Assembly (NCBI RefSeq): GCF_000717655.1
Contig: NZ_JNZY01000022.1
Location: 62,001 to 126,000 of the forward strand
Direction: 5' to 3'
Length of the DNA: 64,000 nt
From: Streptomyces katrae
GTDB taxonomy: Bacteria; Actinomycetota; Actinomycetes; Streptomycetales; Streptomycetaceae
Position numbers and translations under genes: made by a program. Numbering within the stretch: the first letter of the stretch is position 1; every line of letters starts with the position of its first letter. Under the pieces are notes generated by a model, which had not been told where the DNA came from, did no database searches, and saw only the letters and a list, made by a program, of their open reading frames with translations. Below are positions 1-64,000 of the stretch, piece by piece.

Positions 1-84
1 GAGGTCCGGGCCTCGGCCGAGTTCCTCGCGCTGACCCGGGCCGAACTCGCCGCCCTGGCCGCCGGATCCGGGAGCGACACGTAG
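1..84 (+). CDS. C-terminal end of an unidentified protein (partial)
   Basis: The window opens inside a reading frame that stays open from base 1 to a TAG at 82-84 and encodes 27 residues ending in ALAAGSGSDT. The piece is Ala/Leu/Glu-rich and looks helical, with codon use typical of Streptomyces genes. It is too short to assign to a family. It is followed by a palindrome and then more than 500 bases without a convincing gene, so it is probably the last gene before the biosynthetic cluster. Confidence 0.5.
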   Translation, partial: EVRASAEFLALTRAELAALAAGSGSDT

Positions 85-632
85 GCCGGGACCGCGTCGC
101 CCGCTGATTTCGCCGCGGAATCCTCGCCACCGGTGGCGAGAACCTGCGCGCGTCCGTGCGCCGCCCGCGTCTGCGCGGGGCCCATCGCGGCGCCGCCGCA
201 GCGGCCGGGGCGGAGCCGTGTCCACCGTGCGCCCGCGGATTGCGGCCGGTCGTCGGGCCCGTTCCGCATTCCTGATGTTCTCCTTACAGACCTCACGACA
301 CCTGCTGTGTAAAGCCCAATTCTCGCCACGAGTTGCTTCTGGACTCGGCTGAAGAAGCGTCAATATGCTGACCTGCAAAAAAGTTCAAGAGTTGTGTAAT
401 GTGACTGACGTCGCATCATTCGGACTGCCGCGGCGTTAACGATCATTGCTAGAGTCCAAAAATGGCCAGCCGATTTTTCGGGTGTGCCGGAATTGACCTC
501 GGGATCGGAGATCACCTTTCCGAGGTGCGCCGCCCGCTCGGACTCCGTGGCGGCGACCCAAGTGGAACCAGAGCGCGCCGCCGGCCGATGATCTCGGTCG
601 AGGCGGGCCGAGACGGGGAAGGGCCGTGCCTC
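85..632. other. Intergenic region upstream of the phosphonate cluster
   Basis: No convincing gene lies here. Bases 85-280 are very GC-rich. Bases 280-470 are clearly more AT-rich and look like a promoter region for the plus-strand cluster genes, with a possible -10 element TAGAGT at 450-455. An ATG at 462 sits where a transcript from that element could begin, so a leaderless longer form of the following gene cannot be excluded. I could not identify SARP heptamer repeats with confidence. Confidence 0.5.
123..140. terminator. 18-bp perfect palindrome after the first gene
   Basis: CTCGCCACCGGTGGCGAG is a perfect palindrome 39 bases past the stop of the upstream gene. It can form a short hairpin and may end that transcript. 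There is no T tract, so it could equally be an operator for a dimeric regulator. Confidence 0.35.
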
Positions 633-1415
633 ATGACGTATGACACCTCCGGGGTAATCGCTGCGTTAGGGAGCCGCAACCTGCTCCCGGACGAGTACGA
701 GACGGTGTTCGCGAGCGGCTCCTTGATCAGAGGCTGGGGCAACCCCACCAGCGACCTCGACGTCCACGTGGTCACCAAGGACGTCTGGGTCAGCACGATC
801 GACGAGACCAACCACGTCGCTCTGGAACCGAACACGCTCCAGTACGAGGGCACGTTCGTGGACGGCCGCCGATGGGACATCGAGTACTGGACCTCGTCCC
901 AGCTGGAGCAGGTCCTCTCGAAGGTCTCCCAGGAGCAGTTCGCCGACGACCAGGGCACCTGGCGCACCCTGAGCTACCACGAGATCGCCATGCTGGAGCG
1001 GCTCCCGTACGCCGCCGCCGCCGATGACGGCGCCTGGCTGACGGCCACCCGCGAGCGGCTCGCGGCCTCGGCCCACCGGTCGGTGCTGATCGTGAACTCG
1101 CTCAAGCAGGCCGACAGTTACACCGAGGACGCGGCCGGCCAGATCGCCAGGGGCGACCTGTACAGCGCGGTCATCGCGACCAAGAACGCCTTCAACCACT
1201 CCGTCGACGCGCTTCAGGCGAGCCTCGGCCAGTTCGGCAGCCTGTGGCCGAAGTGGCGGGCCAGGCGCATGGAGATCCTCAACCCCGGGCTGCTGCCGTT
1301 CGACGCGTACTGGGCCATCGAGACGATGCGCTCCTTCGACCCCGACAACCCGCAGAAGTGGGTCGAGGAGACCATCGCCGTCTGCCAGCGGATCTCCATG
1401 GAGGTGTCGGTCTGA
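633..1415 (+). CDS. Nucleotidyltransferase-fold protein of the phosphonate cluster
   Basis: This 260-residue protein has the polymerase-beta-type nucleotidyltransferase signature: GS at residues 29-30, then SDLDV at 40-44, with two of the metal-binding acids in DLD. The C-terminal half is helical and resembles the helper domain of antibiotic nucleotidyltransferases. Such enzymes transfer an NMP to a hydroxyl, phosphate or carboxylate; the substrate here is unknown. Its stop overlaps the start of the PqqD gene by one base, suggesting a coupled pair. The 633 ATG was chosen because it places the motif at a normal distance from the N terminus; the 57 residues that a start at 462 would add look non-conserved. 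Codon 12 is TTA (666-668), so translation probably needs bldA tRNA. Confidence 0.75.
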   Translation: MTYDTSGVIAALGSRNLLPDEYETVFASGSLIRGWGNPTSDLDVHVVTKDVWVSTIDETNHVALEPNTLQYEGTFVDGRRWDIEYWTSSQLEQVLSKVSQEQFADDQGTWRTLSYHEIAMLERLPYAAAADDGAWLTATRERLAASAHRSVLIVNSLKQADSYTEDAAGQIARGDLYSAVIATKNAFNHSVDALQASLGQFGSLWPKWRARRMEILNPGLLPFDAYWAIETMRSFDPDNPQKWVEETIAVCQRISMEVSV

Positions 1416-1738
1416 TGCCGCTCGACGAAACTCCGCTCGATAAAAACCTGCAGGTGGGGCCCGGTTCGGTGGCCTCGCTCCCGCTGAACGTGAAGATCCG
1501 CAATCACCGCGGCACGACGGTGGTCGGCGGGTACGAGCACTTCTTCGAGCTGACCGCCTCCGCCGCCCACATCTGGCGGCAGATAGACGGAAAGCGCACC
1601 GTGAGCGATATCGCCGCGCTGATCGCCGAGGAATACGAGATCGATCAGGAATCCGTGGTGCAGGACATCGTCGAGCTCTTCACGGAACTCGCGCAGCACG
1701 ATGTCCTGAACATTGCGCAAGGCGATTCTCGGAGCTGA
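1415..1738 (+). CDS. PqqD-family RiPP recognition element protein
   Basis: This 107-residue protein has the typical PqqD winged-helix pattern: a beta region around residues 20-45, then ELTASAAHIW, IDGKRTVSDIAALIAEEY and a closing helix ending near HDVL. PqqD/RRE proteins bind leader peptides of ribosomally made peptides (RiPPs) and present them to modifying enzymes. In lasso peptide systems the equivalent B1 protein binds a YxxP motif, and the small peptide encoded at 22930-22998 has YIKP. The start overlaps the preceding stop by one base (TGATG), so the two genes are probably co-translated. The family call is firm; the partner peptide is inferred. Confidence 0.88.
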   Translation: MPLDETPLDKNLQVGPGSVASLPLNVKIRNHRGTTVVGGYEHFFELTASAAHIWRQIDGKRTVSDIAALIAEEYEIDQESVVQDIVELFTELAQHDVLNIAQGDSRS

Positions 1739-1802
1739 ATTCCACAAGGGGCGACCGCCTCCTGCACATTTGCCCGTGGGTTTGAAATTTCGGGGGCATC
1801 AC

Positions 1803-3848
1803 ATGCTGGACGATCTCCAGTTCGATGTATTCGGTCCGCTGACCGTACGGCGGAACGGCGAGTTATTAGAGATTCCTCAGGCGAAACACCGGGTCGTGCT
1901 GGCGGCCCTGCTGCTCCGCGCCAACCGCACCCTCACCGCGGAGGAGCTCATCCAGCAGCTGTGGGGCGGCGAACCCCCGCTGACCGCACGCAAGACGCTC
2001 CAGGGGTACATCGCCCGCCTGCGCAAGGTGCTGGGCGCCGACGTTGTCGTCAGCCGGGCCTCCGGCTACGCGATCGCGATCGAAGGCGAGCGGCTCGACC
2101 TCGACCGGTTCAATCTCCTCCTGCACAAGGCGGAACTCAGCTCCGAACCGGCCGAACGCGCCGGGCTGTTCCGGGCGGCGTTGGAGCAGACCAATGGCAC
2201 CCCGCTCGTCGACATCCCCTCGCAATACCTCCACCAGGGTGACGGGGCGGCCTTGCTCGAACGCTGGTTGAATGCCACGGAAAGCTGGGCCGACGCCGAA
2301 ATGGCCGTGGGGCGCTGTGCCGAGGTCCTGCCCCGGCTCAGGGCCCTCGTATCCGAACACCCTTTCAGGGAAAGCGCGTGGGGCCGGCTGATGACGGCCC
2401 TGTACAAGGCGGGCCGGCAGGGCGAGGCCCTCGCCGCGTACCAGGAGGCCCGGCGCCTGCTGTCGGAGGAACTCGGCGTGGAACCCGGCGAGGAACTCCG
2501 CGCCGCCCACCGGCAGATCCTCGCCGGGCCCGCCGCCCGGTCCGACGGCGAGCCGGATCCGGCGCCGCGCGCCCCGGCCGGCGGCGGCAGTGGGAGCGGC
2601 AACGGCGGTGGCGGCAGGGGCCCGCGCCGGGTCGCCGGCGCCGCCGGGCGTCCGGCCTCCCCGTACACCCTCCCGCCGCGCCTCGCCGAATTCGCCCGGC
2701 CCGGCATCGAGGCGGAGCTGATCCAGCGGCTGCGGGACGTCTCCCGGGACGGCGCGGAGCGCACCGTCCCGCAGACGCTCAACCTGTACGGGGCCGCCGG
2801 GGTCGGCAAGACCACCATGGCGGTCCGGGTCGCCCACGCCGTCAGCCCCGTCTTCCCCGACGGCCAGCTGTACGTCGAACTCCAGCGCGGGGAGGGCTTC
2901 CGCGAGCCGGCCGACGTGCTCGGCGAGCTGGTGCGCGCGCTCGGGGTCGCCCCCGGCGCGGTGCCCGCGGAGTTCGCCGACCTGGTGGCCCTGTACCGGG
3001 GGCTGCTCTCCCACCGGCGGGTGCTGATCGTGCTGGACGGGGCGCGCGACGAGGCCCAGGTACGGCCGCTGCTGCCGGCCTCGCCGACCTGTGCGGCCGT
3101 GGTGACCAGCCTGGAGATGCTGTCCACCCTGGGCGGCACCCGGCACGTACGCCTCGGGCTGCTGTCGGCGGAGGAGTCCCGCGAGATCCTGGCCCGGATC
3201 GTCGGCCGCGAGCGGGTGGCGGCCGAGGAGGGGGCCGCGGAGGACCTGGTGCGGTACTGCGGGCGGCTGCCCCTGGCCATCCGGATCGTCGGCGCGCGCC
3301 TGCTGGAGCGGCCGCACTGGCGCCTGGAGACGCTCGCCCGGCGGCTGGAGTCGGACCGCAGGAGGCTCGACGAGCTGGTGGTCGGGGACCTCGGCGTCCG
3401 CGAGAGCCTGGCGGTCGGCTACGCCGCCCTGGACGCCCCGGAGCGGAGGGCGTTCCGGCTGCTCAGCCTGCTGGAGATGGCCTCGTTCCCGGTACGGGTG
3501 GCCGCGGCGGCGCTGGGCCTGCCGGACGACCGCGCGGAGGAGACCCTCGAGCGGCTGACCGCGCAGCACCTGCTGGACGCCGACTTCGTCCAGGGCAGCG
3601 GGGTGCGCTTCTCGTACCACCCGCTGGTCCGGCTGTACGCGCGGGAGCTCACGTTCGACGTGGACTCGATGCAGAGCCGGCACGGCGCGGTGCAGAACGC
3701 ACTGGCCGCCTGGTACACGAGGCCGGCCGGAGCGCTGGTCCCGCTGCGGGCCAGCGCGTCGCCCGGGCCCGGACCGGCCGTGCGCGCCGGAGCCGGAGCC
3801 GCCGTTCCCGCTGCCGCCCTGCCACCGGAGCTCGGCTTCACCGCCTGA
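1803..3848 (+). CDS. SARP-family activator with NB-ARC ATPase domain
   Basis: This 681-residue regulator has an OmpR-type winged helix at residues 1-95, a bacterial transcriptional activation (BTAD) domain at about 96-245, a Gly/Ala/Pro linker at about 247-290, and an NB-ARC ATPase with P-loop GAAGVGKTT at 330-338. It stops soon after the ATPase and lacks the TPR array of full AfsR, so it is a medium-size SARP. It is the obvious pathway-specific activator of this cluster. Codons 21 and 22 are both TTA (1863-1868), an unusual double bldA checkpoint at the very start of the message. The ATG at 1803 follows a GGGGG stretch and begins exactly at the conserved winged helix; an upstream in-frame start at 1713 overlaps pqqD and looks unlikely. 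Confidence 0.88.
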   Translation: MLDDLQFDVFGPLTVRRNGELLEIPQAKHRVVLAALLLRANRTLTAEELIQQLWGGEPPLTARKTLQGYIARLRKVLGADVVVSRASGYAIAIEGERLDLDRFNLLLHKAELSSEPAERAGLFRAALEQTNGTPLVDIPSQYLHQGDGAALLERWLNATESWADAEMAVGRCAEVLPRLRALVSEHPFRESAWGRLMTALYKAGRQGEALAAYQEARRLLSEELGVEPGEELRAAHRQILAGPAARSDGEPDPAPRAPAGGGSGSGNGGGGRGPRRVAGAAGRPASPYTLPPRLAEFARPGIEAELIQRLRDVSRDGAERTVPQTLNLYGAAGVGKTTMAVRVAHAVSPVFPDGQLYVELQRGEGFREPADVLGELVRALGVAPGAVPAEFADLVALYRGLLSHRRVLIVLDGARDEAQVRPLLPASPTCAAVVTSLEMLSTLGGTRHVRLGLLSAEESREILARIVGRERVAAEEGAAEDLVRYCGRLPLAIRIVGARLLERPHWRLETLARRLESDRRRLDELVVGDLGVRESLAVGYAALDAPERRAFRLLSLLEMASFPVRVAAAALGLPDDRAEETLERLTAQHLLDADFVQGSGVRFSYHPLVRLYARELTFDVDSMQSRHGAVQNALAAWYTRPAGALVPLRASASPGPGPAVRAGAGAAVPAAALPPELGFTA

Positions 3849-3980
3849 GCCCCACGACCCCACGACACGACCCGCCCCCGCACGATCCCCACACCCCCCA
3901 CGTCCCGTCCCCCGCCCGGCCGCCCGAGGTGCGTCACCCCTCGGTCCCCGGCCCACGGGGAGATCCGAGGAGAACCGACC

Positions 3981-5288
3981 TTGATCGAACGCTATTCCAC
4001 TCCGGAGATGGCCGCGCTCTGGACCGAGGAGCACAAGTACGAGACCTGGACGCGCGTCGAAGTGCTCGCGACCACGGCCCAGGCCGAACTGGGCGTCGTG
4101 GACCAGGGCAGCCTGGACGACATCCGCCGCGCCCCCGTCCCCGCCGTCGCCCGCATCCGGGAGCTGGAGCTCACCCGCGACCACGAGATCCTCGCGTTCC
4201 TCGCGGCCTACACGGAGACGATGCCGGCCGCCTCCGCCCGGTGGGTGCACCACGGGATGACGAGCTACGACCTCGTCGACACCTCTCTCGGACACATCCT
4301 GGCGCGCAGTTGCGACCTCGTGCTGAACGCCGCCCGTACGTTCGCCGAACTGCTCGTGGAGCGCGCCCTGGAGCACTGGGACACGGTGTGCATCGCCCGC
4401 ACCCACGGCATCCACGCCGAGCCCACCACCTTCGGCCAGAAGCTCGCCGTGCACGCCTTCGCCCTCCACCGCAGCATCGGCCGGCTGACCGCGGCCCGCG
4501 CCGCCGTCGCCGTGGGCACCGTCTCCGGGCCCGTGGGCACGTACGCGCACATCTCCCCGTACGTCGAGGAGCGGGTCTGCGGGCAACTCGGGCTCGGCGT
4601 CGAGCCGATGCCGACCCAGGTGGTGGCGCGCGACCGGCATGCCGAGCTGCTGTCCGCGCTCGCCGTGACGGGGGCCGTCGTCGAGCAGTTCGCCCTCGAG
4701 ATGCGGATGCTGCAGCGCACCGAGGTCGGGGAGGTCGACGAGCCGCGCACCAGCGCCTACCAGGGGTCGAGCGCGATGCCCCACAAGCGCAACCCGACGA
4801 CGAGCGAGCGGCTGTGCGGCCTCGCCCGGATCCTGCGCTCCAACGCCGGGGCGGCCTACGAGAACGTCGCGCTGTGGCACGAGCGGGACCTCGCGCACTC
4901 CTCCGTGGAGCGCGTCATCCTGCCCGACAGCCTGACCGTGGCCCACTACCAGCTCGTCTCGGCCGCCGGGCTGCTGCGCGGGCTGCGGGTGTTCCCCGAG
5001 CGCATGGCGCGCAACATCGACGCCACCCGGGGCCTGGTCTACAGCTCCGAGGTGTTCCTGGACCTGGTCGACCGGGGCCGGGACCGCGAGGAGGCCTACC
5101 GGCTGGTCCAGGCCGCGGCCACCGACGCGTGGGAGACCGGCACGAGCCTCGCCGAGGGCCTCGGCTCCCGCGGTGTGGACGTCACCGGTGAGCAAATGGA
5201 CCCGCGGCGGTTCCTCGGCAACCGCGACCACCTGAAATCCCGACTGACCGAACTGAGCAAGGAGCTGCAAGACCATGTGGAAGTGTGA
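3981..5288 (+). CDS. Fumarase/adenylosuccinate-lyase-family lyase, probably releasing acetylhydrazine (FzmR-like)
   Basis: This 435-residue protein is PurB-like, with THGIHAEP at residues 141-148 and the superfamily signature GSSAMPHKRNP at 262-272. The superfamily eliminates fumarate from N-succinyl compounds. In fosfazinomycin and kinamycin biosynthesis a homologous lyase removes fumarate from N-acetyl-hydrazinosuccinate to give acetylhydrazine. The neighbouring GNAT, amidase and glutamine-synthetase-like genes support the same role here rather than purine synthesis. The start is TTG at 3981, preceded by GAGGAG with good spacing. The 3' end overlaps the GNAT gene by 14 bases. The family is certain; the hydrazine role is inferred from context. 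Confidence 0.85.
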   Translation: MIERYSTPEMAALWTEEHKYETWTRVEVLATTAQAELGVVDQGSLDDIRRAPVPAVARIRELELTRDHEILAFLAAYTETMPAASARWVHHGMTSYDLVDTSLGHILARSCDLVLNAARTFAELLVERALEHWDTVCIARTHGIHAEPTTFGQKLAVHAFALHRSIGRLTAARAAVAVGTVSGPVGTYAHISPYVEERVCGQLGLGVEPMPTQVVARDRHAELLSALAVTGAVVEQFALEMRMLQRTEVGEVDEPRTSAYQGSSAMPHKRNPTTSERLCGLARILRSNAGAAYENVALWHERDLAHSSVERVILPDSLTVAHYQLVSAAGLLRGLRVFPERMARNIDATRGLVYSSEVFLDLVDRGRDREEAYRLVQAAATDAWETGTSLAEGLGSRGVDVTGEQMDPRRFLGNRDHLKSRLTELSKELQDHVEV

Positions 5289-5679
5289 GCCCGTCGTCGG
5301 TGCCAGCCTCGACGTCACCGAAGTCACCGCCCTGTACCGCGCGTCCACCCTCGGCGAACGCCGTCCCGTCGAGGACGTCGAGCGGTTCACCCGGATGCTC
5401 GCCGGCGCCAACCTCGTGATCACGGCGCGCCTCGACGGCCGGCTCATCGGCATCGCGCGCTCGATCACCGACGGCTCGTACGTCACGTACCTGAGCGACA
5501 TCGCCGTCGACGCCGAGTTCCAGCGGCGCGGCGTGGGCCGGGACCTGATCCGGGCCACCCGTGAGGCCGCGCCGCAGGCCAAGCTCGTGCTGCTCTCGGC
5601 GCCGGCCGCCGTCGCGTACTACCCCCACATCGGGTTCACCCGCCACGAGTCCGCATGGACCCTCGATGCGCTCGGCTGA
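5275..5679 (+). CDS. GNAT N-acetyltransferase, probably acetylating hydrazinosuccinate (FzmQ-like)
   Basis: This is a compact 134-residue GNAT enzyme. The acetyl-CoA loop is the Q-R-R-G-V-G-R segment near residue 84, and a later AYYPHIGF segment is typical of the C-terminal part of the fold. In the fosfazinomycin/kinamycin cassette a GNAT acetylates hydrazinosuccinic acid before the lyase acts. The 14-base overlap with the lyase gene suggests tight coupling of the two steps. The GNAT fold is clear; the substrate is inferred from gene context. Confidence 0.83.
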   Translation: MWKCEPVVGASLDVTEVTALYRASTLGERRPVEDVERFTRMLAGANLVITARLDGRLIGIARSITDGSYVTYLSDIAVDAEFQRRGVGRDLIRATREAAPQAKLVLLSAPAAVAYYPHIGFTRHESAWTLDALG

Positions 5680-5754
5680 ACCCGGGCCCCGCGGGGTCGG
5701 CCGTCCTTCCCCGATCCCGAACCGCCGTCGAATGACGTTCCGTAGGTGACGACA

Positions 5755-7524
5755 ATGCAGCTGAAGACGCCCGGATTCGATGCCCAGGTCAAGGCGGCCG
5801 CCGAGCGGGCGCGTGCCTGCGGCCTGGCCGCCGACGCGATACGGATAGCGGCCACCCTCGACGGGATGGTCCCCGAGCAGGTCGGCCGAGCGGCCATGGG
5901 GCTCGGCGAGCGCGTGTACACGGAGATCGCCGAGTCCCAGGTGGCCGGTTTCGCTCCGACCGGCGGACCCGAGGCCGGGGACGGGGCCGATGGCCCGGCC
6001 CGCGCCGGAGCCGGCACCGGCGCCGACAGCGCCGCCGGGGACCTGCTGGTGCTGACCGGGACCGGGCGGCTGCGCGTCGTCCCGGCCGGTACGCAGCCCG
6101 CCGGCGGCGAGGACGGCGAGCCGCTCGGCACCCTCAAGTGGCAGTCCCGGCCGGAGTCCCTGGGCCGGCTGTGGACCCTGGCCCAGGACGTCCAGCGGCT
6201 GCAGTTCGAGGAGATCCACCGCTGGCTCGCGCAGCAGGGCGCCGAGCCGGTCCGCGAGCGGATCGACGCCGTCGCGCACGCCCTGGTCCACATGGCCCCG
6301 GTGCTGCTGTACGTCGGCGACCGCTTCTACAGCAACCTCGGCAAGTTCAGCAATCTGCCCGGGCGTTCGATGGCTCCGGGGGCCGAAGGGTCCGTGCTCA
6401 CCGCGCTCCGGGAGACCCCGGCCGCGCACTGGTCCCCCGAGGACGCCACCTTCGTCGTGTGCATGTACGCGCTCATCAGCTCGGGTTCCCCGGTCCGGGC
6501 CGAAGAGTTCAACGGCGTACAGCTGGCCCCGGACCGGCTGTCGGACTTCCTCCGCGAGCGCATCGAGGCGTACGGGGCCGAGCTCCCGGACCTCGCCGGC
6601 GAGCCGACGGGCGCCGCGCTCGACGCCCTGGCCGCCGCCTGCGCGGGCGGGCGGGCGGAGCTGTTACGCCGCGGCGCCGTGTTCTACCGGGAGATCAACG
6701 GCGCCTCCCTGCACAAGCGGGAGCGGATCATGGCCGAGCCCCTGGGCTGGGACGAGCTCCCGGCGCCGGTGGCGGGCCTGCTCTCCGGCGTCGCGGGCCG
6801 GCCCTTCCCCGTCGCGGCCTCGCCCGAGACGGTGCGGGCGTACGCCGAGGAGGCCGTGGAGCGCGTCCTGCGGCTGGCCCCGCCCGCCGGGTTCACCAGC
6901 GCGTACGAGGGGTTCCTCCACCGGTTCTTCGAGACGCTGGCCGACGCCCTGGACTGCGACGTCGTGATGGGCCGCGGCCCCAAGAGCGTCGCCGTGCTGC
7001 ACAGCGACCACCCGGCCGAGGACCGGATAGCCCTGGCCACCCGCGACTTCTACTGCTGCGTCGCGCCCGGCGGCGCCTTCGCGCGGAAGTTCGCCGACGA
7101 CCGGTCCGCACTCGCCCGGACCCTGTCCGCGTACAGCGCGCGGATGCGCTACAACACCTGGCACTACCTGCCGCACAGCATGTCCTGGACCGAGGAGTCC
7201 CCGGGCCGCGACGACTGGTTCTTCGCGCCGATGACGGCCGACATCACCAACTGGTCCGACCAGCACCACACCGGACACGTCACGTTCGGCGTCCGGCACG
7301 CCCTGCGCGTCCCGCTCGGCATCGTGCTGGAGGGCGCGTACCGTCCCGGCCTGTACGACCTGCGGCTGCTGCGCACCTCCGGCGCCGAGTTCGAGCTGCA
7401 CCACCTGCGGGCGGCCATGGTGACGGGCCGGATCCAGGCGCTGCTGCACCAGGCGGCCGCCGACCGGGGCCTGGAGGTCGGCGACTTCGACAACGGCTGG
7501 TACCGGGCCTTCCATGGCTCCTGA
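5755..7524 (+). CDS. Unknown 589-residue protein inside the hydrazine cassette
   Basis: I do not recognise this family. The N-terminal third is Ala/Gly-rich and includes an acidic, probably flexible stretch near residues 65-105. The rest contains many conserved-looking Trp, His and Tyr residues, for example NTWHYLPHSMSW and WSDQHHTGHVTFG, which could form a metal or substrate site. No signal peptide or membrane helix is seen. It lies between the GNAT and amidase genes and overlaps the amidase by 11 bases, so it is probably part of the hydrazine-synthon pathway. An N-N bond-forming step is one possibility, but that is speculation. The start at 5755 was chosen because AGGTGA lies just upstream; a GTG at 5746 falls inside that ribosome site. 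Residue 304 is a TTA codon (6664-6666). Confidence 0.75.
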   Translation: MQLKTPGFDAQVKAAAERARACGLAADAIRIAATLDGMVPEQVGRAAMGLGERVYTEIAESQVAGFAPTGGPEAGDGADGPARAGAGTGADSAAGDLLVLTGTGRLRVVPAGTQPAGGEDGEPLGTLKWQSRPESLGRLWTLAQDVQRLQFEEIHRWLAQQGAEPVRERIDAVAHALVHMAPVLLYVGDRFYSNLGKFSNLPGRSMAPGAEGSVLTALRETPAAHWSPEDATFVVCMYALISSGSPVRAEEFNGVQLAPDRLSDFLRERIEAYGAELPDLAGEPTGAALDALAAACAGGRAELLRRGAVFYREINGASLHKRERIMAEPLGWDELPAPVAGLLSGVAGRPFPVAASPETVRAYAEEAVERVLRLAPPAGFTSAYEGFLHRFFETLADALDCDVVMGRGPKSVAVLHSDHPAEDRIALATRDFYCCVAPGGAFARKFADDRSALARTLSAYSARMRYNTWHYLPHSMSWTEESPGRDDWFFAPMTADITNWSDQHHTGHVTFGVRHALRVPLGIVLEGAYRPGLYDLRLLRTSGAEFELHHLRAAMVTGRIQALLHQAAADRGLEVGDFDNGWYRAFHGS

Positions 7525-8971
7525 GCTGCAGTACGCCGACATCCGCAGCCTCCGCGCGGCGTACGGGGACGGCAGCCTGCTGCCCTCGGAGCACCTGGCC
7601 GCCACCTTCGCGCTGCTGGACCGGTGGGAGCCGCGGATCGGGGCGTTCCTGACCCTCGCCCGCGAGCGCGCCACGGCCGAGGCCGAGGCCGCGGACCGGC
7701 TGCTCCACCGGTACGGGAAGTCCGTCTGGGCGGACCGGCCGCTGCTCGGCATGCCCGTCTCGGTCAAGGACCTGACCCCGACGGAGGGCGTCCGGACCAC
7801 CCGCGGCTCCCTGCTGCACGCCGACGCCGTGCCCCGCCGGGACGCACCGGCCGTGGCCCGGCTGCGGGCCGCGGGCGCCGTGGTCATCGGCAAGACCAAC
7901 ACCACCGAGGGCGGGTGGAGCGCGGCCGGGGTGAACCGGCTGCAGGGTCCGACGCGCAATCCGTGGGATCCCGCCCGTACGCCCGGCGGGTCCAGCGCCG
8001 GTGCGGCCGCCTCGGTGGCCGTGGGCATCGGCGTGGGCGCCACCGGCACCGACGGCGCCGGGTCGATCCGCATCCCCGCGTCGTTCTGCGGGGTCGTCGG
8101 GTTCAAGCCCTCGCTGGGCCGGATCCCGTACGTCCCGCAGAGCCCGGAGGAGCTGTCCCACCTGGGGCCGCTGACCCGGACGGTGGCCGACGCGGCCCTG
8201 CTCACGCAGGTGATGTCCGGCTACGACGCGGGCGATCCGCTGTCCTTCGGGGTGCCCGGCGAGCCGACCGGGGACCCCGAGGCCGCGGCCGGGCGGCTCC
8301 CGCGGCTGCGCATCGGCTGGATCCCCTCGCTGGGCGATCCCGCGCCGCAGCCCGGCATCGCGGCCGCCGCCCGGCGTGCCGTCGAGGCGCTGGCCGCCCG
8401 GGGGCACACGGTCGAGGAGATCCCGCCGCCGTTCGAGGACCCGTACCCGGCGCTGGAGACGATCCTGGCGGGCTGGGAGGCGGCTGCCCACACGCGCGAC
8501 CTGGACGAGGTCGCAGACCGCCTCGACCCGGGCCGGCTCGAGGTCATCCGGTACGGGCGCGGGCTGAGCGCCGCCCGGCTGGCCAGGGCGTACGAGACGC
8601 GGGCCGTGCTGCGGGCCCGCAGCCAGGCCCTGATGGAGCGGTACGACCTGCTGGCCATGCCGACCGTGGCCATCGAGCCGTTCGCCGCCGAGCTCCACGA
8701 GCCGCCGGACCCGGTCCGCAAGGGCGCCCTGTCCTGGCTGGCGTGGGCGCCCGAGGCCTACACGTTCAACCTGACCGGCCAGCCCGCGGTGTCCGTCCCG
8801 GCGGGCCGCTCGCCCGGGGGCCTGCCCGTCGGCCTGCAACTGGTGGGCGGCCGCCATGACGACCTGCGGGTCCTGGCCGCCGCGTACCAGCTGGAACAGG
8901 CGCACCCCTGGCACCACGAGTACGCAGCACTCACCGCACCACGCCCGGAAACCGAAGGGGAACCGACATGA
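7514..8971 (+). CDS. Amidase-signature family hydrolase (FzmO-like)
   Basis: This 485-residue protein has the full Ser-cisSer-Lys machinery: Lys85 in VSVKDLTP, the cis-Ser in TPGGSSAG (158-163) and the nucleophile Ser184 in GTDGAGSIRIPAS. The family hydrolyses or transfers amide and hydrazide acyl groups. In the fosfazinomycin/kinamycin route an amidase acts on acetylhydrazine so that hydrazine can pass to a glutamyl carrier. It overlaps the gene before by 11 bases and the glutamine-synthetase-like gene after by 4, which supports one operon. The family is certain; the substrate is inferred. Confidence 0.87.
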   Translation: MAPELQYADIRSLRAAYGDGSLLPSEHLAATFALLDRWEPRIGAFLTLARERATAEAEAADRLLHRYGKSVWADRPLLGMPVSVKDLTPTEGVRTTRGSLLHADAVPRRDAPAVARLRAAGAVVIGKTNTTEGGWSAAGVNRLQGPTRNPWDPARTPGGSSAGAAASVAVGIGVGATGTDGAGSIRIPASFCGVVGFKPSLGRIPYVPQSPEELSHLGPLTRTVADAALLTQVMSGYDAGDPLSFGVPGEPTGDPEAAAGRLPRLRIGWIPSLGDPAPQPGIAAAARRAVEALAARGHTVEEIPPPFEDPYPALETILAGWEAAAHTRDLDEVADRLDPGRLEVIRYGRGLSAARLARAYETRAVLRARSQALMERYDLLAMPTVAIEPFAAELHEPPDPVRKGALSWLAWAPEAYTFNLTGQPAVSVPAGRSPGGLPVGLQLVGGRHDDLRVLAAAYQLEQAHPWHHEYAALTAPRPETEGEPT

Positions 8972-10539
8972 CGAAGCCCACCACCGCGCGGGAAGCCGGC
9001 GAGCGCCGCTACGCCCGCTTCGCCACCGGCAGCGTCGGCTTCGTCGAGCGGCACGGCCTGTGGAACGCGGAGCAGCGGTCCGCGGCGGACGCCCTGGAGG
9101 AGACCCTGTCGGGCCTCGAGTTCGTCCGGGTCGGCTTCGGCGACCCGCACGGGCTGATGCGCTCCAAGACCCTCACGGTCGACGCCTTCCGCACGGCGCT
9201 GCGCAACGGCATCGACATGAGCCCCGGCCCGTTCGTCTTCGACACCGGCCACGCCGTGGGCGTCGACTTCTTCGCTCCCGGCGGCGGGATCGGCATCCCC
9301 GAACTGACCGGCGCCGGCGACTTCCTGATCGTCCCCGACCCGCTCACCTTCAAGGTGCTGCCGTACACCGAGGCGGCCACCGGCTGGGTCATCGCCGACG
9401 AGTACCTGCGCGACGGCAGCGCCCACCCGCTCTCCAGCCGGGCCGTGCTGCGCCGCCAGTGCGCCCGGGCCGCCGAGCGCGGCCTGAGCTACGTCGTCGG
9501 CCTGGAGGTGGAGTGGTACGTGACCCGGCTGGCCGGCGCCCGGGAGCACGGCCCGGCGGCCGCCTCGGCCACGGCCGCCGCGGCGGTCGGCGGGTTCGGC
9601 GTGCAGGGTGAACCGCCCGCCGTCGAACCGGTCAACAGCGGCTACCAGTTCAACCTCGACACCTTCACCGACGGCCTCATGCACGTCATCACCCCGCTGG
9701 CGCGCGCCCTGCGCGAGCTCGGCCTGCCGCTGCGCACCGTCGAGCACGAATCGGGGCCGGGCCAGCTGGAGTTCACCTTCAGCCCGATGAACGGCCTCGA
9801 CGCCGCCGACGCCATGCTGCTCTTCCGTACGGTCGCCAAGCAGATCTGCGCCCGCCTCGGCCACCACGCCTCGTTCATGGCGCTGCCCCGGCTGGAGCGC
9901 TTCGACCCGAGCGGCTGGCACCTGCACCAGTCGCTGTTCGACACGGCCGCCGACCGCAACGCCTTCGTACCCCGGGAGGGCACGGCCCTGCTGTCGCACG
10001 AGGGGCTCGGCTACGTCGCCGGGCTCCTCGAACACGCCGCGGACATCGCGCTGTTCGCCATCCCGACCGTCAACGGGTACCGCCGGCTCGACGAGCAGTT
10101 CTCGCTCTCCCCGGACCGGGTCGTGTGGAGCGCCGAGAACCGGGGAGCCCTGGTCCGCGTGCTCGGCGGCCCCGGCGAGGAGTCCACGCACCTCGAGAAC
10201 CGGATCGGCGAGCCCTGCGCCAACCCGTACCTCTACCTCGGCTCGCAGCTCGCCGCGGGCCTCGACGGCATCGAGCGCGGGCTGCGGCCGGGCGGTCTCG
10301 CGCAGGACCCGCACGCCCCCACGGAGGCGGCCCTGCCGCGCGACCTGGCCGAGGCCGTGGCCGCGATGGAGGGCAGCGCCCTGGCCCGGGACCTGCTGGG
10401 CAAGCCGCTCCACGACTGCCTCGCGCAGCTCAAGCGCAGCGAGGTGGCGCGGTTCGGCGCCTGGCTGGCCGGCTCGGGTCCCGCCGGGCCGGGCGAGACC
10501 ACCGTATGGGAACACCGTGAGTACTTCGGCGCCTACTGA
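8968..10539 (+). CDS. Glutamine-synthetase-like ligase, probably making glutamyl-hydrazide (FzmN-like)
   Basis: This 523-residue GlnA-family protein has a beta-grasp N terminus (VRVGFGDPHGLMRSKTL) and the catalytic barrel with GLEVEW, ESGPGQLEFTFSP, GWHLHQSL, NGYRRL and a late ENRIGEPCANPYLY segment. The family joins glutamate's gamma-carboxylate to an amine through gamma-glutamyl phosphate. Homologues in the fosfazinomycin and kinamycin clusters put hydrazine on glutamate as a carrier. It is longer than typical housekeeping GS enzymes (about 470) and is clustered with biosynthetic genes, so it is unlikely to be the nitrogen-assimilation enzyme. Its start overlaps the amidase stop by 4 bases. 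Confidence 0.87.
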   Translation: MTKPTTAREAGERRYARFATGSVGFVERHGLWNAEQRSAADALEETLSGLEFVRVGFGDPHGLMRSKTLTVDAFRTALRNGIDMSPGPFVFDTGHAVGVDFFAPGGGIGIPELTGAGDFLIVPDPLTFKVLPYTEAATGWVIADEYLRDGSAHPLSSRAVLRRQCARAAERGLSYVVGLEVEWYVTRLAGAREHGPAAASATAAAAVGGFGVQGEPPAVEPVNSGYQFNLDTFTDGLMHVITPLARALRELGLPLRTVEHESGPGQLEFTFSPMNGLDAADAMLLFRTVAKQICARLGHHASFMALPRLERFDPSGWHLHQSLFDTAADRNAFVPREGTALLSHEGLGYVAGLLEHAADIALFAIPTVNGYRRLDEQFSLSPDRVVWSAENRGALVRVLGGPGEESTHLENRIGEPCANPYLYLGSQLAAGLDGIERGLRPGGLAQDPHAPTEAALPRDLAEAVAAMEGSALARDLLGKPLHDCLAQLKRSEVARFGAWLAGSGPAGPGETTVWEHREYFGAY

Positions 10540-10635
10540 CGCGGGCCGCCGGGGACGGTCAGGGACCCGGCCGGACCACCGCATGACTTCCGTACGGCGA
10601 CGGCCCGTGGCGGACCTTCCGAAGGGATATGAACA

Positions 10636-11310
10636 GTGATCGTTGCGATGGACGGACCCGACGGCGCGGGCAAGAGCACGCAGGTCAAGCGGCTGCGGAG
10701 CTGGGCCGAGAGCCAGGGCCTGTCGTTCCGCGTCGTGGGCAAGTGGCAGGTCTTCGAGGAGGCGGAGGTACCGCAGGCCCGTTTCCTGCGCGGCACCGGC
10801 CTCGACGAACTGCGCGTCTGCATCGCCGAGATGCCCAACCCGGCCCGGATGCTCTTCCTCGGCTGGCTCAACACCCTGGCCGCGGAACGCGCCCGCGCCG
10901 CCGAGGCGGACCTCGTCGTCCTCGACGGCTACTGGGTCAAGCACGCCGCCACCGAACTGCTGGCGGGCTGCCCCCAGTCCCTCGTGGACGCGATCGTGGA
11001 CGCCATGGCGCCGGTGGACACCGTCGTCTTCTTCGACGTCACGCCCGAGGAGGCGCTGCGCCGCAAGAAGAGCGACATCACCCCGTACGAATGCGGCCGC
11101 GACCCGCAGTGCCGGCCGGAGAGCTTCCTGGCGCACCAGACGGCCACCCGTGCGGTCATGCTCGACTGGGCGGCCCTGCGCGGCTGGGACGTCGTACGGG
11201 CGAACACCGCCGAGGCCGCGGCGCAGCAGCTGCGCAAGCTGCTCGCGCCCAAGCTGGGAGTCGAGGTCAACCCCCGTCCCGCGGGCGCCGACGCCCCGGC
11301 CGGACACTGA
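10636..11310 (+). CDS. Thymidylate-kinase-like P-loop kinase
   Basis: This 224-residue protein starts with the P-loop GPDGAGKST at about residues 7-15 and has the overall length and order of dTMP kinase, including VVLDGYW and VVFFDVTPEEALRRK. It differs from housekeeping Tmk in lacking the usual DRY/SSxAYQ segments, so it probably phosphorylates another small molecule. The cluster has a nucleotidyltransferase and a metallophosphoesterase, which would allow a phosphorylated or nucleotidylated intermediate. GTG start at 10636 after GAAGGG; the stop overlaps the MFS start by one base. Its role is unknown. Confidence 0.75.
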   Translation: MIVAMDGPDGAGKSTQVKRLRSWAESQGLSFRVVGKWQVFEEAEVPQARFLRGTGLDELRVCIAEMPNPARMLFLGWLNTLAAERARAAEADLVVLDGYWVKHAATELLAGCPQSLVDAIVDAMAPVDTVVFFDVTPEEALRRKKSDITPYECGRDPQCRPESFLAHQTATRAVMLDWAALRGWDVVRANTAEAAAQQLRKLLAPKLGVEVNPRPAGADAPAGH

Positions 11311-12533
11311 TGCTGCGCGACGGGCAGGGCCTGCGGCGCGGTCTGGCGGCCGCGCTGTTCGTCCGCTACCTCGGGGCGGGCAGCTGGGCACCCCTCCAAG
11401 TCCTGTTCTTCGTCCGCTCCGTGGGCCTGTCCACCGGCAACGTCGTCATGGGGCTGACGGCGGCCGGGCTGGCGGGCCTCGTCGCCGGGCCCGTCGTCGG
11501 CCGGCTCGCCGACCGGTTCGGGCCGCGCGAGGTGGGCATCGCCGGCCTGGTCGCCCAGGCGGGCGCCGCGGGCGCACTGCTGCTGGTGGAGGGCATGCCC
11601 GGGTTCCTCGTGGTGATCACCCTGATCGCCCTGGGGCGCGGCGCGTTCCCCGCGATCAGCGGGGCGCTGATCGCGTACGTCGGCGGCGAGGACCGGGTCG
11701 CGTACCGGGCCCGGATCTACTCCCTGCAGAACCTCGCCATGGTTTCCGGCTCGCTGCTCGGCGGGCTGGCGCTGCAGGCCGACACCCGTACCGCCTATGT
11801 GATCGCGATCTGTGCCGACGTCGTCTCGTACCTCGTCGCCGCGCTGCTGGTGGCCCGGCTGCCGCACCTGCCGCCGGTGCCCAGGGAGCCGGGGGGCGCG
11901 CAGCGCTACGCCCTGGCCGACCGTCCGTTCCTCGCCGTCAGCATGCTCGCGGGGACCCTCGTCATGTTCGACGTCTTCATGACCGTGCTGATGCCGGTGT
12001 GGATCGCCGAGTACACGGACGCGCCGCGCTGGACCGTGTCGCTGGTCTTCGCGCTCAGCTGCGCGCTCGTGGTCCTGCTCCAGACCAGGGTCGCCAAGGG
12101 GGTCGAGACCCCCCGCGACGGTGCGCTGGCCATGCGGCGCAGCGGGCCGGTCATCGCCCTGGCCATGGGGCTGGTCTTCGCCGCCGCGCACGTGCCGATG
12201 TACGCGGCGATGGGGCTGATCCTGATCGGCACGGCGGCGCTGACCTTCGGGGAGATGCTGTTCACGGCGGGGGAGTACGCGCTGTCGTTCGGGCTGGCTC
12301 CCGAGCACGCCCAGGGCGAGTACCAGGGCGTGTTCTCCGTCGGGGTCGGCATCGGCGGGGCCGTGGCGCCGGCCGTGCTGAACGCGCTGTGCCTGAGCGC
12401 GGGCCCGCTGGGGTGGGTCGCGCTCGTCGCCATCATGGTCACGGCCGGGGCGGCGGTGCCGCCGGTGGCGGCGATCGCCGAACGCGGCCGGGCCCTGCGG
12501 GAGAAGGACCGGGAGCCCAGACCGGCCGGGTGA
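11310..12533 (+). CDS. MFS transporter, probable product exporter
   Basis: This 407-residue protein has about 12 hydrophobic segments in two blocks with a central charged region near residues 185-200. GRLADRFGPREVG after the second segment matches the MFS loop 2-3 signature GxLaDrxGrk. It is the only transporter gene in the cluster and the last gene of the plus-strand operon, so export and self-protection are the likely jobs. The start overlaps the kinase stop by one base. The specificity cannot be read from sequence. Confidence 0.83.
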   Translation: MLRDGQGLRRGLAAALFVRYLGAGSWAPLQVLFFVRSVGLSTGNVVMGLTAAGLAGLVAGPVVGRLADRFGPREVGIAGLVAQAGAAGALLLVEGMPGFLVVITLIALGRGAFPAISGALIAYVGGEDRVAYRARIYSLQNLAMVSGSLLGGLALQADTRTAYVIAICADVVSYLVAALLVARLPHLPPVPREPGGAQRYALADRPFLAVSMLAGTLVMFDVFMTVLMPVWIAEYTDAPRWTVSLVFALSCALVVLLQTRVAKGVETPRDGALAMRRSGPVIALAMGLVFAAAHVPMYAAMGLILIGTAALTFGEMLFTAGEYALSFGLAPEHAQGEYQGVFSVGVGIGGAVAPAVLNALCLSAGPLGWVALVAIMVTAGAAVPPVAAIAERGRALREKDREPRPAG

Positions 12534-12574
12534 GCGTCGCGGCCGGCCTGGGCCCGTCTTCGGGTGGTGCGGTC

Positions 12575-13774
12575 CTACCGGCCGCGCGCGTCCACCAGCT
12601 GCGCCACCCGCGACTCGATCCCCGGATCGTGGGAGGCGAACTCCGCGCGGCGTGCCTTCTCCTCGGCGCGTACGCGGTCCAGGACCGGCCCGGTCCACGG
12701 GGCGTCGAGGACGACGCCCCACAGGGGCCGGAGGCGGGCGGCCCGGGACACCTTGGCCTGGAAGGCGTCGCAGCTCAGGTCCACGGAGCGGTAGCCGTGG
12801 GCCGCCGCGTACTGCACGGCCTCGTAGTAGGTGAGGTTGAAGTACAGCTTGGCCTCGCGGGCGATGGAGTCGTCCAGCCCGTGCGAGCGGGCGTACATCG
12901 TGTCCCCCCAGAAGAAGTACTGGGTGAAGCCCACCATCCGGTCGCCCTGGTAGGCCGCCAGGATCCGGCAGTTGTCGTCGAACAGCGTGGCCTGCTGGGC
13001 GAAGCGCTCCGACTCGCTCGCGTCCGTGACGGGATGGCCGTAGCGGATCAGCACCTGCGCGGAGAGCGGGCCGAGCAACTGGTGGCATTCGGAGAGGCGC
13101 TTCACCTCGGTACGGCAGCCGGCATCGGTGTAGCGGCGCATCTCCCGGCGGATGGACGTGAACTGGTGCGAGGTGAACCGCCTGCGGTACCCCTCCAGGC
13201 CGTCGGGGTCGACGGGCAGGACCGCGGTCGCGTCCATCATCACCACCTGGTCCCGCGGGCCCAGCAGCGGCAGCAGCCGCTCCACCGACTCGTCGGTGAG
13301 GTAGAGCAGGGCCGCCAGGGCGCCGTCGGCGGCGCCCAGGGCGCGGAAGCGGTCCAGTACGGTGCGCACGCCCGCCGTGGCGAGCGGCCCGGCGGTGCCC
13401 GGGGCGACGATCACCTCGCTGGTGTAGCCGAGGCGGGTGCCGCCGAGGAGCAGCGGGCGCTCGGGCGTGGCGGGCTCGGCGGCGCCGGGGAACAGGACGG
13501 CGGGATCGTAGAAGTGCGGGACCTTCCCGGTGAAGCGGTGGGTGGGCAGGCCGGCGACGTACGAGCCGCCCGAGGAGGCGACCAGGTGGCGGGAGCCGGA
13601 GTCGTGCAGCTCCTCGCCGTAGAGCAGCCAGCGGTGGCTCGAGTAGAGGGCGGCGTCACCGGCGAGTGCGTTCCACTCGTCGACGTCCGCGTCGCGTATC
13701 GAGGCGAGCTCGACGAGCTCCGGGCCCCGCGGGTCCTGCGTACCGTCGGCCACGCCGTCCGTCCCTGCCGTCAC
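12575..13774 (-). CDS. GNAT/Fem-like acyl- or aminoacyl-transferase
   Basis: This is a 399-residue protein of the large GNAT type related to Fem-like and peptidogalycan proteins. The segment FTSIRREMRRYTDAG resembles the Fem-like 'S.RR..R.A...G' pattern, and the C-terminal half carries the acceptor domain with AAYQGDRMVGFTQYFF and LYFNLTYYEAVQYAA. Some members use aminoacyl-tRNA, others acyl-CoA. It ends the minus-strand operon of the cluster and starts with GTG at 13774. It might add an acyl or aminoacyl group to the product or protect an amine. The fold call is moderate and the role is open. Confidence 0.65.
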   Translation of the reverse strand: MTAGTDGVADGTQDPRGPELVELASIRDADVDEWNALAGDAALYSSHRWLLYGEELHDSGSRHLVASSGGSYVAGLPTHRFTGKVPHFYDPAVLFPGAAEPATPERPLLLGGTRLGYTSEVIVAPGTAGPLATAGVRTVLDRFRALGAADGALAALLYLTDESVERLLPLLGPRDQVVMMDATAVLPVDPDGLEGYRRRFTSHQFTSIRREMRRYTDAGCRTEVKRLSECHQLLGPLSAQVLIRYGHPVTDASESERFAQQATLFDDNCRILAAYQGDRMVGFTQYFFWGDTMYARSHGLDDSIAREAKLYFNLTYYEAVQYAAAHGYRSVDLSCDAFQAKVSRAARLRPLWGVVLDAPWTGPVLDRVRAEEKARRAEFASHDPGIESRVAQLVDARGR

Positions 13775-13826
13775 GCTGTGCGTCCTTCCCGATCATGAAC
13801 TGATGCGCTGGTCGTCCCGGTCAGCT

Positions 13827-14876
13827 TCACCCGGACGCCCGGTCGAGGATGCGAAAGTCGGCCATTGCGTCGTCGATGCGCAGGTAGGCGAGCCGGGCGG
13901 CCGTCGCGCCGCGGCGGGCGTACATGCCGGCGGCGGCGGCGGTGAGTTCCCCGGGGTCGGCCTGAGGGTCGGTCTCCAGGTGGTCCGACACGGTCGTCTG
14001 GACGAGGTCGGAGTCGGCGTCCACCGCCATGCGCTCGGTCAGCGTGACCGTGAGGCCGTAGCCGTTCTCCGCGGCCCAGGCGCGCAGTTCGCCGCCGATG
14101 ACGAGCTCCCGGTCCGCCTGGAGGAGGAGTCCGGTCAGATGGGCCGTCCCGCCCGCGCCCAGATGCCGGGGCAGTCCGGCCAGGACCCGGCGGCCGATGC
14201 CGAACCCGTCCTCGCCGCCTTCGTGGGCGGCCTCCTCGCCGCGGGCCGACAGGGTCGGCAGGAAGGGGATGTTGGCGATCACGCGGTCGTACGGCTCCAC
14301 CCCGGCCGGGAGCGGGCCGTACAGGTCGCCGACGAGGACCTCGATCCGGTCGTCCATCCCGTTGATCTCCGCGTTGAGCCGGGCCACTTCGGCCGTCTCG
14401 GGCAGCAGCTCCACCAGCGTGGCCCCGGCCCCCCGCTGCGCGGCCACCAGTCCCTGGAAGCCCGGCCCGGAGCAGAGGTCGAGGACGCGGTCCCCCGCCC
14501 GGCAGCCGGTGCGGCGGGCCAGGGCGACGGAGTCCCGGCCGAAGTAGTGGCGCACGGGGAAGGGGCTCGGCGGCTCCGCGAAGAGCCACACCCCCGCGGA
14601 GCGGAACAGGCTGACGTCGACCAGCCGGACCTCGTCCCCGCGCCGGACGGCGACCCCGCTCTCGACCAGGGCGGGCAGCGCCTGCGCGAGGGCGGCCGGC
14701 AGCCGGTCGGCCGCCACGGGCTCCCCGAGCAGCAGGAACCCGGCGAGGGCGCGCAGCTCCCCGTCGAGGCCGCGGGTGGCGGCGGCCCATTGGAGGCGGT
14801 CCACCGAGTCCCCGGGGAAATCGGCCAGGAACTCGGCCAGCCCGGAGCGTTCGAGCGCGGTGACGAACCGCGTCAC
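13827..14876 (-). CDS. SAM-dependent methyltransferase with N-terminal helper domain
   Basis: This 349-residue protein has about 130 N-terminal residues that look like a winged-helix or dimer domain. A class I methyltransferase follows, with motif I VLDLCSGPGFQGL and an IANIPF segment resembling the NPPY motif of HemK/RsmC-like N-methyltransferases. Fosfazinomycin needs one O-methylation of phosphonoacetate and one N-methylation of a hydrazide; the NIPF motif favours N-methylation here, by inference. The GTG start at 14876 overlaps the dioxygenase stop by 4 bases, indicating translational coupling. Confidence 0.78.
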   Translation of the reverse strand: MTRFVTALERSGLAEFLADFPGDSVDRLQWAAATRGLDGELRALAGFLLLGEPVAADRLPAALAQALPALVESGVAVRRGDEVRLVDVSLFRSAGVWLFAEPPSPFPVRHYFGRDSVALARRTGCRAGDRVLDLCSGPGFQGLVAAQRGAGATLVELLPETAEVARLNAEINGMDDRIEVLVGDLYGPLPAGVEPYDRVIANIPFLPTLSARGEEAAHEGGEDGFGIGRRVLAGLPRHLGAGGTAHLTGLLLQADRELVIGGELRAWAAENGYGLTVTLTERMAVDADSDLVQTTVSDHLETDPQADPGELTAAAAGMYARRGATAARLAYLRIDDAMADFRILDRASG

Positions 14877-15784
14877 AGGACGGCCCCGGCCGCGGCGGCA
14901 CCCTCGCCGTGTTCCGGGAGCCCGATCCAGGTGCGGAGCATCAGCCGGCCGCCGTCGACCGGCTCCTCGTCGTCGAACGCGGTCCGGCCGTGCACGATCG
15001 ACCGGTTGTCGATGAAGATCATCTCGCCGGGCGCCAGCCGCCCGTGCGTCTGCAGATCCCGCCGGTCCAGCAGCGAGTCCAGCAGGTCCAGCGCCTTGAC
15101 CTGCTCGGGCGTCAACGGCGGTACGTGCGGGTGCCGGTGCCCGATCTCGATGTAGTCCCGCAGGTAGTACATCCGCTCCCGGCCGCCCCTGAACTCCAGG
15201 ACGGGACGCTCGGTCGTCAGCGGCACCCCCGGGGTGTCGTCCCGGGTGTCGAAGTGGACGGGCAGCCGCAGCGCCGCGAGCTCCTCGGGGTGGGCCCGCA
15301 GGATCTCCAGCAGATCGCTCACGTGCACCGTGACCAGCGCTCCGCCGCTGGAGGCCTGCCGGAAGCAGAACAGCGTGAAAATGTCCGGAAGCCGCCCCGG
15401 CCGGTGCGCCGCGTCCGTGTGCAGGCTGCCGCCCTGCCGGCTGTCCGAGTAGCGGCCCGTCGCCCCCTCGCCGAGTCGCACGCCCCGGTCCCGTACGTCC
15501 CGCAGCAGGGCCCCCGCACCGTCCTGCGGCAGCAGGTCCCCGGCCAGCCGGGAGACCGCCACCGTGAACCGGCGCGCCTGCTCCTCGGTGAGGTGGTCCA
15601 GGCCGCCGAGCACGAAGTACCCGGGCCGGGCGTCGAGGTGGCGGCGCACGTACTGCCGGATGCTCTCCCCGAACTCCCGGTACCGGTCCGCGCGTACGTC
15701 CTCCTCCCCGCTCTCGGCGACGGCCGTCGCCAGGGTGCGGTCGACGGGGTGGCGGACGGTCGAGAACGGATCGTTGCTGTTCAT
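14873..15784 (-). CDS. TauD/TfdA-type Fe(II)/2-oxoglutarate dioxygenase (FzmG-like)
   Basis: This 303-residue protein has the facial triad HTD in GGSLHTDAAH, the distal His in NRSIVHGRT and the oxoglutarate Arg in RLMLRTWIG. These enzymes hydroxylate or oxidise small acids. In fosfazinomycin biosynthesis one such enzyme oxidises phosphonoacetaldehyde to phosphonoacetate and later hydroxylates its methyl ester. Placement beside a methyltransferase and below pepM and ppd fits that role and explains why no aldehyde dehydrogenase is present. The ATG directly abuts the ATP-grasp stop and the 3' end overlaps the methyltransferase. Confidence 0.85.
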   Translation of the reverse strand: MNSNDPFSTVRHPVDRTLATAVAESGEEDVRADRYREFGESIRQYVRRHLDARPGYFVLGGLDHLTEEQARRFTVAVSRLAGDLLPQDGAGALLRDVRDRGVRLGEGATGRYSDSRQGGSLHTDAAHRPGRLPDIFTLFCFRQASSGGALVTVHVSDLLEILRAHPEELAALRLPVHFDTRDDTPGVPLTTERPVLEFRGGRERMYYLRDYIEIGHRHPHVPPLTPEQVKALDLLDSLLDRRDLQTHGRLAPGEMIFIDNRSIVHGRTAFDDEEPVDGGRLMLRTWIGLPEHGEGAAAAGAVL

Positions 15785-17122
15785 TCAGACTCCCAAGGCC
15801 TGGCTGCCGAGACGCTCCGGGACCAGTCCCGAACCGCGCAGCCACACGGCTATCTCTTCCGCGCAGTGCGCGACCCCCGAAACCCCGCTGCCCCCGACGG
15901 CCCGGAGCACCGCCCCGGCCGTCGCGCCGCGGCTGTCACCGCAGGCCAGGACCTGGGTGACGATGTTGTCGAGCACGACCGGCCTGCGCACGTCGAGGGC
16001 GCAGTTGTACGTCACCCCCGGCTCGGGGACCAGCTCCAGGGCGGTGATCCGGCCGGGCGCCCCGTCCGCCGCCGGCTCGATGAACAGGCGGGCCTCCAGA
16101 CAGTGCGTGTCCCGGTCGACGCGGATGCGGCCGGGGGCGGGCGCCGCGCCCTGCGCGAGCTCCATCTGGAGGGCCACCACGTCCAGGCCGGTCTGCGCCT
16201 CGCACATCCGGTAGGCCAGCGGCAGCCGGCCGTTGACCTCCAGGAAGTAGTGGCCGCGGGCGCCGACGATGAACTCGACCGTCGCCACGCCCCGCAGCCC
16301 CATCCCGGTGACGAGCCGGGCCGTGTCCCTGCGCATCCGCTCCAGCAGCTCCGGCGCCACGCCCTCGACCGGGGAGGCCTCCAGCAGTTTCATGCTGCCG
16401 TCGACCAGCAGGCTCTCCCGCTCGCCGAGCGGGTGCACGGTCCCGGCGTCGTCGACGGCGACGGTGACCCCGACCACCCGCCCCTGCTCCACGTACCGCT
16501 CGGCGTACCAGTCGGTGCCCTCGCCGCCGACTGCGGCCGCGTGCCCGCCCGAGCCCCCGTCCCTGCCGTCGTCCTCGTCCCGGGCGATCAGGGCGAGTGC
16601 CTGCTCCGCCTCGGCCTCCGTCTGCACGATGCGCACGCCGAGGCCGCCGCAGCCGGTGACCGGCTTGAGGATGACGGGCAGTCCGATCTCCTTGACCAGC
16701 CCGGCTATCTGCCGGTGCCCCGTCGCGTGCGGCAGTACGGGCAGGCCGAGCCGGTCGGCGGTGGCGACCGCGTGGTCCTTGTCGCGGGCCGCCGCGAGCA
16801 CCTCGGCCGTCGGCCCGATGAAGGAGATCCCGGCCGCGGCGAGCTGCCGGGGCAGCTCCGGGTCCTCCGCAAGAGCCCCGTAGCCCGGGTAGACCGCGTC
16901 GGCGCCGCAGCGCCGGGCCGCCTCGACGATCCGGCCCACGTGGTCGTACGTCTCCGCGAGCCCGGCGCCCTCGAGGTACTCGCACCCGTCTGCGGCGAGC
17001 GTGTGGAACCGCTGGGGGTCCGACAGGGCGACGACGGCGATCGGCGACCATCCCAGCGTGCGGAAGGTGTCGACGGCCCGGGCCGCGATCGCACCGCGGT
17101 TGGCGATCAGGACTCTTTTCAT
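15785..17122 (-). CDS. Biotin-carboxylase-fold ATP-grasp ligase
   Basis: This 445-residue protein has the biotin carboxylase N domain (KRVLIANRGAIAARAV), an ATP-grasp domain with ILKPVTGCGGLGVRIV and EFIVGARGHYFLEVNGR, and the C-terminal domain. The carboxylase motif usually read as RLQVEHxVTE is RLPLAYRMCE here, so residues needed for the bicarbonate/biotin chemistry are missing, and no biotin carrier or carboxyltransferase is encoded nearby. It is therefore more likely an amide- or hydrazide-forming ligase. Activating the phosphonate carboxylate for coupling to a hydrazide is an attractive inference. A GAGAAGG ribosome site precedes the ATG at 17122. Confidence 0.8.
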   Translation of the reverse strand: MKRVLIANRGAIAARAVDTFRTLGWSPIAVVALSDPQRFHTLAADGCEYLEGAGLAETYDHVGRIVEAARRCGADAVYPGYGALAEDPELPRQLAAAGISFIGPTAEVLAAARDKDHAVATADRLGLPVLPHATGHRQIAGLVKEIGLPVILKPVTGCGGLGVRIVQTEAEAEQALALIARDEDDGRDGGSGGHAAAVGGEGTDWYAERYVEQGRVVGVTVAVDDAGTVHPLGERESLLVDGSMKLLEASPVEGVAPELLERMRRDTARLVTGMGLRGVATVEFIVGARGHYFLEVNGRLPLAYRMCEAQTGLDVVALQMELAQGAAPAPGRIRVDRDTHCLEARLFIEPAADGAPGRITALELVPEPGVTYNCALDVRRPVVLDNIVTQVLACGDSRGATAGAVLRAVGGSGVSGVAHCAEEIAVWLRGSGLVPERLGSQALGV

Positions 17123-17142
17123 GGCCTGCTCTCAGCCTTCTC

Positions 17143-17904
17143 TCAGTGGTCGGGATGCGGCCGGCCGAGCGCCCGGTAGTGCGTGACCAGCCGCCGCCGG
17201 TCGTCGAGCACGTGGAACGCCAGCGCCGGGGCCAGCTCGTAGTCCACGGCGGGCCGGCCCTCGAAGGGCAGCGGGACGGTCGAGGCCACCCCGGGCGCCA
17301 CCAGCAGCGGAAGGCCCGCGAACGTCGTGGCCGCGGCGACGTGCGCATGGCCGCACAGCAGGGCCACGACCTGCGGGTGCCGTTCCAGTACCGCGGCGAG
17401 GCGCTCCTCGCCGAACTGCCGGACCCGGTCCACGTACGGGGTGTGCAGGTCGACCGGCGGGTGGTGGAAGCAGACGAAGACGGGCAGTTCGCCGCCCTCG
17501 GCGGTCAGCGTCTCGTCGAGCCACCGCAGGGTCTGGTCGCTGAGCAGACCCTCGTCGCTGCCCGGGATCGTCGAGTCGCACAGCACGAACACGGCTCCGG
17601 GCGTGCGGACGACCTGGTTCAGCTCCTCGTCCTCCGGCTCGCCGTCGAGCAGGCCGGTGCGGAACGCACCGCGCTCGTCGTGGTTGCCGGGCAGGACCAG
17701 CACCGGGTACGGCAGGTCGAACAGCTTGCGGGCCTGCGCGTACTCGTCGGCCGTCCCGTGGTCGGCGATGTCCCCGGAGACGAGGACGGCGTCCAGGGGG
17801 CCGGGGAGGCCGCGCAGGTAGTCCATGACCGTCAGTGCGCGCTGCGTGGCGCGCTCCGAGAGGTCCAGGTGCAGATCGCTGACGTGGGCGATGACGGTGG
17901 TCAC
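17143..17904 (-). CDS. Calcineurin-like metallophosphoesterase (CpdA-like)
   Basis: This 253-residue protein has all the dinuclear metal motifs in order: HVSDLHLD, SGDIADHG, LPGNHDE, FHHPPV and CGHAHV. It resembles class III cyclic-nucleotide phosphodiesterases, a family that also includes phosphatases acting on nucleotides and phosphonate conjugates. In this operon it could remove a phosphate or nucleotide from an activated or protected intermediate made by the kinase and nucleotidyltransferase. The GTG start overlaps the ppd stop by 4 bases. Confidence 0.82.
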   Translation of the reverse strand: MTTVIAHVSDLHLDLSERATQRALTVMDYLRGLPGPLDAVLVSGDIADHGTADEYAQARKLFDLPYPVLVLPGNHDERGAFRTGLLDGEPEDEELNQVVRTPGAVFVLCDSTIPGSDEGLLSDQTLRWLDETLTAEGGELPVFVCFHHPPVDLHTPYVDRVRQFGEERLAAVLERHPQVVALLCGHAHVAAATTFAGLPLLVAPGVASTVPLPFEGRPAVDYELAPALAFHVLDDRRRLVTHYRALGRPHPDH

Positions 17905-19013
17905 GGCAGGTCGTCCTTCCGGGAGGCGGTCGCCGCGGCCTGGAAGCGGGCCCTGACCTCGGCGTTGGTGTGCGCCGACGTTACCCGCGGCGGGGTGGCC
18001 CCACCCCTGCCGATGTGCAGGGCCACCAGGTGCGGGCCGGGCACCCCCTCGATCTCGGCCATGTGCGCGGTGACTTCCTTGGCCGTGCGGCAGACCCGTC
18101 CCGTGCGGTATCCGGCCGCGAGCGCCAACTCGTCCCAGCGCATGGCCACATCGCGGGTGCGCTGGCCGCCGGTGGAGTCGTACGCGCCGTTGTCGAGCAC
18201 GAAGTGGGTCAGGTTCGCCGGGCGCCGCTCGCCGACGAGCGCGAGCCCGCCGAGGTGCATCACCGCCGCGCCGTCGCCGTCGATGACCACGACCTGCTGG
18301 TCGGGGCGGTTCAGGGCCGTGCCCAGGCCGAGCCCGATGGCGTGCCCCATGGAGCCCTGCATGTAGAAGTTCCGCGGGTTGTCGACGATCCCGAACAGCT
18401 CCCGGCTGATCATGCCGGTGGTGCTGTAGACCAGCGCGTCGCCCAGGTGACCGGCGATGGCGGACACCGCTTCCCGCCGGTCCATCTCCGCGTCCGAGGC
18501 GGCCGCCGGCACCGGATGGGCGTCGACGGTCTTCGCCGGTACGAGGACGACGAACGACCGGTTCTCGCGGCGGGCCTCCTCCGCGCGGTCGAGGAGCCCG
18601 CCCAGGCTCTCCTCGGCCGGGTCGAGGATGCCGTGGGCGACCCCGACGGACTCGAGCACGCCGATGGTCCCGGCGCCCATGGCCGCGTGGTGCGGCTCGT
18701 CGTCCTCGGCGCTCGGCCAGCCCCGCAGGCTGACGAAGAGCAGCAGCGGGATCTCGTACGCCATGGTCAGCGAGGTGAGCGGGTCGAGGAGATTGCCCAG
18801 CCCCGAGTTCTGGGCCAGCACCACGGCCCTGGTCCCGCCCAGCTCGGCGCCGGCGGCCATGGACAGGGCGATGCCTTCGTTGGGCGCCGGTACGTAGCTG
18901 TCCCGCTGCTCCAGCAGCGCGAACGGGCCCTTGAGGAAGGAGCAGGGAACCCCGCTGAAGAACCCGTACCCGCGGCGGTCCAGCTCCGCGCAGAAGAACT
19001 CGGCGCTGATCAT
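17901..19013 (-). CDS. ppd: Phosphonopyruvate decarboxylase
   Basis: This 370-residue thiamine-diphosphate enzyme turns phosphonopyruvate into phosphonoacetaldehyde, the step that makes phosphonate synthesis irreversible. Family marks are GVPCSFLKGPF near the N terminus, NEGIALSMAAG for the cofactor Glu, GDGAAVMHLGG for ThDP/Mg binding, and LDNGAYDSTGGQ, close to the LDNxxxDSTGGQ typical of Ppd. The length is normal. The ATG overlaps the pepM stop by 4 bases. Together with PepM it makes a phosphonate pathway certain. Confidence 0.95.
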   Translation of the reverse strand: MISAEFFCAELDRRGYGFFSGVPCSFLKGPFALLEQRDSYVPAPNEGIALSMAAGAELGGTRAVVLAQNSGLGNLLDPLTSLTMAYEIPLLLFVSLRGWPSAEDDEPHHAAMGAGTIGVLESVGVAHGILDPAEESLGGLLDRAEEARRENRSFVVLVPAKTVDAHPVPAAASDAEMDRREAVSAIAGHLGDALVYSTTGMISRELFGIVDNPRNFYMQGSMGHAIGLGLGTALNRPDQQVVVIDGDGAAVMHLGGLALVGERRPANLTHFVLDNGAYDSTGGQRTRDVAMRWDELALAAGYRTGRVCRTAKEVTAHMAEIEGVPGPHLVALHIGRGGATPPRVTSAHTNAEVRARFQAAATASRKDDLP

Positions 19014-19864
19014 GCGCTCCACTCCTCCCACCGGTTGACCTGCGTGAGACCGAACAGCTCCTTCATCGGGGCGATGGCGTCCTCGACCCCGCCGGTCCCG
19101 CCCTGCAGCCGGATCTCCCCGAGGACGTCGCGCATCGCGGAGACCGAGGCGCGCAGCGCGTGGTTCGCGTAGATCACCATCGAGACTCCCGCTGCCTGCG
19201 CCTCGGCGAGGTCCCAGTGCGGATAGGTGGTCGGTACGACGACCACGGGCGTACGGGCCTGCCAGACCTGGAGGAACTCCACGATCTCGGCCGGCGTGGA
19301 CTCCTTGGAATGGATCAGGATGGCGTCGGCGCCCGCGTCCGCGTACAGGTGGGCGCGGCGCAGTGCCTCGTCGAGCCCGGCCCCGGCGATGAGCGCCTCG
19401 ACCCGGGCGACGACGCTGAAGTCCCGGTCGGTCCGGGCCCGTACGGCGGCCTGGATCCGGCCGGCGAACTCGTCCGCGTCCTCGAGGTTCTGGCCGCCGC
19501 CGAGGAAGCTGTTCCGCTTGGGGAACACCTTGTCCTCGAGGCAGATGCCGCCGATGTCCGCCGCCTCGAACTGGCGGACCGTACGGACGACGTTGATGTT
19601 GCCGCCGAAGCCGGTGTCGCAGTCCGCCAGCAGCGGCAGCGAGGTCGCCTGGTTGACGTGCGAGGAGGCTTCGAGCAGCTCGGACATGGTCAGCAGGCCC
19701 AGGTCGGGCAGGGCCCGGGACGCGGAGATCTCGAAGCTCGACGCCCAAAGGCCGTCGAAGCCCGCCTCCTCGACGAGCAGGGCCGTCAGCGCGTCCCGGG
19801 ATCCGACGATCCGCGCTATCTCTTCACGCTCCAGCAACTCGCGCAGTCGCGCCGCCTTCGACAC
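19010..19864 (-). CDS. pepM: Phosphoenolpyruvate phosphomutase
   Basis: This 284-residue enzyme of the PEP mutase/isocitrate lyase superfamily forms the C-P bond by converting PEP to phosphonopyruvate. The signature EDKVFPKRNS at residues 110-119 matches the EDKxxxKxNS motif that separates true PepM from carboxy-PEP mutases and lyases, and the metal-site loop DCDTGFGG lies at 81-88. The GTG start at 19864 overlaps the preceding methyltransferase stop by one base. It is the hallmark gene of this cluster. Confidence 0.96.
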   Translation of the reverse strand: MSKAARLRELLEREEIARIVGSRDALTALLVEEAGFDGLWASSFEISASRALPDLGLLTMSELLEASSHVNQATSLPLLADCDTGFGGNINVVRTVRQFEAADIGGICLEDKVFPKRNSFLGGGQNLEDADEFAGRIQAAVRARTDRDFSVVARVEALIAGAGLDEALRRAHLYADAGADAILIHSKESTPAEIVEFLQVWQARTPVVVVPTTYPHWDLAEAQAAGVSMVIYANHALRASVSAMRDVLGEIRLQGGTGGVEDAIAPMKELFGLTQVNRWEEWSA

Positions 19865-20565
19865 TATTCCCCGGCCCTCTGCGCGAAGAGGCCGTGGTTG
19901 GTGCCGGCCACGTCCTCCCCGGGCAACTCGAAGACGCAGTGCCAGTGGAAGGAGCCCGGCTTGGCGTGCTCGGCGTCGGTGGCGCTGAGCAGCCGGAACC
20001 CCGCGTGCAGGCGCAGCAGGTCGGCCGCGTCCACGTACATGTGCGGATGCACCTTGTCGTCGGTGGCCCCGGGCTGGCGGAAGGTGTTCGGGCTCACCTC
20101 GTTGCCGCGCCCGTACTCCCCGTTGCGCTTGGAGAGCATCGTGGACTGGTAGATGCCGCCCGGGCGCAGCACGCGCCGGACCTCGTCGAGCACCTTCGCG
20201 AGTCCGGGCTCGTCGTTGTGGTAGACCACGTTGAAGGCGAGGACGTAGTCGAAGCTGTCGTCCGCGTACGGAAGTTCGCCGAAGTCGCCGACTTCGAGGC
20301 CGACCTGCACCCCGCGCTTGACGCTCTCGTCGCGGGCCGCCCGGACGGCGGCCTCGCTGGCGTCGGTGCCGGAGCTGGTGAACCCGGCCTCCGCGAACCA
20401 GAGGGCGTGCCGGCCGACGCCGCAGCCGAGGTCCAGTACGTCCACGGCGCCGAGCTTCTGCAGCCGGGCGGCCTCGTCCACGACCCACGGGTGCGGCCGC
20501 GACCAGTCGCCTGTGCGCCCGCTGTCGGTGCGCCAGACCTCGTCCCAGTAGAGATGGGCTGTCAT
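19864..20565 (-). CDS. Class I SAM-dependent methyltransferase
   Basis: This 233-residue methyltransferase has motif I VLDLGCGVGRHALWFAEAG, an acidic residue in SSGTDAS, and a late LRPGGIY segment. It sits directly before pepM with a one-base overlap, so it is expressed with the phosphonate genes and may be the O-methyltransferase that esterifies phosphonoacetate (FzmB-like); this assignment is inferred from position. GAGGTC precedes the ATG at 20565. The family is certain. Confidence 0.83.
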   Translation of the reverse strand: MTAHLYWDEVWRTDSGRTGDWSRPHPWVVDEAARLQKLGAVDVLDLGCGVGRHALWFAEAGFTSSGTDASEAAVRAARDESVKRGVQVGLEVGDFGELPYADDSFDYVLAFNVVYHNDEPGLAKVLDEVRRVLRPGGIYQSTMLSKRNGEYGRGNEVSPNTFRQPGATDDKVHPHMYVDAADLLRLHAGFRLLSATDAEHAKPGSFHWHCVFELPGEDVAGTNHGLFAQRAGE

Positions 20566-20639
20566 CGGGGTGACCTCACTCGTGATTACTTCCGTACATC
20601 CACATCCGGATGCCGATTTCCAATGGGGGGACCGAACGG

Positions 20640-20657
20640 CGCGGTGCCCGCACCGCG
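20640..20657 (-). other. Short hairpin just after the synthetase gene
   Basis: An 8-bp inverted repeat with a 2-base centre (CGCGGTGC / GCACCGCG) lies immediately after the asparagine-synthetase-like stop. It has no T tract. It could partly attenuate or stabilise the operon message between the synthetase and the methyltransferase genes. Confidence 0.3.
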
Positions 20658-20660
20658 TTC

Positions 20661-22844
20661 TCAGGCGCTGTCGACCGTCTCCAGCAGGCCCGCTTCAAGC
20701 GATCCGTCCAGCAGCGGTCGCATCGCGTCGAGCTCGCAGCCGGCGGCGGCGAGCGCCTCCGACAGCGGCCGGCGCCCGTCGAATCCACGCAGCAGCCGCA
20801 GCCAGTCCGCGTGGGTCAGGTGGTCGATGACGAACCGGATCCCGCCGTCGACCAGGACGTACGAGGTGTTCGCCTCCGCCGCGTCGTCGAGTACGAGCAC
20901 GCCCTCGGCGAGGCGGAACACCGAGGTGTCCTCGATCCGCGCCTGCGGGAACAGCTCCTGGACCTCGGGGCCCTCGAAGTCCGTGACCTGCAGCTCGTAC
21001 GGGGCGGGCCCGGACGGCGCCCGGCTGCCCGGGACGTCCACGGCCATCAGGTCGAGGAGGCCCAGGTTGACCACGCGCATCAGCAGTTCGACGTGCCCGG
21101 AGCTCTGGTCCCGCTCCAGCCGGCGCAGGGCGCGGTGGATGTTCGCGCCGTCGAGGTACTGGGCGGCGCGCGGCGAGGACAGGGCCTGCTCCACGAGCTC
21201 GTCCCCGTTCCGGCCGAGCATCCGGGTGAAGGTGCGGTGCGTGTGGCGCACGCCCTCGCCCTCGTAGAAGGCGAGCTTGGGCCGGCCGATCACCTCGGCG
21301 GGCAGGATGTCCCGTACGGCCTCGCGGATGACCTGCTTGTCCCAGAACAGCCGCTTGCGGTAGGAGCGCGGCACGGTCGCCAGCAGCTCGATGATCCGGT
21401 GGTCCAGGAAGGGGACGCGGGCCTCGACGCCGTTGCCGGAGGCGGTGCGGTCCTCGACCCAGAAGTTGTACTGCTGCATGTCCCGGAACTTCCAGGCCAG
21501 GTAGGAGCCGTACGGGTCGTCCACCGCGCCGGGTGCGTACGCGCCGACGGCGTCGTCGCTGAGCAGCGGCAGGTCGGTGCCCTCCCACCAGACGGAGACG
21601 GAGGACTGCGAGCCGAGGGCCTTGCGGCGGGCCATCGTGCGCAGGTTGCCCTCGAAGTCCTCCCAGTCGCCGCCGCCGGAGAGCGCGACGCTGTAGCCGC
21701 CGCTGAACTCGTCGGCGCCGGAGCCCAGCAGGATCGCCTTGAGCTCGGGCCGCTCGGCGCGGGCGAAACGATACATCTCGCTCTTGTAGAACTGCTCCGG
21801 CCCGCACTGCGGCGTCTCCATCAGCCACAGCAGGCGCCGCCACTCGTCGGGCGAGGGCACCCGGTCGGCCCGGAAGGCCACCTGGTGGTTGGGCAGTCCG
21901 AGCAGGTCGGCGGTGGCGCGGGCGTACTGCGCGTCCTTGTTGACGACGGTGGCGCCGGTCAGCGCGGAGAACGTGTGCAGCCCGGTGTGCGCCGCGAGGG
22001 CGGTGATGGCCGCGGAGTCGAGCCCGCCGCTGAGAAAGACGCCGATCTCGGCGTCGGCGATCAGGCACTCCCGCACGGAGGAGGCGAGCAGGTCGCCCAT
22101 GCTCTGCACGAAGAAGCTCTCGGGGAGGGCGTCGGCTTCGGCCGGCGCGGGCAGCTCCCAGTACCGGTGCACGCGCGTGGCCCCGCCGCGCAGGCTGATG
22201 TCGACGATCGCCCCGGACGGCACGTGATCCACGCCCTTGAACCAGCTGACGGGCTCGTCGTCGGTCATCACCGGCGCGGAGCTGAGCCCCTGGTCGGCGA
22301 GGGCACGCGCCCAGTCGAGCTCGCGCGGACAGTCGGGGTGCGCGAAGAGGGCCTTGACCTCGGAGCCGAAGAGCACGGTGTCGCGGTTGCGGTGGACGAA
22401 CAGCGGCTTGATGCCGAGCCGGTCACGGGCGAGCAGCAGCCGCTGCTCCCGCAGGTCGATGACGGCGATGCCGAACATCCCCCGCACGTCGTCAAGAAAC
22501 GCGAGCCCCTTCTCCAAGTACAGGTGAAGCAGGACCTCGCAGTCACTCTCACTCCGGAAGCGAACCCGCCCCTCGAACCCCTTCCGCAACTCGCGGTAGT
22601 TGTAGATCTCCCCGTTCGCCGCGAGGATGACGTTCCCGTCCTCGCTGATGAACGGCTGCCGTCCGCCCTCGGGGTCGATCAGCGCGAGCCGTGTGAAGGA
22701 CATGCATGCCGGCCCGGTGTGGTGGAACTGCATGTCGTCCGGCCCGCGCGGCCGCAGCGCATGGGCCATGTCGCGGAGAATTGCGTCGGCCGACCCCGCG
22801 AGGGCGCTTCCGTCGGTGTGGGCGAATCCTGCAATTCCGCACAT
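20661..22844 (-). CDS. Asparagine-synthetase-like amidotransferase with C-terminal winged-helix-like tail
   Basis: This 727-residue protein starts MCGIAG, leaving Cys at the N terminus as the Ntn glutaminase nucleophile. The glutaminase site is complete (RLALID near 52, NGEIYNY near 77, SESDCEVLL near 98). The synthetase domain has the pyrophosphate loop SGGLDS at 262-267. Residues about 605-727 are an extra domain whose LLRGFDGRRPLSEAL... pattern resembles a PqqD/RRE winged helix. AsnB enzymes adenylate a carboxylate and attack it with ammonia released from glutamine. Here glutamyl-hydrazide may replace glutamine and the C-terminal Arg of the upstream peptide may be the acceptor; that is inference. 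The in-frame start at 22892 was rejected because Cys must be residue 2. Confidence 0.9.
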   Translation of the reverse strand: MCGIAGFAHTDGSALAGSADAILRDMAHALRPRGPDDMQFHHTGPACMSFTRLALIDPEGGRQPFISEDGNVILAANGEIYNYRELRKGFEGRVRFRSESDCEVLLHLYLEKGLAFLDDVRGMFGIAVIDLREQRLLLARDRLGIKPLFVHRNRDTVLFGSEVKALFAHPDCPRELDWARALADQGLSSAPVMTDDEPVSWFKGVDHVPSGAIVDISLRGGATRVHRYWELPAPAEADALPESFFVQSMGDLLASSVRECLIADAEIGVFLSGGLDSAAITALAAHTGLHTFSALTGATVVNKDAQYARATADLLGLPNHQVAFRADRVPSPDEWRRLLWLMETPQCGPEQFYKSEMYRFARAERPELKAILLGSGADEFSGGYSVALSGGGDWEDFEGNLRTMARRKALGSQSSVSVWWEGTDLPLLSDDAVGAYAPGAVDDPYGSYLAWKFRDMQQYNFWVEDRTASGNGVEARVPFLDHRIIELLATVPRSYRKRLFWDKQVIREAVRDILPAEVIGRPKLAFYEGEGVRHTHRTFTRMLGRNGDELVEQALSSPRAAQYLDGANIHRALRRLERDQSSGHVELLMRVVNLGLLDLMAVDVPGSRAPSGPAPYELQVTDFEGPEVQELFPQARIEDTSVFRLAEGVLVLDDAAEANTSYVLVDGGIRFVIDHLTHADWLRLLRGFDGRRPLSEALAAAGCELDAMRPLLDGSLEAGLLETVDSA

Positions 22845-22883
22845 ATGGCTTCCGATTCCCCTGTGACGTGGTGACTGGAGCGG

Positions 22884-22920
22884 ACATGCCACGCCCCCCG
22901 GTCCGGGAGGCGTGGCATGT
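22884..22920 (-). other. Strong hairpin between the peptide gene and the synthetase gene
   Basis: A perfect 12-bp inverted repeat (ACATGCCACGCC at 22884-22895 and GGCGTGGCATGT at 22909-22920) with a 13-base, partly self-complementary loop lies 9 bases after the peptide stop. There is no U tract, so it is not a classic terminator. Such hairpins between RiPP precursors and their enzymes often protect or partially terminate the message so that the peptide is made in excess. Confidence 0.75.
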
Positions 22921-22929
22921 GGGTCGCTA

Positions 22930-22998
22930 CTAGCGGACAGCGGCGACGATGGTGCCCTGGTCGACCTTCTTGGCCTCCGGCTTGATGTAAACCTTCAT
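22930..22998 (-). CDS. 22-residue putative RiPP precursor peptide ending in Val-Arg
   Basis: The peptide begins MKVYIKPE and ends TIVAAVR. The start is well supported: GGAGG lies 8 bases before the ATG. It is the first gene of the minus-strand phosphonate operon, followed by a hairpin and the synthetase gene. The first half is Lys-rich, with YIKP at residues 4-7 like the YxxP leader motif read by lasso-type PqqD proteins; the second half is small and hydrophobic. The last two residues, Val-Arg, equal the dipeptide of fosfazinomycin A, whose Arg carboxylate bears the hydrazide. I infer a precursor whose C terminus is modified. The alternative is a regulatory leader peptide, but it has no run of one amino acid as attenuators do. 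Confidence 0.75.
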   Translation of the reverse strand: MKVYIKPEAKKVDQGTIVAAVR

Positions 22999-23006
22999 TT
23001 CTTTCA

Positions 23007-23011
23007 CCTCC
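23007..23011 (-). promoter_or_regulatory. Ribosome binding site of the 22-codon peptide gene
   Basis: GGAGG on the minus strand, 8 bases before the ATG at 22998. It is among the best-matched ribosome sites in the cluster, as expected for a highly expressed precursor peptide, and it is the main reason to believe this tiny gene is real. Confidence 0.8.
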
Positions 23012-23333
23012 GCTCGGCGTCAGTGGTCATTTGCTGTTGAAGAGCATCCACCGCCCCGGTGTTGCCCCGGTGGCGCGAGGGTGGCGCCCGGGCGTCCCGG
23101 CCCGCGCGGGCGGCGTTGAGGCGCAGGTGGCCGACGAGATCCGGCTGGGTCCACAGGTCGCGGTGCCAGCCGACCGCCGGGGGGCGCAGCGGATCGGCAC
23201 GAGGATCAAGGGGAAGTGCGGCGCGAAGTGATCGTCCTGGGCGAGCCACGCGTGCGACGGCACGGGGCGGTCTTGCCGGGCCCGGCCAAGATCGTCTCCC
23301 GGATTCCTGCCAGCCGGCCCCCGGAAACGCAGG
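23012..23333. other. Intergenic region upstream of the peptide-synthetase operon
   Basis: I see no convincing gene between the peptide gene and the tRNA terminator. The promoter of the minus-strand operon must lie here. Bases 23012-23060 are less GC-rich than the rest. I could not identify a clear -10/-35 pair or SARP heptamer repeats by eye. Confidence 0.4.
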
Positions 23334-23366
23334 AAGGGCCTGATCCACTGAGTGGATCAGGCCCTT
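23334..23366 (-). terminator. Terminator of tRNA-Pro
   Basis: A perfect 16-bp inverted repeat (23334-23349 and 23351-23366) lies 17 bases after the 3' end of the tRNA, followed on the minus strand by CCTGCGTTTCC. It insulates the tRNA transcript from the phosphonate operon that starts downstream on the same strand. Confidence 0.85.
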
Positions 23367-23383
23367 GACCTGGTCTTACGAAG

Positions 23384-23457
23384 TCGGGGTGGCGGGATTT
23401 GAACCCACGACCTCTTCGTCCCGAACGAAGCGCGCTGCCAAGCTGCGCTACACCCCG
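23384..23457 (-). tRNA. tRNA-Pro (anticodon CGG)
   Basis: The 74-base cloverleaf has acceptor CGGGGTG paired with CACCCCG plus discriminator A, the D arm GCGCAGCTTGGCAGCGC, the anticodon arm CTTCG-TTCGGGA-CGAAG with CGG at positions 34-36, and the T arm GTGGG-TTCAAAT-CCCGC. CCA is not encoded. It marks the border between the phosphonate cluster and conserved chromosome genes. Confidence 0.97.
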
Positions 23458-23622
23458 ATCGCCGCCTTGCAGCGTTTGCTGTCCTGGCGACATCGATTAC
23501 TTTAGCGGACCCTCGGCCGGAGACGAAATCCGGTTTTCGCGAGGGGTGGGGCGGGGCCGGTCCGCCGTGACCCGCGCCGGGTCCGGGGCCGGGAAGGCGC
23601 AGGTCACCGGGGCGGGCGGCGG

Positions 23623-24561
23623 CTAGGCCTTCGGGGTCAGGGTGAGGAGCGTGGCCTCCGGGGGGCAGGCGAAGCGGACCGGGGTGTAGCGGTTCGTGCC
23701 GCAGCCCGCCGAGACGTGGAGGTAGGCCCGCTTGCCGTCCGTCTCGTACGTGGAGAGCCCCTTCACCCGCTTCGTGTCCAGGTCGCAGTTGGTGACGAGC
23801 GCCCCGTAGAAGGGGATGCACAGCTGACCGCCGTGCGTGTGCCCCGCCAGGATCAGCGGGTACCGGTCCGCGGTGAAGGACTCCAGCACCCGCAGGTACG
23901 GGGCGTGCACGACGGCCATCGAGAAATCGGCGTCCACCTCCGGCCCGCCCGCGACCCGCTCGTAGCGGTCGCGCTTGATGTGCGGGTCGTCCAGGCCGGT
24001 GAAGGCCAGCTCCAGGTCGGGCAGTTTCAGGCGGCCGCGCGTGTTGCTGAGGTTCACCCAGCCCGCCGCGTCGAAGGCGTCCCGCATCTCCTCCCACGGG
24101 TTGTGCACGGCGCCGACGACCGGCTTGTTGCCGTTCAGCCCGTGCCGCCCCTGGACCTTCTCGATCAGGTAGCGCCCGGGGTTGCGCAGCCGCGGCCCGT
24201 AGTAGTCGTTCGACCCGAAGACGTACACGCCCGGGAAGGACATCAGCGGGCCCAGGGCGTCCAGCACCTCGGGGACGCCCTCGGTGTCGGAGAGGTTGTC
24301 GCCCGTGTTCACGACGAAGTCCGGGCGCAGGCCGGCCAGCGACTGGAGCCAGGCGCGCTTCTTGTGCTGCCCGCCGACCATGTGGATGTCGGAGACCTGG
24401 AGTACGCGCAGCGGGCGCATCCCGGCGGGGAGGACCGGCACGGTGACCCGGCGCAGTCGGAACGACCGCGCCTCGAAACCGGCGGCATAGGCCACACCGG
24501 CGGCCCCGACTGCCGCGATCGAAGCGGTGACCTTCAGGGGTGTTCCGTAACGCGCACGCAT
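23623..24561 (-). CDS. Membrane-anchored metallophosphoesterase
   Basis: This 312-residue protein has one N-terminal hydrophobic segment (about residues 8-28) and then the calcineurin-type motifs VSDIHMVG, NTGDNLSD, GSNDYYG, HAPY and AGHTHGGQ. It resembles YkuE-like phosphoesterases thought to act at the cell surface. The ATG at 24561 begins just before the hydrophobic segment; a longer in-frame start at 24600 is less likely. It is divergent from the YqeY gene and is a core Streptomyces gene rather than part of the phosphonate cluster. Confidence 0.85.
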   Translation of the reverse strand: MRARYGTPLKVTASIAAVGAAGVAYAAGFEARSFRLRRVTVPVLPAGMRPLRVLQVSDIHMVGGQHKKRAWLQSLAGLRPDFVVNTGDNLSDTEGVPEVLDALGPLMSFPGVYVFGSNDYYGPRLRNPGRYLIEKVQGRHGLNGNKPVVGAVHNPWEEMRDAFDAAGWVNLSNTRGRLKLPDLELAFTGLDDPHIKRDRYERVAGGPEVDADFSMAVVHAPYLRVLESFTADRYPLILAGHTHGGQLCIPFYGALVTNCDLDTKRVKGLSTYETDGKRAYLHVSAGCGTNRYTPVRFACPPEATLLTLTPKA

Positions 24562-24628
24562 GGCCCCATGGTCGCAGACCCGGAAAACCGGCGGGCGCAA
24601 CTGCCCCCGTACCTGGCAGACTCAGGTC

Positions 24629-25090
24629 ATGACCACGCTCAAGGCCAAGCTCCAGGAAGACCTCACCACCGCCATCAGGGCGCGCGACGAGCTGCACTCG
24701 TCCACGCTGCGCCTGACCCTCGCTGCCATCACCAAGGAGGAGGTCGCGGGCAAGGAGGCGCGCGTGCTCTCCGACGACGAGGTCCTCAAGGTGATCGCCA
24801 AGGAGGCGAAGAAGCGCCGCGAGGCCGCGGACGCCTTCGCGCAGGGCGGTCGTCCCGAGCAGGCCGCGCGCGAGACGGCGGAGGGCGAGTTCCTCGACAC
24901 CTACCTGCCCAAGCAGCTCAGCGACGAGGAGCTCGGCGCGATCGTGGCGCAGGCCGTCGAGGAGGCCAAGGCCGCGGGTGCCGAGGGGCCGCGGGCCATG
25001 GGTGCCGTCATGAAGATCGTGAACCCGAAGGTGGCCGGGCTGGCGGAGGGCGGCCGCGTCGCCGCCGCCGTCAAGAAGCACCTCGCATAG
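24629..25090 (+). CDS. GatB/YqeY domain protein
   Basis: This 153-residue helical protein has the YqeY pattern: STLRLTLAAI near residue 25, ARETAEGEFLDTYLPKQLS in the middle, and GAVMKIVNPKVAGLAEGGRVA near the end. The domain is related to the tRNA-binding tail of GatB; the free-standing form has no settled role. It is followed by a strong bidirectional terminator shared with the convergent PBP gene. Confidence 0.92.
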   Translation: MTTLKAKLQEDLTTAIRARDELHSSTLRLTLAAITKEEVAGKEARVLSDDEVLKVIAKEAKKRREAADAFAQGGRPEQAARETAEGEFLDTYLPKQLSDEELGAIVAQAVEEAKAAGAEGPRAMGAVMKIVNPKVAGLAEGGRVAAAVKKHLA

Positions 25091-25099
25091 ACGAGCGAA

Positions 25100-25140
25100 G
25101 GGAGGGCCCCGCTCGCGCGATGCGCGGGCGGGGCCCTCCC
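25100..25140. terminator. Bidirectional terminator between yqeY and the PBP gene
   Basis: A 13-bp perfect stem (GGGAGGGCCCCGC at 25100-25112 and GCGGGGCCCTCCC at 25128-25140) lies between two convergent genes and is followed by CCCTTT on the plus strand. Confidence 0.85.
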
Positions 25141-25155
25141 CTTTGTCCGTGCCGT

Positions 25156-27444
25156 CTACGGGCCCTCCGGGCCGCCGATGAAGCCCGGTTCCAGGCTGAT
25201 GTCCGGGAACGGGTTGGTCGGGGTGCTGCCGCCCGTCGCACCGCCCGTGGCCCCATCTGTCGTCTGGCCGCCGGGGCGGCCGCCCGGCTTGCCGTCGCCG
25301 CCCGGCTTGCCGGGCTTCCCCGGCTTGTTCGGGATCGGGTTCGGGGTGGGACGGCCGCCACCGGCCGGGATCCCGCTCTCCGGGATGGTCACCGTGATGA
25401 AGTTCGGCGCCTCCCGGCCTTCCAGCGCGCCCGAGACCGCCTGCTTCCAGATCGGGCCGGGCAGCCCGCCGCCGTAGACCTTGTCGTAGTACTGGCCGCC
25501 GATGGTGATGTTCTCCATCGACACCTGCTTCGAGCCGCCCGAGCCGACCCACGTCGCGCCCGCCATGTTCGGCGTGTACCCGACGAACCAGGCGTTGTAG
25601 CGGCTGTCGGTGGTACCGGTCTTGCCCGCGTTCTGCCGGTCGGTCAGACCCGCGGCGGTACCCGTACCGGAGTCGATCACGCCGAGCAGCAGCGTGTTGA
25701 CGGTGTCGGCCGTCTTCTCCGCCATCACCCGGTCGCACTGGGACTTCGGCACGGCCAGTGCCTTGCCGTGCGCGTCGGTGATGGACTCCAGGGCGACGGG
25801 GGTGCAGTACACGCCGCGGTTGGCGAAGGTCGCGTACGCGTTCGCCATGGTCAGCGGGGACATGCCCTCGGTGCCGAGCGCGATCGCCGGGACCTCGGGG
25901 AGCTTCGTGCCGTCGGCCGGGATCACGCCGAGCTTGGTGGTCATCTCGGTCACGGGGCAGAGCCCGAGCGCGTTGTCGGAGATCATCTCCACGAAGTACG
26001 TGTTGACCGACTTGGCCATCGCGTCCCTCATGCCGTACGGGCCGACCTCGGACTCCGACTCGTTCTCCACCCGGTCGTGCGAGGTGTTGACCCAGGGCTT
26101 GTCGCCGCAGGTCTGGACCGGGCTCGGGTACTCCATGTCGTGCGGGGACGGGTACGTCTTGCCCGCCGACACGCCGCGCTCCAGGGCGGCGGCCGCGACG
26201 AACGGCTTGAAGGTCGAACCGGTCGGGAAGCCGAAGTTCGATCCGCCCATCCGCTTGTCCACGGAGAAGTTGATCTGCGTCTCGTTCTTGCCGAAGCCGT
26301 ACGGCTTGGACTGGCCCATGGCGAGCACCCGGCCGGTGCCCGGCTGCACCAGGGTCACGGCCGTGGCGACCTTGTCGTCCTGGTTGACGTGGTCCTTGAT
26401 CGACTCGTTGACGGACTCCTGAGACTGCGGGTCCAGTGTCGTACGCACGGTCAGGCCGCCCTGGTTCCAGAGCTTGGCCCGCTCCTCGCGGGTCTTGCCG
26501 AACACCGGGTCGGTCAGGAACGTGTTGCGCACGTAGTCGCAGAAGAAGCCCGCGCCCTTGACCGCGGTGATGCAGCCGTTCTTCGGCCGCGTCACCTTCA
26601 GCGTCACCGGCTTCTTCTTCGCCTCGTCCGCCTCGGCCTGCGAGATGTCCTTCATGTCGGCCATCCGCTGGAGGACGACGTTGCGGCGCTTCATCCCCTC
26701 CTGCGCGTCGTTCACCGGGTCGAACCGGCTCGGCGACTGCACGACGCCCGCCAGCAGCGCCGACTCGTCGAGGGTCAGGTCCTTGGCCGGCTTGCTGAAG
26801 TAGCGCTGAGCGGCGGACTCGATCCCGTATGCCTGCTGGCCGAAGTAAGTGATGTTGAGGTAGTTCTCGAGGATCTTCTTCTTCCCGAGCTCCTCCTCGA
26901 CCTGGATCGAGTACTTCAGCTCGCGGATCTTGCGGCCCAGGCTCTTCTCCTGCGCCTCGCGCACCTTGGTCTCGTCGTCGCCGGCCTCTTCGACGAACAC
27001 GTTCTTCACGTACTGCTGCGTCAGCGTCGACGCGCCCTGCGCGGCTCCGCCTTCCTGCGCGTTGCGGTTGACCGCGCGCAGGATGCCCTTCAGGTCGACC
27101 GCGCCGTGCTCGTAGAAACGCGAGTCCTCGATCGCGACGATCGCCTTCTGCATGTACGGGGAGATGGCCGTGAGGGGCACCACCTGCCGGTCCCGTGAAT
27201 AGACCGTGGCGATCAAGCCACCCTCGGCGTCCAGAATCGTCGTGCGCTGGCTCAGCGGCGGTGTCTTGAGATTGGCCGGGATCTCATCGAATCCCTCGAC
27301 CGTGCCCTTGGCGGCGAGCCCCAGGGCGCCTGCGCCCGGGATCGCGATCCCGGCCAGCACAACTCCGGAGAGAACGGACACCCCGAGGAACTTGGCGGCC
27401 TGCTGCGGCCCCGTGAGCCCGGCGCCCGAGCGCTTCTTTCCCAT
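25156..27444 (-). CDS. Bifunctional class A penicillin-binding protein
   Basis: This 762-residue cell-wall synthase has a short cytoplasmic tail, a membrane anchor at about residues 20-45, a glycosyltransferase domain (EDSRFYEHG, GASTLTQQYVKN, RKIRELKYSIQVE, AYGIESAAQRYF) and a transpeptidase domain with Ser in GSTFKPF, SVN and KTGTT. The tail from about 690 is Gly/Pro/Lys-rich and disordered, with no PASTA repeat. It polymerises and crosslinks peptidoglycan outside the membrane. It is divergent from wblA, as in S. coelicolor where I recall this pair as SCO3580/SCO3579. Confidence 0.95.
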   Translation of the reverse strand: MGKKRSGAGLTGPQQAAKFLGVSVLSGVVLAGIAIPGAGALGLAAKGTVEGFDEIPANLKTPPLSQRTTILDAEGGLIATVYSRDRQVVPLTAISPYMQKAIVAIEDSRFYEHGAVDLKGILRAVNRNAQEGGAAQGASTLTQQYVKNVFVEEAGDDETKVREAQEKSLGRKIRELKYSIQVEEELGKKKILENYLNITYFGQQAYGIESAAQRYFSKPAKDLTLDESALLAGVVQSPSRFDPVNDAQEGMKRRNVVLQRMADMKDISQAEADEAKKKPVTLKVTRPKNGCITAVKGAGFFCDYVRNTFLTDPVFGKTREERAKLWNQGGLTVRTTLDPQSQESVNESIKDHVNQDDKVATAVTLVQPGTGRVLAMGQSKPYGFGKNETQINFSVDKRMGGSNFGFPTGSTFKPFVAAAALERGVSAGKTYPSPHDMEYPSPVQTCGDKPWVNTSHDRVENESESEVGPYGMRDAMAKSVNTYFVEMISDNALGLCPVTEMTTKLGVIPADGTKLPEVPAIALGTEGMSPLTMANAYATFANRGVYCTPVALESITDAHGKALAVPKSQCDRVMAEKTADTVNTLLLGVIDSGTGTAAGLTDRQNAGKTGTTDSRYNAWFVGYTPNMAGATWVGSGGSKQVSMENITIGGQYYDKVYGGGLPGPIWKQAVSGALEGREAPNFITVTIPESGIPAGGGRPTPNPIPNKPGKPGKPGGDGKPGGRPGGQTTDGATGGATGGSTPTNPFPDISLEPGFIGGPEGP

Positions 27445-27841
27445 GGAGGGCAGCCTACGTTCTCATTCACCGGACACGCGCGAATGCCTTGGCCTAAGCT
27501 GTCCCCAACTGTCACAGCAGTGCGGTGCGACATCAACCCCTCGGCTTGATTTTCACCCTTCCCGAATGGGGTGGACTTATGTCCGAATCTCGCCCCTCAC
27601 TCCGACGGTCGCTCGTCCATGGTCCGCCGATTCCACCCGAATTGCCGGAATGGTCGGGCATGTCGCCGGATCACTCCGTCGGGTGATCTGCCGCTTACCC
27701 ATAGTCCGTTCGGACCATTCAAGATTGGGCCCGTCGGGGGTGTTGCACTGTCCCCGCCTTCCGTAACGTCCTCAACTGGCAGCGGTGAATATGCCGCTAC
27801 CGCCGTGGGGGAGCCTCGATTCGGGAGAGGACGGCGCCGGG
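27445..27841. other. Divergent promoter region between the PBP gene and wblA
   Basis: About 400 bases with no gene. GC content is visibly lower than in the flanking genes, and promoters for both directions must lie here. wblA is controlled by developmental regulators such as AdpA in S. coelicolor, so operators are expected, but I could not place one with confidence. Confidence 0.5.
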
Positions 27842-28192
27842 ATGGGCTGGGTTACCGACTGGAGTGCGCAGGCAGCCTGCCGCACTACCGATCCGGATGA
27901 ACTGTTCGTTCAAGGAGCGGCACAGAACAGGGCCAAGGCGGTGTGCACCGGATGTCCGGTGCGGACCGAGTGCCTGGCCGACGCGCTCGACAATCGTGTC
28001 GAGTTCGGAGTATGGGGCGGAATGACCGAGCGGGAACGTCGCGCATTGCTGCGCCGGCGTCCCACCGTCACCTCGTGGCGACGGCTGCTCGAAACCGCCC
28101 GCACGGAGTACGAGCGCAGTACGGGCATCCTCACCGTGGATGTCGATGCGGAGATCGACGTTCCGTACGAGACGTACGCGGCAGCCGGGTAG
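27842..28192 (+). CDS. wblA: WhiB-like regulator WblA
   Basis: This 116-residue WhiB-family protein carries four cysteines for a [4Fe-4S] cluster: one in QAACRTT and three in AVCTGCPVRTEC. The G(V/I)WGG turn is in FGVWGGMTERERRALLRRR, followed by the basic DNA-binding tail. The sequence matches my memory of S. coelicolor WblA (SCO3579), a pleiotropic switch that promotes sporulation and represses antibiotic production. The ATG at 27842 begins MGWVTDW as in known WblA. Its position 4.8 kb from a bldA-dependent biosynthetic cluster is a regulatory coincidence worth noting. Confidence 0.95.
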   Translation: MGWVTDWSAQAACRTTDPDELFVQGAAQNRAKAVCTGCPVRTECLADALDNRVEFGVWGGMTERERRALLRRRPTVTSWRRLLETARTEYERSTGILTVDVDAEIDVPYETYAAAG

Positions 28193-28255
28193 ACCGACCC
28201 GCGCGGTCCCGCATACGACTGCCCCCTCACCAGGAGGCATTCGTCGTACGAACGC

Positions 28256-29506
28256 CTATGCTCCGGCCGGAACCCCGGCCGCGAGTCGCTCTCCGATGGC
28301 CCGCAGCCCGGCGAGGTCATGCACATCGCCGGGCAGGGCGGCCACCTCGGCCACCGCCACCTCGGGGTGCAGCGAGGTGAAGCGATCGCGTGTGCGCTGT
28401 TCGCGCGCGATCACCTGCATCCGTTCGGCGTGCAGGCGCAGCAGTCTTGCGGTGATCTCGTCCACGTCGGCCGCCGCCGCGTCGGCCTCCGTGTCCGGGT
28501 CACGAAGTCCAGCTTTCCCGGACTCCTGATCGACAATGCCGCCTTCTTCAAGATTCTCTGCGGCGGCCAACGCCCGCTCCGCGGACAGCTGATCGGCGCC
28601 GCTGCCGTGCACCCGGTTCAGTACGAGCCCGGCCAGCGGCATCTGCTCCGCGGCCAGCCGCTCCACGAAGTACGCCGCCTCCCGCAGCGCGTCCGGTTCG
28701 GGCGCCGCGACCACCAGGAAGGCCGTACCGGGAGCCTGAAGCAGCCGGAACGTCGCGTCCGCGCGGGTGCGGAAACCGCCGAACATCGTGTCCATCGCCG
28801 CCACGAACGTCTGCACGTCCTTCAGCAGCGAGGCGCCCATCAGCTTGCTGAGGGTCCCGGTCATCAGGGACATGCCGACGTTGAGGAACTTCATCCCCGC
28901 CCTGCCGCCCACCTTCGCCGGAGCCATCAGTACCCGGATGAACTTCCCGTCCAGGAACGACCCCAGCCGCTTCGGCGCGTCGAGGAAGTCCAGCGCGGAC
29001 CGGCTCGGCGGGGTGTCCACGACGATCAGGTCCCAGTCGTCGCGGGCCCGCAGCTGGCCCAGCTTCTCCATCGCCATGTACTCCTGCGTGCCCGCGAACC
29101 CGGCCGACAGGGACTGGTAGAAGGGGTTGGCGAGGATGGCCTCCGCCCGCTCGGCATCCGCGTGACCTTCGACGATCTCGTCGAAGGTCCGCTTCATGTC
29201 GAGCATCATGGCGTGCAGTTCGCCGCCCTCGACCCCCTTCACCCTGCGCGGGGTGTTGTCCAGCGAGTCGATCCCCATCGACTGGGCGAGCCGCCGGGCC
29301 GGGTCGATGGTCAGTACGACCACCTTCCGCCCGCGCTCCGCCGCCCGCACGCCCAGGGCCGCGGCGGTGGTCGTCTTGCCGACCCCGCCGGCGCCGCAGC
29401 AGACGATGATCCGCGTCCCGGGGTCGTCCAGCAGCCGGTCCACGGCCAGCCGCGTCGGAGTGTCCATGCCGACGCCCCCCTTCATGCCCGTCGTGGCCCC
29501 GCTCAT
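28256..29506 (-). CDS. Get3/ArsA-like ATPase (second of a pair)
   Basis: This 416-residue P-loop ATPase has CGAGGVGKTTTAAALG near residue 38, a TIDPARRLAQ segment typical of the ArsA/Get3 family, and DTPPSRSALDFLDAP for the switch region. Family members sort membrane proteins or energise arsenite export; actinobacterial pairs like this one are uncharacterised. The ATG overlaps the stop of the upstream partner by 4 bases, so the two probably form a heterodimer. I recall the pair as SCO3577/SCO3578. Confidence 0.88.
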   Translation of the reverse strand: MSGATTGMKGGVGMDTPTRLAVDRLLDDPGTRIIVCCGAGGVGKTTTAAALGVRAAERGRKVVVLTIDPARRLAQSMGIDSLDNTPRRVKGVEGGELHAMMLDMKRTFDEIVEGHADAERAEAILANPFYQSLSAGFAGTQEYMAMEKLGQLRARDDWDLIVVDTPPSRSALDFLDAPKRLGSFLDGKFIRVLMAPAKVGGRAGMKFLNVGMSLMTGTLSKLMGASLLKDVQTFVAAMDTMFGGFRTRADATFRLLQAPGTAFLVVAAPEPDALREAAYFVERLAAEQMPLAGLVLNRVHGSGADQLSAERALAAAENLEEGGIVDQESGKAGLRDPDTEADAAAADVDEITARLLRLHAERMQVIAREQRTRDRFTSLHPEVAVAEVAALPGDVHDLAGLRAIGERLAAGVPAGA

Positions 29507-30483
29507 TCCTCGCCCGCCTGCTTCCGCAGCTCCGAGGCCAGCTCGTACAGCCCGGCCAGATCCATCCCCGCGCCGAGCAGGGGGAGTTCGTACGTCGGCA
29601 CGTCCAGCTGCGCGAGTACGGTGCGCTGCGCGCGCTCCAGCTCCACCCGGCTCGCGTGCTCCGCGGCCTGCGTGAGCAGCGGGTCCACCAGCCGCTCCGC
29701 GACCCCGCCGCGGCGCGCGCCGCCCAGGCCGGCCCGGGACAGGGCCTTGGCCACGTCCGCGCGGCGCTCGCCTGCGGCGGCGCGCAGGGTGTCCTCGTCC
29801 AAGTGGTGCGGCCGCACCATGTTGACGACGACCCGCCCCACGGGCAGTCCGGCCGCCTCGAGGTCGGCGATCCCGTCCGCGGTCTCCTGGACGGGCATCT
29901 CCTCGAGCAGAGTGACCAGGTGGACGGCCGTCTCCGGAGACTTGAGCACCTTCATGACGGCCTGCGCCTGGTTGTGGATCGGCCCGAACCGGGCCAGCCC
30001 CGCCACCTCGTCGTTGACGTTGAGGAAGCGGGTGATCCGTCCGGTCGGCGGTGCGTCCATGATCACGTGGTCGTAGACGTAGCGGCCGGCCTTGTCCTTG
30101 CGCCGGACCGCCTCGCACGCCTTGCCGGTCAGCAGTACGTCCCGCAGACCGGGCGCGATGGTCGTCGCGAAGTCGATGGCGCCGAGCTTCTTGAGGGCGC
30201 GGCCGGCGGAGCCGAGCTTGTAGAACATCTGGAGGTAGTCCAGCAGGGCCCGCTCGGCATCGATGGCCAGGGCGAAGACCTCCCCGCCGCCCGAGGCGAC
30301 GGCGATCTTCCGCTCCTCGTACGGGAGTGCCTCCGCGCCGAAGAGCTGCGCGATCCCCTGCCTGCCCTCGACCTCCACCAGAAGCGTCCGTCTGCCCTCG
30401 CGCGCGAGGGCGAGCGCGAGTGCCGCGGCGACCGTGGTCTTTCCGGTTCCGCCCTTGCCGCTGACCACCTGGAGCCTGCTCAC
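29503..30483 (-). CDS. Get3/ArsA-like ATPase (first of a pair)
   Basis: This 326-residue protein has the deviant P-loop SGKGGTGKTTVAAALA near the N terminus, VEVEGRQGIAQLFG, and DAPPTGRITRFL in the switch II position. It is shorter than its partner encoded downstream and overlaps it by 4 bases. A regulatory or chaperone-like role as a heterodimer is inferred. It is divergent from the small gene at 30585. Confidence 0.88.
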   Translation of the reverse strand: MSRLQVVSGKGGTGKTTVAAALALALAREGRRTLLVEVEGRQGIAQLFGAEALPYEERKIAVASGGGEVFALAIDAERALLDYLQMFYKLGSAGRALKKLGAIDFATTIAPGLRDVLLTGKACEAVRRKDKAGRYVYDHVIMDAPPTGRITRFLNVNDEVAGLARFGPIHNQAQAVMKVLKSPETAVHLVTLLEEMPVQETADGIADLEAAGLPVGRVVVNMVRPHHLDEDTLRAAAGERRADVAKALSRAGLGGARRGGVAERLVDPLLTQAAEHASRVELERAQRTVLAQLDVPTYELPLLGAGMDLAGLYELASELRKQAGEE

Positions 30484-30584
30484 AGCGTCTGAGCCTAACC
30501 ACTCGCCCCTCGGACATGCGCATGAGCCTCCCCCAACCTCCGGCCGGGGGCACCCCCACGCCGTCAGGCGATACGCTCGCCCCC

Positions 30585-30746
30585 ATGACCAAGAAGTTCG
30601 AATACGCGACGGTCCCGCTGCTGGTCCACGCCACCAAGCAGATCCTGGACACCTGGGGCGAGGACGGCTGGGAGCTCGTCCAGGTCGTACCCGGGCCGAA
30701 CAACCCCGAGCAGCTCGTGGCCTACCTCAAGCGGGAGAAGGCATGA
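30585..30746 (+). CDS. Small DUF4177-type protein
   Basis: This 53-residue protein has a KKFEYATVPLLVHATKQILDTWGEDGWELVQV pattern in which a GEDGWELV turn is characteristic of the DUF4177 group of tiny proteins. Function unknown. It overlaps the RidA gene by 4 bases, so the two are translated together. The ATG at 30585 was chosen over an upstream in-frame ATG because the preceding residues are Pro-rich and unlike the family. Confidence 0.8.
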   Translation: MTKKFEYATVPLLVHATKQILDTWGEDGWELVQVVPGPNNPEQLVAYLKREKA

Positions 30747-31213
30747 GCGGCGCTGTCGAGGCGAAGCTGGCCGAGCTCGGCCTGACCCTGCCCGAGGTCG
30801 TCCCGCCGCTGGCCACGTACCAGCCGGCCGTGCGGTCGGGCGCGTACGTGTTCACCGCGGGACAGCTCCCGATGGTCAAGGGCAGCATGCCGGTCACCGG
30901 CAAGGTCGGCGCCGAGGTCTCGCCGGAGCAGGCCAAGGAACTGGCCGCGACCTGCGCGCTGAACGCCCTGGCCGCGGTGAAGTCCGTGATCGGCGACCTC
31001 GACAAGATCGCACGTGTCGTGAAGGTCGTCGGCTTCGTGGCCTCGGCCCCCGACTTCACCGGCCAGCCGGGCGTGCTGAACGGTGCGAGCGAGCTGCTGG
31101 GTGCCGTACTCGGCGAAAAGGGCGTCCACGCCCGCAGCGCCGTCGGTGTGGCGGTCCTCCCGCTGGACGCCCCGGTCGAGATCGAGATCCAGGTCGAGGT
31201 TTCCGCTTCCTGA
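30743..31213 (+). CDS. RidA (YjgF/YER057c) family protein
   Basis: This 156-residue protein belongs to the RidA/Rid group that hydrolyses reactive enamine/imine intermediates released by PLP enzymes. Marks are YVFTAGQLPMVKG, the alternating helix with CALNALAAVKSVIGDL, and VKVVGFVASAPDFTGQPGVLNGASELL. The usual conserved Arg of active RidA is not obvious near the middle, so it may be a Rid-like protein with altered activity. It overlaps the DUF4177-type gene. Confidence 0.88.
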   Translation: MSGAVEAKLAELGLTLPEVVPPLATYQPAVRSGAYVFTAGQLPMVKGSMPVTGKVGAEVSPEQAKELAATCALNALAAVKSVIGDLDKIARVVKVVGFVASAPDFTGQPGVLNGASELLGAVLGEKGVHARSAVGVAVLPLDAPVEIEIQVEVSAS

Positions 31214-31352
31214 CGCGCCGCTCCCTTTCCTCACGCGCCGCTCGCGCGCTTCGGCCCTGGCGGGCCTCACCGGCTTCGCGCCGCTGCGCCGGACTCCGTC
31301 CGGCGGCCCGCCGGGGCCGTTCGCGTTCCGCCGCCGCCTCTGCGGCTTCCGG

Positions 31353-31418
31353 CCCGTCCGGCGTTTGAGCTCCGGGTCCGGGCCGAGCCCGGGGGCAGGG
31401 AGAAGGCCGGGGCGGGGA
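31353..31418. repeat. Dispersed 66-bp GC-rich intergenic repeat, copy 1
   Basis: The 274-base gap between the RidA and Nudix genes holds a 66-base element beginning CCCGTCCGGCGTTTGAG and ending GGCGGGGA. The same element, same length and without gaps, recurs at 52105-52170. Shorter relatives beginning with GTTTGAAGCGCGGG or GTTCGAGGCGCGGG lie near 51399 and 34368. It has internal dyad symmetry (CCGGGTCCGGGCCGAGCCCGG). Confidence 0.75.
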
Positions 31419-31487
31419 CCCCCGACCCGGCCCGCCCTCCGAACGGAGGCTCTCGAACATCGGGCCGGATCCCCGTAGCATCCCGAC

Positions 31488-32387
31488 ATGCCGAATGGTC
31501 AGCACGGTCAGCAGCAGCCCCCCGCCGGGGGTCAGTGGTACCCGCCCGAGTGGCCCGCCCGGATCCGCGCGCTCATGGACGGCTCCCTCACCCCGGTGGA
31601 GCCCAGACGGGCCGCCACCGTCATGCTGCTCCGCGACACCCCCGACGGCCCCGTCGTGCACATGCTGCGCCGCAAGGCCTCCATGGCCTTCGCGGGCGGC
31701 GCGTACGCCTACCCCGGCGGCGGGGTCGACCCCCGCGACGAGGACCACCTCGTCGGCTGGGCCGGCCCGAGCCGGGACGAGTGGGCCGCGCGCCTCGCCA
31801 CCGACCCCCGGACCGCCCAGGCCATCGTCTGCGGCGCCGTCCGCGAGACCTTCGAGGAGGCGGGCGTCCTGCTCGCCGGCGAGACCGCCGACACCGTCGT
31901 CGGCGACACCACCGGCGACGACTGGGAGGCCGACCGTACGGCCCTCGTCGCCCGCGAGCTGTCGTTCGCCGAGTTCCTCGACCGCCGCGGCCTGCGGCTG
32001 CGCTCCGACCTGCTCGGCGCCTGGGCCCGCTGGATCACCCCGGAGTTCGAGCCCCGCCGCTACGACACCTGGTTCTTCGTCGCCGCCCTCCCGGAGGGCC
32101 AGCGCACCCGCAACGCCTCCACCGAAGCCGACCGGACGGTCTGGATCCGCCCCGCGGACGCCGCCGACGGCTACGACGAGGGCGAGCTGCTGATGATGCC
32201 GCCCACCATCTCCACCCTGCGCTCCCTCGAGCCGTACGGGAGCGCCGTCGACGCCCTCACCGCGGCCGCCGGCCAGGACCTGACGCCCGTACTGGCCCAG
32301 GCCTCGCTGGAGAACGGCGAACTGGTGCTCAGCTGGCCGGGCCACGACGAGTTCACCAAGCGCGTCCACCCCGGAGGCACCCCGTGA
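31488..32387 (+). CDS. Nudix hydrolase (NUDT19-like)
   Basis: This 299-residue protein has a Nudix box built from GGGVDPRDE and, after a long insertion, AVRETFEEAGVLLA; the late RRYDTWFFVAALP is typical of the acyl-CoA/NUDT19-like branch. Likely reaction: hydrolysis of a nucleoside diphosphate linked to another group, substrate unknown. The stop overlaps the MBL gene (GTGA), giving an operon with the MBL and L7/L12-like genes. Confidence 0.88.
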   Translation: MPNGQHGQQQPPAGGQWYPPEWPARIRALMDGSLTPVEPRRAATVMLLRDTPDGPVVHMLRRKASMAFAGGAYAYPGGGVDPRDEDHLVGWAGPSRDEWAARLATDPRTAQAIVCGAVRETFEEAGVLLAGETADTVVGDTTGDDWEADRTALVARELSFAEFLDRRGLRLRSDLLGAWARWITPEFEPRRYDTWFFVAALPEGQRTRNASTEADRTVWIRPADAADGYDEGELLMMPPTISTLRSLEPYGSAVDALTAAAGQDLTPVLAQASLENGELVLSWPGHDEFTKRVHPGGTP

Positions 32388-33229
32388 CGAATGCCGCCGC
32401 TCTGCCCGGACAGCCCCGCGGAATCGTCACCTCAGGGCCCGCCACCGCCCGCGCGGTCAACATCCTGGCCCCCAACGCCTCGGCGATGACCCTGGACGGC
32501 ACCAACACCTGGCTGGTCTCGGAGCCCGGCTCCGAGCTGGCCGTCGTCATCGATCCCGGCCCCCTCGACGACGTCCACCTGCGCGCGGTCGTGGAGACCG
32601 CCGAGCAGGCGGGCAAGCGGATCGCCCTGACCCTCCTCACCCACGGCCATCCCGACCACGCCGAGGGCGCGGGCCGGTTCGCCGAGCTCACCGGCACCAA
32701 GGTCCGCGCCCTGGACCCCGCCCTGCGCCTCGGCGACGAGGGGCTGGCCGCCGGAGACGTGATCCGGACCGGCGGGCTGGAGCTGCGCGTCGTCCCGACC
32801 CCCGGCCACACCGCCGACTCGCTCAGCTTCCACCTGCCCGCCGACCGGGCCGTCCTGACCGGCGACACGATCCTCGGCCGCGGCACCACCGTCGTCGCGC
32901 ACCCCGACGGCCGCCTGGGGGACTACCTCGACTCCCTGCGCCGGCTGCGCTCGCTGACGGTGGACGACGGCGTGCACACGGTGCTCCCGGGGCACGGACC
33001 GGTCCTGGACGACGCGCAGGGCGCGGTGGAGTTCTACCTGGCCCACCGCGCGCACCGGCTCGCCCAGGTCGAGACCGCGGTGGAGAACGGGTACACGACC
33101 CCCGCGGCGGTCGTCGCCCACGTGTACGCGGACGTGGACCGCTCGCTGTGGCCGGCCGCGGAATGGTCCGTACGGGCGCAGCTCGAGTACCTTCAAGATC
33201 ACGGACTGATCCCGGGGGGACCTGAATGA
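32384..33229 (+). CDS. Metallo-beta-lactamase-fold hydrolase (LACTB2-like)
   Basis: This 281-residue protein has the MBL metal motif THGHPDHAEG, later ligands in PTPGHTADSLSF, TGDTILGRGTT and LPGHGPV, and a small helical C-terminal domain with AAVVAHVYADVDRSLWPAAEWSV. The fold with this tail resembles LACTB2-like enzymes, which include endoribonucleases and thioesterases. GTG start overlapping the Nudix stop by 4 bases. Substrate unknown. Confidence 0.88.
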   Translation: MTNAAALPGQPRGIVTSGPATARAVNILAPNASAMTLDGTNTWLVSEPGSELAVVIDPGPLDDVHLRAVVETAEQAGKRIALTLLTHGHPDHAEGAGRFAELTGTKVRALDPALRLGDEGLAAGDVIRTGGLELRVVPTPGHTADSLSFHLPADRAVLTGDTILGRGTTVVAHPDGRLGDYLDSLRRLRSLTVDDGVHTVLPGHGPVLDDAQGAVEFYLAHRAHRLAQVETAVENGYTTPAAVVAHVYADVDRSLWPAAEWSVRAQLEYLQDHGLIPGGPE

Positions 33230-33516
33230 CCACGCTGTTCCTGCTGCTCGCGCTCATCGCCACGGCCTCGTGGATCACCTCTACGGTGACCCTGCGCATG
33301 AAGGCCCTCGAGCGGCGCTCGGAGCGGCTGGAGCGGCAGCTGGGACTGCTCCTGGACCACTTCGGCCTCGAGGAGCCGGAGCCGGCCGGGCTGGACGAGG
33401 TACGGGCGCTCGTGCGGGACGGGCGGACGGTCGAGGCCATCCGCGTCTACCGGCGCATCACCGGCGCGGGCCTGCTCGAGGCGAAGCAGGCGGTCGAGGC
33501 CCTGACGGGGGTCTGA
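33226..33516 (+). CDS. Membrane-anchored protein with ribosomal L7/L12-C-terminal-like domain
   Basis: This 96-residue protein has one N-terminal membrane helix (about residues 4-22), a charged coiled segment with RMKALERRSERLERQLG, and a C-terminal domain reading IRVYRRITGAGLLEAKQAVEALTG, the L7/L12 C-terminal fold pattern. Small actinobacterial proteins of this design are of unknown function. The ATG overlaps the MBL stop by 4 bases. Confidence 0.82.
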   Translation: MTTLFLLLALIATASWITSTVTLRMKALERRSERLERQLGLLLDHFGLEEPEPAGLDEVRALVRDGRTVEAIRVYRRITGAGLLEAKQAVEALTGV

Positions 33517-33524
33517 CCGCGTCT

Positions 33525-34325
33525 TCAGCGGGGCGTCTTCGTGCCGTGCCGGGCGGTGTACTCGTCCGCGAGCCACGGGCCGAGGTCTTCCAGGTACGCG
33601 TGCAGCACGGCCGGGTCCTCGGTCGGATCCAGTGCCACGGCGGCCGCGGCCCGCATCTGCGCGGCGCGCTCCGGGTAGTACCGGCCGAAGATCTCCGCGG
33701 ACTCGGCGAGATCGCTCGTCCAGCCGCCCCACCGGGGCATCACGAGGGTGAACCCGGTGCGCACCAGGTGCCGGGAGAAGTTCCGGCTGAGCCTGCGGTA
33801 CTCGGCGGGCGTCGACGCGGCTTCCAGCCGGGCGCGCCACCGCGGGAGTACGGCCGCCAGGTCGCCGTTGGTCTCACGGGCGAGCCGGCTGTCCGGGCGG
33901 TAGCGCGGGAGGTGCTCGGCCAGGTCGGCGCCGAGCAGCGGGGTGCACAGGCAGGCGAGGAACCAGCCCAGGTCGTCCCGCTCCTGCTCGCTCAGCAGGG
34001 TGTCCTTGCCGTGGAGCAGGATGCCGACGCCGTCGATCTCGGGGAAGTCCTGGTCGAGCCCGCGCGCCAGCACCTCGGCGGTGTCCCGGTCCTCGTCGGC
34101 GGCCTCGTGGTTCAGGGCGAGGAGCAGGTCGAGGTCGGAGCGGCCCGGGCGCGCCGTCCCGCGCGGCACGGACCCGTACAGGTAGGCGCTGTGCAGCCGC
34201 TGCCCGTACGCCTCGTCGATCCGCTCGCGTGCGGCGGCGACGACGGGCTCGAAGGCGCCCTGCACCCGGCCGAGTGACCCCTCGCGTTCGAAGTACCCGT
34301 ACGCATCCAGCCCTCTGCGCTCCAT
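33525..34325 (-). CDS. Nucleotidyltransferase-domain protein
   Basis: This 266-residue protein has the nucleotidyltransferase motif YLYGSVPRGTARPGRSDLDLLLAL followed by a helical C-terminal half, similar in plan to aminoglycoside or streptomycin adenylyltransferases, though no drug specificity can be read. GGAAGG precedes the ATG at 34325, so this start was preferred over one nine codons upstream. It is convergent with the L7/L12-like gene with only 8 bases between. Confidence 0.8.
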   Translation of the reverse strand: MERRGLDAYGYFEREGSLGRVQGAFEPVVAAARERIDEAYGQRLHSAYLYGSVPRGTARPGRSDLDLLLALNHEAADEDRDTAEVLARGLDQDFPEIDGVGILLHGKDTLLSEQERDDLGWFLACLCTPLLGADLAEHLPRYRPDSRLARETNGDLAAVLPRWRARLEAASTPAEYRRLSRNFSRHLVRTGFTLVMPRWGGWTSDLAESAEIFGRYYPERAAQMRAAAAVALDPTEDPAVLHAYLEDLGPWLADEYTARHGTKTPR

Positions 34326-34505
34326 GGCCCCACCTTCCTGCCGCCCGGCCACGTCCGGCCCCCGGGAGTTCGAGGCGCGGGGTTCGGGGCGGAGCCCCGA
34401 GAGGCCCGGCGCAGCCGGGGTCCGCTCGCGCAGCGGTCCCGCACCCGTAAACGGCAGAGGGGCCCCGCCCGACCGGGCAGGACCCTTCTGCGCGAACCAA
34501 AAGCG

Positions 34506-35180
34506 TCAGCGGGACCGCTTCGCCAGCCGCTCCACGTCCAGCAGGATCACTGCGCGGGCCTCCAGGCGGAGCCACCCGCGACCCGCGAAGTCCGCGAGGG
34601 CCTTGTTGACCGTCTCGCGGGAGGCGCCGACCAGCTGGGCCAGCTCCTCCTGCGTCAGGTCGTGCACGACGTGGATGCCCTCCTCCGACTGCACGCCGAA
34701 CCGGCGCGACAGGTCGAGCAGCGCCCGCGCCACCCGGCCGGGAACGTCGGAGAAGACCAGGTCGGACATCTGGTCGTTCGTCTTGCGCAGGCGCCGTGCC
34801 ACCGCACGCAGCAGCGCGGTCGCGACCTCGGGCCGGGCGTTGAGCCACGGCTGCAGGTCGCCGTGGCCGAGGCCGAGCAGCTTGACCTCGGTCAGGGCGG
34901 TGGCGGTGGCGGTGCGCGGGCCGGGGTCGAAGAGCGACAGCTCGCCGATCAGCTCGCCGGGGCCGAGGACGGCCAGCATGTTCTCGCGGCCGTCGGGGGA
35001 GGTGCGGTGCAGCTTCACCTTGCCCTCGGTCACGACATACAGCCGGTCGCCGGGGTCGCCCTCGTGGAACAGGGCGTCACCGCGTGCGAGGGTCACCTCG
35101 CCCATGGAGGCGCGGAGCTCCGCGGCCTGCTCGTCATCGAGCGCCGCGAAGAGCGGGGCGCGCCGCAGAACGTCGTCCAC
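34506..35180 (-). CDS. crp: cAMP receptor protein Crp
   Basis: This 224-residue CRP/FNR regulator has a cyclic-nucleotide-binding domain (LFHEGDPGDRLYVV, GELIGELSLFDPGPRTATATA) and a C-terminal helix-turn-helix (TQEELAQLVGASRETVNKALADFAGRGWL). It matches S. coelicolor Crp (SCO3571), a global regulator of germination, development and secondary metabolism that binds cAMP. The GTG at 35180 with AGGAGAGAG upstream gives exactly the known length; an in-frame ATG at 35243 would add 21 non-conserved residues. Confidence 0.95.
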   Translation of the reverse strand: MDDVLRRAPLFAALDDEQAAELRASMGEVTLARGDALFHEGDPGDRLYVVTEGKVKLHRTSPDGRENMLAVLGPGELIGELSLFDPGPRTATATALTEVKLLGLGHGDLQPWLNARPEVATALLRAVARRLRKTNDQMSDLVFSDVPGRVARALLDLSRRFGVQSEEGIHVVHDLTQEELAQLVGASRETVNKALADFAGRGWLRLEARAVILLDVERLAKRSR

Positions 35181-35362
35181 GAGTCTCTCTCCTATGTCGA
35201 CCAGCTCAGGGGACCGTGCTCCCCATTTTGCCGGACGGCTCAAACAGTGCGATCAATCACAAGGATGCCGGACGTACGGGCGTGCTGTGCGGCGAGAGGC
35301 CAATCAGAGTGGTGTTACCTGAGGTCCAGGCGGGTGTCAGCGCCCGGCCTTAGGCTGGCCGG

Positions 35363-36301
35363 GTGTCCAATAAGCCGGTGAGAGCACAGGCCAAGGGGTC
35401 CGCAGGAGTGACGGGCGCCCCCGATTCAGCTGTGGGCGAACAAGCCCCCCAGAAGGCGTCCGGGAAGCCCCGGAAGGCCCTGCCGAGCGCCCAGGGCAAA
35501 GCTTCGGCCAAGAAAACGGAATCGCGCCTGGCGATGGTGCGTCGGGCCCGTCGCATCAATCGCGAGCTGGCCGAGCTCTATCCGTACGCCCATCCCGAGC
35601 TCGACTTCCGGAATCCCTTCGAGCTGCTGGTCGCCACGGTCCTGTCCGCCCAGACCACCGACCTGCGCGTGAACCAGACGACCCCGGCCCTGTTCGCCGC
35701 CTACCCGACCCCCGAGGACATGGCCGCGGCCGTTCCCGAGGATCTGGAGGAGCTCATCCGGCCGACCGGGTTCTTCCGGGCCAAGGCGCGGTCCCTCCTC
35801 GGCCTCTCGCAGGCCCTGCGGGACAACTTCGGCGGGAACGTACCGGGCCGGATCGAGGACCTCGTGACGCTGCCCGGAGTGGGCCGCAAGACGGCCAACG
35901 TGGTGCTCGGCAACGCGTTCGGTGTCCCGGGCATCACCGTGGACACCCACTTCGGCCGGCTGGTCCGCCGCTGGAAGTGGACCGAGCAGGAGGATCCGGA
36001 GAAGGTCGAGGCGGAGATCTGCGGGATCTTCCCGAAGAGCGAGTGGACGATGCTCTCGCACCGCGTCGTCTTCCACGGCCGCCGGATCTGCCACGCCCGC
36101 AGGCCCGCCTGCGGCGCCTGCCCGATCGCCCCGCTCTGCCCGGCCTACGGGGAGGGCGAGACGGACCCGGAGAAGGCGAAGAAGCTGCTCAAGTACGAGA
36201 AGGGCGGTCAGCCCGGCCAGCGGCTGAGCCCGCCGCCGGACTATCCGGGCCTCCCGGCCCCGCCGCTGGGCGGCGGCCAGGCGGCCTCCACCGCCTCCTG
36301 A
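35363..36301 (+). CDS. nth: Endonuclease III
   Basis: This 312-residue DNA glycosylase/AP lyase removes oxidised pyrimidines. It has the helix-hairpin-helix [12 protein letters not shown] with the catalytic Lys, the catalytic Asp in TVDTHFGRL, and a [4Fe-4S] site C-x6-C-x2-C-x5-C in [17 protein letters not shown]. About 55 extra N-terminal residues are Lys/Ala-rich and disordered. GTG start at 35363; a later start would still leave a whole enzyme. The gene is divergent from crp. Confidence 0.93.
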
Positions 36302-36307
36302 GCAAGA

Positions 36308-36369
36308 AGCACGACGCAGCACGAGCACACAGCACGAGCACACAGCACGAGCACGAGCACGCAGCACGG
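36308..36369. repeat. Short tandem repeat of GCACGAGCACACA type
   Basis: Just after nth, the sequence repeats GCACGAGCACACA with a period of about 12-13 bases, then GCACGA with period 6, over about 60 bases. It is a simple-sequence array, probably slippage-prone. It lies between nth and the Nudix gene and encodes nothing. Confidence 0.8.
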
Positions 36370-36480
36370 CCGCGGGCCGCCGCACGGCGGCCCGCGGAGG
36401 AACGAATCCGGCCCGGCGCTGCGTTGTCCCGGTATTCGGGGCGGCGACGGTGTCGGCAACGGCAGGGAGCAGGGGTGCCT

Positions 36481-37317
36481 ATGACGCGCGGAGCGCGGGA
36501 CGAGAGCAGCGTGGCCCAGGCGGCCGCGCCGCCGCAGCAGGGCCAGCCGCAGGCCGCGTCACGGTCCGGCCGGGCCACGGCCCAGGGTCCGGCAGCCCCG
36601 GCCCCCGGCGCTCGCGCCCCCGGGCCCGAGGCCCCGTATGAGGACCACGGCGCCCCGCGCGTCACCACCCAGGGCCTGCCCGGGTGGCTCGATCCCGTCG
36701 TGGAGGCCGTGCGGACGGTCCGGCCGACCCAGCTCAGCCGTTTCCTGCCGCCCGAGGACGGCCGGGGCCGCCAGTCCGCCGTGCTGATCCTGTTCGGCGA
36801 GGGCCCGCGCGGCCCCGAGCTGCTGCTCATGGAGCGCGCCGGGAGCCTGCGCTCGCACCCCGGTCAGCCCTCCTTCCCGGGCGGCGCCCTCGATCCGGAG
36901 GACGGCGATCCGCACACCACCGGCCCGCTGCGCGCCGCCCTGCGCGAGGCCGAGGAGGAGACCGGGCTCGACCCCGCCGGTGTCCAGCTCTTCGGCGTCC
37001 TGCCGCGGCTCTACATCCCGGTCAGCGAGTTCGTCGTGACCCCGGTGCTCGGCTGGTGGCACGACCCCAGCCCGGTCGGCGTCGTGGATCCGGCCGAGAC
37101 CGCCCGCGTCTTCACGGTTCCCGTGGCCGATCTCACGAATCCCGATCACCGGGTCATGGCCGTCCATCCGCGCGGCCATCTGGGTCCCGCTTTCACTGTC
37201 GAATCGGCCCTGGTCTGGGGTTTTACCGCCGGAGTGATCGACCGGCTCCTGCATTTCGCAGGGTGGGAGCGCCCCTGGGACCGATCGAGGCAGGTCCCGC
37301 TCGACTGGCACGCATGA
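36481..37317 (+). CDS. CoA pyrophosphatase-type Nudix hydrolase
   Basis: This 278-residue protein has about 70 disordered N-terminal residues and then a Nudix domain with the CoA-specific signature LRSHPGQPSFPGGALDPEDG directly before LREAEEETGL. Such enzymes cleave CoA or its oxidised derivatives to phosphopantetheine and 3',5'-ADP. The start at 36481 was chosen from the GGGAGCAGGGG upstream. Four bases separate it from the protease gene. Confidence 0.9.
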   Translation: MTRGARDESSVAQAAAPPQQGQPQAASRSGRATAQGPAAPAPGARAPGPEAPYEDHGAPRVTTQGLPGWLDPVVEAVRTVRPTQLSRFLPPEDGRGRQSAVLILFGEGPRGPELLLMERAGSLRSHPGQPSFPGGALDPEDGDPHTTGPLRAALREAEEETGLDPAGVQLFGVLPRLYIPVSEFVVTPVLGWWHDPSPVGVVDPAETARVFTVPVADLTNPDHRVMAVHPRGHLGPAFTVESALVWGFTAGVIDRLLHFAGWERPWDRSRQVPLDWHA

Positions 37318-37321
37318 GACG

Positions 37322-38533
37322 GTGACCCTCGTGAACGTGCTGGACATCCTGTTGCTGGTCGCCGCCGTCTGGTTTGCGATCGTCGGCTACCGCCAGGGGT
37401 TCGTCGTCGGCATCCTGTCGGTGATCGGCTTCCTCGGCGGTGGTCTCATCGCCGTGTCCCTGCTCCCGTTGATCTGGGACCGGGTGACCGACAACGGCAC
37501 CCAGGTGTCCACCACGGTCGTCGTGATCGCCGTGGTCGTGATCATCGTCTGTGCCTCGATCGGACAGGCCTTCACCACGCATCTGGGCAACCGGCTGCGC
37601 CGCCACATCACGTGGTCGCCGGCCCGCGTGGTCGACGCGACCGGCGGGGCCCTGGTCAACGTCGTCGCGATGCTGCTGGTCGCGTGGTTGATCGGCTCGG
37701 CGCTCGCGGGGACGTCACTTCCCACGCTGGGCAAGGAAGTCCGCAATTCCAAGGTGCTGCTGGGCGTTTCGCGGGTCCTGCCCGCGCAGGCCAACACCTG
37801 GTTCTCGGACTTCAGCTCCACCCTCGCGCGCAGCGGCTTCCCGCAGGTGTTCAGCCCGTTCTCGAACGAGCCGATCACCGAGGTGAAGGCGCCCGACCCG
37901 GCTCTCGCCCGCAGTCCCGTCGCCGAGGCGGCCAAGCGCTCGATCGTGAAGGTCGTCGGTACCGCGCCGAGCTGCAGCAAGGTCCTGGAGGGCACGGGCT
38001 TCGTCTTCGCGCCCGGCAAGGTGATGACCAACGCGCACGTCGTCGGCGGCGTCGGCGAGCCGACCGTGCAGATCGGCGGCGAGGGCAAGCTCTACGACGG
38101 CAAGGTCGTGCTCTACGACTGGGAGCGCGACATCGCCGTCCTGGACGTGCCCAAGCTGAAGGCGCCCGCGCTGGAGTTCACCGACAAGGACGCGGCGAGC
38201 AGCAGCGACGCGATCGTCGCCGGCTTCCCGGAGAACGGCTCGTACGACGTCCGCGCGGCGCGCGTGCGCGGCCGGATCAACGCCAACGGTCCGGACATCT
38301 ACCACCGCGGCACCGTCCGGCGGGATGTCTACTCGCTGTACGCGACGGTCCGCCAGGGCAACTCCGGCGGGCCGCTGCTCACGCCCGACGGCAAGGTGTA
38401 CGGGGTCGTCTTCGCGAAGTCGCTCGACGACCCGAACACCGGGTACGCGCTGACGGCGGACGAGGTCCGCGACGACATCCGGATCGGGAAGGTCTCCGAC
38501 CGGCGGGTCGACAGCCAGGGCTGCGCCCTCTGA
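37322..38533 (+). CDS. MarP-type membrane serine protease
   Basis: This 403-residue protein has four membrane segments in the first ~130 residues (CvpA-like) and an extracytoplasmic trypsin-like domain with catalytic His in MTNAHVVGG, Asp in ERDIAVLD and Ser in RQGNSGGPLL. Cysteines in APSCSK and SQGCAL could form the regulatory disulfide of mycobacterial MarP, an acid-resistance protease. Start is GTG at 37322; a GTG nine bases later is also possible. Confidence 0.9.
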   Translation: MTLVNVLDILLLVAAVWFAIVGYRQGFVVGILSVIGFLGGGLIAVSLLPLIWDRVTDNGTQVSTTVVVIAVVVIIVCASIGQAFTTHLGNRLRRHITWSPARVVDATGGALVNVVAMLLVAWLIGSALAGTSLPTLGKEVRNSKVLLGVSRVLPAQANTWFSDFSSTLARSGFPQVFSPFSNEPITEVKAPDPALARSPVAEAAKRSIVKVVGTAPSCSKVLEGTGFVFAPGKVMTNAHVVGGVGEPTVQIGGEGKLYDGKVVLYDWERDIAVLDVPKLKAPALEFTDKDAASSSDAIVAGFPENGSYDVRAARVRGRINANGPDIYHRGTVRRDVYSLYATVRQGNSGGPLLTPDGKVYGVVFAKSLDDPNTGYALTADEVRDDIRIGKVSDRRVDSQGCAL

Positions 38534-38560
38534 TCCGTACGGGCACCTCGCCCGTACGGA
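38534..38560 (+). terminator. Terminator after the MarP-type protease gene
   Basis: A perfect 11-bp stem (TCCGTACGGGC / GCCCGTACGGA) with a 5-base loop starts immediately after the stop codon. There is no T tract, as is usual for Streptomyces terminators. Confidence 0.8.
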
Positions 38561-38889
38561 CCGGGGCGCCGCGCCCGGCTACGTCCTTGGATGCCGCAGG
38601 CGGGCCGAGACCCAGCGGGCCCGGCGGCGCAGGATGCGTGGGATCCCGAGGCGGGGGTCGTGGCCGTCCCGGCCCGACCTCCCGTGTGTGCCCGGCGTCG
38701 CTGCCGGGCGGCGTTCGCGTGCGGTGTCACCGTAGTCGTGCGTCCAGCCCATACAACGAGCTGTGCCCGGGCCCCAAGGTCGGTAACCCCGTCCGGGGCG
38801 GCCAATTGGCCTATGCGCCAGGCAATTGAATGGTCGTAAGACAGTCGTACCGGCCGCCGTGCTGACAGTCGGTCAGACGGTGCGCATGG
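38561..38889. other. Intergenic stretch with no recognised gene
   Basis: About 330 bases between convergent genes. The first two thirds are GC-rich, and bases 38740-38860 are AT-richer, containing CAATTGGC and GCAATTG. I see no gene with convincing codon use and no clear RNA structure. Confidence 0.4.
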
Positions 38890-39849
38890 TCAGCGGTCCG
38901 GCTCGGGGTCCTTGAGCCAGTTCACGAGCTCGGTCGAGAACGCGGCGGGGTCCTCCTCGTGGGGGAAGTGCCCCAGGCCGTCGAACAGCCGCCACCGGTA
39001 CGGGGCTTCGACGTACTCCCCGGATCCTGCCGCGCTCCGGGTCCGCATCACCGGGTCGAGCGAGCCGTGCAGGTGCAGCGTCGGCACCCGCACCGGCCGC
39101 TTCATCCGGCGGTTGAACTGGAGCCCGTCCGGCCGGGCCATCGACCGCATCATCCAGCGGTACGGCTCGATCGAGCAGTGCGCGGTGGACGGGATGCACA
39201 TCGCCCGCCGGTAGACGCCGAGGTCCGCCTCCTCGGGGGGCAGGGGCCCGGACCAGTCCCGGATCAGCTCCCCCACGAGTGCCCCGTCGTCGGCGACGAG
39301 CTGCCGCTCGGGGATGAACGGCCGCTGGAAGCCCCAGATGTGCGAACTGGCCCGCGTCTGCCCGAAGTCGGACAGCATCGCCGAGCGCCAGCGCCGCGGG
39401 TGCGGCATCGAGGAGACCACGAGCCGGCGCACCAGCTTGGGCCGCATCACGGCCGCGGTCCAGGCGAGGTAGCCGCCCAGGTCGTGTCCCACGAGGGCGG
39501 CGTCCGGCTCGCCGAGCGACCGTACGACCCCGGTGATGTCGAGCGCCAGGTTCGCGGGGTCGTAGCCGCGCGGGGTGCGGTCGCTGCCGCCCACCCCGCG
39601 CAGGTCCATCGCGACCGCCCGGTACCCGGCGTCGGCGAGCGCGGTCAGCTGGTGCCGCCACGTCCACCAGAACTGCGGAAAGCCGTGCAGCAGCAGCACC
39701 AGCGGCCCGTCGCCCATCTCGGCGACGTGGAACCGGGCCCCGTTGGCCGCGACGTCCCGGTGGGTCACCGCCCTCCCGCCGGGCACATCGATCCGGACCG
39801 CCGTCGCGGCGGTGGGCGGAGTGCTGGAGTCCGGTGAGGGCGCTGTCAT
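38890..39849 (-). CDS. Alpha/beta-hydrolase, epoxide-hydrolase-like
   Basis: This 319-residue protein has the oxyanion loop LLHGFPQFWW, nucleophile Asp in LVGHDLGGYLAW, and a late GLGHFPHEE with the catalytic His. An Asp nucleophile with HGFP points to epoxide hydrolase or dehalogenase activity. Its start overlaps the stop of the holin-like gene by 4 bases, so they share a message. The substrate is unknown. Confidence 0.88.
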   Translation of the reverse strand: MTAPSPDSSTPPTAATAVRIDVPGGRAVTHRDVAANGARFHVAEMGDGPLVLLLHGFPQFWWTWRHQLTALADAGYRAVAMDLRGVGGSDRTPRGYDPANLALDITGVVRSLGEPDAALVGHDLGGYLAWTAAVMRPKLVRRLVVSSMPHPRRWRSAMLSDFGQTRASSHIWGFQRPFIPERQLVADDGALVGELIRDWSGPLPPEEADLGVYRRAMCIPSTAHCSIEPYRWMMRSMARPDGLQFNRRMKRPVRVPTLHLHGSLDPVMRTRSAAGSGEYVEAPYRWRLFDGLGHFPHEEDPAAFSTELVNWLKDPEPDR

Positions 39850-40304
39850 GAGGACGAGCGTGCCACACCCACGGCCTGGTCACTCACCGACCGCGGGTGC
39901 GGCTTGACGGTTCCGACGAGCGCCGCGGTCTGCTTGACGGAGGCGATGGTCTTCTCCGGCGGCTTGACCTTCTTGAACTTCGACACGGCGATCAGCGACA
40001 GCAGGCCCGCGAGCAGCAGGAACGCCACGCCGACGATGAGGAAGGACCAGGCGAGCCCGAGCCCGAGGTTGTGGATCCCGTACGCCGCGGCGAAGCTCAG
40101 CACGGGAAGGGAGAACAGGGCGAACACTCCTGCGATCCCGATGGCGGTGCCGCCGATGCCCGCCCGCTTGACGTCCTGGCGGATCTCCGCCTTGGCGAGG
40201 GCGATCTCGTCGTGCACCAGGGCGGACATCTCGGCGGTGGCCGAGGCGACCAGCTGGCCGAGTGTGCGCTCGGCTCCTTGCGCCCCTTGGTCCACTGCGC
40301 TCAT
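39846..40304 (-). CDS. Phage-holin-family (actinobacterial) membrane protein
   Basis: This 152-residue protein has an N-terminal helix (LGQLVASATAEMSALVHDEIALAKAEI), two membrane segments at about 50-75 and 82-108, and a basic tail. The pattern matches the actinobacterial 'Holin-X/phage holin superfamily III' group, chromosomal proteins not linked to phage. Function unknown. It is followed by the hydrolase gene with a 4-base overlap. Confidence 0.82.
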   Translation of the reverse strand: MSAVDQGAQGAERTLGQLVASATAEMSALVHDEIALAKAEIRQDVKRAGIGGTAIGIAGVFALFSLPVLSFAAAYGIHNLGLGLAWSFLIVGVAFLLLAGLLSLIAVSKFKKVKPPEKTIASVKQTAALVGTVKPHPRSVSDQAVGVARSSS

Positions 40305-40400
40305 CGCTCTCTCCCTCTGTCATCTGCCGTCGTCTGACGTCGTCTGCGGTCGACACCGTGGGCGGCGGCTGTCCTGCGCCCGTCACAGCGTCAGTTCAGA

Positions 40401-41834
40401 TCATGCCGGACGGTCGCCCTCGGCGCTGGACCCGGTGGCCGCTTCGAGCGCGGCGGCCGCGGCGGTCTCGGCCTTGCGGCGGTGCTCCGCGGCCTTCTCC
40501 TCGTAGATCTTCGCCATCCGCAGGTGGTACTCGGGCTTGTCCTGCTCGTAGATGTCCGGGATGCCGTCGCGGTCCTCGTCGCGCTCCTCGTCCTCGGTGA
40601 GCGCCCGGTACGTGCGGTTGCGCAGCTTGAGCATGACGCCCGCGACGACGGCGGCGATGAGGGAGCCGAACAGGACGGCGGCCTTGACCTCGTCGGTGAG
40701 GGTCTGGTCGCCGGTGAAGGCGAGTTCGCCGATGAGGAGCGAGACGGTGAAGCCGATGCCGGCGAGGGAGGCCACGGCGAGTACGTCCGGCCAGGCCAGG
40801 TCCTCGTTGAGCTCCGCCCGGGTGAAGCGGGCCGCCAGCCAGGTGCCGCCGAAGATGCCCACGGCCTTGCCGACGACCAGGCCGAGGACGACGCCGAGGG
40901 TCTCGGGCCGGGTGAAGACCTGGGCGATCGCCTTGTCGGAGAGGGAGACCCCGGCGGAGAACAGCGCGAAGAGCGGCACGGCGAGCCCGGCCGAGACGGG
41001 CCGCACGAGGTGTTCGATGTGCTCGCCGGGGGATTGGCGCTCGCCTTCCTTGCGCGAGCAGCGGAGCATCAGGCCCATGGCGACGCCGGCGATGGTGGCG
41101 TGGACGCCGCTGTTGTACATCAGGCCCCAGATGACCAGGGCGAGCGGGACGTACACGTACCAGCCGTGGACGCCCTTGCGGAGCAGGAACCAGAAGAGGA
41201 CCAGGCCAAGGACCGCGCCGCCGAGGGCCAGGAAGTCGATCTCGCTGGTGAAGAACACCGCGATGATCATGATGGCGAAGAGGTCGTCGACGACGGCGAG
41301 GGTCAGCAGGAAGGCGCGCAGGGCGGACGGCAGCGAGGTGCCGATGACTGCGAGCACGGCGAGGGCGAAGGCGATGTCGGTGGCGGTCGGGACCGCCCAG
41401 CCGTCCATCGAGCCGCCGCCCAGGGTGTTGACCAGGACGTAGACCAGCGCGGGCGCGGCCATGCCGCAGACGGCGGCGATCACCGGGAGGGCGGCGGCCT
41501 TGGGGTCGCGCAGATCGCCCGCGACGAGCTCGCGTTTGAGCTCGATGCCGGCGACGAAGAAGAAGACGGCGAGCAGGCCGTCGGCCGCCCAGTGCTGGAT
41601 CGAGAGGTCGAGGCCGAGGGAGGCGGGGCCGATGTGGAAGTCGCGGACGCTGGCGTAGCTCTCCGAGAGGGCGGGGATGTTCGCCCACAGCAGGGCGGCG
41701 ATCGCGGCCACGAGGAGGAGCACGCCGCCGACGGTCTCGGCGCGCAGGGCGTCGGCCACGAAGCGCCGCTCGGGCAGGGAGAGCCTGCCGGGGAACTTGC
41801 GGCTGTGACGGTCGGTGGGGCTGGGCGTGGCCAC
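40401..41834 (-). CDS. nhaA: Na+/H+ antiporter NhaA with calcium-loop-like tail
   Basis: This 477-residue protein has the NhaA core of about 12 membrane segments (IELKRELVAGDLRDPKAAALPVIAAVCGM, VVDDLFAIMIIAVF with the paired aspartates for ion binding). The last 66 residues are a hydrophilic tail containing DEDRDGIPDIYE (about 419-430), which resembles thrombospondin type 3 or EF-like calcium loops. The antiporter expels Na+ in exchange for H+. The GTG start at 41834 was chosen because GGAGGT lies 8 bases upstream; two earlier in-frame ATGs lack such a site. Confidence 0.92.
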   Translation of the reverse strand: MATPSPTDRHSRKFPGRLSLPERRFVADALRAETVGGVLLLVAAIAALLWANIPALSESYASVRDFHIGPASLGLDLSIQHWAADGLLAVFFFVAGIELKRELVAGDLRDPKAAALPVIAAVCGMAAPALVYVLVNTLGGGSMDGWAVPTATDIAFALAVLAVIGTSLPSALRAFLLTLAVVDDLFAIMIIAVFFTSEIDFLALGGAVLGLVLFWFLLRKGVHGWYVYVPLALVIWGLMYNSGVHATIAGVAMGLMLRCSRKEGERQSPGEHIEHLVRPVSAGLAVPLFALFSAGVSLSDKAIAQVFTRPETLGVVLGLVVGKAVGIFGGTWLAARFTRAELNEDLAWPDVLAVASLAGIGFTVSLLIGELAFTGDQTLTDEVKAAVLFGSLIAAVVAGVMLKLRNRTYRALTEDEERDEDRDGIPDIYEQDKPEYHLRMAKIYEEKAAEHRRKAETAAAAALEAATGSSAEGDRPA

Positions 41835-41915
41835 GGTGGGAGACCTCCGGGTGGTCGACGGCATGACGAACGCTGTTGCCGACCAGACTTCCCGGCGCAC
41901 CCTGAGAGATTGAGT

Positions 41916-41932
41916 ACGTCAAATGTTGACGT
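41916..41932 (-). promoter_or_regulatory. Possible operator upstream of nhaA
   Basis: ACGTCAA and TTGACGT flank a 3-base centre, giving a 17-base palindrome about 80 bases before the nhaA start in an AT-rich patch. The inner TTGACG could also be a -35 element. The regulator is unknown. Confidence 0.4.
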
Positions 41933-41986
41933 TTTCCCTACTTTACAGGGCCGCGCGGTCGCATCCGGTGATCTTCACCTTAAACG

Positions 41987-42029
41987 GGCGGAGGGTGTCC
42001 GGCGCGCGATGCACCGGACACCCTCCGCC
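41987..42029 (-). terminator. Terminator of acsA
   Basis: A perfect 16-bp stem (GGCGGAGGGTGTCCGG at 41987-42002 and CCGGACACCCTCCGCC at 42014-42029) with an 11-base loop lies 17 bases after the acsA stop. Confidence 0.88.
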
Positions 42030-42046
42030 ACCCGCAACCGGGCCTG

Positions 42047-44002
<1,956 letters not shown>

Positions 44003-44086
44003 GACATCTCCCTTTCCCAGGGTGTCCGTTGTGTCCCCGGGCATAGCTCATCAGTCGGCGGCCCTGGTGACAAGGGGTAGCCGGAA

Positions 44087-44102
44087 ATTGGTTTAGACCT
44101 AT
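44087..44102 (-). promoter_or_regulatory. DasR-type (dre-like) operator candidate upstream of acsA
   Basis: ATTGGTTTAGACCTAT agrees at 12 of 16 positions with the dre consensus ASTGGTCTAGACCAST used by the GlcNAc regulator DasR. It lies about 85 bases before the acsA start. DasR control would tie acetate activation to amino-sugar signalling. Binding is inferred from sequence alone. Confidence 0.4.
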
Positions 44103-44131
44103 AGCGCGGCCGGCCCGTGTCGGCCCACGCG

Positions 44132-44177
44132 CAGAGTGGCCCCTTCCCGCTGCAAGGTGCGGAAAGGGGCCACTCTG
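44132..44177 (-). terminator. Terminator after the SulP-carbonic anhydrase gene
   Basis: A 14-bp perfect stem (CAGAGTGGCCCCTT at 44132-44145 and AAGGGGCCACTCTG at 44164-44177) lies about 100 bases downstream of the SulP gene and upstream of the acsA promoter region. Confidence 0.8.
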
Positions 44178-44273
44178 TGGCACGGATACCGGAGAGTATC
44201 GGTTCAGCCGCGCCCTTGATCCAGCTCGGCGGGAGACGGCGATTCGGTCACCACCCGGTCATGATCCAGACGT

Positions 44274-46802
44274 TCAGACGTGTTGTCCGACGCTGTCGAA
44301 CACCCGGCAGTCGAAGAAGTCCTCGCCTTCGGACAGCAGGTACGCCTGCGCCTCGCCCACGTGGAAGTACATCCCGTGCAGCTCCAGCGTGCCCTCCGCG
44401 AGCCGCCGGGCCACCGATTCGTGCGCCCGCAGGTGCTCCAGCTGCTGCACCACGTTGGTCAGGCACAGCTGCTCCACGGCATCAGCCGGGAGCCGGCCCG
44501 CGATCCGGGCCCAGGCGTGGTGGCGGCTGGCCATGCGCTCCAGGCTGGGCAGCCCGTGCCGCAGCCACCGGCGCAGCGGGGTCACCGGGGCCCCGGGCGT
44601 GGAGTTCAGCAGCGCCTGCATGGCCCCGCACCCGGAGTGCCCGCACACCGTGATGCTGTCCACCTGGAGGACGTCCACGGCGTACTCGATGGCCGCCGCG
44701 ACCGAATCGTCCGTCGCCTCGGCGCCCGGCAGGGGCACCAGGTTGCCGACGTTGCGGACCGTGAACAGGTCGCCGGGACCGCTGGCCGTGATCATGCTGG
44801 TCACCAGGCGGGAGTCCGCGCAGGTCAGGAACAGCTGCGAGGGCCGCTGCCCCTCCCGGGCGAGCCGGGCCAGCTCGTCGCGGACGTGCGGCGCGGTATC
44901 CCGCTGGAAGGCGCTGATCCCGCTGGCCAGTTGGCCGGCTCCGCGGCGGCGCGGGGCCGGGGGCTCCGCCGCCTCCACCGCCTCCGCCGCGTCGGGGGCC
45001 GGGGCTGCGCCGGGGATCGTACGCCCGTCCTCCGGCCGGTGGTCGCAGTGGTTCTTCCAGGGGGTCCAGGGGCGGCAGCAGTGGTGCCCGCCGCGCGGGG
45101 ACCTCTCGGCGTCTTCCGGGGTGTGGTCCGGGCGGTCGGCGTGTTCCGGCCGGTACGCGCCGGCCATCCGGGTGGTGGAGCGGCCGGTGATCTCGAGCGA
45201 GCCCCCGTGCGCCAGATGGGAGTCCTGCCAGTCCTGGAGCGTCTCGTACGCCGCGTGGTCCATGAACGAGCCGTCCAGCTCGACCACCACGCGCCCGCCG
45301 GGCGGGATCTGGTTCAGCACCCGGCTCAGCCGAGGCACCGCGAGGAAGGTCAACTGCCCGCGCGCCGACACCCGGTGGACCCCGCCCTCCACCTCGACCG
45401 TGATCCGGGTCCTGGCCAGCCGGTGCAGGGCCATCGCGACGGCCACGGCGATGCCGATGGTGACGCCCGCCAGTACCCCGCCGAGTACGACCGCAGCGAT
45501 CGTCGTCACGTAGACGAGGATCTCGCGGTGCCGGGTGATCGTACGCAGGTGGGTGGCGTTCACCATCTGCACGCCCAGCGCCATCACCAGGGCGGCCAGC
45601 GCGGCGAGCGGGATCAGGTCGAGGACCGGGACGAACAGCGCCGCCGCGAGCAGGACCCAGAGGCCGTGCAGCATGACCGACCGCCGGGTGGCGGCCCCGG
45701 ACTTGACGTTCGCCACGCTGCGGACGGCGCCGCCCGCGATGGGCAGCCCGCCCAGCGCTCCGGAGAGGATGTTCGCGGCGCCCTGGCCGCGCAGCTCCCG
45801 GTCGAGGTCGGCGCGCGGCGGCCGGTTGCCCGTACGCCGCTGGGAGGCGATCAGCTTGTCGGTGGCGACCGCGGACAGCAGGGATTCCACGCTGCCGACC
45901 AGGGTGACCGTCAGGACGGCCGCGACGATGCCGAGGACGGGCCCCGCGGGCAGCTCGGGCAGGGCATGGCTCCGCCAGGACGGCAGGTCGACCCGGGGCA
46001 GGCTGAGCCCGGCCAGCGCGGCGAACGCCGTGGCCGTGGCGACGGCGGCGAGCGCGGCCGGCACCTTGCGCAGGGCGAGCCCCAGCCGCCCGGGCAGCCG
46101 CGGCCAGCCGAGCAGCACGACCAGGGTCACGGCGCTGACGCCGAGCGCCGCCGGGTGCAGGTGGGCCAACTGGGCGGGCAGCCCCTTGACGTTGGCGACG
46201 GCGGAGCTCTGCGGGGTGCCGCCGAGGACGATGTGCAGCTGGGACAGCGCGATCGTGACGCCGACGCCCGCGAGCATGCCGTGCACGATGGCCGGGCTGA
46301 CCATGAGCGCGGACCGGGCGGTGCGCAGCGCGGCGAGCCCGAGCTGGCAGCAACCCGCGACCACGGTGATGGCGCAGGTGGTGCGCCAGCCGTAGCGCTG
46401 GATCAACTCGGCCGTGACGACGGTGAGTCCGGTCGCGGGCCCGCTCACCAGGAGGGGCGTGCCGCCGAGTCGCCCGGCCACGATCCCGCCGACGGCCGCT
46501 GCGACCAGGCCCGCCTGGAGCGGGGCGCCGGTGGCCAGGGCGATGCCGAGGGAGAGCGGCAGGGCGATCAGGAAGACGGTCAGGGAGGCGGAGAGATCGG
46601 CGTGGAAGTCGGCGCGGTGCCCCCTGCGGGGCGCGCCGCCGGGCTTGCTGCCGGTCTTGCCGCCGGTTGTGCTGCCGGTTGTGGCGCCGGCCTTGCGGCC
46701 GAAGTTGCTGCCGGCGGTCGGGCCGTCGGGCGTGTCGCAGGGATTGCTGCCGGGCTTGCGCCCGATCTCGTCGGCGGCGGGCAGGGGGGAAGTGGCTGTC
46801 AT
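44274..46802 (-). CDS. SulP anion transporter fused to beta-carbonic anhydrase
   Basis: This 842-residue fusion has three parts. Residues 1-65 are an extension with repeated Thr-Gly-Gly-Lys-type units. About 65-430 are the SulP transport domain with 10 or more membrane segments, starting at the Phe-His-Ala-Asp-Leu-Ser-Ala-Ser-Leu-Thr-Val-Phe stretch, followed by a STAS-like region with VVVELDGSFMDHAAYE. The C-terminal third is a beta-carbonic anhydrase with zinc ligands in LTCADSRL and CGHSGCGAM. The natural reading is bicarbonate transport coupled to CO2/HCO3- interconversion. It is divergent from the deacetylase-like gene. Confidence 0.92.
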   Translation of the reverse strand: MTATSPLPAADEIGRKPGSNPCDTPDGPTAGSNFGRKAGATTGSTTGGKTGSKPGGAPRRGHRADFHADLSASLTVFLIALPLSLGIALATGAPLQAGLVAAAVGGIVAGRLGGTPLLVSGPATGLTVVTAELIQRYGWRTTCAITVVAGCCQLGLAALRTARSALMVSPAIVHGMLAGVGVTIALSQLHIVLGGTPQSSAVANVKGLPAQLAHLHPAALGVSAVTLVVLLGWPRLPGRLGLALRKVPAALAAVATATAFAALAGLSLPRVDLPSWRSHALPELPAGPVLGIVAAVLTVTLVGSVESLLSAVATDKLIASQRRTGNRPPRADLDRELRGQGAANILSGALGGLPIAGGAVRSVANVKSGAATRRSVMLHGLWVLLAAALFVPVLDLIPLAALAALVMALGVQMVNATHLRTITRHREILVYVTTIAAVVLGGVLAGVTIGIAVAVAMALHRLARTRITVEVEGGVHRVSARGQLTFLAVPRLSRVLNQIPPGGRVVVELDGSFMDHAAYETLQDWQDSHLAHGGSLEITGRSTTRMAGAYRPEHADRPDHTPEDAERSPRGGHHCCRPWTPWKNHCDHRPEDGRTIPGAAPAPDAAEAVEAAEPPAPRRRGAGQLASGISAFQRDTAPHVRDELARLAREGQRPSQLFLTCADSRLVTSMITASGPGDLFTVRNVGNLVPLPGAEATDDSVAAAIEYAVDVLQVDSITVCGHSGCGAMQALLNSTPGAPVTPLRRWLRHGLPSLERMASRHHAWARIAGRLPADAVEQLCLTNVVQQLEHLRAHESVARRLAEGTLELHGMYFHVGEAQAYLLSEGEDFFDCRVFDSVGQHV

Positions 46803-47035
46803 AGGTTCCCGTCTCCTCTACGGAGGGATGAAGCGGCGGGAGTCTCAACACTCAGTAAATGAAAGGTAATGGAGAGTAAAGGATCGTGGGGGGCAATAGG
46901 GGCAAACGGCTTATGAAATAGCACTCAAGGGTGATTAAGCATTTTGTCCGGCTTGTCACATCATCTTCACGGCGGACCGCATGGGACGTTGCGGCGCGGA
47001 AGACCCGCAATGGAACCGCGAGGAGAGGTGGACGG

Positions 47036-48349
47036 ATGATCGCCGCCACGAAGAAGATCGCCGGCGGCCTGGTCGCCACGGCGCTGGTGCTGGGCGTCGC
47101 CGGGTGCAGCACCTCGGAACCCGCCAAACCCCCCTCCCCCGGGGGTCCGAACGGCAAGAAGGGCGCCGCCGCCCCGGAGGCCGCCCCCGGCAGTGTCAAC
47201 CGGCTCATCGGCGACGGCTCGACCGCGTACACGGGTGCGCAGCCGAACGTGCACAAGCCGCAGAAGCTGAAGCCCGGTGAGAAGCCGCCCCAGTTCGTGG
47301 TGTTCTCGTGGGACGGGGCCGGCGAGGACAGCCAGAAGCTCTTCTCGCACTTCCGCGAGGTCGGCAAGAAGTACAACGCCCGGATGACGTACTTCCTCAG
47401 CGGCGTGTACATGCTCCCGGAAGAGAAACGTTCCCTCTATACGGCCCCGCAGCACGAGTCCGGCCGCTCCGACATCGGCTTCGGCGATGTCCAGGGCATC
47501 AAGGACACGGCCACCCAGGTCCGCGCGGCCTGGCTCGAGGGCAACGAGATCGGCACCCACTTCAACGGCCACTTCTGCGGCCCCGACGGCGGCGTCGGCA
47601 CCTGGTCCGTGCCGGAATGGAAGAGCGAGATCAACCAGGCCAAGTCCTTCGTCAAGAACTGGAAGACCAACACGCCGGACCTGAAGGGCCTGGAGCCGCT
47701 CCCGTTCGACTACGACAAGGAGCTCATCGGCGCCCGGACCCCGTGCCTCGAAGGCCAGAAGAACTTCATGCTGGCGGCCAAGGACATGGGTTTCCGCTAC
47801 GACTCCAGCGGCATCAGCAAGCAGATCTGGCCGAAGAAGACGGACGGGCTCTGGGACGTCCCGCTCCAGCTGGTGCCCATGCCGGGCCGGGCCTTCGACA
47901 CCCTGAGCATGGACTACAACTACCTGGTCAACCAGTCCGGGACGACCACCCAGGGCGACCCCTCGCAGCACGCGTACTGGGGCGAGCAGATGCGCGAAGG
48001 CCTCCAGCAGGCCTTCGACCGCGTCTACCAGGGCAACCGCGCGCCGCTGATCATCGGCAACCACTTCGAGTCCTGGAACGGCGGCACCTACATGAAGGCC
48101 GTCGAGGACTCCATCCAGTCGATGTGCACGCAGAAGGAGGTCCGCTGCGTGCCGTTCCGCGAGCTGGTCGACTGGCTCGATGCGCAGGACCCGAAGGTCC
48201 TGGAGTGGATGCGCGGCCTCGACGTCGGCGAGGCGCCCAAGGAGGGCTGGACGAAGTTCCTGACGGCGGGGCCGCCGGCCAAGCCGGCCGCCCCCGCCGG
48301 GGTCAAGCCGGCTGCGGAGCCGGCTGAAGAGGATGCGGACGAGGACTGA
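47036..48349 (+). CDS. Polysaccharide-deacetylase-like lipoprotein
   Basis: This 437-residue protein has a lipoprotein signal peptide with lipobox LGVAGC at about residues 20-25, a Pro/Gly-rich linker, and a catalytic-type domain starting VVFSWDGAGEDSQKLFSHF. A later EIGTHFNGHFCG resembles the metal-binding His pair of NodB-type deacetylases. The NodB motif 1 TFDDG is changed to SWDGA, so activity on N-acetylated wall sugars is uncertain. The ATG at 47036 follows GAGAGGTGG. The 3' end overlaps the convergent ATPase gene by 47 bases. Confidence 0.8.
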   Translation: MIAATKKIAGGLVATALVLGVAGCSTSEPAKPPSPGGPNGKKGAAAPEAAPGSVNRLIGDGSTAYTGAQPNVHKPQKLKPGEKPPQFVVFSWDGAGEDSQKLFSHFREVGKKYNARMTYFLSGVYMLPEEKRSLYTAPQHESGRSDIGFGDVQGIKDTATQVRAAWLEGNEIGTHFNGHFCGPDGGVGTWSVPEWKSEINQAKSFVKNWKTNTPDLKGLEPLPFDYDKELIGARTPCLEGQKNFMLAAKDMGFRYDSSGISKQIWPKKTDGLWDVPLQLVPMPGRAFDTLSMDYNYLVNQSGTTTQGDPSQHAYWGEQMREGLQQAFDRVYQGNRAPLIIGNHFESWNGGTYMKAVEDSIQSMCTQKEVRCVPFRELVDWLDAQDPKVLEWMRGLDVGEAPKEGWTKFLTAGPPAKPAAPAGVKPAAEPAEEDADED

Positions 48350-49343
48350 CGAGGTCCGGGGCCGCGGGCTCGCAGCCGGTGGTCTCCCGCAGGACGAAAC
48401 CGGGGTCGACCTGGGCGGCCAGGTCGACCCCGGTCTTGGTGTTGCCCCAGCTCTCCGCGTTCCGCAGGTGGAAGTGGACCATCTGCTCGGTGTACCGCTC
48501 CCAGTCGCGGTGGGCGTACGAGTCGTCGGCCGCGTCCTGGAGGGCCTGCAGGGCCAGCCGGTTGCTCGCCTCGAGCAGCTCGAACGCCGCCGGGCGGCCC
48601 TTCTCCATCGCCCGCACCCAGTCGGAGTGCCCGACGGTGACGAGCAGGTCCTCTCCGACCTCGTCCTGGAGGAACTCGATGTCGTCCGTGCCCTGCACCT
48701 TGTTGCCGATGACCTTGAGTGCGACCCCGAAGTCCCGGGCGTACTCCTTGTACTGGCGGTAGACCGAGATGCCCTTGCGGGTGGGCTCGGCGACCAGGAA
48801 GGTCACGTCGAAGCGGGTGAACATGCCCGAGGCGAAGGAGTCCGAGCCGGCGGTCATGTCGACCACGACGTACTCGTCCGGGCCGTCGACCAGATGGTTG
48901 AGGCAGAGTTCGACCGCCCCGACCTTGGAGTGGTAGCAGGCGACGCCGAGGTCCGCCTCGGTGAACGGCCCGGTGGCCATCAGCCGGACGGGCTCCCCGT
49001 CGAGCAGCAGCGTGCGCGCGCAGGCGTCGTACACCGGGTTGTCCTCGGTGACTCGCAGCAGGCGCGACCCGGCGCCGGGCGGCGTGGTCTTGATCATCGT
49101 GTCGGCGGAGGCGATGCGCGGGTTGGAGCCCCGCAGGTACTCCTTGATCAGGGGCAGGTGCGCGCCCAGGGCGGGCAGCGCGGCGGCCTCGTCCTCGCCG
49201 AGTCCGAGGGCGGCGCCCAGGTGCTGGTTGATGTCGGCGTCCACCGCGACGACGGGGGCCTCATTGGCGGCGAGGTGGCGGATGAAGAGGGAGGACAGGG
49301 TCGTCTTGCCGCTGCCGCCCTTTCCCACGAAAGCGATCTTCAT
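48303..49343 (-). CDS. CooC/ParA-like P-loop ATPase
   Basis: This 346-residue ATPase starts MKIAFVGKGGSGKTTLSSLF, the deviant Walker A of the MinD/CooC group, followed by VDADINQHLG and VVVDMTAGSD. CooC-type members help load metals such as nickel; this actinobacterial form is of unknown function. The C-terminal ~40 residues are Pro-rich and encoded in the overlap with the convergent gene, suggesting the tail is dispensable. The start at 49343 coincides with the conserved N terminus. Confidence 0.85.
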   Translation of the reverse strand: MKIAFVGKGGSGKTTLSSLFIRHLAANEAPVVAVDADINQHLGAALGLGEDEAAALPALGAHLPLIKEYLRGSNPRIASADTMIKTTPPGAGSRLLRVTEDNPVYDACARTLLLDGEPVRLMATGPFTEADLGVACYHSKVGAVELCLNHLVDGPDEYVVVDMTAGSDSFASGMFTRFDVTFLVAEPTRKGISVYRQYKEYARDFGVALKVIGNKVQGTDDIEFLQDEVGEDLLVTVGHSDWVRAMEKGRPAAFELLEASNRLALQALQDAADDSYAHRDWERYTEQMVHFHLRNAESWGNTKTGVDLAAQVDPGFVLRETTGCEPAAPDLVSPRPHPLQPAPQPA

Positions 49344-49452
49344 GTTCACGAAGCGTAGTCGGTCGGTCGCTTTGTGTGGTGCTTGTACGTGAAGAAGACC
49401 ACTCCAAGGAGGGGTCGGTGACGAGGCGGTCCAGTGCGTAGGCTCCCTACTT

Positions 49453-50274
49453 ATGAGTAGCACTTCTGACCCGCTGGCCGCCCTGGGTTCGCTCCCGGGC
49501 GTCGCCGAATCCGTGGATTCCGTACGCAAGGCCGTGGACCGCGTCTACGGGCACCGGGTGATGCGCCGGCGCAGCGGAGAGATCACCTCGGAGGCCGCGC
49601 TGCGCGGGGCCCGTGCGAGCGCGGCGCTGTCCGGGGCGGACTGGGCGCTGGAGGAGGTGCGCCGCCGGACCGACTTCGGGGCGGAGTCGGAGGCGCGCAC
49701 GGTGGGAGCCGCGCTGCGCCTGACGGCGGAAGCCGGCCAGCTGCTGAGCATCTGGCGCCAGTCGCCGCTGCGGGTGCTGGCGCGCCTGCACCTGGTGGCC
49801 TGCGGGTCTACGGCCGACGGTGACGTGGTGGGACGCCCGCGACTGGCGGGCGAGTCGGTGGACGAGCCGCTGATCACCGCTGCGCTGCCCACCGCGGAGG
49901 AGGTGGCGGGCCGCCTGGACGGCCTGTCCCGGCTGATCATCGCGGGCGGCTCGGCTCCGGCGCTGGTCACGTCGGCGGTGGTGCACGGCGAATTGCTGGC
50001 GCTGCGTCCGTTCGGCTCGTACAACGGCCTGGTCGCGCGGGCGGCGGAGCGGATCGTGTTGATCAACAGCGGTCTGGACCCGAAGGCGATCTGCCCGGCG
50101 GAGGTCGGCCACGCGGAGCAGGGGCGGGACGCGTACCTGGCCGCTTTCGAGGGCTACGTCTCCGGGACGGCGGAGGGGATGGCGGCCTGGATCGCGCACT
50201 GCGGCCGCGCGATCGAGCTCGGCGTCCGCGAGTCGACGGCGGTCTGCGAGGCCCTGCAGCGAGGCGCGGCGTAG
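49453..50274 (+). CDS. Fic/Doc-fold protein with degenerate active site
   Basis: This 273-residue helical protein has a segment VVHGELLALRPFGSYNGLVARAAER that aligns by eye with the Fic motif HPFxxGNGRxxR, but the catalytic His is Arg185 and the GNGR loop is SYNGLVAR. Fic proteins normally AMPylate or phosphorylate target proteins; this one is probably inactive in that sense or has changed chemistry. It is divergent from the ATPase gene. The product is often labelled oxidoreductase in Streptomyces genomes, which I see no support for. Confidence 0.65.
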   Translation: MSSTSDPLAALGSLPGVAESVDSVRKAVDRVYGHRVMRRRSGEITSEAALRGARASAALSGADWALEEVRRRTDFGAESEARTVGAALRLTAEAGQLLSIWRQSPLRVLARLHLVACGSTADGDVVGRPRLAGESVDEPLITAALPTAEEVAGRLDGLSRLIIAGGSAPALVTSAVVHGELLALRPFGSYNGLVARAAERIVLINSGLDPKAICPAEVGHAEQGRDAYLAAFEGYVSGTAEGMAAWIAHCGRAIELGVRESTAVCEALQRGAA

Positions 50275-50899
50275 GAGGCGGCTCCGGACGCGGGGCTACG
50301 GACGCAGGGCTGCGGAGGCTGGGCTACGGACAAAGGCCGCGGCGCAGGGTTGCGCATTGCGCACACAGGGCCGCGGACACAGGGTTGCGGCGACACCGTC
50401 TTGCTTTGGTGTCGCCGCTGGCATTTACGCCCAGTTACCAAGCGTCCTCGATATTTGCCCATCAGGTCGGGGACTTTGCCCGTTACCTGGTGCGGCTGGC
50501 CCGTAATCGACGGGTCGACGTCGCGTGGGTGCTCGGCGTTCATGCTTCGGTCCGTGGGCCTTACTGCGTTTTAAAGATGATCCTCTCGGATGTTCTTTGG
50601 TCTCGCGGGCCGTTGACTCCTTTGTACTCCGCTTAGCTGACAAGCGGAACCCCTCCCCACTTTTTTTACCTTCCAGGACGTCCCAGCCCACACCGGACAC
50701 CCCGCATCCCCGCAGCTCAGCCCCCTAAGCCGCCCCGGGCCCCCGCCTGCCCACCCGCACGGGGCAACCCACCCATCCCTGACGGAGCCGCCCCTCCCGG
50801 TCCGGCGGAAACCGCTTCAGGCGGCCCTGCGGGAGCGGCCCCTCACCAACCCGGCGGGGCCGGCCATCCAGCCTTGCGGGATCGGCCATTCCCGGGCTG

Positions 50900-51350
50900 C
50901 CGAAACCCGCCCACGCCGCCGTGCGGGAACCGCCATTCCAGGGCCACCGAAACTGCCCTCAGCGGCCTTGCCGGAGCCGGAATTCCCACTTCGCCGAAGG
51001 GGCACGTGCGGCCTTTCGGGAGCTGGAGTTCTCCAGCCGCCGGGCCGTCATCCAGCCTTGCCGGAGCCGTCGCTCCTGCTCCGCCGAGTCTGGCCCCCGC
51101 CGCCTCGCGGGAGCCGCCATTCCCAGGCCGCCGGAACAGGCACACGCCGCGGGCTTTCGGGAGCCGGCATTCCGGCCCGAGCCCGGCGGGGCCGGCCTCC
51201 AGCCCTGGCAGGGCCCCCTCTCCTGGTCCGCATAAACCGGTCCACGCCGCCGTGTCGCAGCCGGCCTTCCCAGCCCGCCGATCCACGCCACCTTGCCGGA
51301 GCCGGCTCCGGCGGTTCCTGGGCACTCGGCCGGGTCGGAGCCGACACACC
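50900..51350. repeat. Degenerate ~50-bp repeats, first block
   Basis: Units sharing a core like TGCGGGAGCCGCCATTCC recur near 50922, 50969, 51057, 51106 and 51156 with spacings of about 48-50 bases or multiples. They are more diverged than the second block and have no coding signal. Confidence 0.55.
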
Positions 51351-51558
51351 GATCATTGGGCTGGCACACCCCGCGCGGTGGGGCGGCACATCCAGCCCGC
51401 CGGCGTTTGAAGCGCGGGGGTTCGGGGGCGGAGCCCCGGGTCTTCGAGCTGCGTCGGCTGTTGCGGCGCGGCTCCGCGCGGAGTTGCCCGTGGCGAGGGG
51501 GTGGCGGCGCGGGTCCGGCGGAGTCCCTGGGCCCACGAGCCGTGCCGGTGATCGCGAC

Positions 51559-52060
51559 GCGGGTCCGGGCGGCCTCCGGGCCTTCGAGCCGTGCCGACGA
51601 TGGCGACGCGGGTCTTGGCGGACCCCTGGGGTCTTCGAGCCGTGCCGGCGATGGCGGCACGGGTCTTGGCGGAGCCCTGGGCCTTTGAGTCGTGCTGGTG
51701 ATGGCGGCTGAGTCGTGCGAATGATGGCCGCGCGGGTCTTGGCGGAGCCCTGGGGTCTTCGACCCATGTCGGCGATCGCGGCGCGGGTCCCGGGCGAGCC
51801 CTGGGGTCTTCGAGTCGTGCTGGTGATGGCGGCGCGGGTCTTGGCGGAGCCCTGGGGTCTTCGGCCCATGTCGGCGATCGTGGCGCGGGTCCCGGGCGAG
51901 CCCTGGGGTCTTCGAGTCGTGCTGGTGATGGCGGCGAGGCTCCCGGCGGAGCCCCCGGGCCTTTGCCGCGCACCGGCGATGGCGACGGAGCCTCCGGGCT
52001 TTTGCCGCGTACCGGTGTCGGCGGCGCGTACGCGCGGGGCCCTGGGTCCTTGAGCCGCGT
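51559..52060. repeat. 51-bp tandem repeats in alternating A/B units
   Basis: Units starting GCGGGTCTTGGCGGAGCC (A) or GCGGGTCCCGGGCGAGCC (B) begin at 51732, 51783, 51834 and 51885, exactly 51 bases apart, so A and B alternate in a 102-base higher-order repeat. More diverged units extend upstream (51608, 51659) and downstream. The 51-base period keeps reading frames open, producing spurious repetitive ORFs on both strands. Confidence 0.85.
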
Positions 52061-52104
52061 CGGCGGTGGCGGCGCGGGTCCGCGGCGCAGCCCTGGGACT
52101 CCAG

Positions 52105-52170
52105 CCCGCCCGGCGTTTGAGGGCCGGGTCCGGGCAGAGACCGGTGAACGGGAGAAGGGCGGGGCGGGGA
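52105..52170. repeat. Dispersed 66-bp GC-rich intergenic repeat, copy 2
   Basis: Begins CCCGCCCGGCGTTTGAGG and ends GGCGGGGA; it aligns without gaps over 66 bases with the element at 31353-31418. It sits at the edge of the repeat array, just before the HAD phosphatase gene. Confidence 0.75.
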
Positions 52171-52302
52171 GAGAGGCCCCGCGCAGCGGCGCCCCAGCGG
52201 CGGCATGCCACGGCGCGCCGCCGGGCGGGACCCGGCCACCACCCGGCGGGACCAGGCTGCCCGGCGGGATCAGGGCAGGACCCCGCGCCCCCCGGGGCCG
52301 CG

Positions 52303-53178
52303 TCAGGCAGGCGCGGCGGCAGCCAGTGCAGTGGCCCGCCGCCGGCTGGCGTACCAGACCAGCCCGGCGGTAGCCGCAGCCGCACCCACCGCCGCCGCAG
52401 CGACCAGCGCCGGCCGCGCCGGCATCGACAGCCCGGGCAGCCGCTGCTTCAACCGCACCGGCCGGTTGAACACCAGCACCGGCCACTCCCGCGCCACCGC
52501 CTCCTTGCGCAGAGCCCGGTCGGGATTGACCGCATGCGGATGTCCGACCGCCTCCAGCATCGGGATGTCGGTCACGGAGTCGCTGTACGCGTAGCACCGA
52601 GAGAGGTCGTACCCCTCGGACTCCGCGAGCTCCCGCACGGCCTCCGCCTTGGTGGGCCCGTAGGCGTAGTACTCGATCTCGCCGGTGAAGCAGCCGTCCT
52701 CGCCGATGACCATCCGCGTGGCGACGACCCGGTCCGCGCCGAGCATCTCGCCGATCGGCTCGACGACTTCCGCGCCTGACGTCGACACGATCACCACGTC
52801 GCGGCCCGCGGTGTGGTGCGCCTCGATCAGCGAGGCGGCCTCGTCGTAGATCAGCGGGTCGATGAGGTCGTGCAGGGTCTCGGCGACGATCTCCCGCACT
52901 TGCTGGACGTTCCACCCCTTGCAGAGGGAGGACAGGTACTCACGCATCCGTTCCATCTGATCGTGGTCGGCGCCGCCGACCAGGTAGATGAACTGGGTAT
53001 ACGCGGTACGCAGCACGGCTCGGCGGTTGATCAGGCCGCCCTGGTAGAAGGACTTGCTGAACGTCAGAGTGCTTGACTTCGCAATGACCGTCTTGTCCAG
53101 GTCGAAGAAGGCTGCGGTGCGGGGCGACGAGTGCGGCAAGGGCTGGATTTCCACGCCCCGAGCATATGCGCCCACCAT
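52303..53178 (-). CDS. HAD-superfamily IB phosphatase with C-terminal membrane segment
   Basis: This ~291-residue protein has HAD motif I AAFFDLDKTVIAKSS, motif II in VIVSTSGAEVV and motif III/IV in CYAYSDSVTDIPMLEAVG. The subfamily IB pattern, as in SerB-like and phospholipid-phosphate phosphatases, is clear. A hydrophobic segment followed by RRR close to the C terminus suggests a membrane anchor. The start is uncertain: ATG at 53178 lacks a good ribosome site and GTG at 53154 is an alternative. I recall the S. coelicolor equivalent being tagged morphological differentiation-associated. Confidence 0.85.
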   Translation of the reverse strand: MVGAYARGVEIQPLPHSSPRTAAFFDLDKTVIAKSSTLTFSKSFYQGGLINRRAVLRTAYTQFIYLVGGADHDQMERMREYLSSLCKGWNVQQVREIVAETLHDLIDPLIYDEAASLIEAHHTAGRDVVIVSTSGAEVVEPIGEMLGADRVVATRMVIGEDGCFTGEIEYYAYGPTKAEAVRELAESEGYDLSRCYAYSDSVTDIPMLEAVGHPHAVNPDRALRKEAVAREWPVLVFNRPVRLKQRLPGLSMPARPALVAAAAVGAAAATAGLVWYASRRRATALAAAAPA

Positions 53179-53301
53179 TCGGCGTAAGGTGTGGCGCGTG
53201 GGTTTGCCTGAGAAGGCTCTCGGGTACACCATGGAAGTCACGGATCGTTCGCGACCGTGCTAACCCGGTCTGGCTCCTCCCCCCCCGAGTCGGACCGTGG
53301 G

Positions 53302-53336
53302 GACGACCCCCGCTCTCCCCCCCGGCGGGGGTCGTC
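53302..53336. other. Hairpin in the region before the Tad operon
   Basis: A perfect 12-bp stem (GACGACCCCCGC at 53302-53313 and GCGGGGGTCGTC at 53325-53336) with an 11-base C-rich loop. It lies upstream of both divergent genes, so it may be a transcription attenuator or a remnant of a terminator. Confidence 0.5.
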
Positions 53337-53503
53337 GCATGTCCGGACGCGGTTCGCGTCCCTGCCTTCGGCCCCAAGTGACCATTCCTGCAGCCCTCCT
53401 TCCTCGGCGGGCCCTGCGCGGCGAAGGCCCTCACCCCCTCAGACGTGTGACGCTGCGTAGTCGTTCCGGCGCGCTCTGGAGCTCACCTGTTGGAGTGATG
53501 GAG

Positions 53504-53530
53504 TTATTCACAGGGTGTCTGTTGTCCACA
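53504..53530 (+). promoter_or_regulatory. Pair of DnaA-box-like sites
   Basis: TTATTCACA at 53504-53512 and TTGTCCACA at 53522-53530 lie 18 bases apart on the same strand in an AT-richer patch. TTGTCCACA is the preferred Streptomyces DnaA box. They are about 110 bases upstream of the CpaE-like gene. No replication gene is near, so this would be a box pair outside oriC that could titrate DnaA or regulate the Tad operon. Confidence 0.5.
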
Positions 53531-53632
53531 GTTTTGGGGCAAGATCCACTTCATTTTCCGGATCGCTGCACGGTGATTCCAGCCGCGAAGTCCCGCGGTG
53601 TTGGGATTTGCAGTGAGAAGGGGGCGGAGATC

Positions 53633-54856
53633 GTGGCTGGATCGAAGTCGTGTGAAGTGTCGGACCGCGCGGAAGCAGGCGGAATCAGGCCATTGGGCGC
53701 TCCGGGCGCGGTCGTGCCCGCCGGCGGGCGGCCGCTGATCATCACCGAGGACCCGCTGCTGCTCGACGATCTGCTGCGGCTGTGCGCCGCTGCGGGCGCC
53801 GAGCCGCATGTGCACCACGCGGTGCCGGAGCAAAGCGGAGGCGGTGGTGGCGGAAGCGGCGGCAGGGGTGAAAGCGGTTCCGGGGACGCCGTGGAGGCGC
53901 CCGGAAGCGTCGGATGGGAGTCCGCGCCGCTCGTGCTCGTCGGGGACGACGCCGCGCGCCGGGTGCGCGGTGCCCCGCGCCGCGGCGGGGTGCTGCTCGT
54001 CGGCAGGGATCTGGACGACCCCCTCGTGTGGCAGCGGGCGGTGGAGATCGGCGCCGAGGAGGTGCTCCGGCTGCCCGACGCGGAGAGCCGGCTCGTCGAC
54101 CGCATCGCCGATGTGGTGGAGGGGGCCGGGAAACCCGCCCTCGCCGTCGGGGTGATCGGCGGCAGCGGCGGGGCCGGAGCCTCCACCCTCGCGTGCGCCC
54201 TCGCCCTGCGGGCCGCCCGCGCCGGGGAGCGGACCGTCCTCATCGACGGTGACCCCCTCGGCGGCGGCATCGATGTGCTGCTCGGCGGCGAGAGCGCCGA
54301 AGGGCTGCGCTGGCCGGACTTCGCGGGCTCCCGGGGCCGGGTGGGCGCCGGCGCTCTGGAGGAGTCCCTGCCGGAGCTGCATGCGCTGCGGGTGCTCAGC
54401 TGGGACCGCGGGGACCGTGTGGTGGTGCCGCCTGCGGCCATGCGCTCCGTGCTGGCCGCCGCGCGCCGCCGGGGCGGCGTCGTGGTGGTCGACCTGCCCC
54501 GGCGGGTGGACGAAGCCGTGGCCGAGGCGCTGGCGCAGCTGGACCTGGTGCTGATGGTGGTGCCGGGCGAGTTGCGGGCCGTGGCCGCCGCGGGGCGGGT
54601 CGCGGCCGGAGTGCGGATGGTGGCCCGGGATGTCCGTGTGGTCGTGCGGGGCCGCTGTCCGGGCGGGCTCGATGCCGAGTCGGTGGCCGGGCTGCTGGGG
54701 GTGCCGCTGGCCGGCGAGGTGCCGGTCGAGGTGGGGCTGCCGGGGCGGGTTGCCGAGGGGGAACCGCCGGGCGGGCAGGGGCGGGGCGCGCTGGCCCGGT
54801 TCTGCGACGGCTTCTGGCGGCGGGCGCTCGGTCCCGCCCAGGGGGTGGCGGCATGA
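53633..54856 (+). CDS. CpaE/TadZ-like ATPase, first gene of the Tad locus
   Basis: This 407-residue protein has a receiver-like N-terminal domain and a MinD/CpaE-type ATPase domain with the deviant Walker A GGSGGAGASTLACALALRAA and LIDGDPLGGGIDVLLGG. CpaE/TadZ proteins position Tad pilus assembly machinery. The GTG at 53633 preceded by AAGGGGGCGGAG was chosen; an open frame continues upstream but is unlike protein. It overlaps the next gene by 4 bases, starting a tightly packed seven-gene operon. Confidence 0.85.
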   Translation: MAGSKSCEVSDRAEAGGIRPLGAPGAVVPAGGRPLIITEDPLLLDDLLRLCAAAGAEPHVHHAVPEQSGGGGGGSGGRGESGSGDAVEAPGSVGWESAPLVLVGDDAARRVRGAPRRGGVLLVGRDLDDPLVWQRAVEIGAEEVLRLPDAESRLVDRIADVVEGAGKPALAVGVIGGSGGAGASTLACALALRAARAGERTVLIDGDPLGGGIDVLLGGESAEGLRWPDFAGSRGRVGAGALEESLPELHALRVLSWDRGDRVVVPPAAMRSVLAAARRRGGVVVVDLPRRVDEAVAEALAQLDLVLMVVPGELRAVAAAGRVAAGVRMVARDVRVVVRGRCPGGLDAESVAGLLGVPLAGEVPVEVGLPGRVAEGEPPGGQGRGALARFCDGFWRRALGPAQGVAA

Positions 54857-56001
54857 GCGCCGTGCTCCTGGACGCGGTGAGGCAGCGGCTGGCCGAGAGC
54901 GGGGCGGAGCCGACCCCGGCCCGGGTGGCGGCGGCCCTGCGGGCGCAGGGCCGGCTGCTCGGTGATGCGGAAGTGCTGGGTGTGGCGGCCGAGTTGCGGT
55001 CCGAACTGGTCGGAGCCGGCCCGCTGGAGGGCCTGCTCGCCGACCCGGAGGTCACCGATGTCCTCGTGGCCGCCCCGGACCGGGTGTGGGTGGACCGCGG
55101 CGGCGGGCTGGAGCTGACCGGGGTGACGTTCGCCGACACCGATGCCGTGCGCAAGCTCGCCCAGAGGCTGGCCGCCGTCGCGGGCCGGCGCCTGGACGAC
55201 GCCCGGCCCTGGGTGGATGCCCGGATGCCGGACGGCACCCGGCTGCATGCCGTGCTGCCGCCGGTGGCGGTCGGCTCGGCCTGTCTGTCGCTGCGGGTGG
55301 TGCGCCCGCGGGCGTTCACGCTGGAGGAGCTGGTCGAGGCGGGCACGCTGCCGCCCGGTGGCCAGTCGCTGCTCCGGGACATGGTCGAGGCCCGGCTGTC
55401 GTTCCTCGTCTCCGGCGGGACCGGCACCGGCAAGACCACCCTGCTCAGTGCCCTGTTGGGGCTGGTCGGCCCCGGCGAGAGGATCGTCCTCGCCGAGGAT
55501 TCGGCCGAGCTGCGGCCCGACCATCCGCATGTGGTGCGGCTGGAGAGCCGCCCGGCCAACCAGGAAGGGGCGGGCCTGGTCACCCTGGCGGACCTGGTCC
55601 GCCAGGCGCTGCGGATGAGGCCGGACCGGCTCGTCGTGGGTGAGGTCCGGGGCGCCGAAGTGGCCGATCTCCTGGCGGCTTTGAACACGGGCCACGAAGG
55701 AGGCTGCGGCACGGTCCACGCGAATGCGGCGGCGCATGTGCCGGCCCGGCTGGAGGCGCTCGGGACGGCCGCCGGACTCGACCGGGCCGCCCTGCACAGC
55801 CAGTTGGCGGCCGCGCTGACCCTGGTGGTCCATCTGGTCCGGGACCGGGCCGGGCGGCGCCGGGTGGCCGAGGTGCATGTGCTGGAGCGGGACGCCGCCG
55901 GGCTGGTGGTCACCGTACCTGCGCTGCGCTGGTCCGCCCGGGGGTTCGCCCGGGAGCGGGGCTGGGAGCGGCTGCGTCCGCTGCTGCGGGGTGCGCGGTG
56001 A
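54853..56001 (+). CDS. TadA/CpaF-family secretion ATPase
   Basis: This 382-residue type II/IV secretion ATPase has Walker A SGGTGTGKTTLLSALLG, the Asp box LAEDSAELRP, Walker B DRLVVGEVRGAE and a His box with GHEGGCGTVHAN. It powers assembly of Flp-type pili. It is coupled to the CpaE-like gene before and the TadB gene after by 4-base overlaps. Confidence 0.93.
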   Translation: MSAVLLDAVRQRLAESGAEPTPARVAAALRAQGRLLGDAEVLGVAAELRSELVGAGPLEGLLADPEVTDVLVAAPDRVWVDRGGGLELTGVTFADTDAVRKLAQRLAAVAGRRLDDARPWVDARMPDGTRLHAVLPPVAVGSACLSLRVVRPRAFTLEELVEAGTLPPGGQSLLRDMVEARLSFLVSGGTGTGKTTLLSALLGLVGPGERIVLAEDSAELRPDHPHVVRLESRPANQEGAGLVTLADLVRQALRMRPDRLVVGEVRGAEVADLLAALNTGHEGGCGTVHANAAAHVPARLEALGTAAGLDRAALHSQLAAALTLVVHLVRDRAGRRRVAEVHVLERDAAGLVVTVPALRWSARGFARERGWERLRPLLRGAR

Positions 56002-56882
56002 ACGGCGCGGCCGCGGTGCCGGTGCCGCTGTTCGCCGGGGTGCTGTGCGCGGGGACGGCCGCCTGGGCCTTGGCCGGGGGAGACCGGGTGGCCCGGCGGG
56101 CCCGGGTGGTGCTCGCCGGGGTCGGGCCCGTGGTGCCCCGCGGACCGCTGCGCCGCGAGCGGCTGGTGATCGCCGTACGGGTGCGGGCCGCGCGGTGGCG
56201 GGAGTGGTCCTGTCTCGGGGCCGGGCTCGTGGTCGCGCTGCTGGGCGGGTCGGTGATCCCGCTGGTGGTGGGCGCGGCAGCGGTGCCGCTGGTGCGGCGG
56301 TGGCTTCGGGTCCGGCAGCGGGAGCGCGAGCGCAGTGCGCGGGCCGCCGAGGTGATCGCGCTGTGCGGGGCTGCGGTGGGCGAGCTCCGGTCGGGGGCCC
56401 AGCCCGGGCAGGCGCTGACGGCCGCGATGCGGCGGACGGCCGCCGGCCCCGGCGGGCCGGGCGCGGCGGAGGCGGCGGTGCTGGCCGCCGCGGCGTTCGG
56501 CGGGGACGTTCCGGCGGCATTGCGGCAGGCGTCACGGGAGCCCGGCGCGGAGGGACTGGCCGGGATGGCCGCCTGCTGGCGGATCTCGGTGGACGGAGGT
56601 GCGGGGCTGGCTGCCGGACTGGACCGGCTGGAGGGGGCGCTGCGCGCCGAGCGGGACCGGCAGGAGTCGCTGCGGGCCCAGCTCGCGGGGGCCAGATCGA
56701 CGACGGCGGTGCTCGCCCTGCTGCCGCTGGTCGGCCTGCTGATCGGCACCGGGCTCGGGGCGGATCCGCTCCACGTGCTGCTGCACACCCCGGTCGGGTG
56801 GGGCTGCCTGCTGGCGGGCGGGGTGCTGGAGGCGCTGGGGCTGCTGTGGTGCCGCCGGATCGTGCGGGCGGGGGAGCGGTGA
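55998..56882 (+). CDS. TadB-like inner-membrane pilus assembly protein
   Basis: This 294-residue protein has membrane segments near the N terminus, around residues 75-95, and two near the C terminus (LLPLVGLLIGTGLGADPL and the final helix). The central cytoplasmic GspF-type domain includes EVIALCGAAVGELRSGAQPGQAL. GTG start overlapping cpaF; the stop overlaps tadC by one base. Confidence 0.85.
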   Translation: MNGAAAVPVPLFAGVLCAGTAAWALAGGDRVARRARVVLAGVGPVVPRGPLRRERLVIAVRVRAARWREWSCLGAGLVVALLGGSVIPLVVGAAAVPLVRRWLRVRQRERERSARAAEVIALCGAAVGELRSGAQPGQALTAAMRRTAAGPGGPGAAEAAVLAAAAFGGDVPAALRQASREPGAEGLAGMAACWRISVDGGAGLAAGLDRLEGALRAERDRQESLRAQLAGARSTTAVLALLPLVGLLIGTGLGADPLHVLLHTPVGWGCLLAGGVLEALGLLWCRRIVRAGER

Positions 56883-57658
56883 TGGGGGGCTTCGTGATCC
56901 ACAGGCTGGGGATGGCGTTGTGCGTCGCGGCGGCGGTGCTGTGCACGACCTCGGCGGTGGTGGCGCAGGTCCGGGCGCGGGCGGCCCGGCGCAGGATGGC
57001 CGCGCTGCTGTCGGCGGAACCGGAGCGGCGGGCACCGGTGTTCGGGTCCGCGATACGGGCGGCGGTGGCCGTATGGGCCGGCTCGGCCGGGGCGCTGCTG
57101 GCGGCCTGGCTGCTGGTCGGCGGGTTGCCGGGGGCGCTGGTCGGCTGCGGTGCGGCGATCGGTGTGTGGCGCTGGCTACGGCGGGTGCGGCCGCCGGCCG
57201 GGGTGGATCCGCAGGAGGCGGAGCGTCAGCTGCCCTTCGCGGCCGATCTGTTGGCCGCGTGCCTGGCGGCCGGTGCGGCGCCGGTGGAGGCCGCGGAAGT
57301 GGTCGGCGAGTCGCTGGGCGGCCCGGTGGGCGAGCGGCTGGCGCTGGCCGGGGCGGAGCTGCGGCTCGGCGGCGAACCGGGGGACGCGTGGGGGAGGTTG
57401 GCCGAGATACCGGGCGCCCGGGCGCTCGCGCAATGTCTCGAGCGGGCCGCCCGGACGGGGGCTCCGGCCGCGGAGCCGGTCTCCCGGCTGGCGACGGCCC
57501 TCCGGGAGGACCGCGCCCGGCAGGCCGGCGCCCGCGCCCAGCGGGCGGCGGTACTCGTCACCGCTCCGGTGGGGCTGTGTTTCCTCCCCGCGTTTCTCGC
57601 GGTCGGAGTGGCCCCGGTGGTGATCGGAATGGCCTCCGGTCTCCTCTCGGGCACCTGA
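56882..57658 (+). CDS. TadC-like inner-membrane pilus assembly protein
   Basis: This 258-residue protein has an N-terminal helix, a second hydrophobic pair around residues 55-95, a GspF-type domain with QLPFAADLLAACLAAGAAPVEAAEVV, and a C-terminal membrane pair (APVGLCFLPAFLAVGVAPVVIGMASGLL). It is the partner of TadB in the Flp pilus platform. The ATG at 56882 shares its first base with the tadB stop. Confidence 0.85.
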   Translation: MGGFVIHRLGMALCVAAAVLCTTSAVVAQVRARAARRRMAALLSAEPERRAPVFGSAIRAAVAVWAGSAGALLAAWLLVGGLPGALVGCGAAIGVWRWLRRVRPPAGVDPQEAERQLPFAADLLAACLAAGAAPVEAAEVVGESLGGPVGERLALAGAELRLGGEPGDAWGRLAEIPGARALAQCLERAARTGAPAAEPVSRLATALREDRARQAGARAQRAAVLVTAPVGLCFLPAFLAVGVAPVVIGMASGLLSGT

Positions 57659-57744
57659 AGTCACTGCATGAACTCGGACCTCAACTCCGGGCCCGAAATC
57701 ACAACTGAGATCACGTCGAGAACGAAAATCAACGGGAGGTCGTC

Positions 57745-57942
57745 ATGAGGATCATCTGGTTGCGCCTGCGGTCCGCGCTGAGCGGTCGGGCGAACGATGC
57801 GGGGATGTCCACTTCCGAATACGCCATGGGCACGATCGCGGCGTGTGCATTCGCGGCCGTTCTGTACAAGGTGGTGACGAGCGAGGTGGTCTCCACGGCA
57901 CTTCAGTCGACCATCGGAAAGGCACTCGATGTGCCGTTCTGA
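57745..57942 (+). CDS. Flp-pilin-like DUF4244 protein
   Basis: This 65-residue protein has a basic N terminus, then a G-M-S-T-S-E-Y segment leading into the hydrophobic stretch GTIAACAFAAVLYKVV, the plan of a short Flp pilin with Glu near position +5 of the mature helix. GGGAGGTCGTC precedes the ATG. It is the likely major subunit of the Tad-type structure. Confidence 0.85.
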   Translation: MRIIWLRLRSALSGRANDAGMSTSEYAMGTIAACAFAAVLYKVVTSEVVSTALQSTIGKALDVPF

Positions 57943-58306
57943 GGAAACACGAGGGAGCCCGGGCGACCGGGGATATGTGACGGCGGAGGCCGCCCTGGTG
58001 ATCCCCGCGCTGGTGCTGTTCGCGGCCCTGCTCGTGTGGGCGCTGATGGCGGCGGCCGCGCAGATCCGGTGTGTGGACGCGGCCCGGGCCGGAGCCCGGG
58101 CGGCGGCCCGGTCGGAGCCGCCGGGCGTGGCGGTGGCGGCGGCCCGGGCGGCCGCCCCGCCGGGGGCGGAGGTCGGGGTGGAGCGGGAGGGGGACCTGTG
58201 GAGGGTCCGGGTCGCGGCGCCGGCGCCGGGCCCGGGCGGGCTGCCGGTGCGGCTCGGGGCGCAGGCGGTGGCGCTGGCCGAGGACAGCGCGGGGCCGCCG
58301 CCATGA
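57929..58306 (+). CDS. TadE-like pseudopilin
   Basis: This 125-residue protein has DRGYVTAEAALVIPALVLFAALLVWALMAAAAQIRCVDAARAGARAAARSE, the TadE pattern with Glu in the first turn of a long N-terminal helix, followed by a small beta domain. It overlaps the pilin gene by 14 bases and the next gene by 4. Confidence 0.82.
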   Translation: MCRSEETRGSPGDRGYVTAEAALVIPALVLFAALLVWALMAAAAQIRCVDAARAGARAAARSEPPGVAVAAARAAAPPGAEVGVEREGDLWRVRVAAPAPGPGGLPVRLGAQAVALAEDSAGPPP

Positions 58307-58761
58307 GCCGGGACCGGGGTTCCGCGACGGTGTGGGCGGCCCTGGTGGCAACGGTGCTGGGAGCGGTGTTCGGTGGTGTGCTGCTGCTCGGCCAGGCCGT
58401 CGTAGCCCGCCACCGCGCGGCGGCGGCCGCCGATCTGGCGGCCCTCGCGGCGGCGGCGACCTGGGCCCACGGTCCGGAGGCCGCCTGCGCCGCGGCCCGC
58501 CGGGTCGCCGTGGCCCAGAGCGCGGCCGTGACCGCCTGCACCCTTCAGGGCGAGGTGGCCGAGGTGACGGCCCGCCCCGCAACGGGCCCGTTCGACCCGA
58601 CGATCAGCGCCCGAGCGGGACCGCCCCTGCCGGCCGCCGACCCAGGACCGGCCGCCGTACGAGCCACGGCAGGCTTCGCCGGGCCTGCGCCGCCCAAAGC
58701 GCAGGAGGCCGGCGAGCGGCTCGCCCTGCCGGCCCCGGGACGCGGTCCGGGGCCGGACTAG
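58303..58761 (+). CDS. Rv3654c-like TadE-related secreted protein
   Basis: This 152-residue protein starts with RDRGSATVWAALVATVLGAVFGGVLLLGQAVVARHRAAAAADLAALAAA, the helical N terminus of the Rv3654c-type TadE relatives, followed by a Pro/Ala-rich tail. It ends the Tad operon. The last 4 bases overlap the convergent helicase gene. No prepilin peptidase gene is present in the locus. Confidence 0.78.
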   Translation: MSRDRGSATVWAALVATVLGAVFGGVLLLGQAVVARHRAAAAADLAALAAAATWAHGPEAACAAARRVAVAQSAAVTACTLQGEVAEVTARPATGPFDPTISARAGPPLPAADPGPAAVRATAGFAGPAPPKAQEAGERLALPAPGRGPGPD

Positions 58762-61223
58762 GCGGGGGGTTCAGAGGGTGGGGCCTGTGCGAGGAGGCGG
58801 GTGAGCAGGCGGATCGCGCCGCGTTTGTGGAGGGGGTCGTTGCCGTTGCCGCATTTGGGGGACTGGATGCAGGAGGGGCAGCCCGCCTCGCATTCGCAGG
58901 CCGCGATCGCATCGCGGGTCGCCGTCAGCCAGGCGCGGGCCGTGTGGAAGGCGCGCTCCGCGAAGCCGGCTCCGCCGGGGTGGCCGTCGTAGACGAACAC
59001 GGTCGGGAGGAGGGTGTCGGGATGCAGCGGGACGGAGACCCCGCCGATGTCCCAGCGGTCGCAGGTGGCGAACAGCGGCAGCAGGCCGATGGAGGCGTGC
59101 TCGGCGGCGTGCAGGGCGCCGCCCAGGAGCTCCGGGTTGATCCGGGCCTCGTCGAGCTGGTCCTCGGTCACGGTCCACCACACGGCCCGGGTGCGCAGGG
59201 TGCGGGGCGGCAGGTCCAGCTTGGCCTCGCCGAGCACCTCGCCGGTGATCAGTTTGCGGCGAAGGTACGAGACGACCTGGTTGGTCACCTCGACCGAGCC
59301 GAAGCAGAGCCGGGCCGGGCCCCAGGGGATCTCGGTCTCGGTCTCCAGGACGGAGATGGAGGTGGTGTCGCGGGCGGTGGTCGAGAAGGGCGGGCTGGCC
59401 TCCTCGACCAGCGCGACCGAATCGTCCAGGTCCAGGTGTTGCACCAGATAGGTGCGGCCCTGGTGGAGGTGGACGGCCCCGTCGTGGACGGCGGCGTGGG
59501 CGGCCGCCTCGTCGACGGTGCCCAGCAGGCGCCCGGTGGCCGCCTCGACGATCTGCACCGGGCGGCCGCCCTCGCCCCGGATGTCGGTCAGGTCCGAGGC
59601 CCGCTCCCGGCGGGTCCAGTGCCAGGCCGTGGCCCGCCGGCGCAGCAGCTTCGCCGCCTCCAGCTGCGGGATCAGCTCCTGGGCCGCCGGGCCGAACAGG
59701 GCGAGGTCCGCCTCCGTCAGCGGGAGCTCGGCGGCGGCCGCGCACAGGTGCGGGGCCAGGACGTACGGGTTGTCCGGGTCGAGGACGGTGGCCTCCACCG
59801 GTTGGCGGAACAGGGCCTCCGGATGGTAGACCAGGTACGTGTCGAGGGGATCGTCCCGGGCGATCAGCACGGCCAGGGCCCCCTGGCCCGAGCGCCCGGC
59901 GCGGCCCGCCTGCTGCCACAGGGAGGCCCGGGTGCCCGGGTATCCGGTGATCAGGACGGCGTCCAGGCCCGAGACGTCCACGCCCAGCTCCAGGGCCGTG
60001 GTGGCGGCCAGGCCCAGCAGCTCGCCGGAGTGCAGGGCCCGCTCCAGAGCCCGGCGCTCCTCGGGCAGGTAGCCACCCCGGTAGGCCGCGACACGCCCGG
60101 GCAGGGACCGGTCCACCTCGGCGAGCCGCTCCTTGGCGATCACCGAAATCAGCTCGGCGCCCCGCCGGGAACGGACGAAGGCGACCGTACGGACCCCCTG
60201 GACGACCAGGTCGGTCAGCAGGTCGGCGGTCTCGGCCGTGGCGGTGCGGCGTACCGGGGCGCCCCTCTCGCCCCGCAGATCGGTCAGCGGCGGCTCCCAC
60301 AGGGCGAAGACCACCTCGCCGCGCGGGGAGGCGTCGTCGGCGACCTCGGTCACCGGGACGCCGGTCAGCCGGGACGCCGCGGCCGCCGGGTCGCTCGCGG
60401 TGGCGGAGGCCAGCAGGAACACGGGATGGGCGCCGTAGCGGGCACACAGCCGCCGCAGCCGGCGCAGCACCTGGGCGACGTGCGAGCCGAATACGCCCCG
60501 GTAGGTGTGGCACTCGTCGATGACCACGTAGCGCAGGGAGCGCAGGAAGGACGACCAGCGGGGATGGGCGGGCAGGATCCCCCGGTGGAGCATGTCGGGG
60601 TTGGTGAGCACGTAGTTCGCGTACTGGCGCACCCATTCGCGTTCTTCTACCGGCGTGTCGCCGTCGTAGACCGCGGGCCGGACGGCGTTGCCCAGGGGCG
60701 CGGCCAGCGACCGTACGGCGCGCCGCTGGTCAGCCGCCAGAGCCTTGGTCGGGGCCAGGTAGAGGGCGGTCGCACCGCGCCCGTTCGGCGCTTCCGCGCC
60801 GTCCGCCAGGGCGGAGAGCACGGGGGCGAGGTAGGCCAGCGACTTGCCCGAGGCGGTTCCGGTGGCGACGACCACCGACTCGCCGTCCAGGGCGTGCTCG
60901 GCCGCCGCGGCCTGGTGTTCCCACGGATGGTCGATCCCGGCGGCCTGAATTGCGGCTACGACATCCGTTCGGATGCGGTCGGGCCAGACTGCATGACGAC
61001 CCGCCCGAGGGGGCAAGTGCTCCGTATGGGTGATGCGCGCAGCTCGAGAAGGCCCCCGTGAGAGGCGGTCCAGAACCGTGCCGGGGGTGGGTCGTGGGTC
61101 CTCGGGTGCCGTGGGCCGACCGGGACGGTGAGTATTGGCCATTGGAAGCGAGTGTGTCACCGGTGTGCGGGACAATGGTCCGAAGGCGTCGTGCGCGCCT
61201 GCCGGTAAGTGATTGAATGCCAT
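58758..61223 (-). CDS. DEAD/DEAH-box helicase with DUF1998-type zinc domain
   Basis: This 821-residue superfamily 2 helicase has motif I ATGTASGKSLAYLAP, DEAH variant IDECHTYRG, motif III SATASDP and motif VI QQAGRAGRSGQG. The C-terminal domain ends with CECEAGCPSCIQSPKCGNGNDPLHK, a zinc-binding cysteine cluster typical of the DUF1998 branch (YprA/MrfA-like), which acts in DNA repair. ATG at 61223 was preferred over a TTG four codons upstream. Confidence 0.92.
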   Translation of the reverse strand: MAFNHLPAGAHDAFGPLSRTPVTHSLPMANTHRPGRPTAPEDPRPTPGTVLDRLSRGPSRAARITHTEHLPPRAGRHAVWPDRIRTDVVAAIQAAGIDHPWEHQAAAAEHALDGESVVVATGTASGKSLAYLAPVLSALADGAEAPNGRGATALYLAPTKALAADQRRAVRSLAAPLGNAVRPAVYDGDTPVEEREWVRQYANYVLTNPDMLHRGILPAHPRWSSFLRSLRYVVIDECHTYRGVFGSHVAQVLRRLRRLCARYGAHPVFLLASATASDPAAAASRLTGVPVTEVADDASPRGEVVFALWEPPLTDLRGERGAPVRRTATAETADLLTDLVVQGVRTVAFVRSRRGAELISVIAKERLAEVDRSLPGRVAAYRGGYLPEERRALERALHSGELLGLAATTALELGVDVSGLDAVLITGYPGTRASLWQQAGRAGRSGQGALAVLIARDDPLDTYLVYHPEALFRQPVEATVLDPDNPYVLAPHLCAAAAELPLTEADLALFGPAAQELIPQLEAAKLLRRRATAWHWTRRERASDLTDIRGEGGRPVQIVEAATGRLLGTVDEAAAHAAVHDGAVHLHQGRTYLVQHLDLDDSVALVEEASPPFSTTARDTTSISVLETETEIPWGPARLCFGSVEVTNQVVSYLRRKLITGEVLGEAKLDLPPRTLRTRAVWWTVTEDQLDEARINPELLGGALHAAEHASIGLLPLFATCDRWDIGGVSVPLHPDTLLPTVFVYDGHPGGAGFAERAFHTARAWLTATRDAIAACECEAGCPSCIQSPKCGNGNDPLHKRGAIRLLTRLLAQAPPSEPPA

Positions 61224-61304
61224 CGCGGCAGCCAATCCCTCCCCTACCTACGGGTGGGGAGGCCCCTGGGGGGCGCCGCTCGATAGCAAGGTGCTGGAGG
61301 ATCC

Positions 61305-61646
61305 GTGGACCTGTCCCTGTCGACTCGCACTGTCGGCGACCGCACGGTCGTGGAGGTCGGTGGCGAGATTGATGTGTATACCGCGCCCAAGCTGCGCGAG
61401 CAGTTGGTCGAGTTGGTGAACGACGGCAGCTACCACCTGGTTGTCGACATGGAGCGAGTGGACTTCCTCGACTCCACCGGGCTTGGTGTGCTCGTGGGAG
61501 GCCTCAAGCGCGTCCGTGCGCACGAGGGCTCGCTGCGGCTGGTGTGCAACCAGGAGCGCATCCTGAAGATCTTCCGCATCACCGGTCTGACCAAGGTGTT
61601 CCCGATCCACACGACGGTGGAAGACGCCGTCGCCGCCACCGACTGA
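61305..61646 (+). CDS. bldG: Anti-anti-sigma factor BldG
   Basis: This 113-residue STAS protein has [18 protein letters not shown] and the phosphorylation site [13 protein letters not shown] with Ser57. It matches S. coelicolor BldG (SCO3549), needed for aerial growth and antibiotic production; phosphorylation controls its binding to anti-sigma factors. GGAGG precedes the GTG start at 61305. The anti-sigma-like gene follows after 118 bases, as in S. coelicolor. Confidence 0.97.
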
Positions 61647-61764
61647 CGGCCCACCGTCCGCGGCGCCGCAGGGCGCCGCGGAGGGAGCCGAAGCAGGAGC
61701 GGGGGCGCGGGCCGAAGCGGTCCGGGCCCCTGTAAGGCACGCCCGTAGTCCGAGGGGGACGCGC

Positions 61765-62199
61765 ATGGCCATCGTTGAACTGCGCTTCAGCGCCCAGCCC
61801 GAACACGTCCGGACGGCCCGCCTCGTCGCGGCCGCCGTGGCACGGCGGGCGGGCGTGGACGAAGCCGTGCTCGACGAGGTCCGCCTCGCCGTGGGCGAGG
61901 CCTGCTCGCGCGCCGTCGGTCTGCATGTCAGCAACGGGCTGACCGCGCCCGTCCGGGTGATCCTGACCGAGGAGGAGAAGCTGTTCTCCATCGAGGTCGG
62001 CGACGAGGTGCCCGGACCGGCCGGCGGCCCGACGGGCGCCGTGCCCGGGCTCGACGCCGCCCTGGACCCGGACACGGAAACCGAAGACGAGATGGGTCTG
62101 GCGGTGATCAGCGGGCTCGTCGACGACGTCGAGGTGACGAGCGGTGAGTCGGGCGGGACCATCCGCATGAGCTGGCCGGTGTCCGGCGCGTCCGCCTAG
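61765..62199 (+). CDS. Anti-sigma-factor-like protein, BldG partner
   Basis: This 144-residue protein has the HATPase fold of RsbW/SpoIIAB-type anti-sigma factors: LDEVRLAVGEACSRAVGLHV in place of the N box and DEMGLAVISGLVDDVEV for the G box. The usual Asn of the N box is replaced, so kinase activity may be weak or absent; BldG is phosphorylated by other kinases as well. It corresponds to SCO3548, which I recall as a BldG-binding protein. Confidence 0.92.
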   Translation: MAIVELRFSAQPEHVRTARLVAAAVARRAGVDEAVLDEVRLAVGEACSRAVGLHVSNGLTAPVRVILTEEEKLFSIEVGDEVPGPAGGPTGAVPGLDAALDPDTETEDEMGLAVISGLVDDVEVTSGESGGTIRMSWPVSGASA

Positions 62200-62235
62200 C
62201 CCGCAGTCGGTGCGGAGATTCTTCCGATCTTAATC

Positions 62236-62262
62236 AAGGCCCTGCTGAGCAGGGCCTTTTTT
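62236..62262 (+). terminator. Intrinsic terminator after the bldG operon
   Basis: A 10-bp stem (AAGGCCCTGC / GCAGGGCCTT) with a 3-base loop is followed by a T tract. This is the most classical rho-independent terminator in the window. Confidence 0.95.
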
Positions 62263-62462
62263 CATACCCCCACGGCATTTCCTAGATCAATGAGCAGGCG
62301 TCAATGCCTTTGCCCCATTACTTCTTTCGGGGGTAATGGAGTGACGCGATCTATTGCTGAGGAGCAAGAGCAGGCCAATTCCGTTTCCGGCGCACTGTTT
62401 TGATCGGGAAGAGCTCCCTACAATCCGTCCACATCTTGAGCTCATCACGTCAAGGAGGACGA

Positions 62463-64000
62463 ATGACGGGGCTCTTCACCCCCAACGCGCCGGTCGGAAA
62501 CTCCGACCTGGCAGCCGCAGTACTCACCGATGACAATCGGCTCATCGTGATGGTGATCGCGGCCGTGGCACTTGCCGCACTCGTCGTCGCGCAGATCCTG
62601 GTCCGCCAGGTGCTCGCCGCGGACGAGGGCACCGACAGCATGAAGAAAATCGCCGCAGCCGTCCAGGAAGGCGCCAACGCCTACCTCGGCCGGCAGCTGC
62701 GCACCCTCGGGATCTTCGCGGTCGTCGTGTTCTTCCTGCTCTTCCTGCTGCCTGCCGACGACTGGACCCAGCGGGCGGGACGTTCCGCCTTCTTCCTCGT
62801 GGGCGCCATCTTCTCGGCGGCCACCGGCTACATCGGCATGCGGCTGGCGGTCCGCGCCAACGTCCGCGTCGCCGCCGCCGCACGGGAGGCCACCCCCGCC
62901 GAGGGCGAGCCCGCCAAGGACCTCACCGACGTCGCCCACAAGGCCATGCGGATCGCCTTCCGCACCGGCGGCGTCGTCGGCATGTTCACCGTCGGCCTCG
63001 GCCTCCTCGGCGCCTCCTGCGTCGTCCTGGTCTACGCCGCCGACGCCCCCAAGGTCCTGGAGGGCTTCGGCCTCGGCGCCGCCCTGATCGCGATGTTCAT
63101 GCGCGTCGGCGGCGGCATCTTCACCAAGGCCGCCGACGTCGGCGCCGACCTGGTCGGCAAGGTCGAGCAGGGCATTCCGGAGGACGACCCGCGCAATGCC
63201 GCGACCATCGCCGACAATGTGGGCGACAACGTCGGCGACTGCGCCGGTATGGCGGCCGACCTCTTCGAGTCGTACGCCGTCACCCTCGTGGCCGCGCTCA
63301 TCCTCGGCAAGGCCGCCTTCGGCGACCTGGGCCTGGCCTTCCCGCTGATCGTCCCCGCCATCGGCGTCATCACCGCCATGATCGGCATCTTCGCGGTCTC
63401 CCCGCGCCGCGCCGACCGCAGTGGAATGACCGCCATCAACCGCGGCTTCTTCATCTCCGCGGTGATCTCTCTGGTGCTGGTCGCGATCGCCGTCTTCGTG
63501 TACCTGCCGGCGAGCTACAAGGACCTGGTCGGCGTCGAGGACGCCTCGATCACCAACCACTCCGGCGACCCGCGCGTCCTGGCCCTCGTCGCCGTCGCCA
63601 TCGGCATCGTGCTCGCGGCCCTGATCCAGCAGCTGACCGGGTACTTCACCGAGACCAACCGCCGTCCCGTCCGGGACATCGGCAAGTCCTCCCTGACCGG
63701 CGCGGCCACCGTCGTCCTCGCCGGCATCTCCGTCGGCCTGGAGTCCGCCGTCTACACGGCGCTGCTCATCGGCCTCGGCGTGTACGGGGCGTTCCTGCTC
63801 GGCGGCACGTCGATCATGCTGGCGCTCTTCGCGGTGGCCCTGGCCGGCACCGGCCTGCTCACCACCGTCGGCGTCATCGTCGCCATGGACACCTTCGGGC
63901 CCGTCTCCGACAACGCCCAGGGCATCGCCGAGATGTCCGGCGACGTCGAGGGCGCCGGTGCGCAGGTCCTGACCGACCTGGACGCCGTGGGCAACACCAC
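62463..64000 (+). CDS. hppA: Membrane-bound proton-pumping pyrophosphatase (partial, 3' end outside window)
   Basis: The frame runs from an ATG with AAGGAGGACG upstream to the end of the window (512 codons), encoding the N-terminal two thirds of a V-type H+-PPase that hydrolyses pyrophosphate and pumps H+ outward. Marks are GGGIFTKAADVGADLVGKVE and DNVGDNVGDCAGMAADLFE of the catalytic site, among many membrane segments. The sequence stops right after DAVGNTT, one residue before the Ala/Lys position that tells K+-dependent from K+-independent enzymes. Confidence 0.96.
   Translation, partial: MTGLFTPNAPVGNSDLAAAVLTDDNRLIVMVIAAVALAALVVAQILVRQVLAADEGTDSMKKIAAAVQEGANAYLGRQLRTLGIFAVVVFFLLFLLPADDWTQRAGRSAFFLVGAIFSAATGYIGMRLAVRANVRVAAAAREATPAEGEPAKDLTDVAHKAMRIAFRTGGVVGMFTVGLGLLGASCVVLVYAADAPKVLEGFGLGAALIAMFMRVGGGIFTKAADVGADLVGKVEQGIPEDDPRNAATIADNVGDNVGDCAGMAADLFESYAVTLVAALILGKAAFGDLGLAFPLIVPAIGVITAMIGIFAVSPRRADRSGMTAINRGFFISAVISLVLVAIAVFVYLPASYKDLVGVEDASITNHSGDPRVLALVAVAIGIVLAALIQQLTGYFTETNRRPVRDIGKSSLTGAATVVLAGISVGLESAVYTALLIGLGVYGAFLLGGTSIMLALFAVALAGTGLLTTVGVIVAMDTFGPVSDNAQGIAEMSGDVEGAGAQVLTDLDAVGNT

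Follow-up and report, generated by a model that had tools for sequence, protein, structure and literature searches.

A conserved 22-residue peptide encoded beside an FzmA-type enzyme in Streptomyces katrae as a likely carrier for C-terminal hydrazide formation

The short open reading frame (ORF) at 22930..22998 of a 64,000-nucleotide stretch of DNA from Streptomyces katrae (referred to as the window) encodes the 22-residue peptide MKVYIKPEAKKVDQGTIVAAVR and heads an operon that includes pepM and ppd. Sequence comparison confirmed this ORF as a real and conserved gene, far beyond chance. Its product is likely a short peptide serving as carrier (precursor), and the FzmA-type enzyme encoded next to it is predicted to convert the C-terminal arginine of this peptide into a hydrazide. 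A preliminary description of the DNA had proposed that the Val-Arg part of fosfazinomycin is the C-terminus of this peptide, modified while attached and trimmed afterwards, and the core of this idea is well supported by the sequences.

The precursor gene and its cluster

The ORF is located on the minus strand, starts with ATG at 22998 and its stop codon ends at 22930; a ribosome-binding site, GGAGG, lies 8 bases 5' of the ATG. Residues 4-7 are YIKP, which corresponds to a YxKP leader motif, and the last residues are AVR. Re-reading of the sequence agreed with the preliminary description in the position of the ORF, the GGAGG, the YIKP and the AVR end, and domain scans of the cluster ORFs bore out pepM and ppd in the operon that the ORF heads. 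An alternative in-frame GTG further upstream would add three residues, resulting in a peptide of 25 aa. The features of the cluster are listed below; the names FzmA to FzmI were given to the positions of the first operon following a gene order that we take to be that of Huang 2015 and Huang 2016.

22930..22998, minus strand: proposed precursor or carrier peptide, 22-codon ORF, MKVYIKPEAKKVDQGTIVAAVR (sequence, ribosome-binding site, conservation)
22884..22920, minus strand: GC-rich hairpin downstream of the peptide stop codon and ahead of fzmA (folding, comparison of relatives)
20661..22844, minus strand: FzmA-type asparagine synthetase homologue, 727 aa (domain, profile and PDB searches, model)
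19864..20565, minus strand: SAM methyltransferase, FzmB position (Pfam-type scan; name presumed from gene order)
19010..19867, minus strand: PepM, phosphoenolpyruvate mutase (Pfam PEP_mutase, 183.7 bits, cut-off 31.5)
17901..19010, minus strand: Ppd, phosphonopyruvate decarboxylase (333 bits, cut-off 312.5)
17143..17904, minus strand: metallophosphoesterase, FzmE position (domain scan; name presumed), unmatched in L188/L189
15785..17122, minus strand: ATP-grasp protein, biotin-carboxylase-like, FzmF position (domain scans; name presumed)
14873..15784, minus strand: TauD-type 2-oxoglutarate dioxygenase, FzmG position (domain scan; name presumed)
13827..14876, minus strand: HemK-like methyltransferase, FzmH position (all model scores below cut-off; name presumed)
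12575..13774, minus strand: FemAB-like/GNAT acyltransferase, FzmI position (domain scan; Val transfer presumed)
8968..10539, plus strand: glutamine-synthetase-like gene, FzmN type (domain scan; gene type named in PMC6133997)
7514..8971, plus strand: amidase, FzmO type (domain scan)
5746..7524, plus strand: large protein, FzmP/KinJ position (no Pfam match)
5275..5679, plus strand: GNAT N-acetyltransferase, FzmQ type (domain scan)
3981..5288, plus strand: adenylosuccinate-lyase-like gene, FzmR type (domain scan)
462..1415, plus strand: nucleotidyltransferase-like protein with a GS...DxD motif (homologues in nearly every related locus)

The cluster is assigned as fosfazinomycin-type because its gene types match fzm and the order A to I fits the presumed names, and both points favor the same assignment made in the preliminary description. 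In the window pepM, ppd and the AsnB homologue share one operon and hydrazine-gene types are encoded nearby. FzmA was described as an asparagine synthetase homologue and the five gene types FzmN to FzmR as common to the fosfazinomycin and kinamycin clusters (PMC6133997); in likeness to this description, FzmA, all five hydrazine-gene types, pepM and ppd are found in the window. For PepM the best NCBIfam model, PEP_mutase, reached 304.6 bits, slightly below its cut-off of 319.55. The nitrite-forming pair FzmM/FzmL was not found among the cluster ORFs scanned, which cover part of the window, and Pfam scans of the cluster proteins revealed no leader peptidase or protease, no MNIO-type domain and no LanB-like domain. 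The nucleotidyltransferase-like protein has homologues in each of the five hydrazine loci and in 36/37 other loci, a degree of conservation equal to that of the peptide. The protein of the window has no Pfam match, the homologue in L032 scored 20.7 bits with NTP_transf_2 (cut-off 21), and a PDB sequence search returned one row only, at chance level (E 0.3). A nucleotidyltransferase gene was also reported for a lasso cluster (PMC10368454).

The hairpin between peptide stop and fzmA folds with -40.3 kcal/mol (z -5.35) and none of 200 shuffles folded as well; its arms are kept in the relatives L188 and L029. In the 34 peptide-fzmA intergenic stretches that were folded, from 41 peptide-bearing records, the longest run of paired bases comprised 9-25, the shuffle control being for the window only. 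The hairpin is strong and GC-rich and is not followed by a T run. Perhaps it holds the expression of the peptide above that of the enzyme. A tRNA-Pro gene is located at 23383-23457, ~0.4 kb from the precursor ORF, and constitutes a possible island boundary.

Conservation of the peptide

A locus scan covered 43 records around FzmA-type relatives, corresponding to 42 distinct loci (L192 is the same as L049). Out of the 80 loci from one relative search, eight Streptomyces and Saccharothrix loci (44-50% identity) were considered, minus the repeats L052 and L053, and the other 72 (26-39%) were left out. The scan used the pattern M..Y.[KR]P and allowed peptides of 18-30 residues. YxKP peptides were found in 41/43 records, i.e., in 40/42 distinct loci including the window, all of them exactly 22 residues long, starting with ATG in every case and always encoded on the strand of the FzmA-type gene. 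The motif columns are partly selected because the scan demanded them, the constant length is not. In 38/40 distinct loci the 22-mer lies 148-395 nt upstream of the enzyme gene, whereas a distance of 5.0-6.3 kb separates the two in L031 and L171. The 22-mer is present in three copies in L041 and in two in L031. The loci L057 and L172, which are kept in the counts, have no YxKP peptide; their enzymes share 44% and 41% identity with that of the window. An 18-residue match on the opposite strand in L044 was taken as chance.

Y4, K6 and P7 are common to all 40 distinct peptides (Y, P and K/R being required by the scan), K10 is found in 38 and V12 in 35 of them, and positions 15-18 show a G-T-V/I-L/V-like stretch. 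Amino-acid conservation is concentrated at positions 4, 6, 7, 10, 12 and 15-18, and variability is greatest at positions 19 and 20, next at 13 and 21. Val is the commonest residue at position 21 (15/40). A C-terminal Arg is found in eight of the 40 distinct peptides, four of these from loci with hydrazine genes. The preliminary description had made its proposal dependent on conservation of both the ORF and its C-terminal Arg among related clusters: conservation was found for the ORF and, in the hydrazine loci, for the Arg (5/5) but not across the wider family (8/40). At the codon level, the window's peptide gene differs from that of L188, a relative with 85% identity, by three silent and one replacement differences and from that of L029 (72%) by four silent and three; the far relative L030 gives two silent and eight replacement differences, so that the codon test is positive for near pairs only.

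A profile of 24 peptides, to which the motif filter was not applied, was run on 392 genomes of the window's genus, and the last 136 residues of the enzyme of the window served as enzyme query (E <= 0.001), detecting 24/392 genomes. The peptide profile matched with E <= 0.0036 in exactly 24/392 genomes, the same 24 that bear the FzmA-type C-terminal domain, and in 0/368 of the others, where the best match had an E of 0.08. The p-value of a Fisher test on 24 versus 368 genomes (7e-39) is inflated because 18/24 genomes had contributed rows to the profile; a fair figure is 6/6 versus 0/368, i.e., the recovery of all six genomes that contributed no profile row (G003, G030, G124, G157, G176, and G229). 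The peptide of G229 is one residue and that of G003 three residues off a profile row, and G030 is the weakest match (E 0.0036, positions 1-14 only). The C-terminal domain is present in 3/394 genomes sampled across the window's class, and the whole enzyme (E <= 1e-150) in 11/365 genomes of its family, the own genome being counted in both. The 22-mer is, in this way, a genetically encoded precursor candidate conserved beside its putative modifying enzyme. No NCBIfam model matched five of the 22-mers, and the annotation of three plasmid records, the gene tables of which are known to be incomplete, shows nothing at the peptide position. A tiny-gene family of 40 loci lies near genes annotated, in the three plasmid records that were checked, just as 'asparagine synthase'.

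The FzmA-type enzyme

The enzyme is composed of a class II glutaminase domain, a synthetase domain and a C-terminal RRE-like domain (~residues 640-720). The modeled fold of the latter is RRE-like and it has profile similarity to PqqD; non-RiPP folds rank slightly higher in structure comparison, and in a Foldseek search the best PDB matches all fell short of E 0.001. In a PDB sequence search the hydroxyamidotransferase 7ylz, which we take to be TsnB9, was the best match (174 bits), covering query residues 1-526 and ending before the C-terminal domain. The lasso-cyclase model NF033535 scored 170 bits, far under its cut-off of 525, and a lasso peptide was rejected on this ground. By sequence the peptide behaves as a RiPP-type precursor, as had been suggested in the preliminary description, and the synthetase encoded beside it has the RRE-like domain.

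The glutaminase motif at residues 32-36 of the window's enzyme reads PRGPD. Among the 120 homologues listed, 26 have PRGPD, 91 have HRGPD and in three no such motif was found; by locus, PRGPD is found in 5/5 hydrazine loci and HRGPD in 37/37 others. At the first position of the motif, 7ylz has C and E. coli AsnB has H. PRGPD is a possible mark of donor specificity, being a correlate only.

Loci with hydrazine genes and loci with AurF-type genes

Hydrazine genes are present in five loci, i.e., the window, L186/L187, L188/L189, L029/L190, and L030/L191. Their four different peptides end, in the order window, L186, L188, L029 and L030, in AAVR, AAVR, AAVR, ANVR and AVVR, so that a Val-Arg C-terminus is found in 5/5, and their enzymes form one group in the tree with a branch support of 100/100. 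The proposed link of the Val-Arg end to hydrazine chemistry is consistent with this co-occurrence. No AurF-type gene was found in the five hydrazine loci (28-35 kb per locus), and one is present in 37/37 other loci; L031 gives a match to Pfam AurF and the closest PDB chain is the p-aminobenzoate N-oxygenase. These other loci, e.g., L033 and L173-L175, encode the AsnB-RRE enzyme and the AurF-type protein in 37/37, the nucleotidyltransferase in 36/37 and the 22-mer in 35/37 cases. Genes for an MFS transporter and for a protein of the PqqD-like kind often accompany this set, and three of the loci are located on Streptomyces plasmids. The wider, AurF-bearing family looks like an undescribed RiPP family modifying the C-terminal carboxylate of the peptide.

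L030/L191 (genome G252) encodes FzmH-, FzmI-, FzmN-, FzmQ- and FzmR-like proteins and a Val-Arg peptide, and no pepM and no FzmP match was found within its 34 kb. As this locus keeps Val-Arg without a pepM match in these 34 kb, the Val-Arg end tracks the hydrazine genes and not the phosphonate genes across the five loci. It was reported that the cassette, except KinI/KinJ, is not conserved outside fosfazinomycin and benzofluorene clusters (PMC12154649), to which L030/L191 would be an exception. Its product is perhaps a non-phosphonate hydrazide, at a guess a relative of FR-900137, a compound named in PMC6429109. L029/L190 (genome G181) has pepM, ppd, the hydrazine genes and a Val-Arg peptide; the genome of G181 has no match to FzmI, and its matches to FzmH are weak and partial only.

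A second phosphonate setting is found in L168 (contig C33 of G030), where PepM, Ppd and an HTH-cupin protein are encoded (4897-6833, 6878-8266) ~3 kb from the FzmA-type gene (9771-11855). The latter is accompanied by an AurF-type gene and by the ORF for the peptide MQKYSKPTTKNVTQRSALTRVA. The phosphonate genes and the FzmA-type gene may belong to one cluster or to two neighboring ones.

Relation to known systems

The published account of fzm differs from the model presented here, as in the passages covered arginine is treated as a free acceptor in a reaction that was not demonstrated, and no ribosomal peptide is mentioned (PMC6133997). Asparagine-synthetase-like enzymes acting on the C-terminal carboxylate of ribosomal peptides are already described: PesC from the nitrilobacillin pathway forms an amide and then a nitrile, and the same 2026 preprint names the C-terminal amidases TsrC and ScdTA and ~300 uncharacterized candidates (PMC13060819). 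The terms FzmA, TsnB9 and Streptomyces do not occur in its main text. PesC uses glutamine nitrogen to form its amide/nitrile, has an R(V/T)DN motif in its substrate, depends on prior MNIO hydroxylation and works less well on leaderless peptide (PMC13060819), whereas the system of the window has a YxKP 22-mer, a fused RRE-like domain and presumably a hydrazine donor. An R(V/T)DN core was not found at the ends of the 40 distinct peptides, nor an MNIO in the cluster scans. Since such chemistry on RiPPs is already described, the novelty would lie in a hydrazide-forming, RRE-fused, YxKP-22-mer branch feeding a phosphonate. A ribosomal origin of fosfazinomycin was not found among the literature matches listed, nor by terms in RiPP and RRE papers, most subscription journals lying outside this coverage.

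TsnB9 transfers hydroxylamine from a glutamyl carrier onto a carboxylate (PMC6133997); its acceptor is a small molecule, and the sequence match stops before the C-terminal domain of FzmA. With the lasso machinery, consisting of a B1 RRE and an AsnB-like C protein, the system of the window shares a YxxP leader motif, an RRE-like fold and an asparagine-synthetase-family enzyme. However, the variable end is too short for ring and tail, the RRE-like domain is fused behind the synthetase, and the nitrogen would come from a donor rather than from a peptide amine. Compared to the lasso motif YxxPxL, YxxP is found in 40/40 distinct peptides (Y and P being required by the scan), and L never occurs at position 9, where the residues found are A, T, V, S and K. 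In PEARL-type (pearlin) pathways, chemistry takes place on the C-terminus of a ribosomal peptide that is later discarded, and LanB-like enzymes extend this C-terminus from aminoacyl-tRNA. The discarded ribosomal carrier would be alike in both systems; a LanB-like domain was not found among the cluster proteins scanned. If the model holds, RiPP modifications are predicted to include hydrazide formation at the C-terminus, and a phosphonate would be tied to ribosomal pathways. Peptide hydrazides are useful handles in ligation chemistry.

Proposed pathway and alternatives

The FzmA from XY332 was shown in vitro to free hydrazine from glutamylhydrazine, and with free arginine neither arginine adenylation nor argininylhydrazine was detected; the substrate of the N-methyltransferase FzmH is argininylhydrazine (PMC6133997). 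The carrier model would answer this published dead end of hydrazine release without loading onto arginine (PMC6133997), as FzmA is likely inactive on free arginine because its true acceptor is the C-terminal Arg of the peptide.

In the proposed pathway the YxKP motif would bind to the C-terminal RRE-like domain of FzmA, as fold and motif suggest, and the synthetase domain would adenylate the terminal carboxylate of the peptide. The glutaminase domain would cleave gamma-glutamylhydrazine, a half-reaction that is published for FzmA, and the hydrazine could travel within the enzyme to form peptide-Arg-NHNH2. Aminopeptidases, possibly of the host, would then remove the remainder of the peptide to yield Arg-NHNH2, which would be methylated by FzmH before the phosphonate half is joined. 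Val would be either re-added by FzmI from Val-tRNA, which is its reported role and is favored here, or retained from the peptide. The preliminary description had placed the building of the phosphonate on the ribosomal C-terminus; this order is probably wrong, since FzmH takes argininylhydrazine (PMC6133997), so that the phosphonate probably joins after release. In a wider reading, for which we see about even chances, FzmA and its relatives constitute a RiPP family that is undescribed so far and occurs in Streptomyces and related actinomycetes. The 22-mer would be a disposable ribosomal handle for its last 1-4 residues: the RRE would grip YxKP, and the C-terminal carboxylate would be loaded with hydrazine in the fosfazinomycin branch and, in the other members, with ammonia or a hydroxylamine-type nitrogen, the AurF-like oxygenase taking part. 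On this reading fosfazinomycin, which has long been regarded as a phosphonate of the small-molecule kind, is a disguised ribosomal product, possibly including its Val.

DNA of this kind is rich in short ORFs, 23 of >= 20 aa overlapping a stretch of 1.2 kb, but that the ORF of MKVYIKPEAKKVDQGTIVAAVR is a functionless chance ORF is refuted by its conservation in 40/42 distinct loci and by the profile match in 24 genomes, which leaves this reading a negligible probability. Instead of being a substrate, the peptide might act in cis as a leader, i.e., as an attenuator or a translational coupler by which the expression of fzmA is tuned. Its position (148-395 nt upstream of the enzyme gene in 38/40 distinct loci) and the strong hairpin after it are compatible with such a role, but the distance of 5.0-6.3 kb in L031 and L171 and the three and two copies in L041 and L031, for which an attenuator peptide was dropped, speak against it; together with the conservation at the fixed residues 4, 6, 7, 10, 12 and 15-18 and the RRE-like domain on the enzyme, this makes the reading very improbable. 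Accepting the 22-mer as a RiPP precursor, FzmA could still form an ordinary C-terminal amide using ammonia from glutamine, with the Arg hydrazide made elsewhere from free arginine. Most relatives (37/37 others) have HRGPD and an AurF-type gene nearby and no hydrazine genes, and in PesC, the related RiPP enzyme, the nitrogen of the amide stems from glutamine (PMC13060819). We consider this unlikely, as the hydrazine clade lies on one side of a 100/100 branch, PRGPD is found in 5/5 hydrazine loci versus HRGPD in 37/37 others, the AurF-type gene is absent from the hydrazine loci (28-35 kb each), and glutamylhydrazine is cleaved by FzmA in vitro (PMC6133997).

Within the favored carrier model the origin of the Val has to be considered separately. 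An argolaphos-type source of Val-Arg was tried and rejected: the locus L050 of S. monomycini, the species from which argolaphos was first isolated, encodes a peptide with the end AVV along with an AurF-like protein, and AglA is described to hydroxylate free arginine. The claim that the Val-Arg of the product is the peptide's own C-terminus is doubtful for the Val. FzmI is said to have been found by Huang in 2016 to add Val from Val-tRNA, so that an encoded V21 need not survive, and Val is the commonest residue at position 21 family-wide. That both residues of fosfazinomycin A derive from the peptide, with aminopeptidase trimming giving A and B, appears rather unlikely, although the encoded end is Val-Arg in 5/5 hydrazine loci: besides the reported role of FzmI, the window (12575-13774), L186, L188 and L030 each have a FemAB-like gene, and FzmH works on argininylhydrazine (PMC6133997). 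In favor of a peptide-derived Val, G181 keeps a Val-Arg peptide in a genome with no FzmI match and only weak, partial FzmH matches; L029/L190 constitutes a natural variant that could tell if the Val derives from the peptide.
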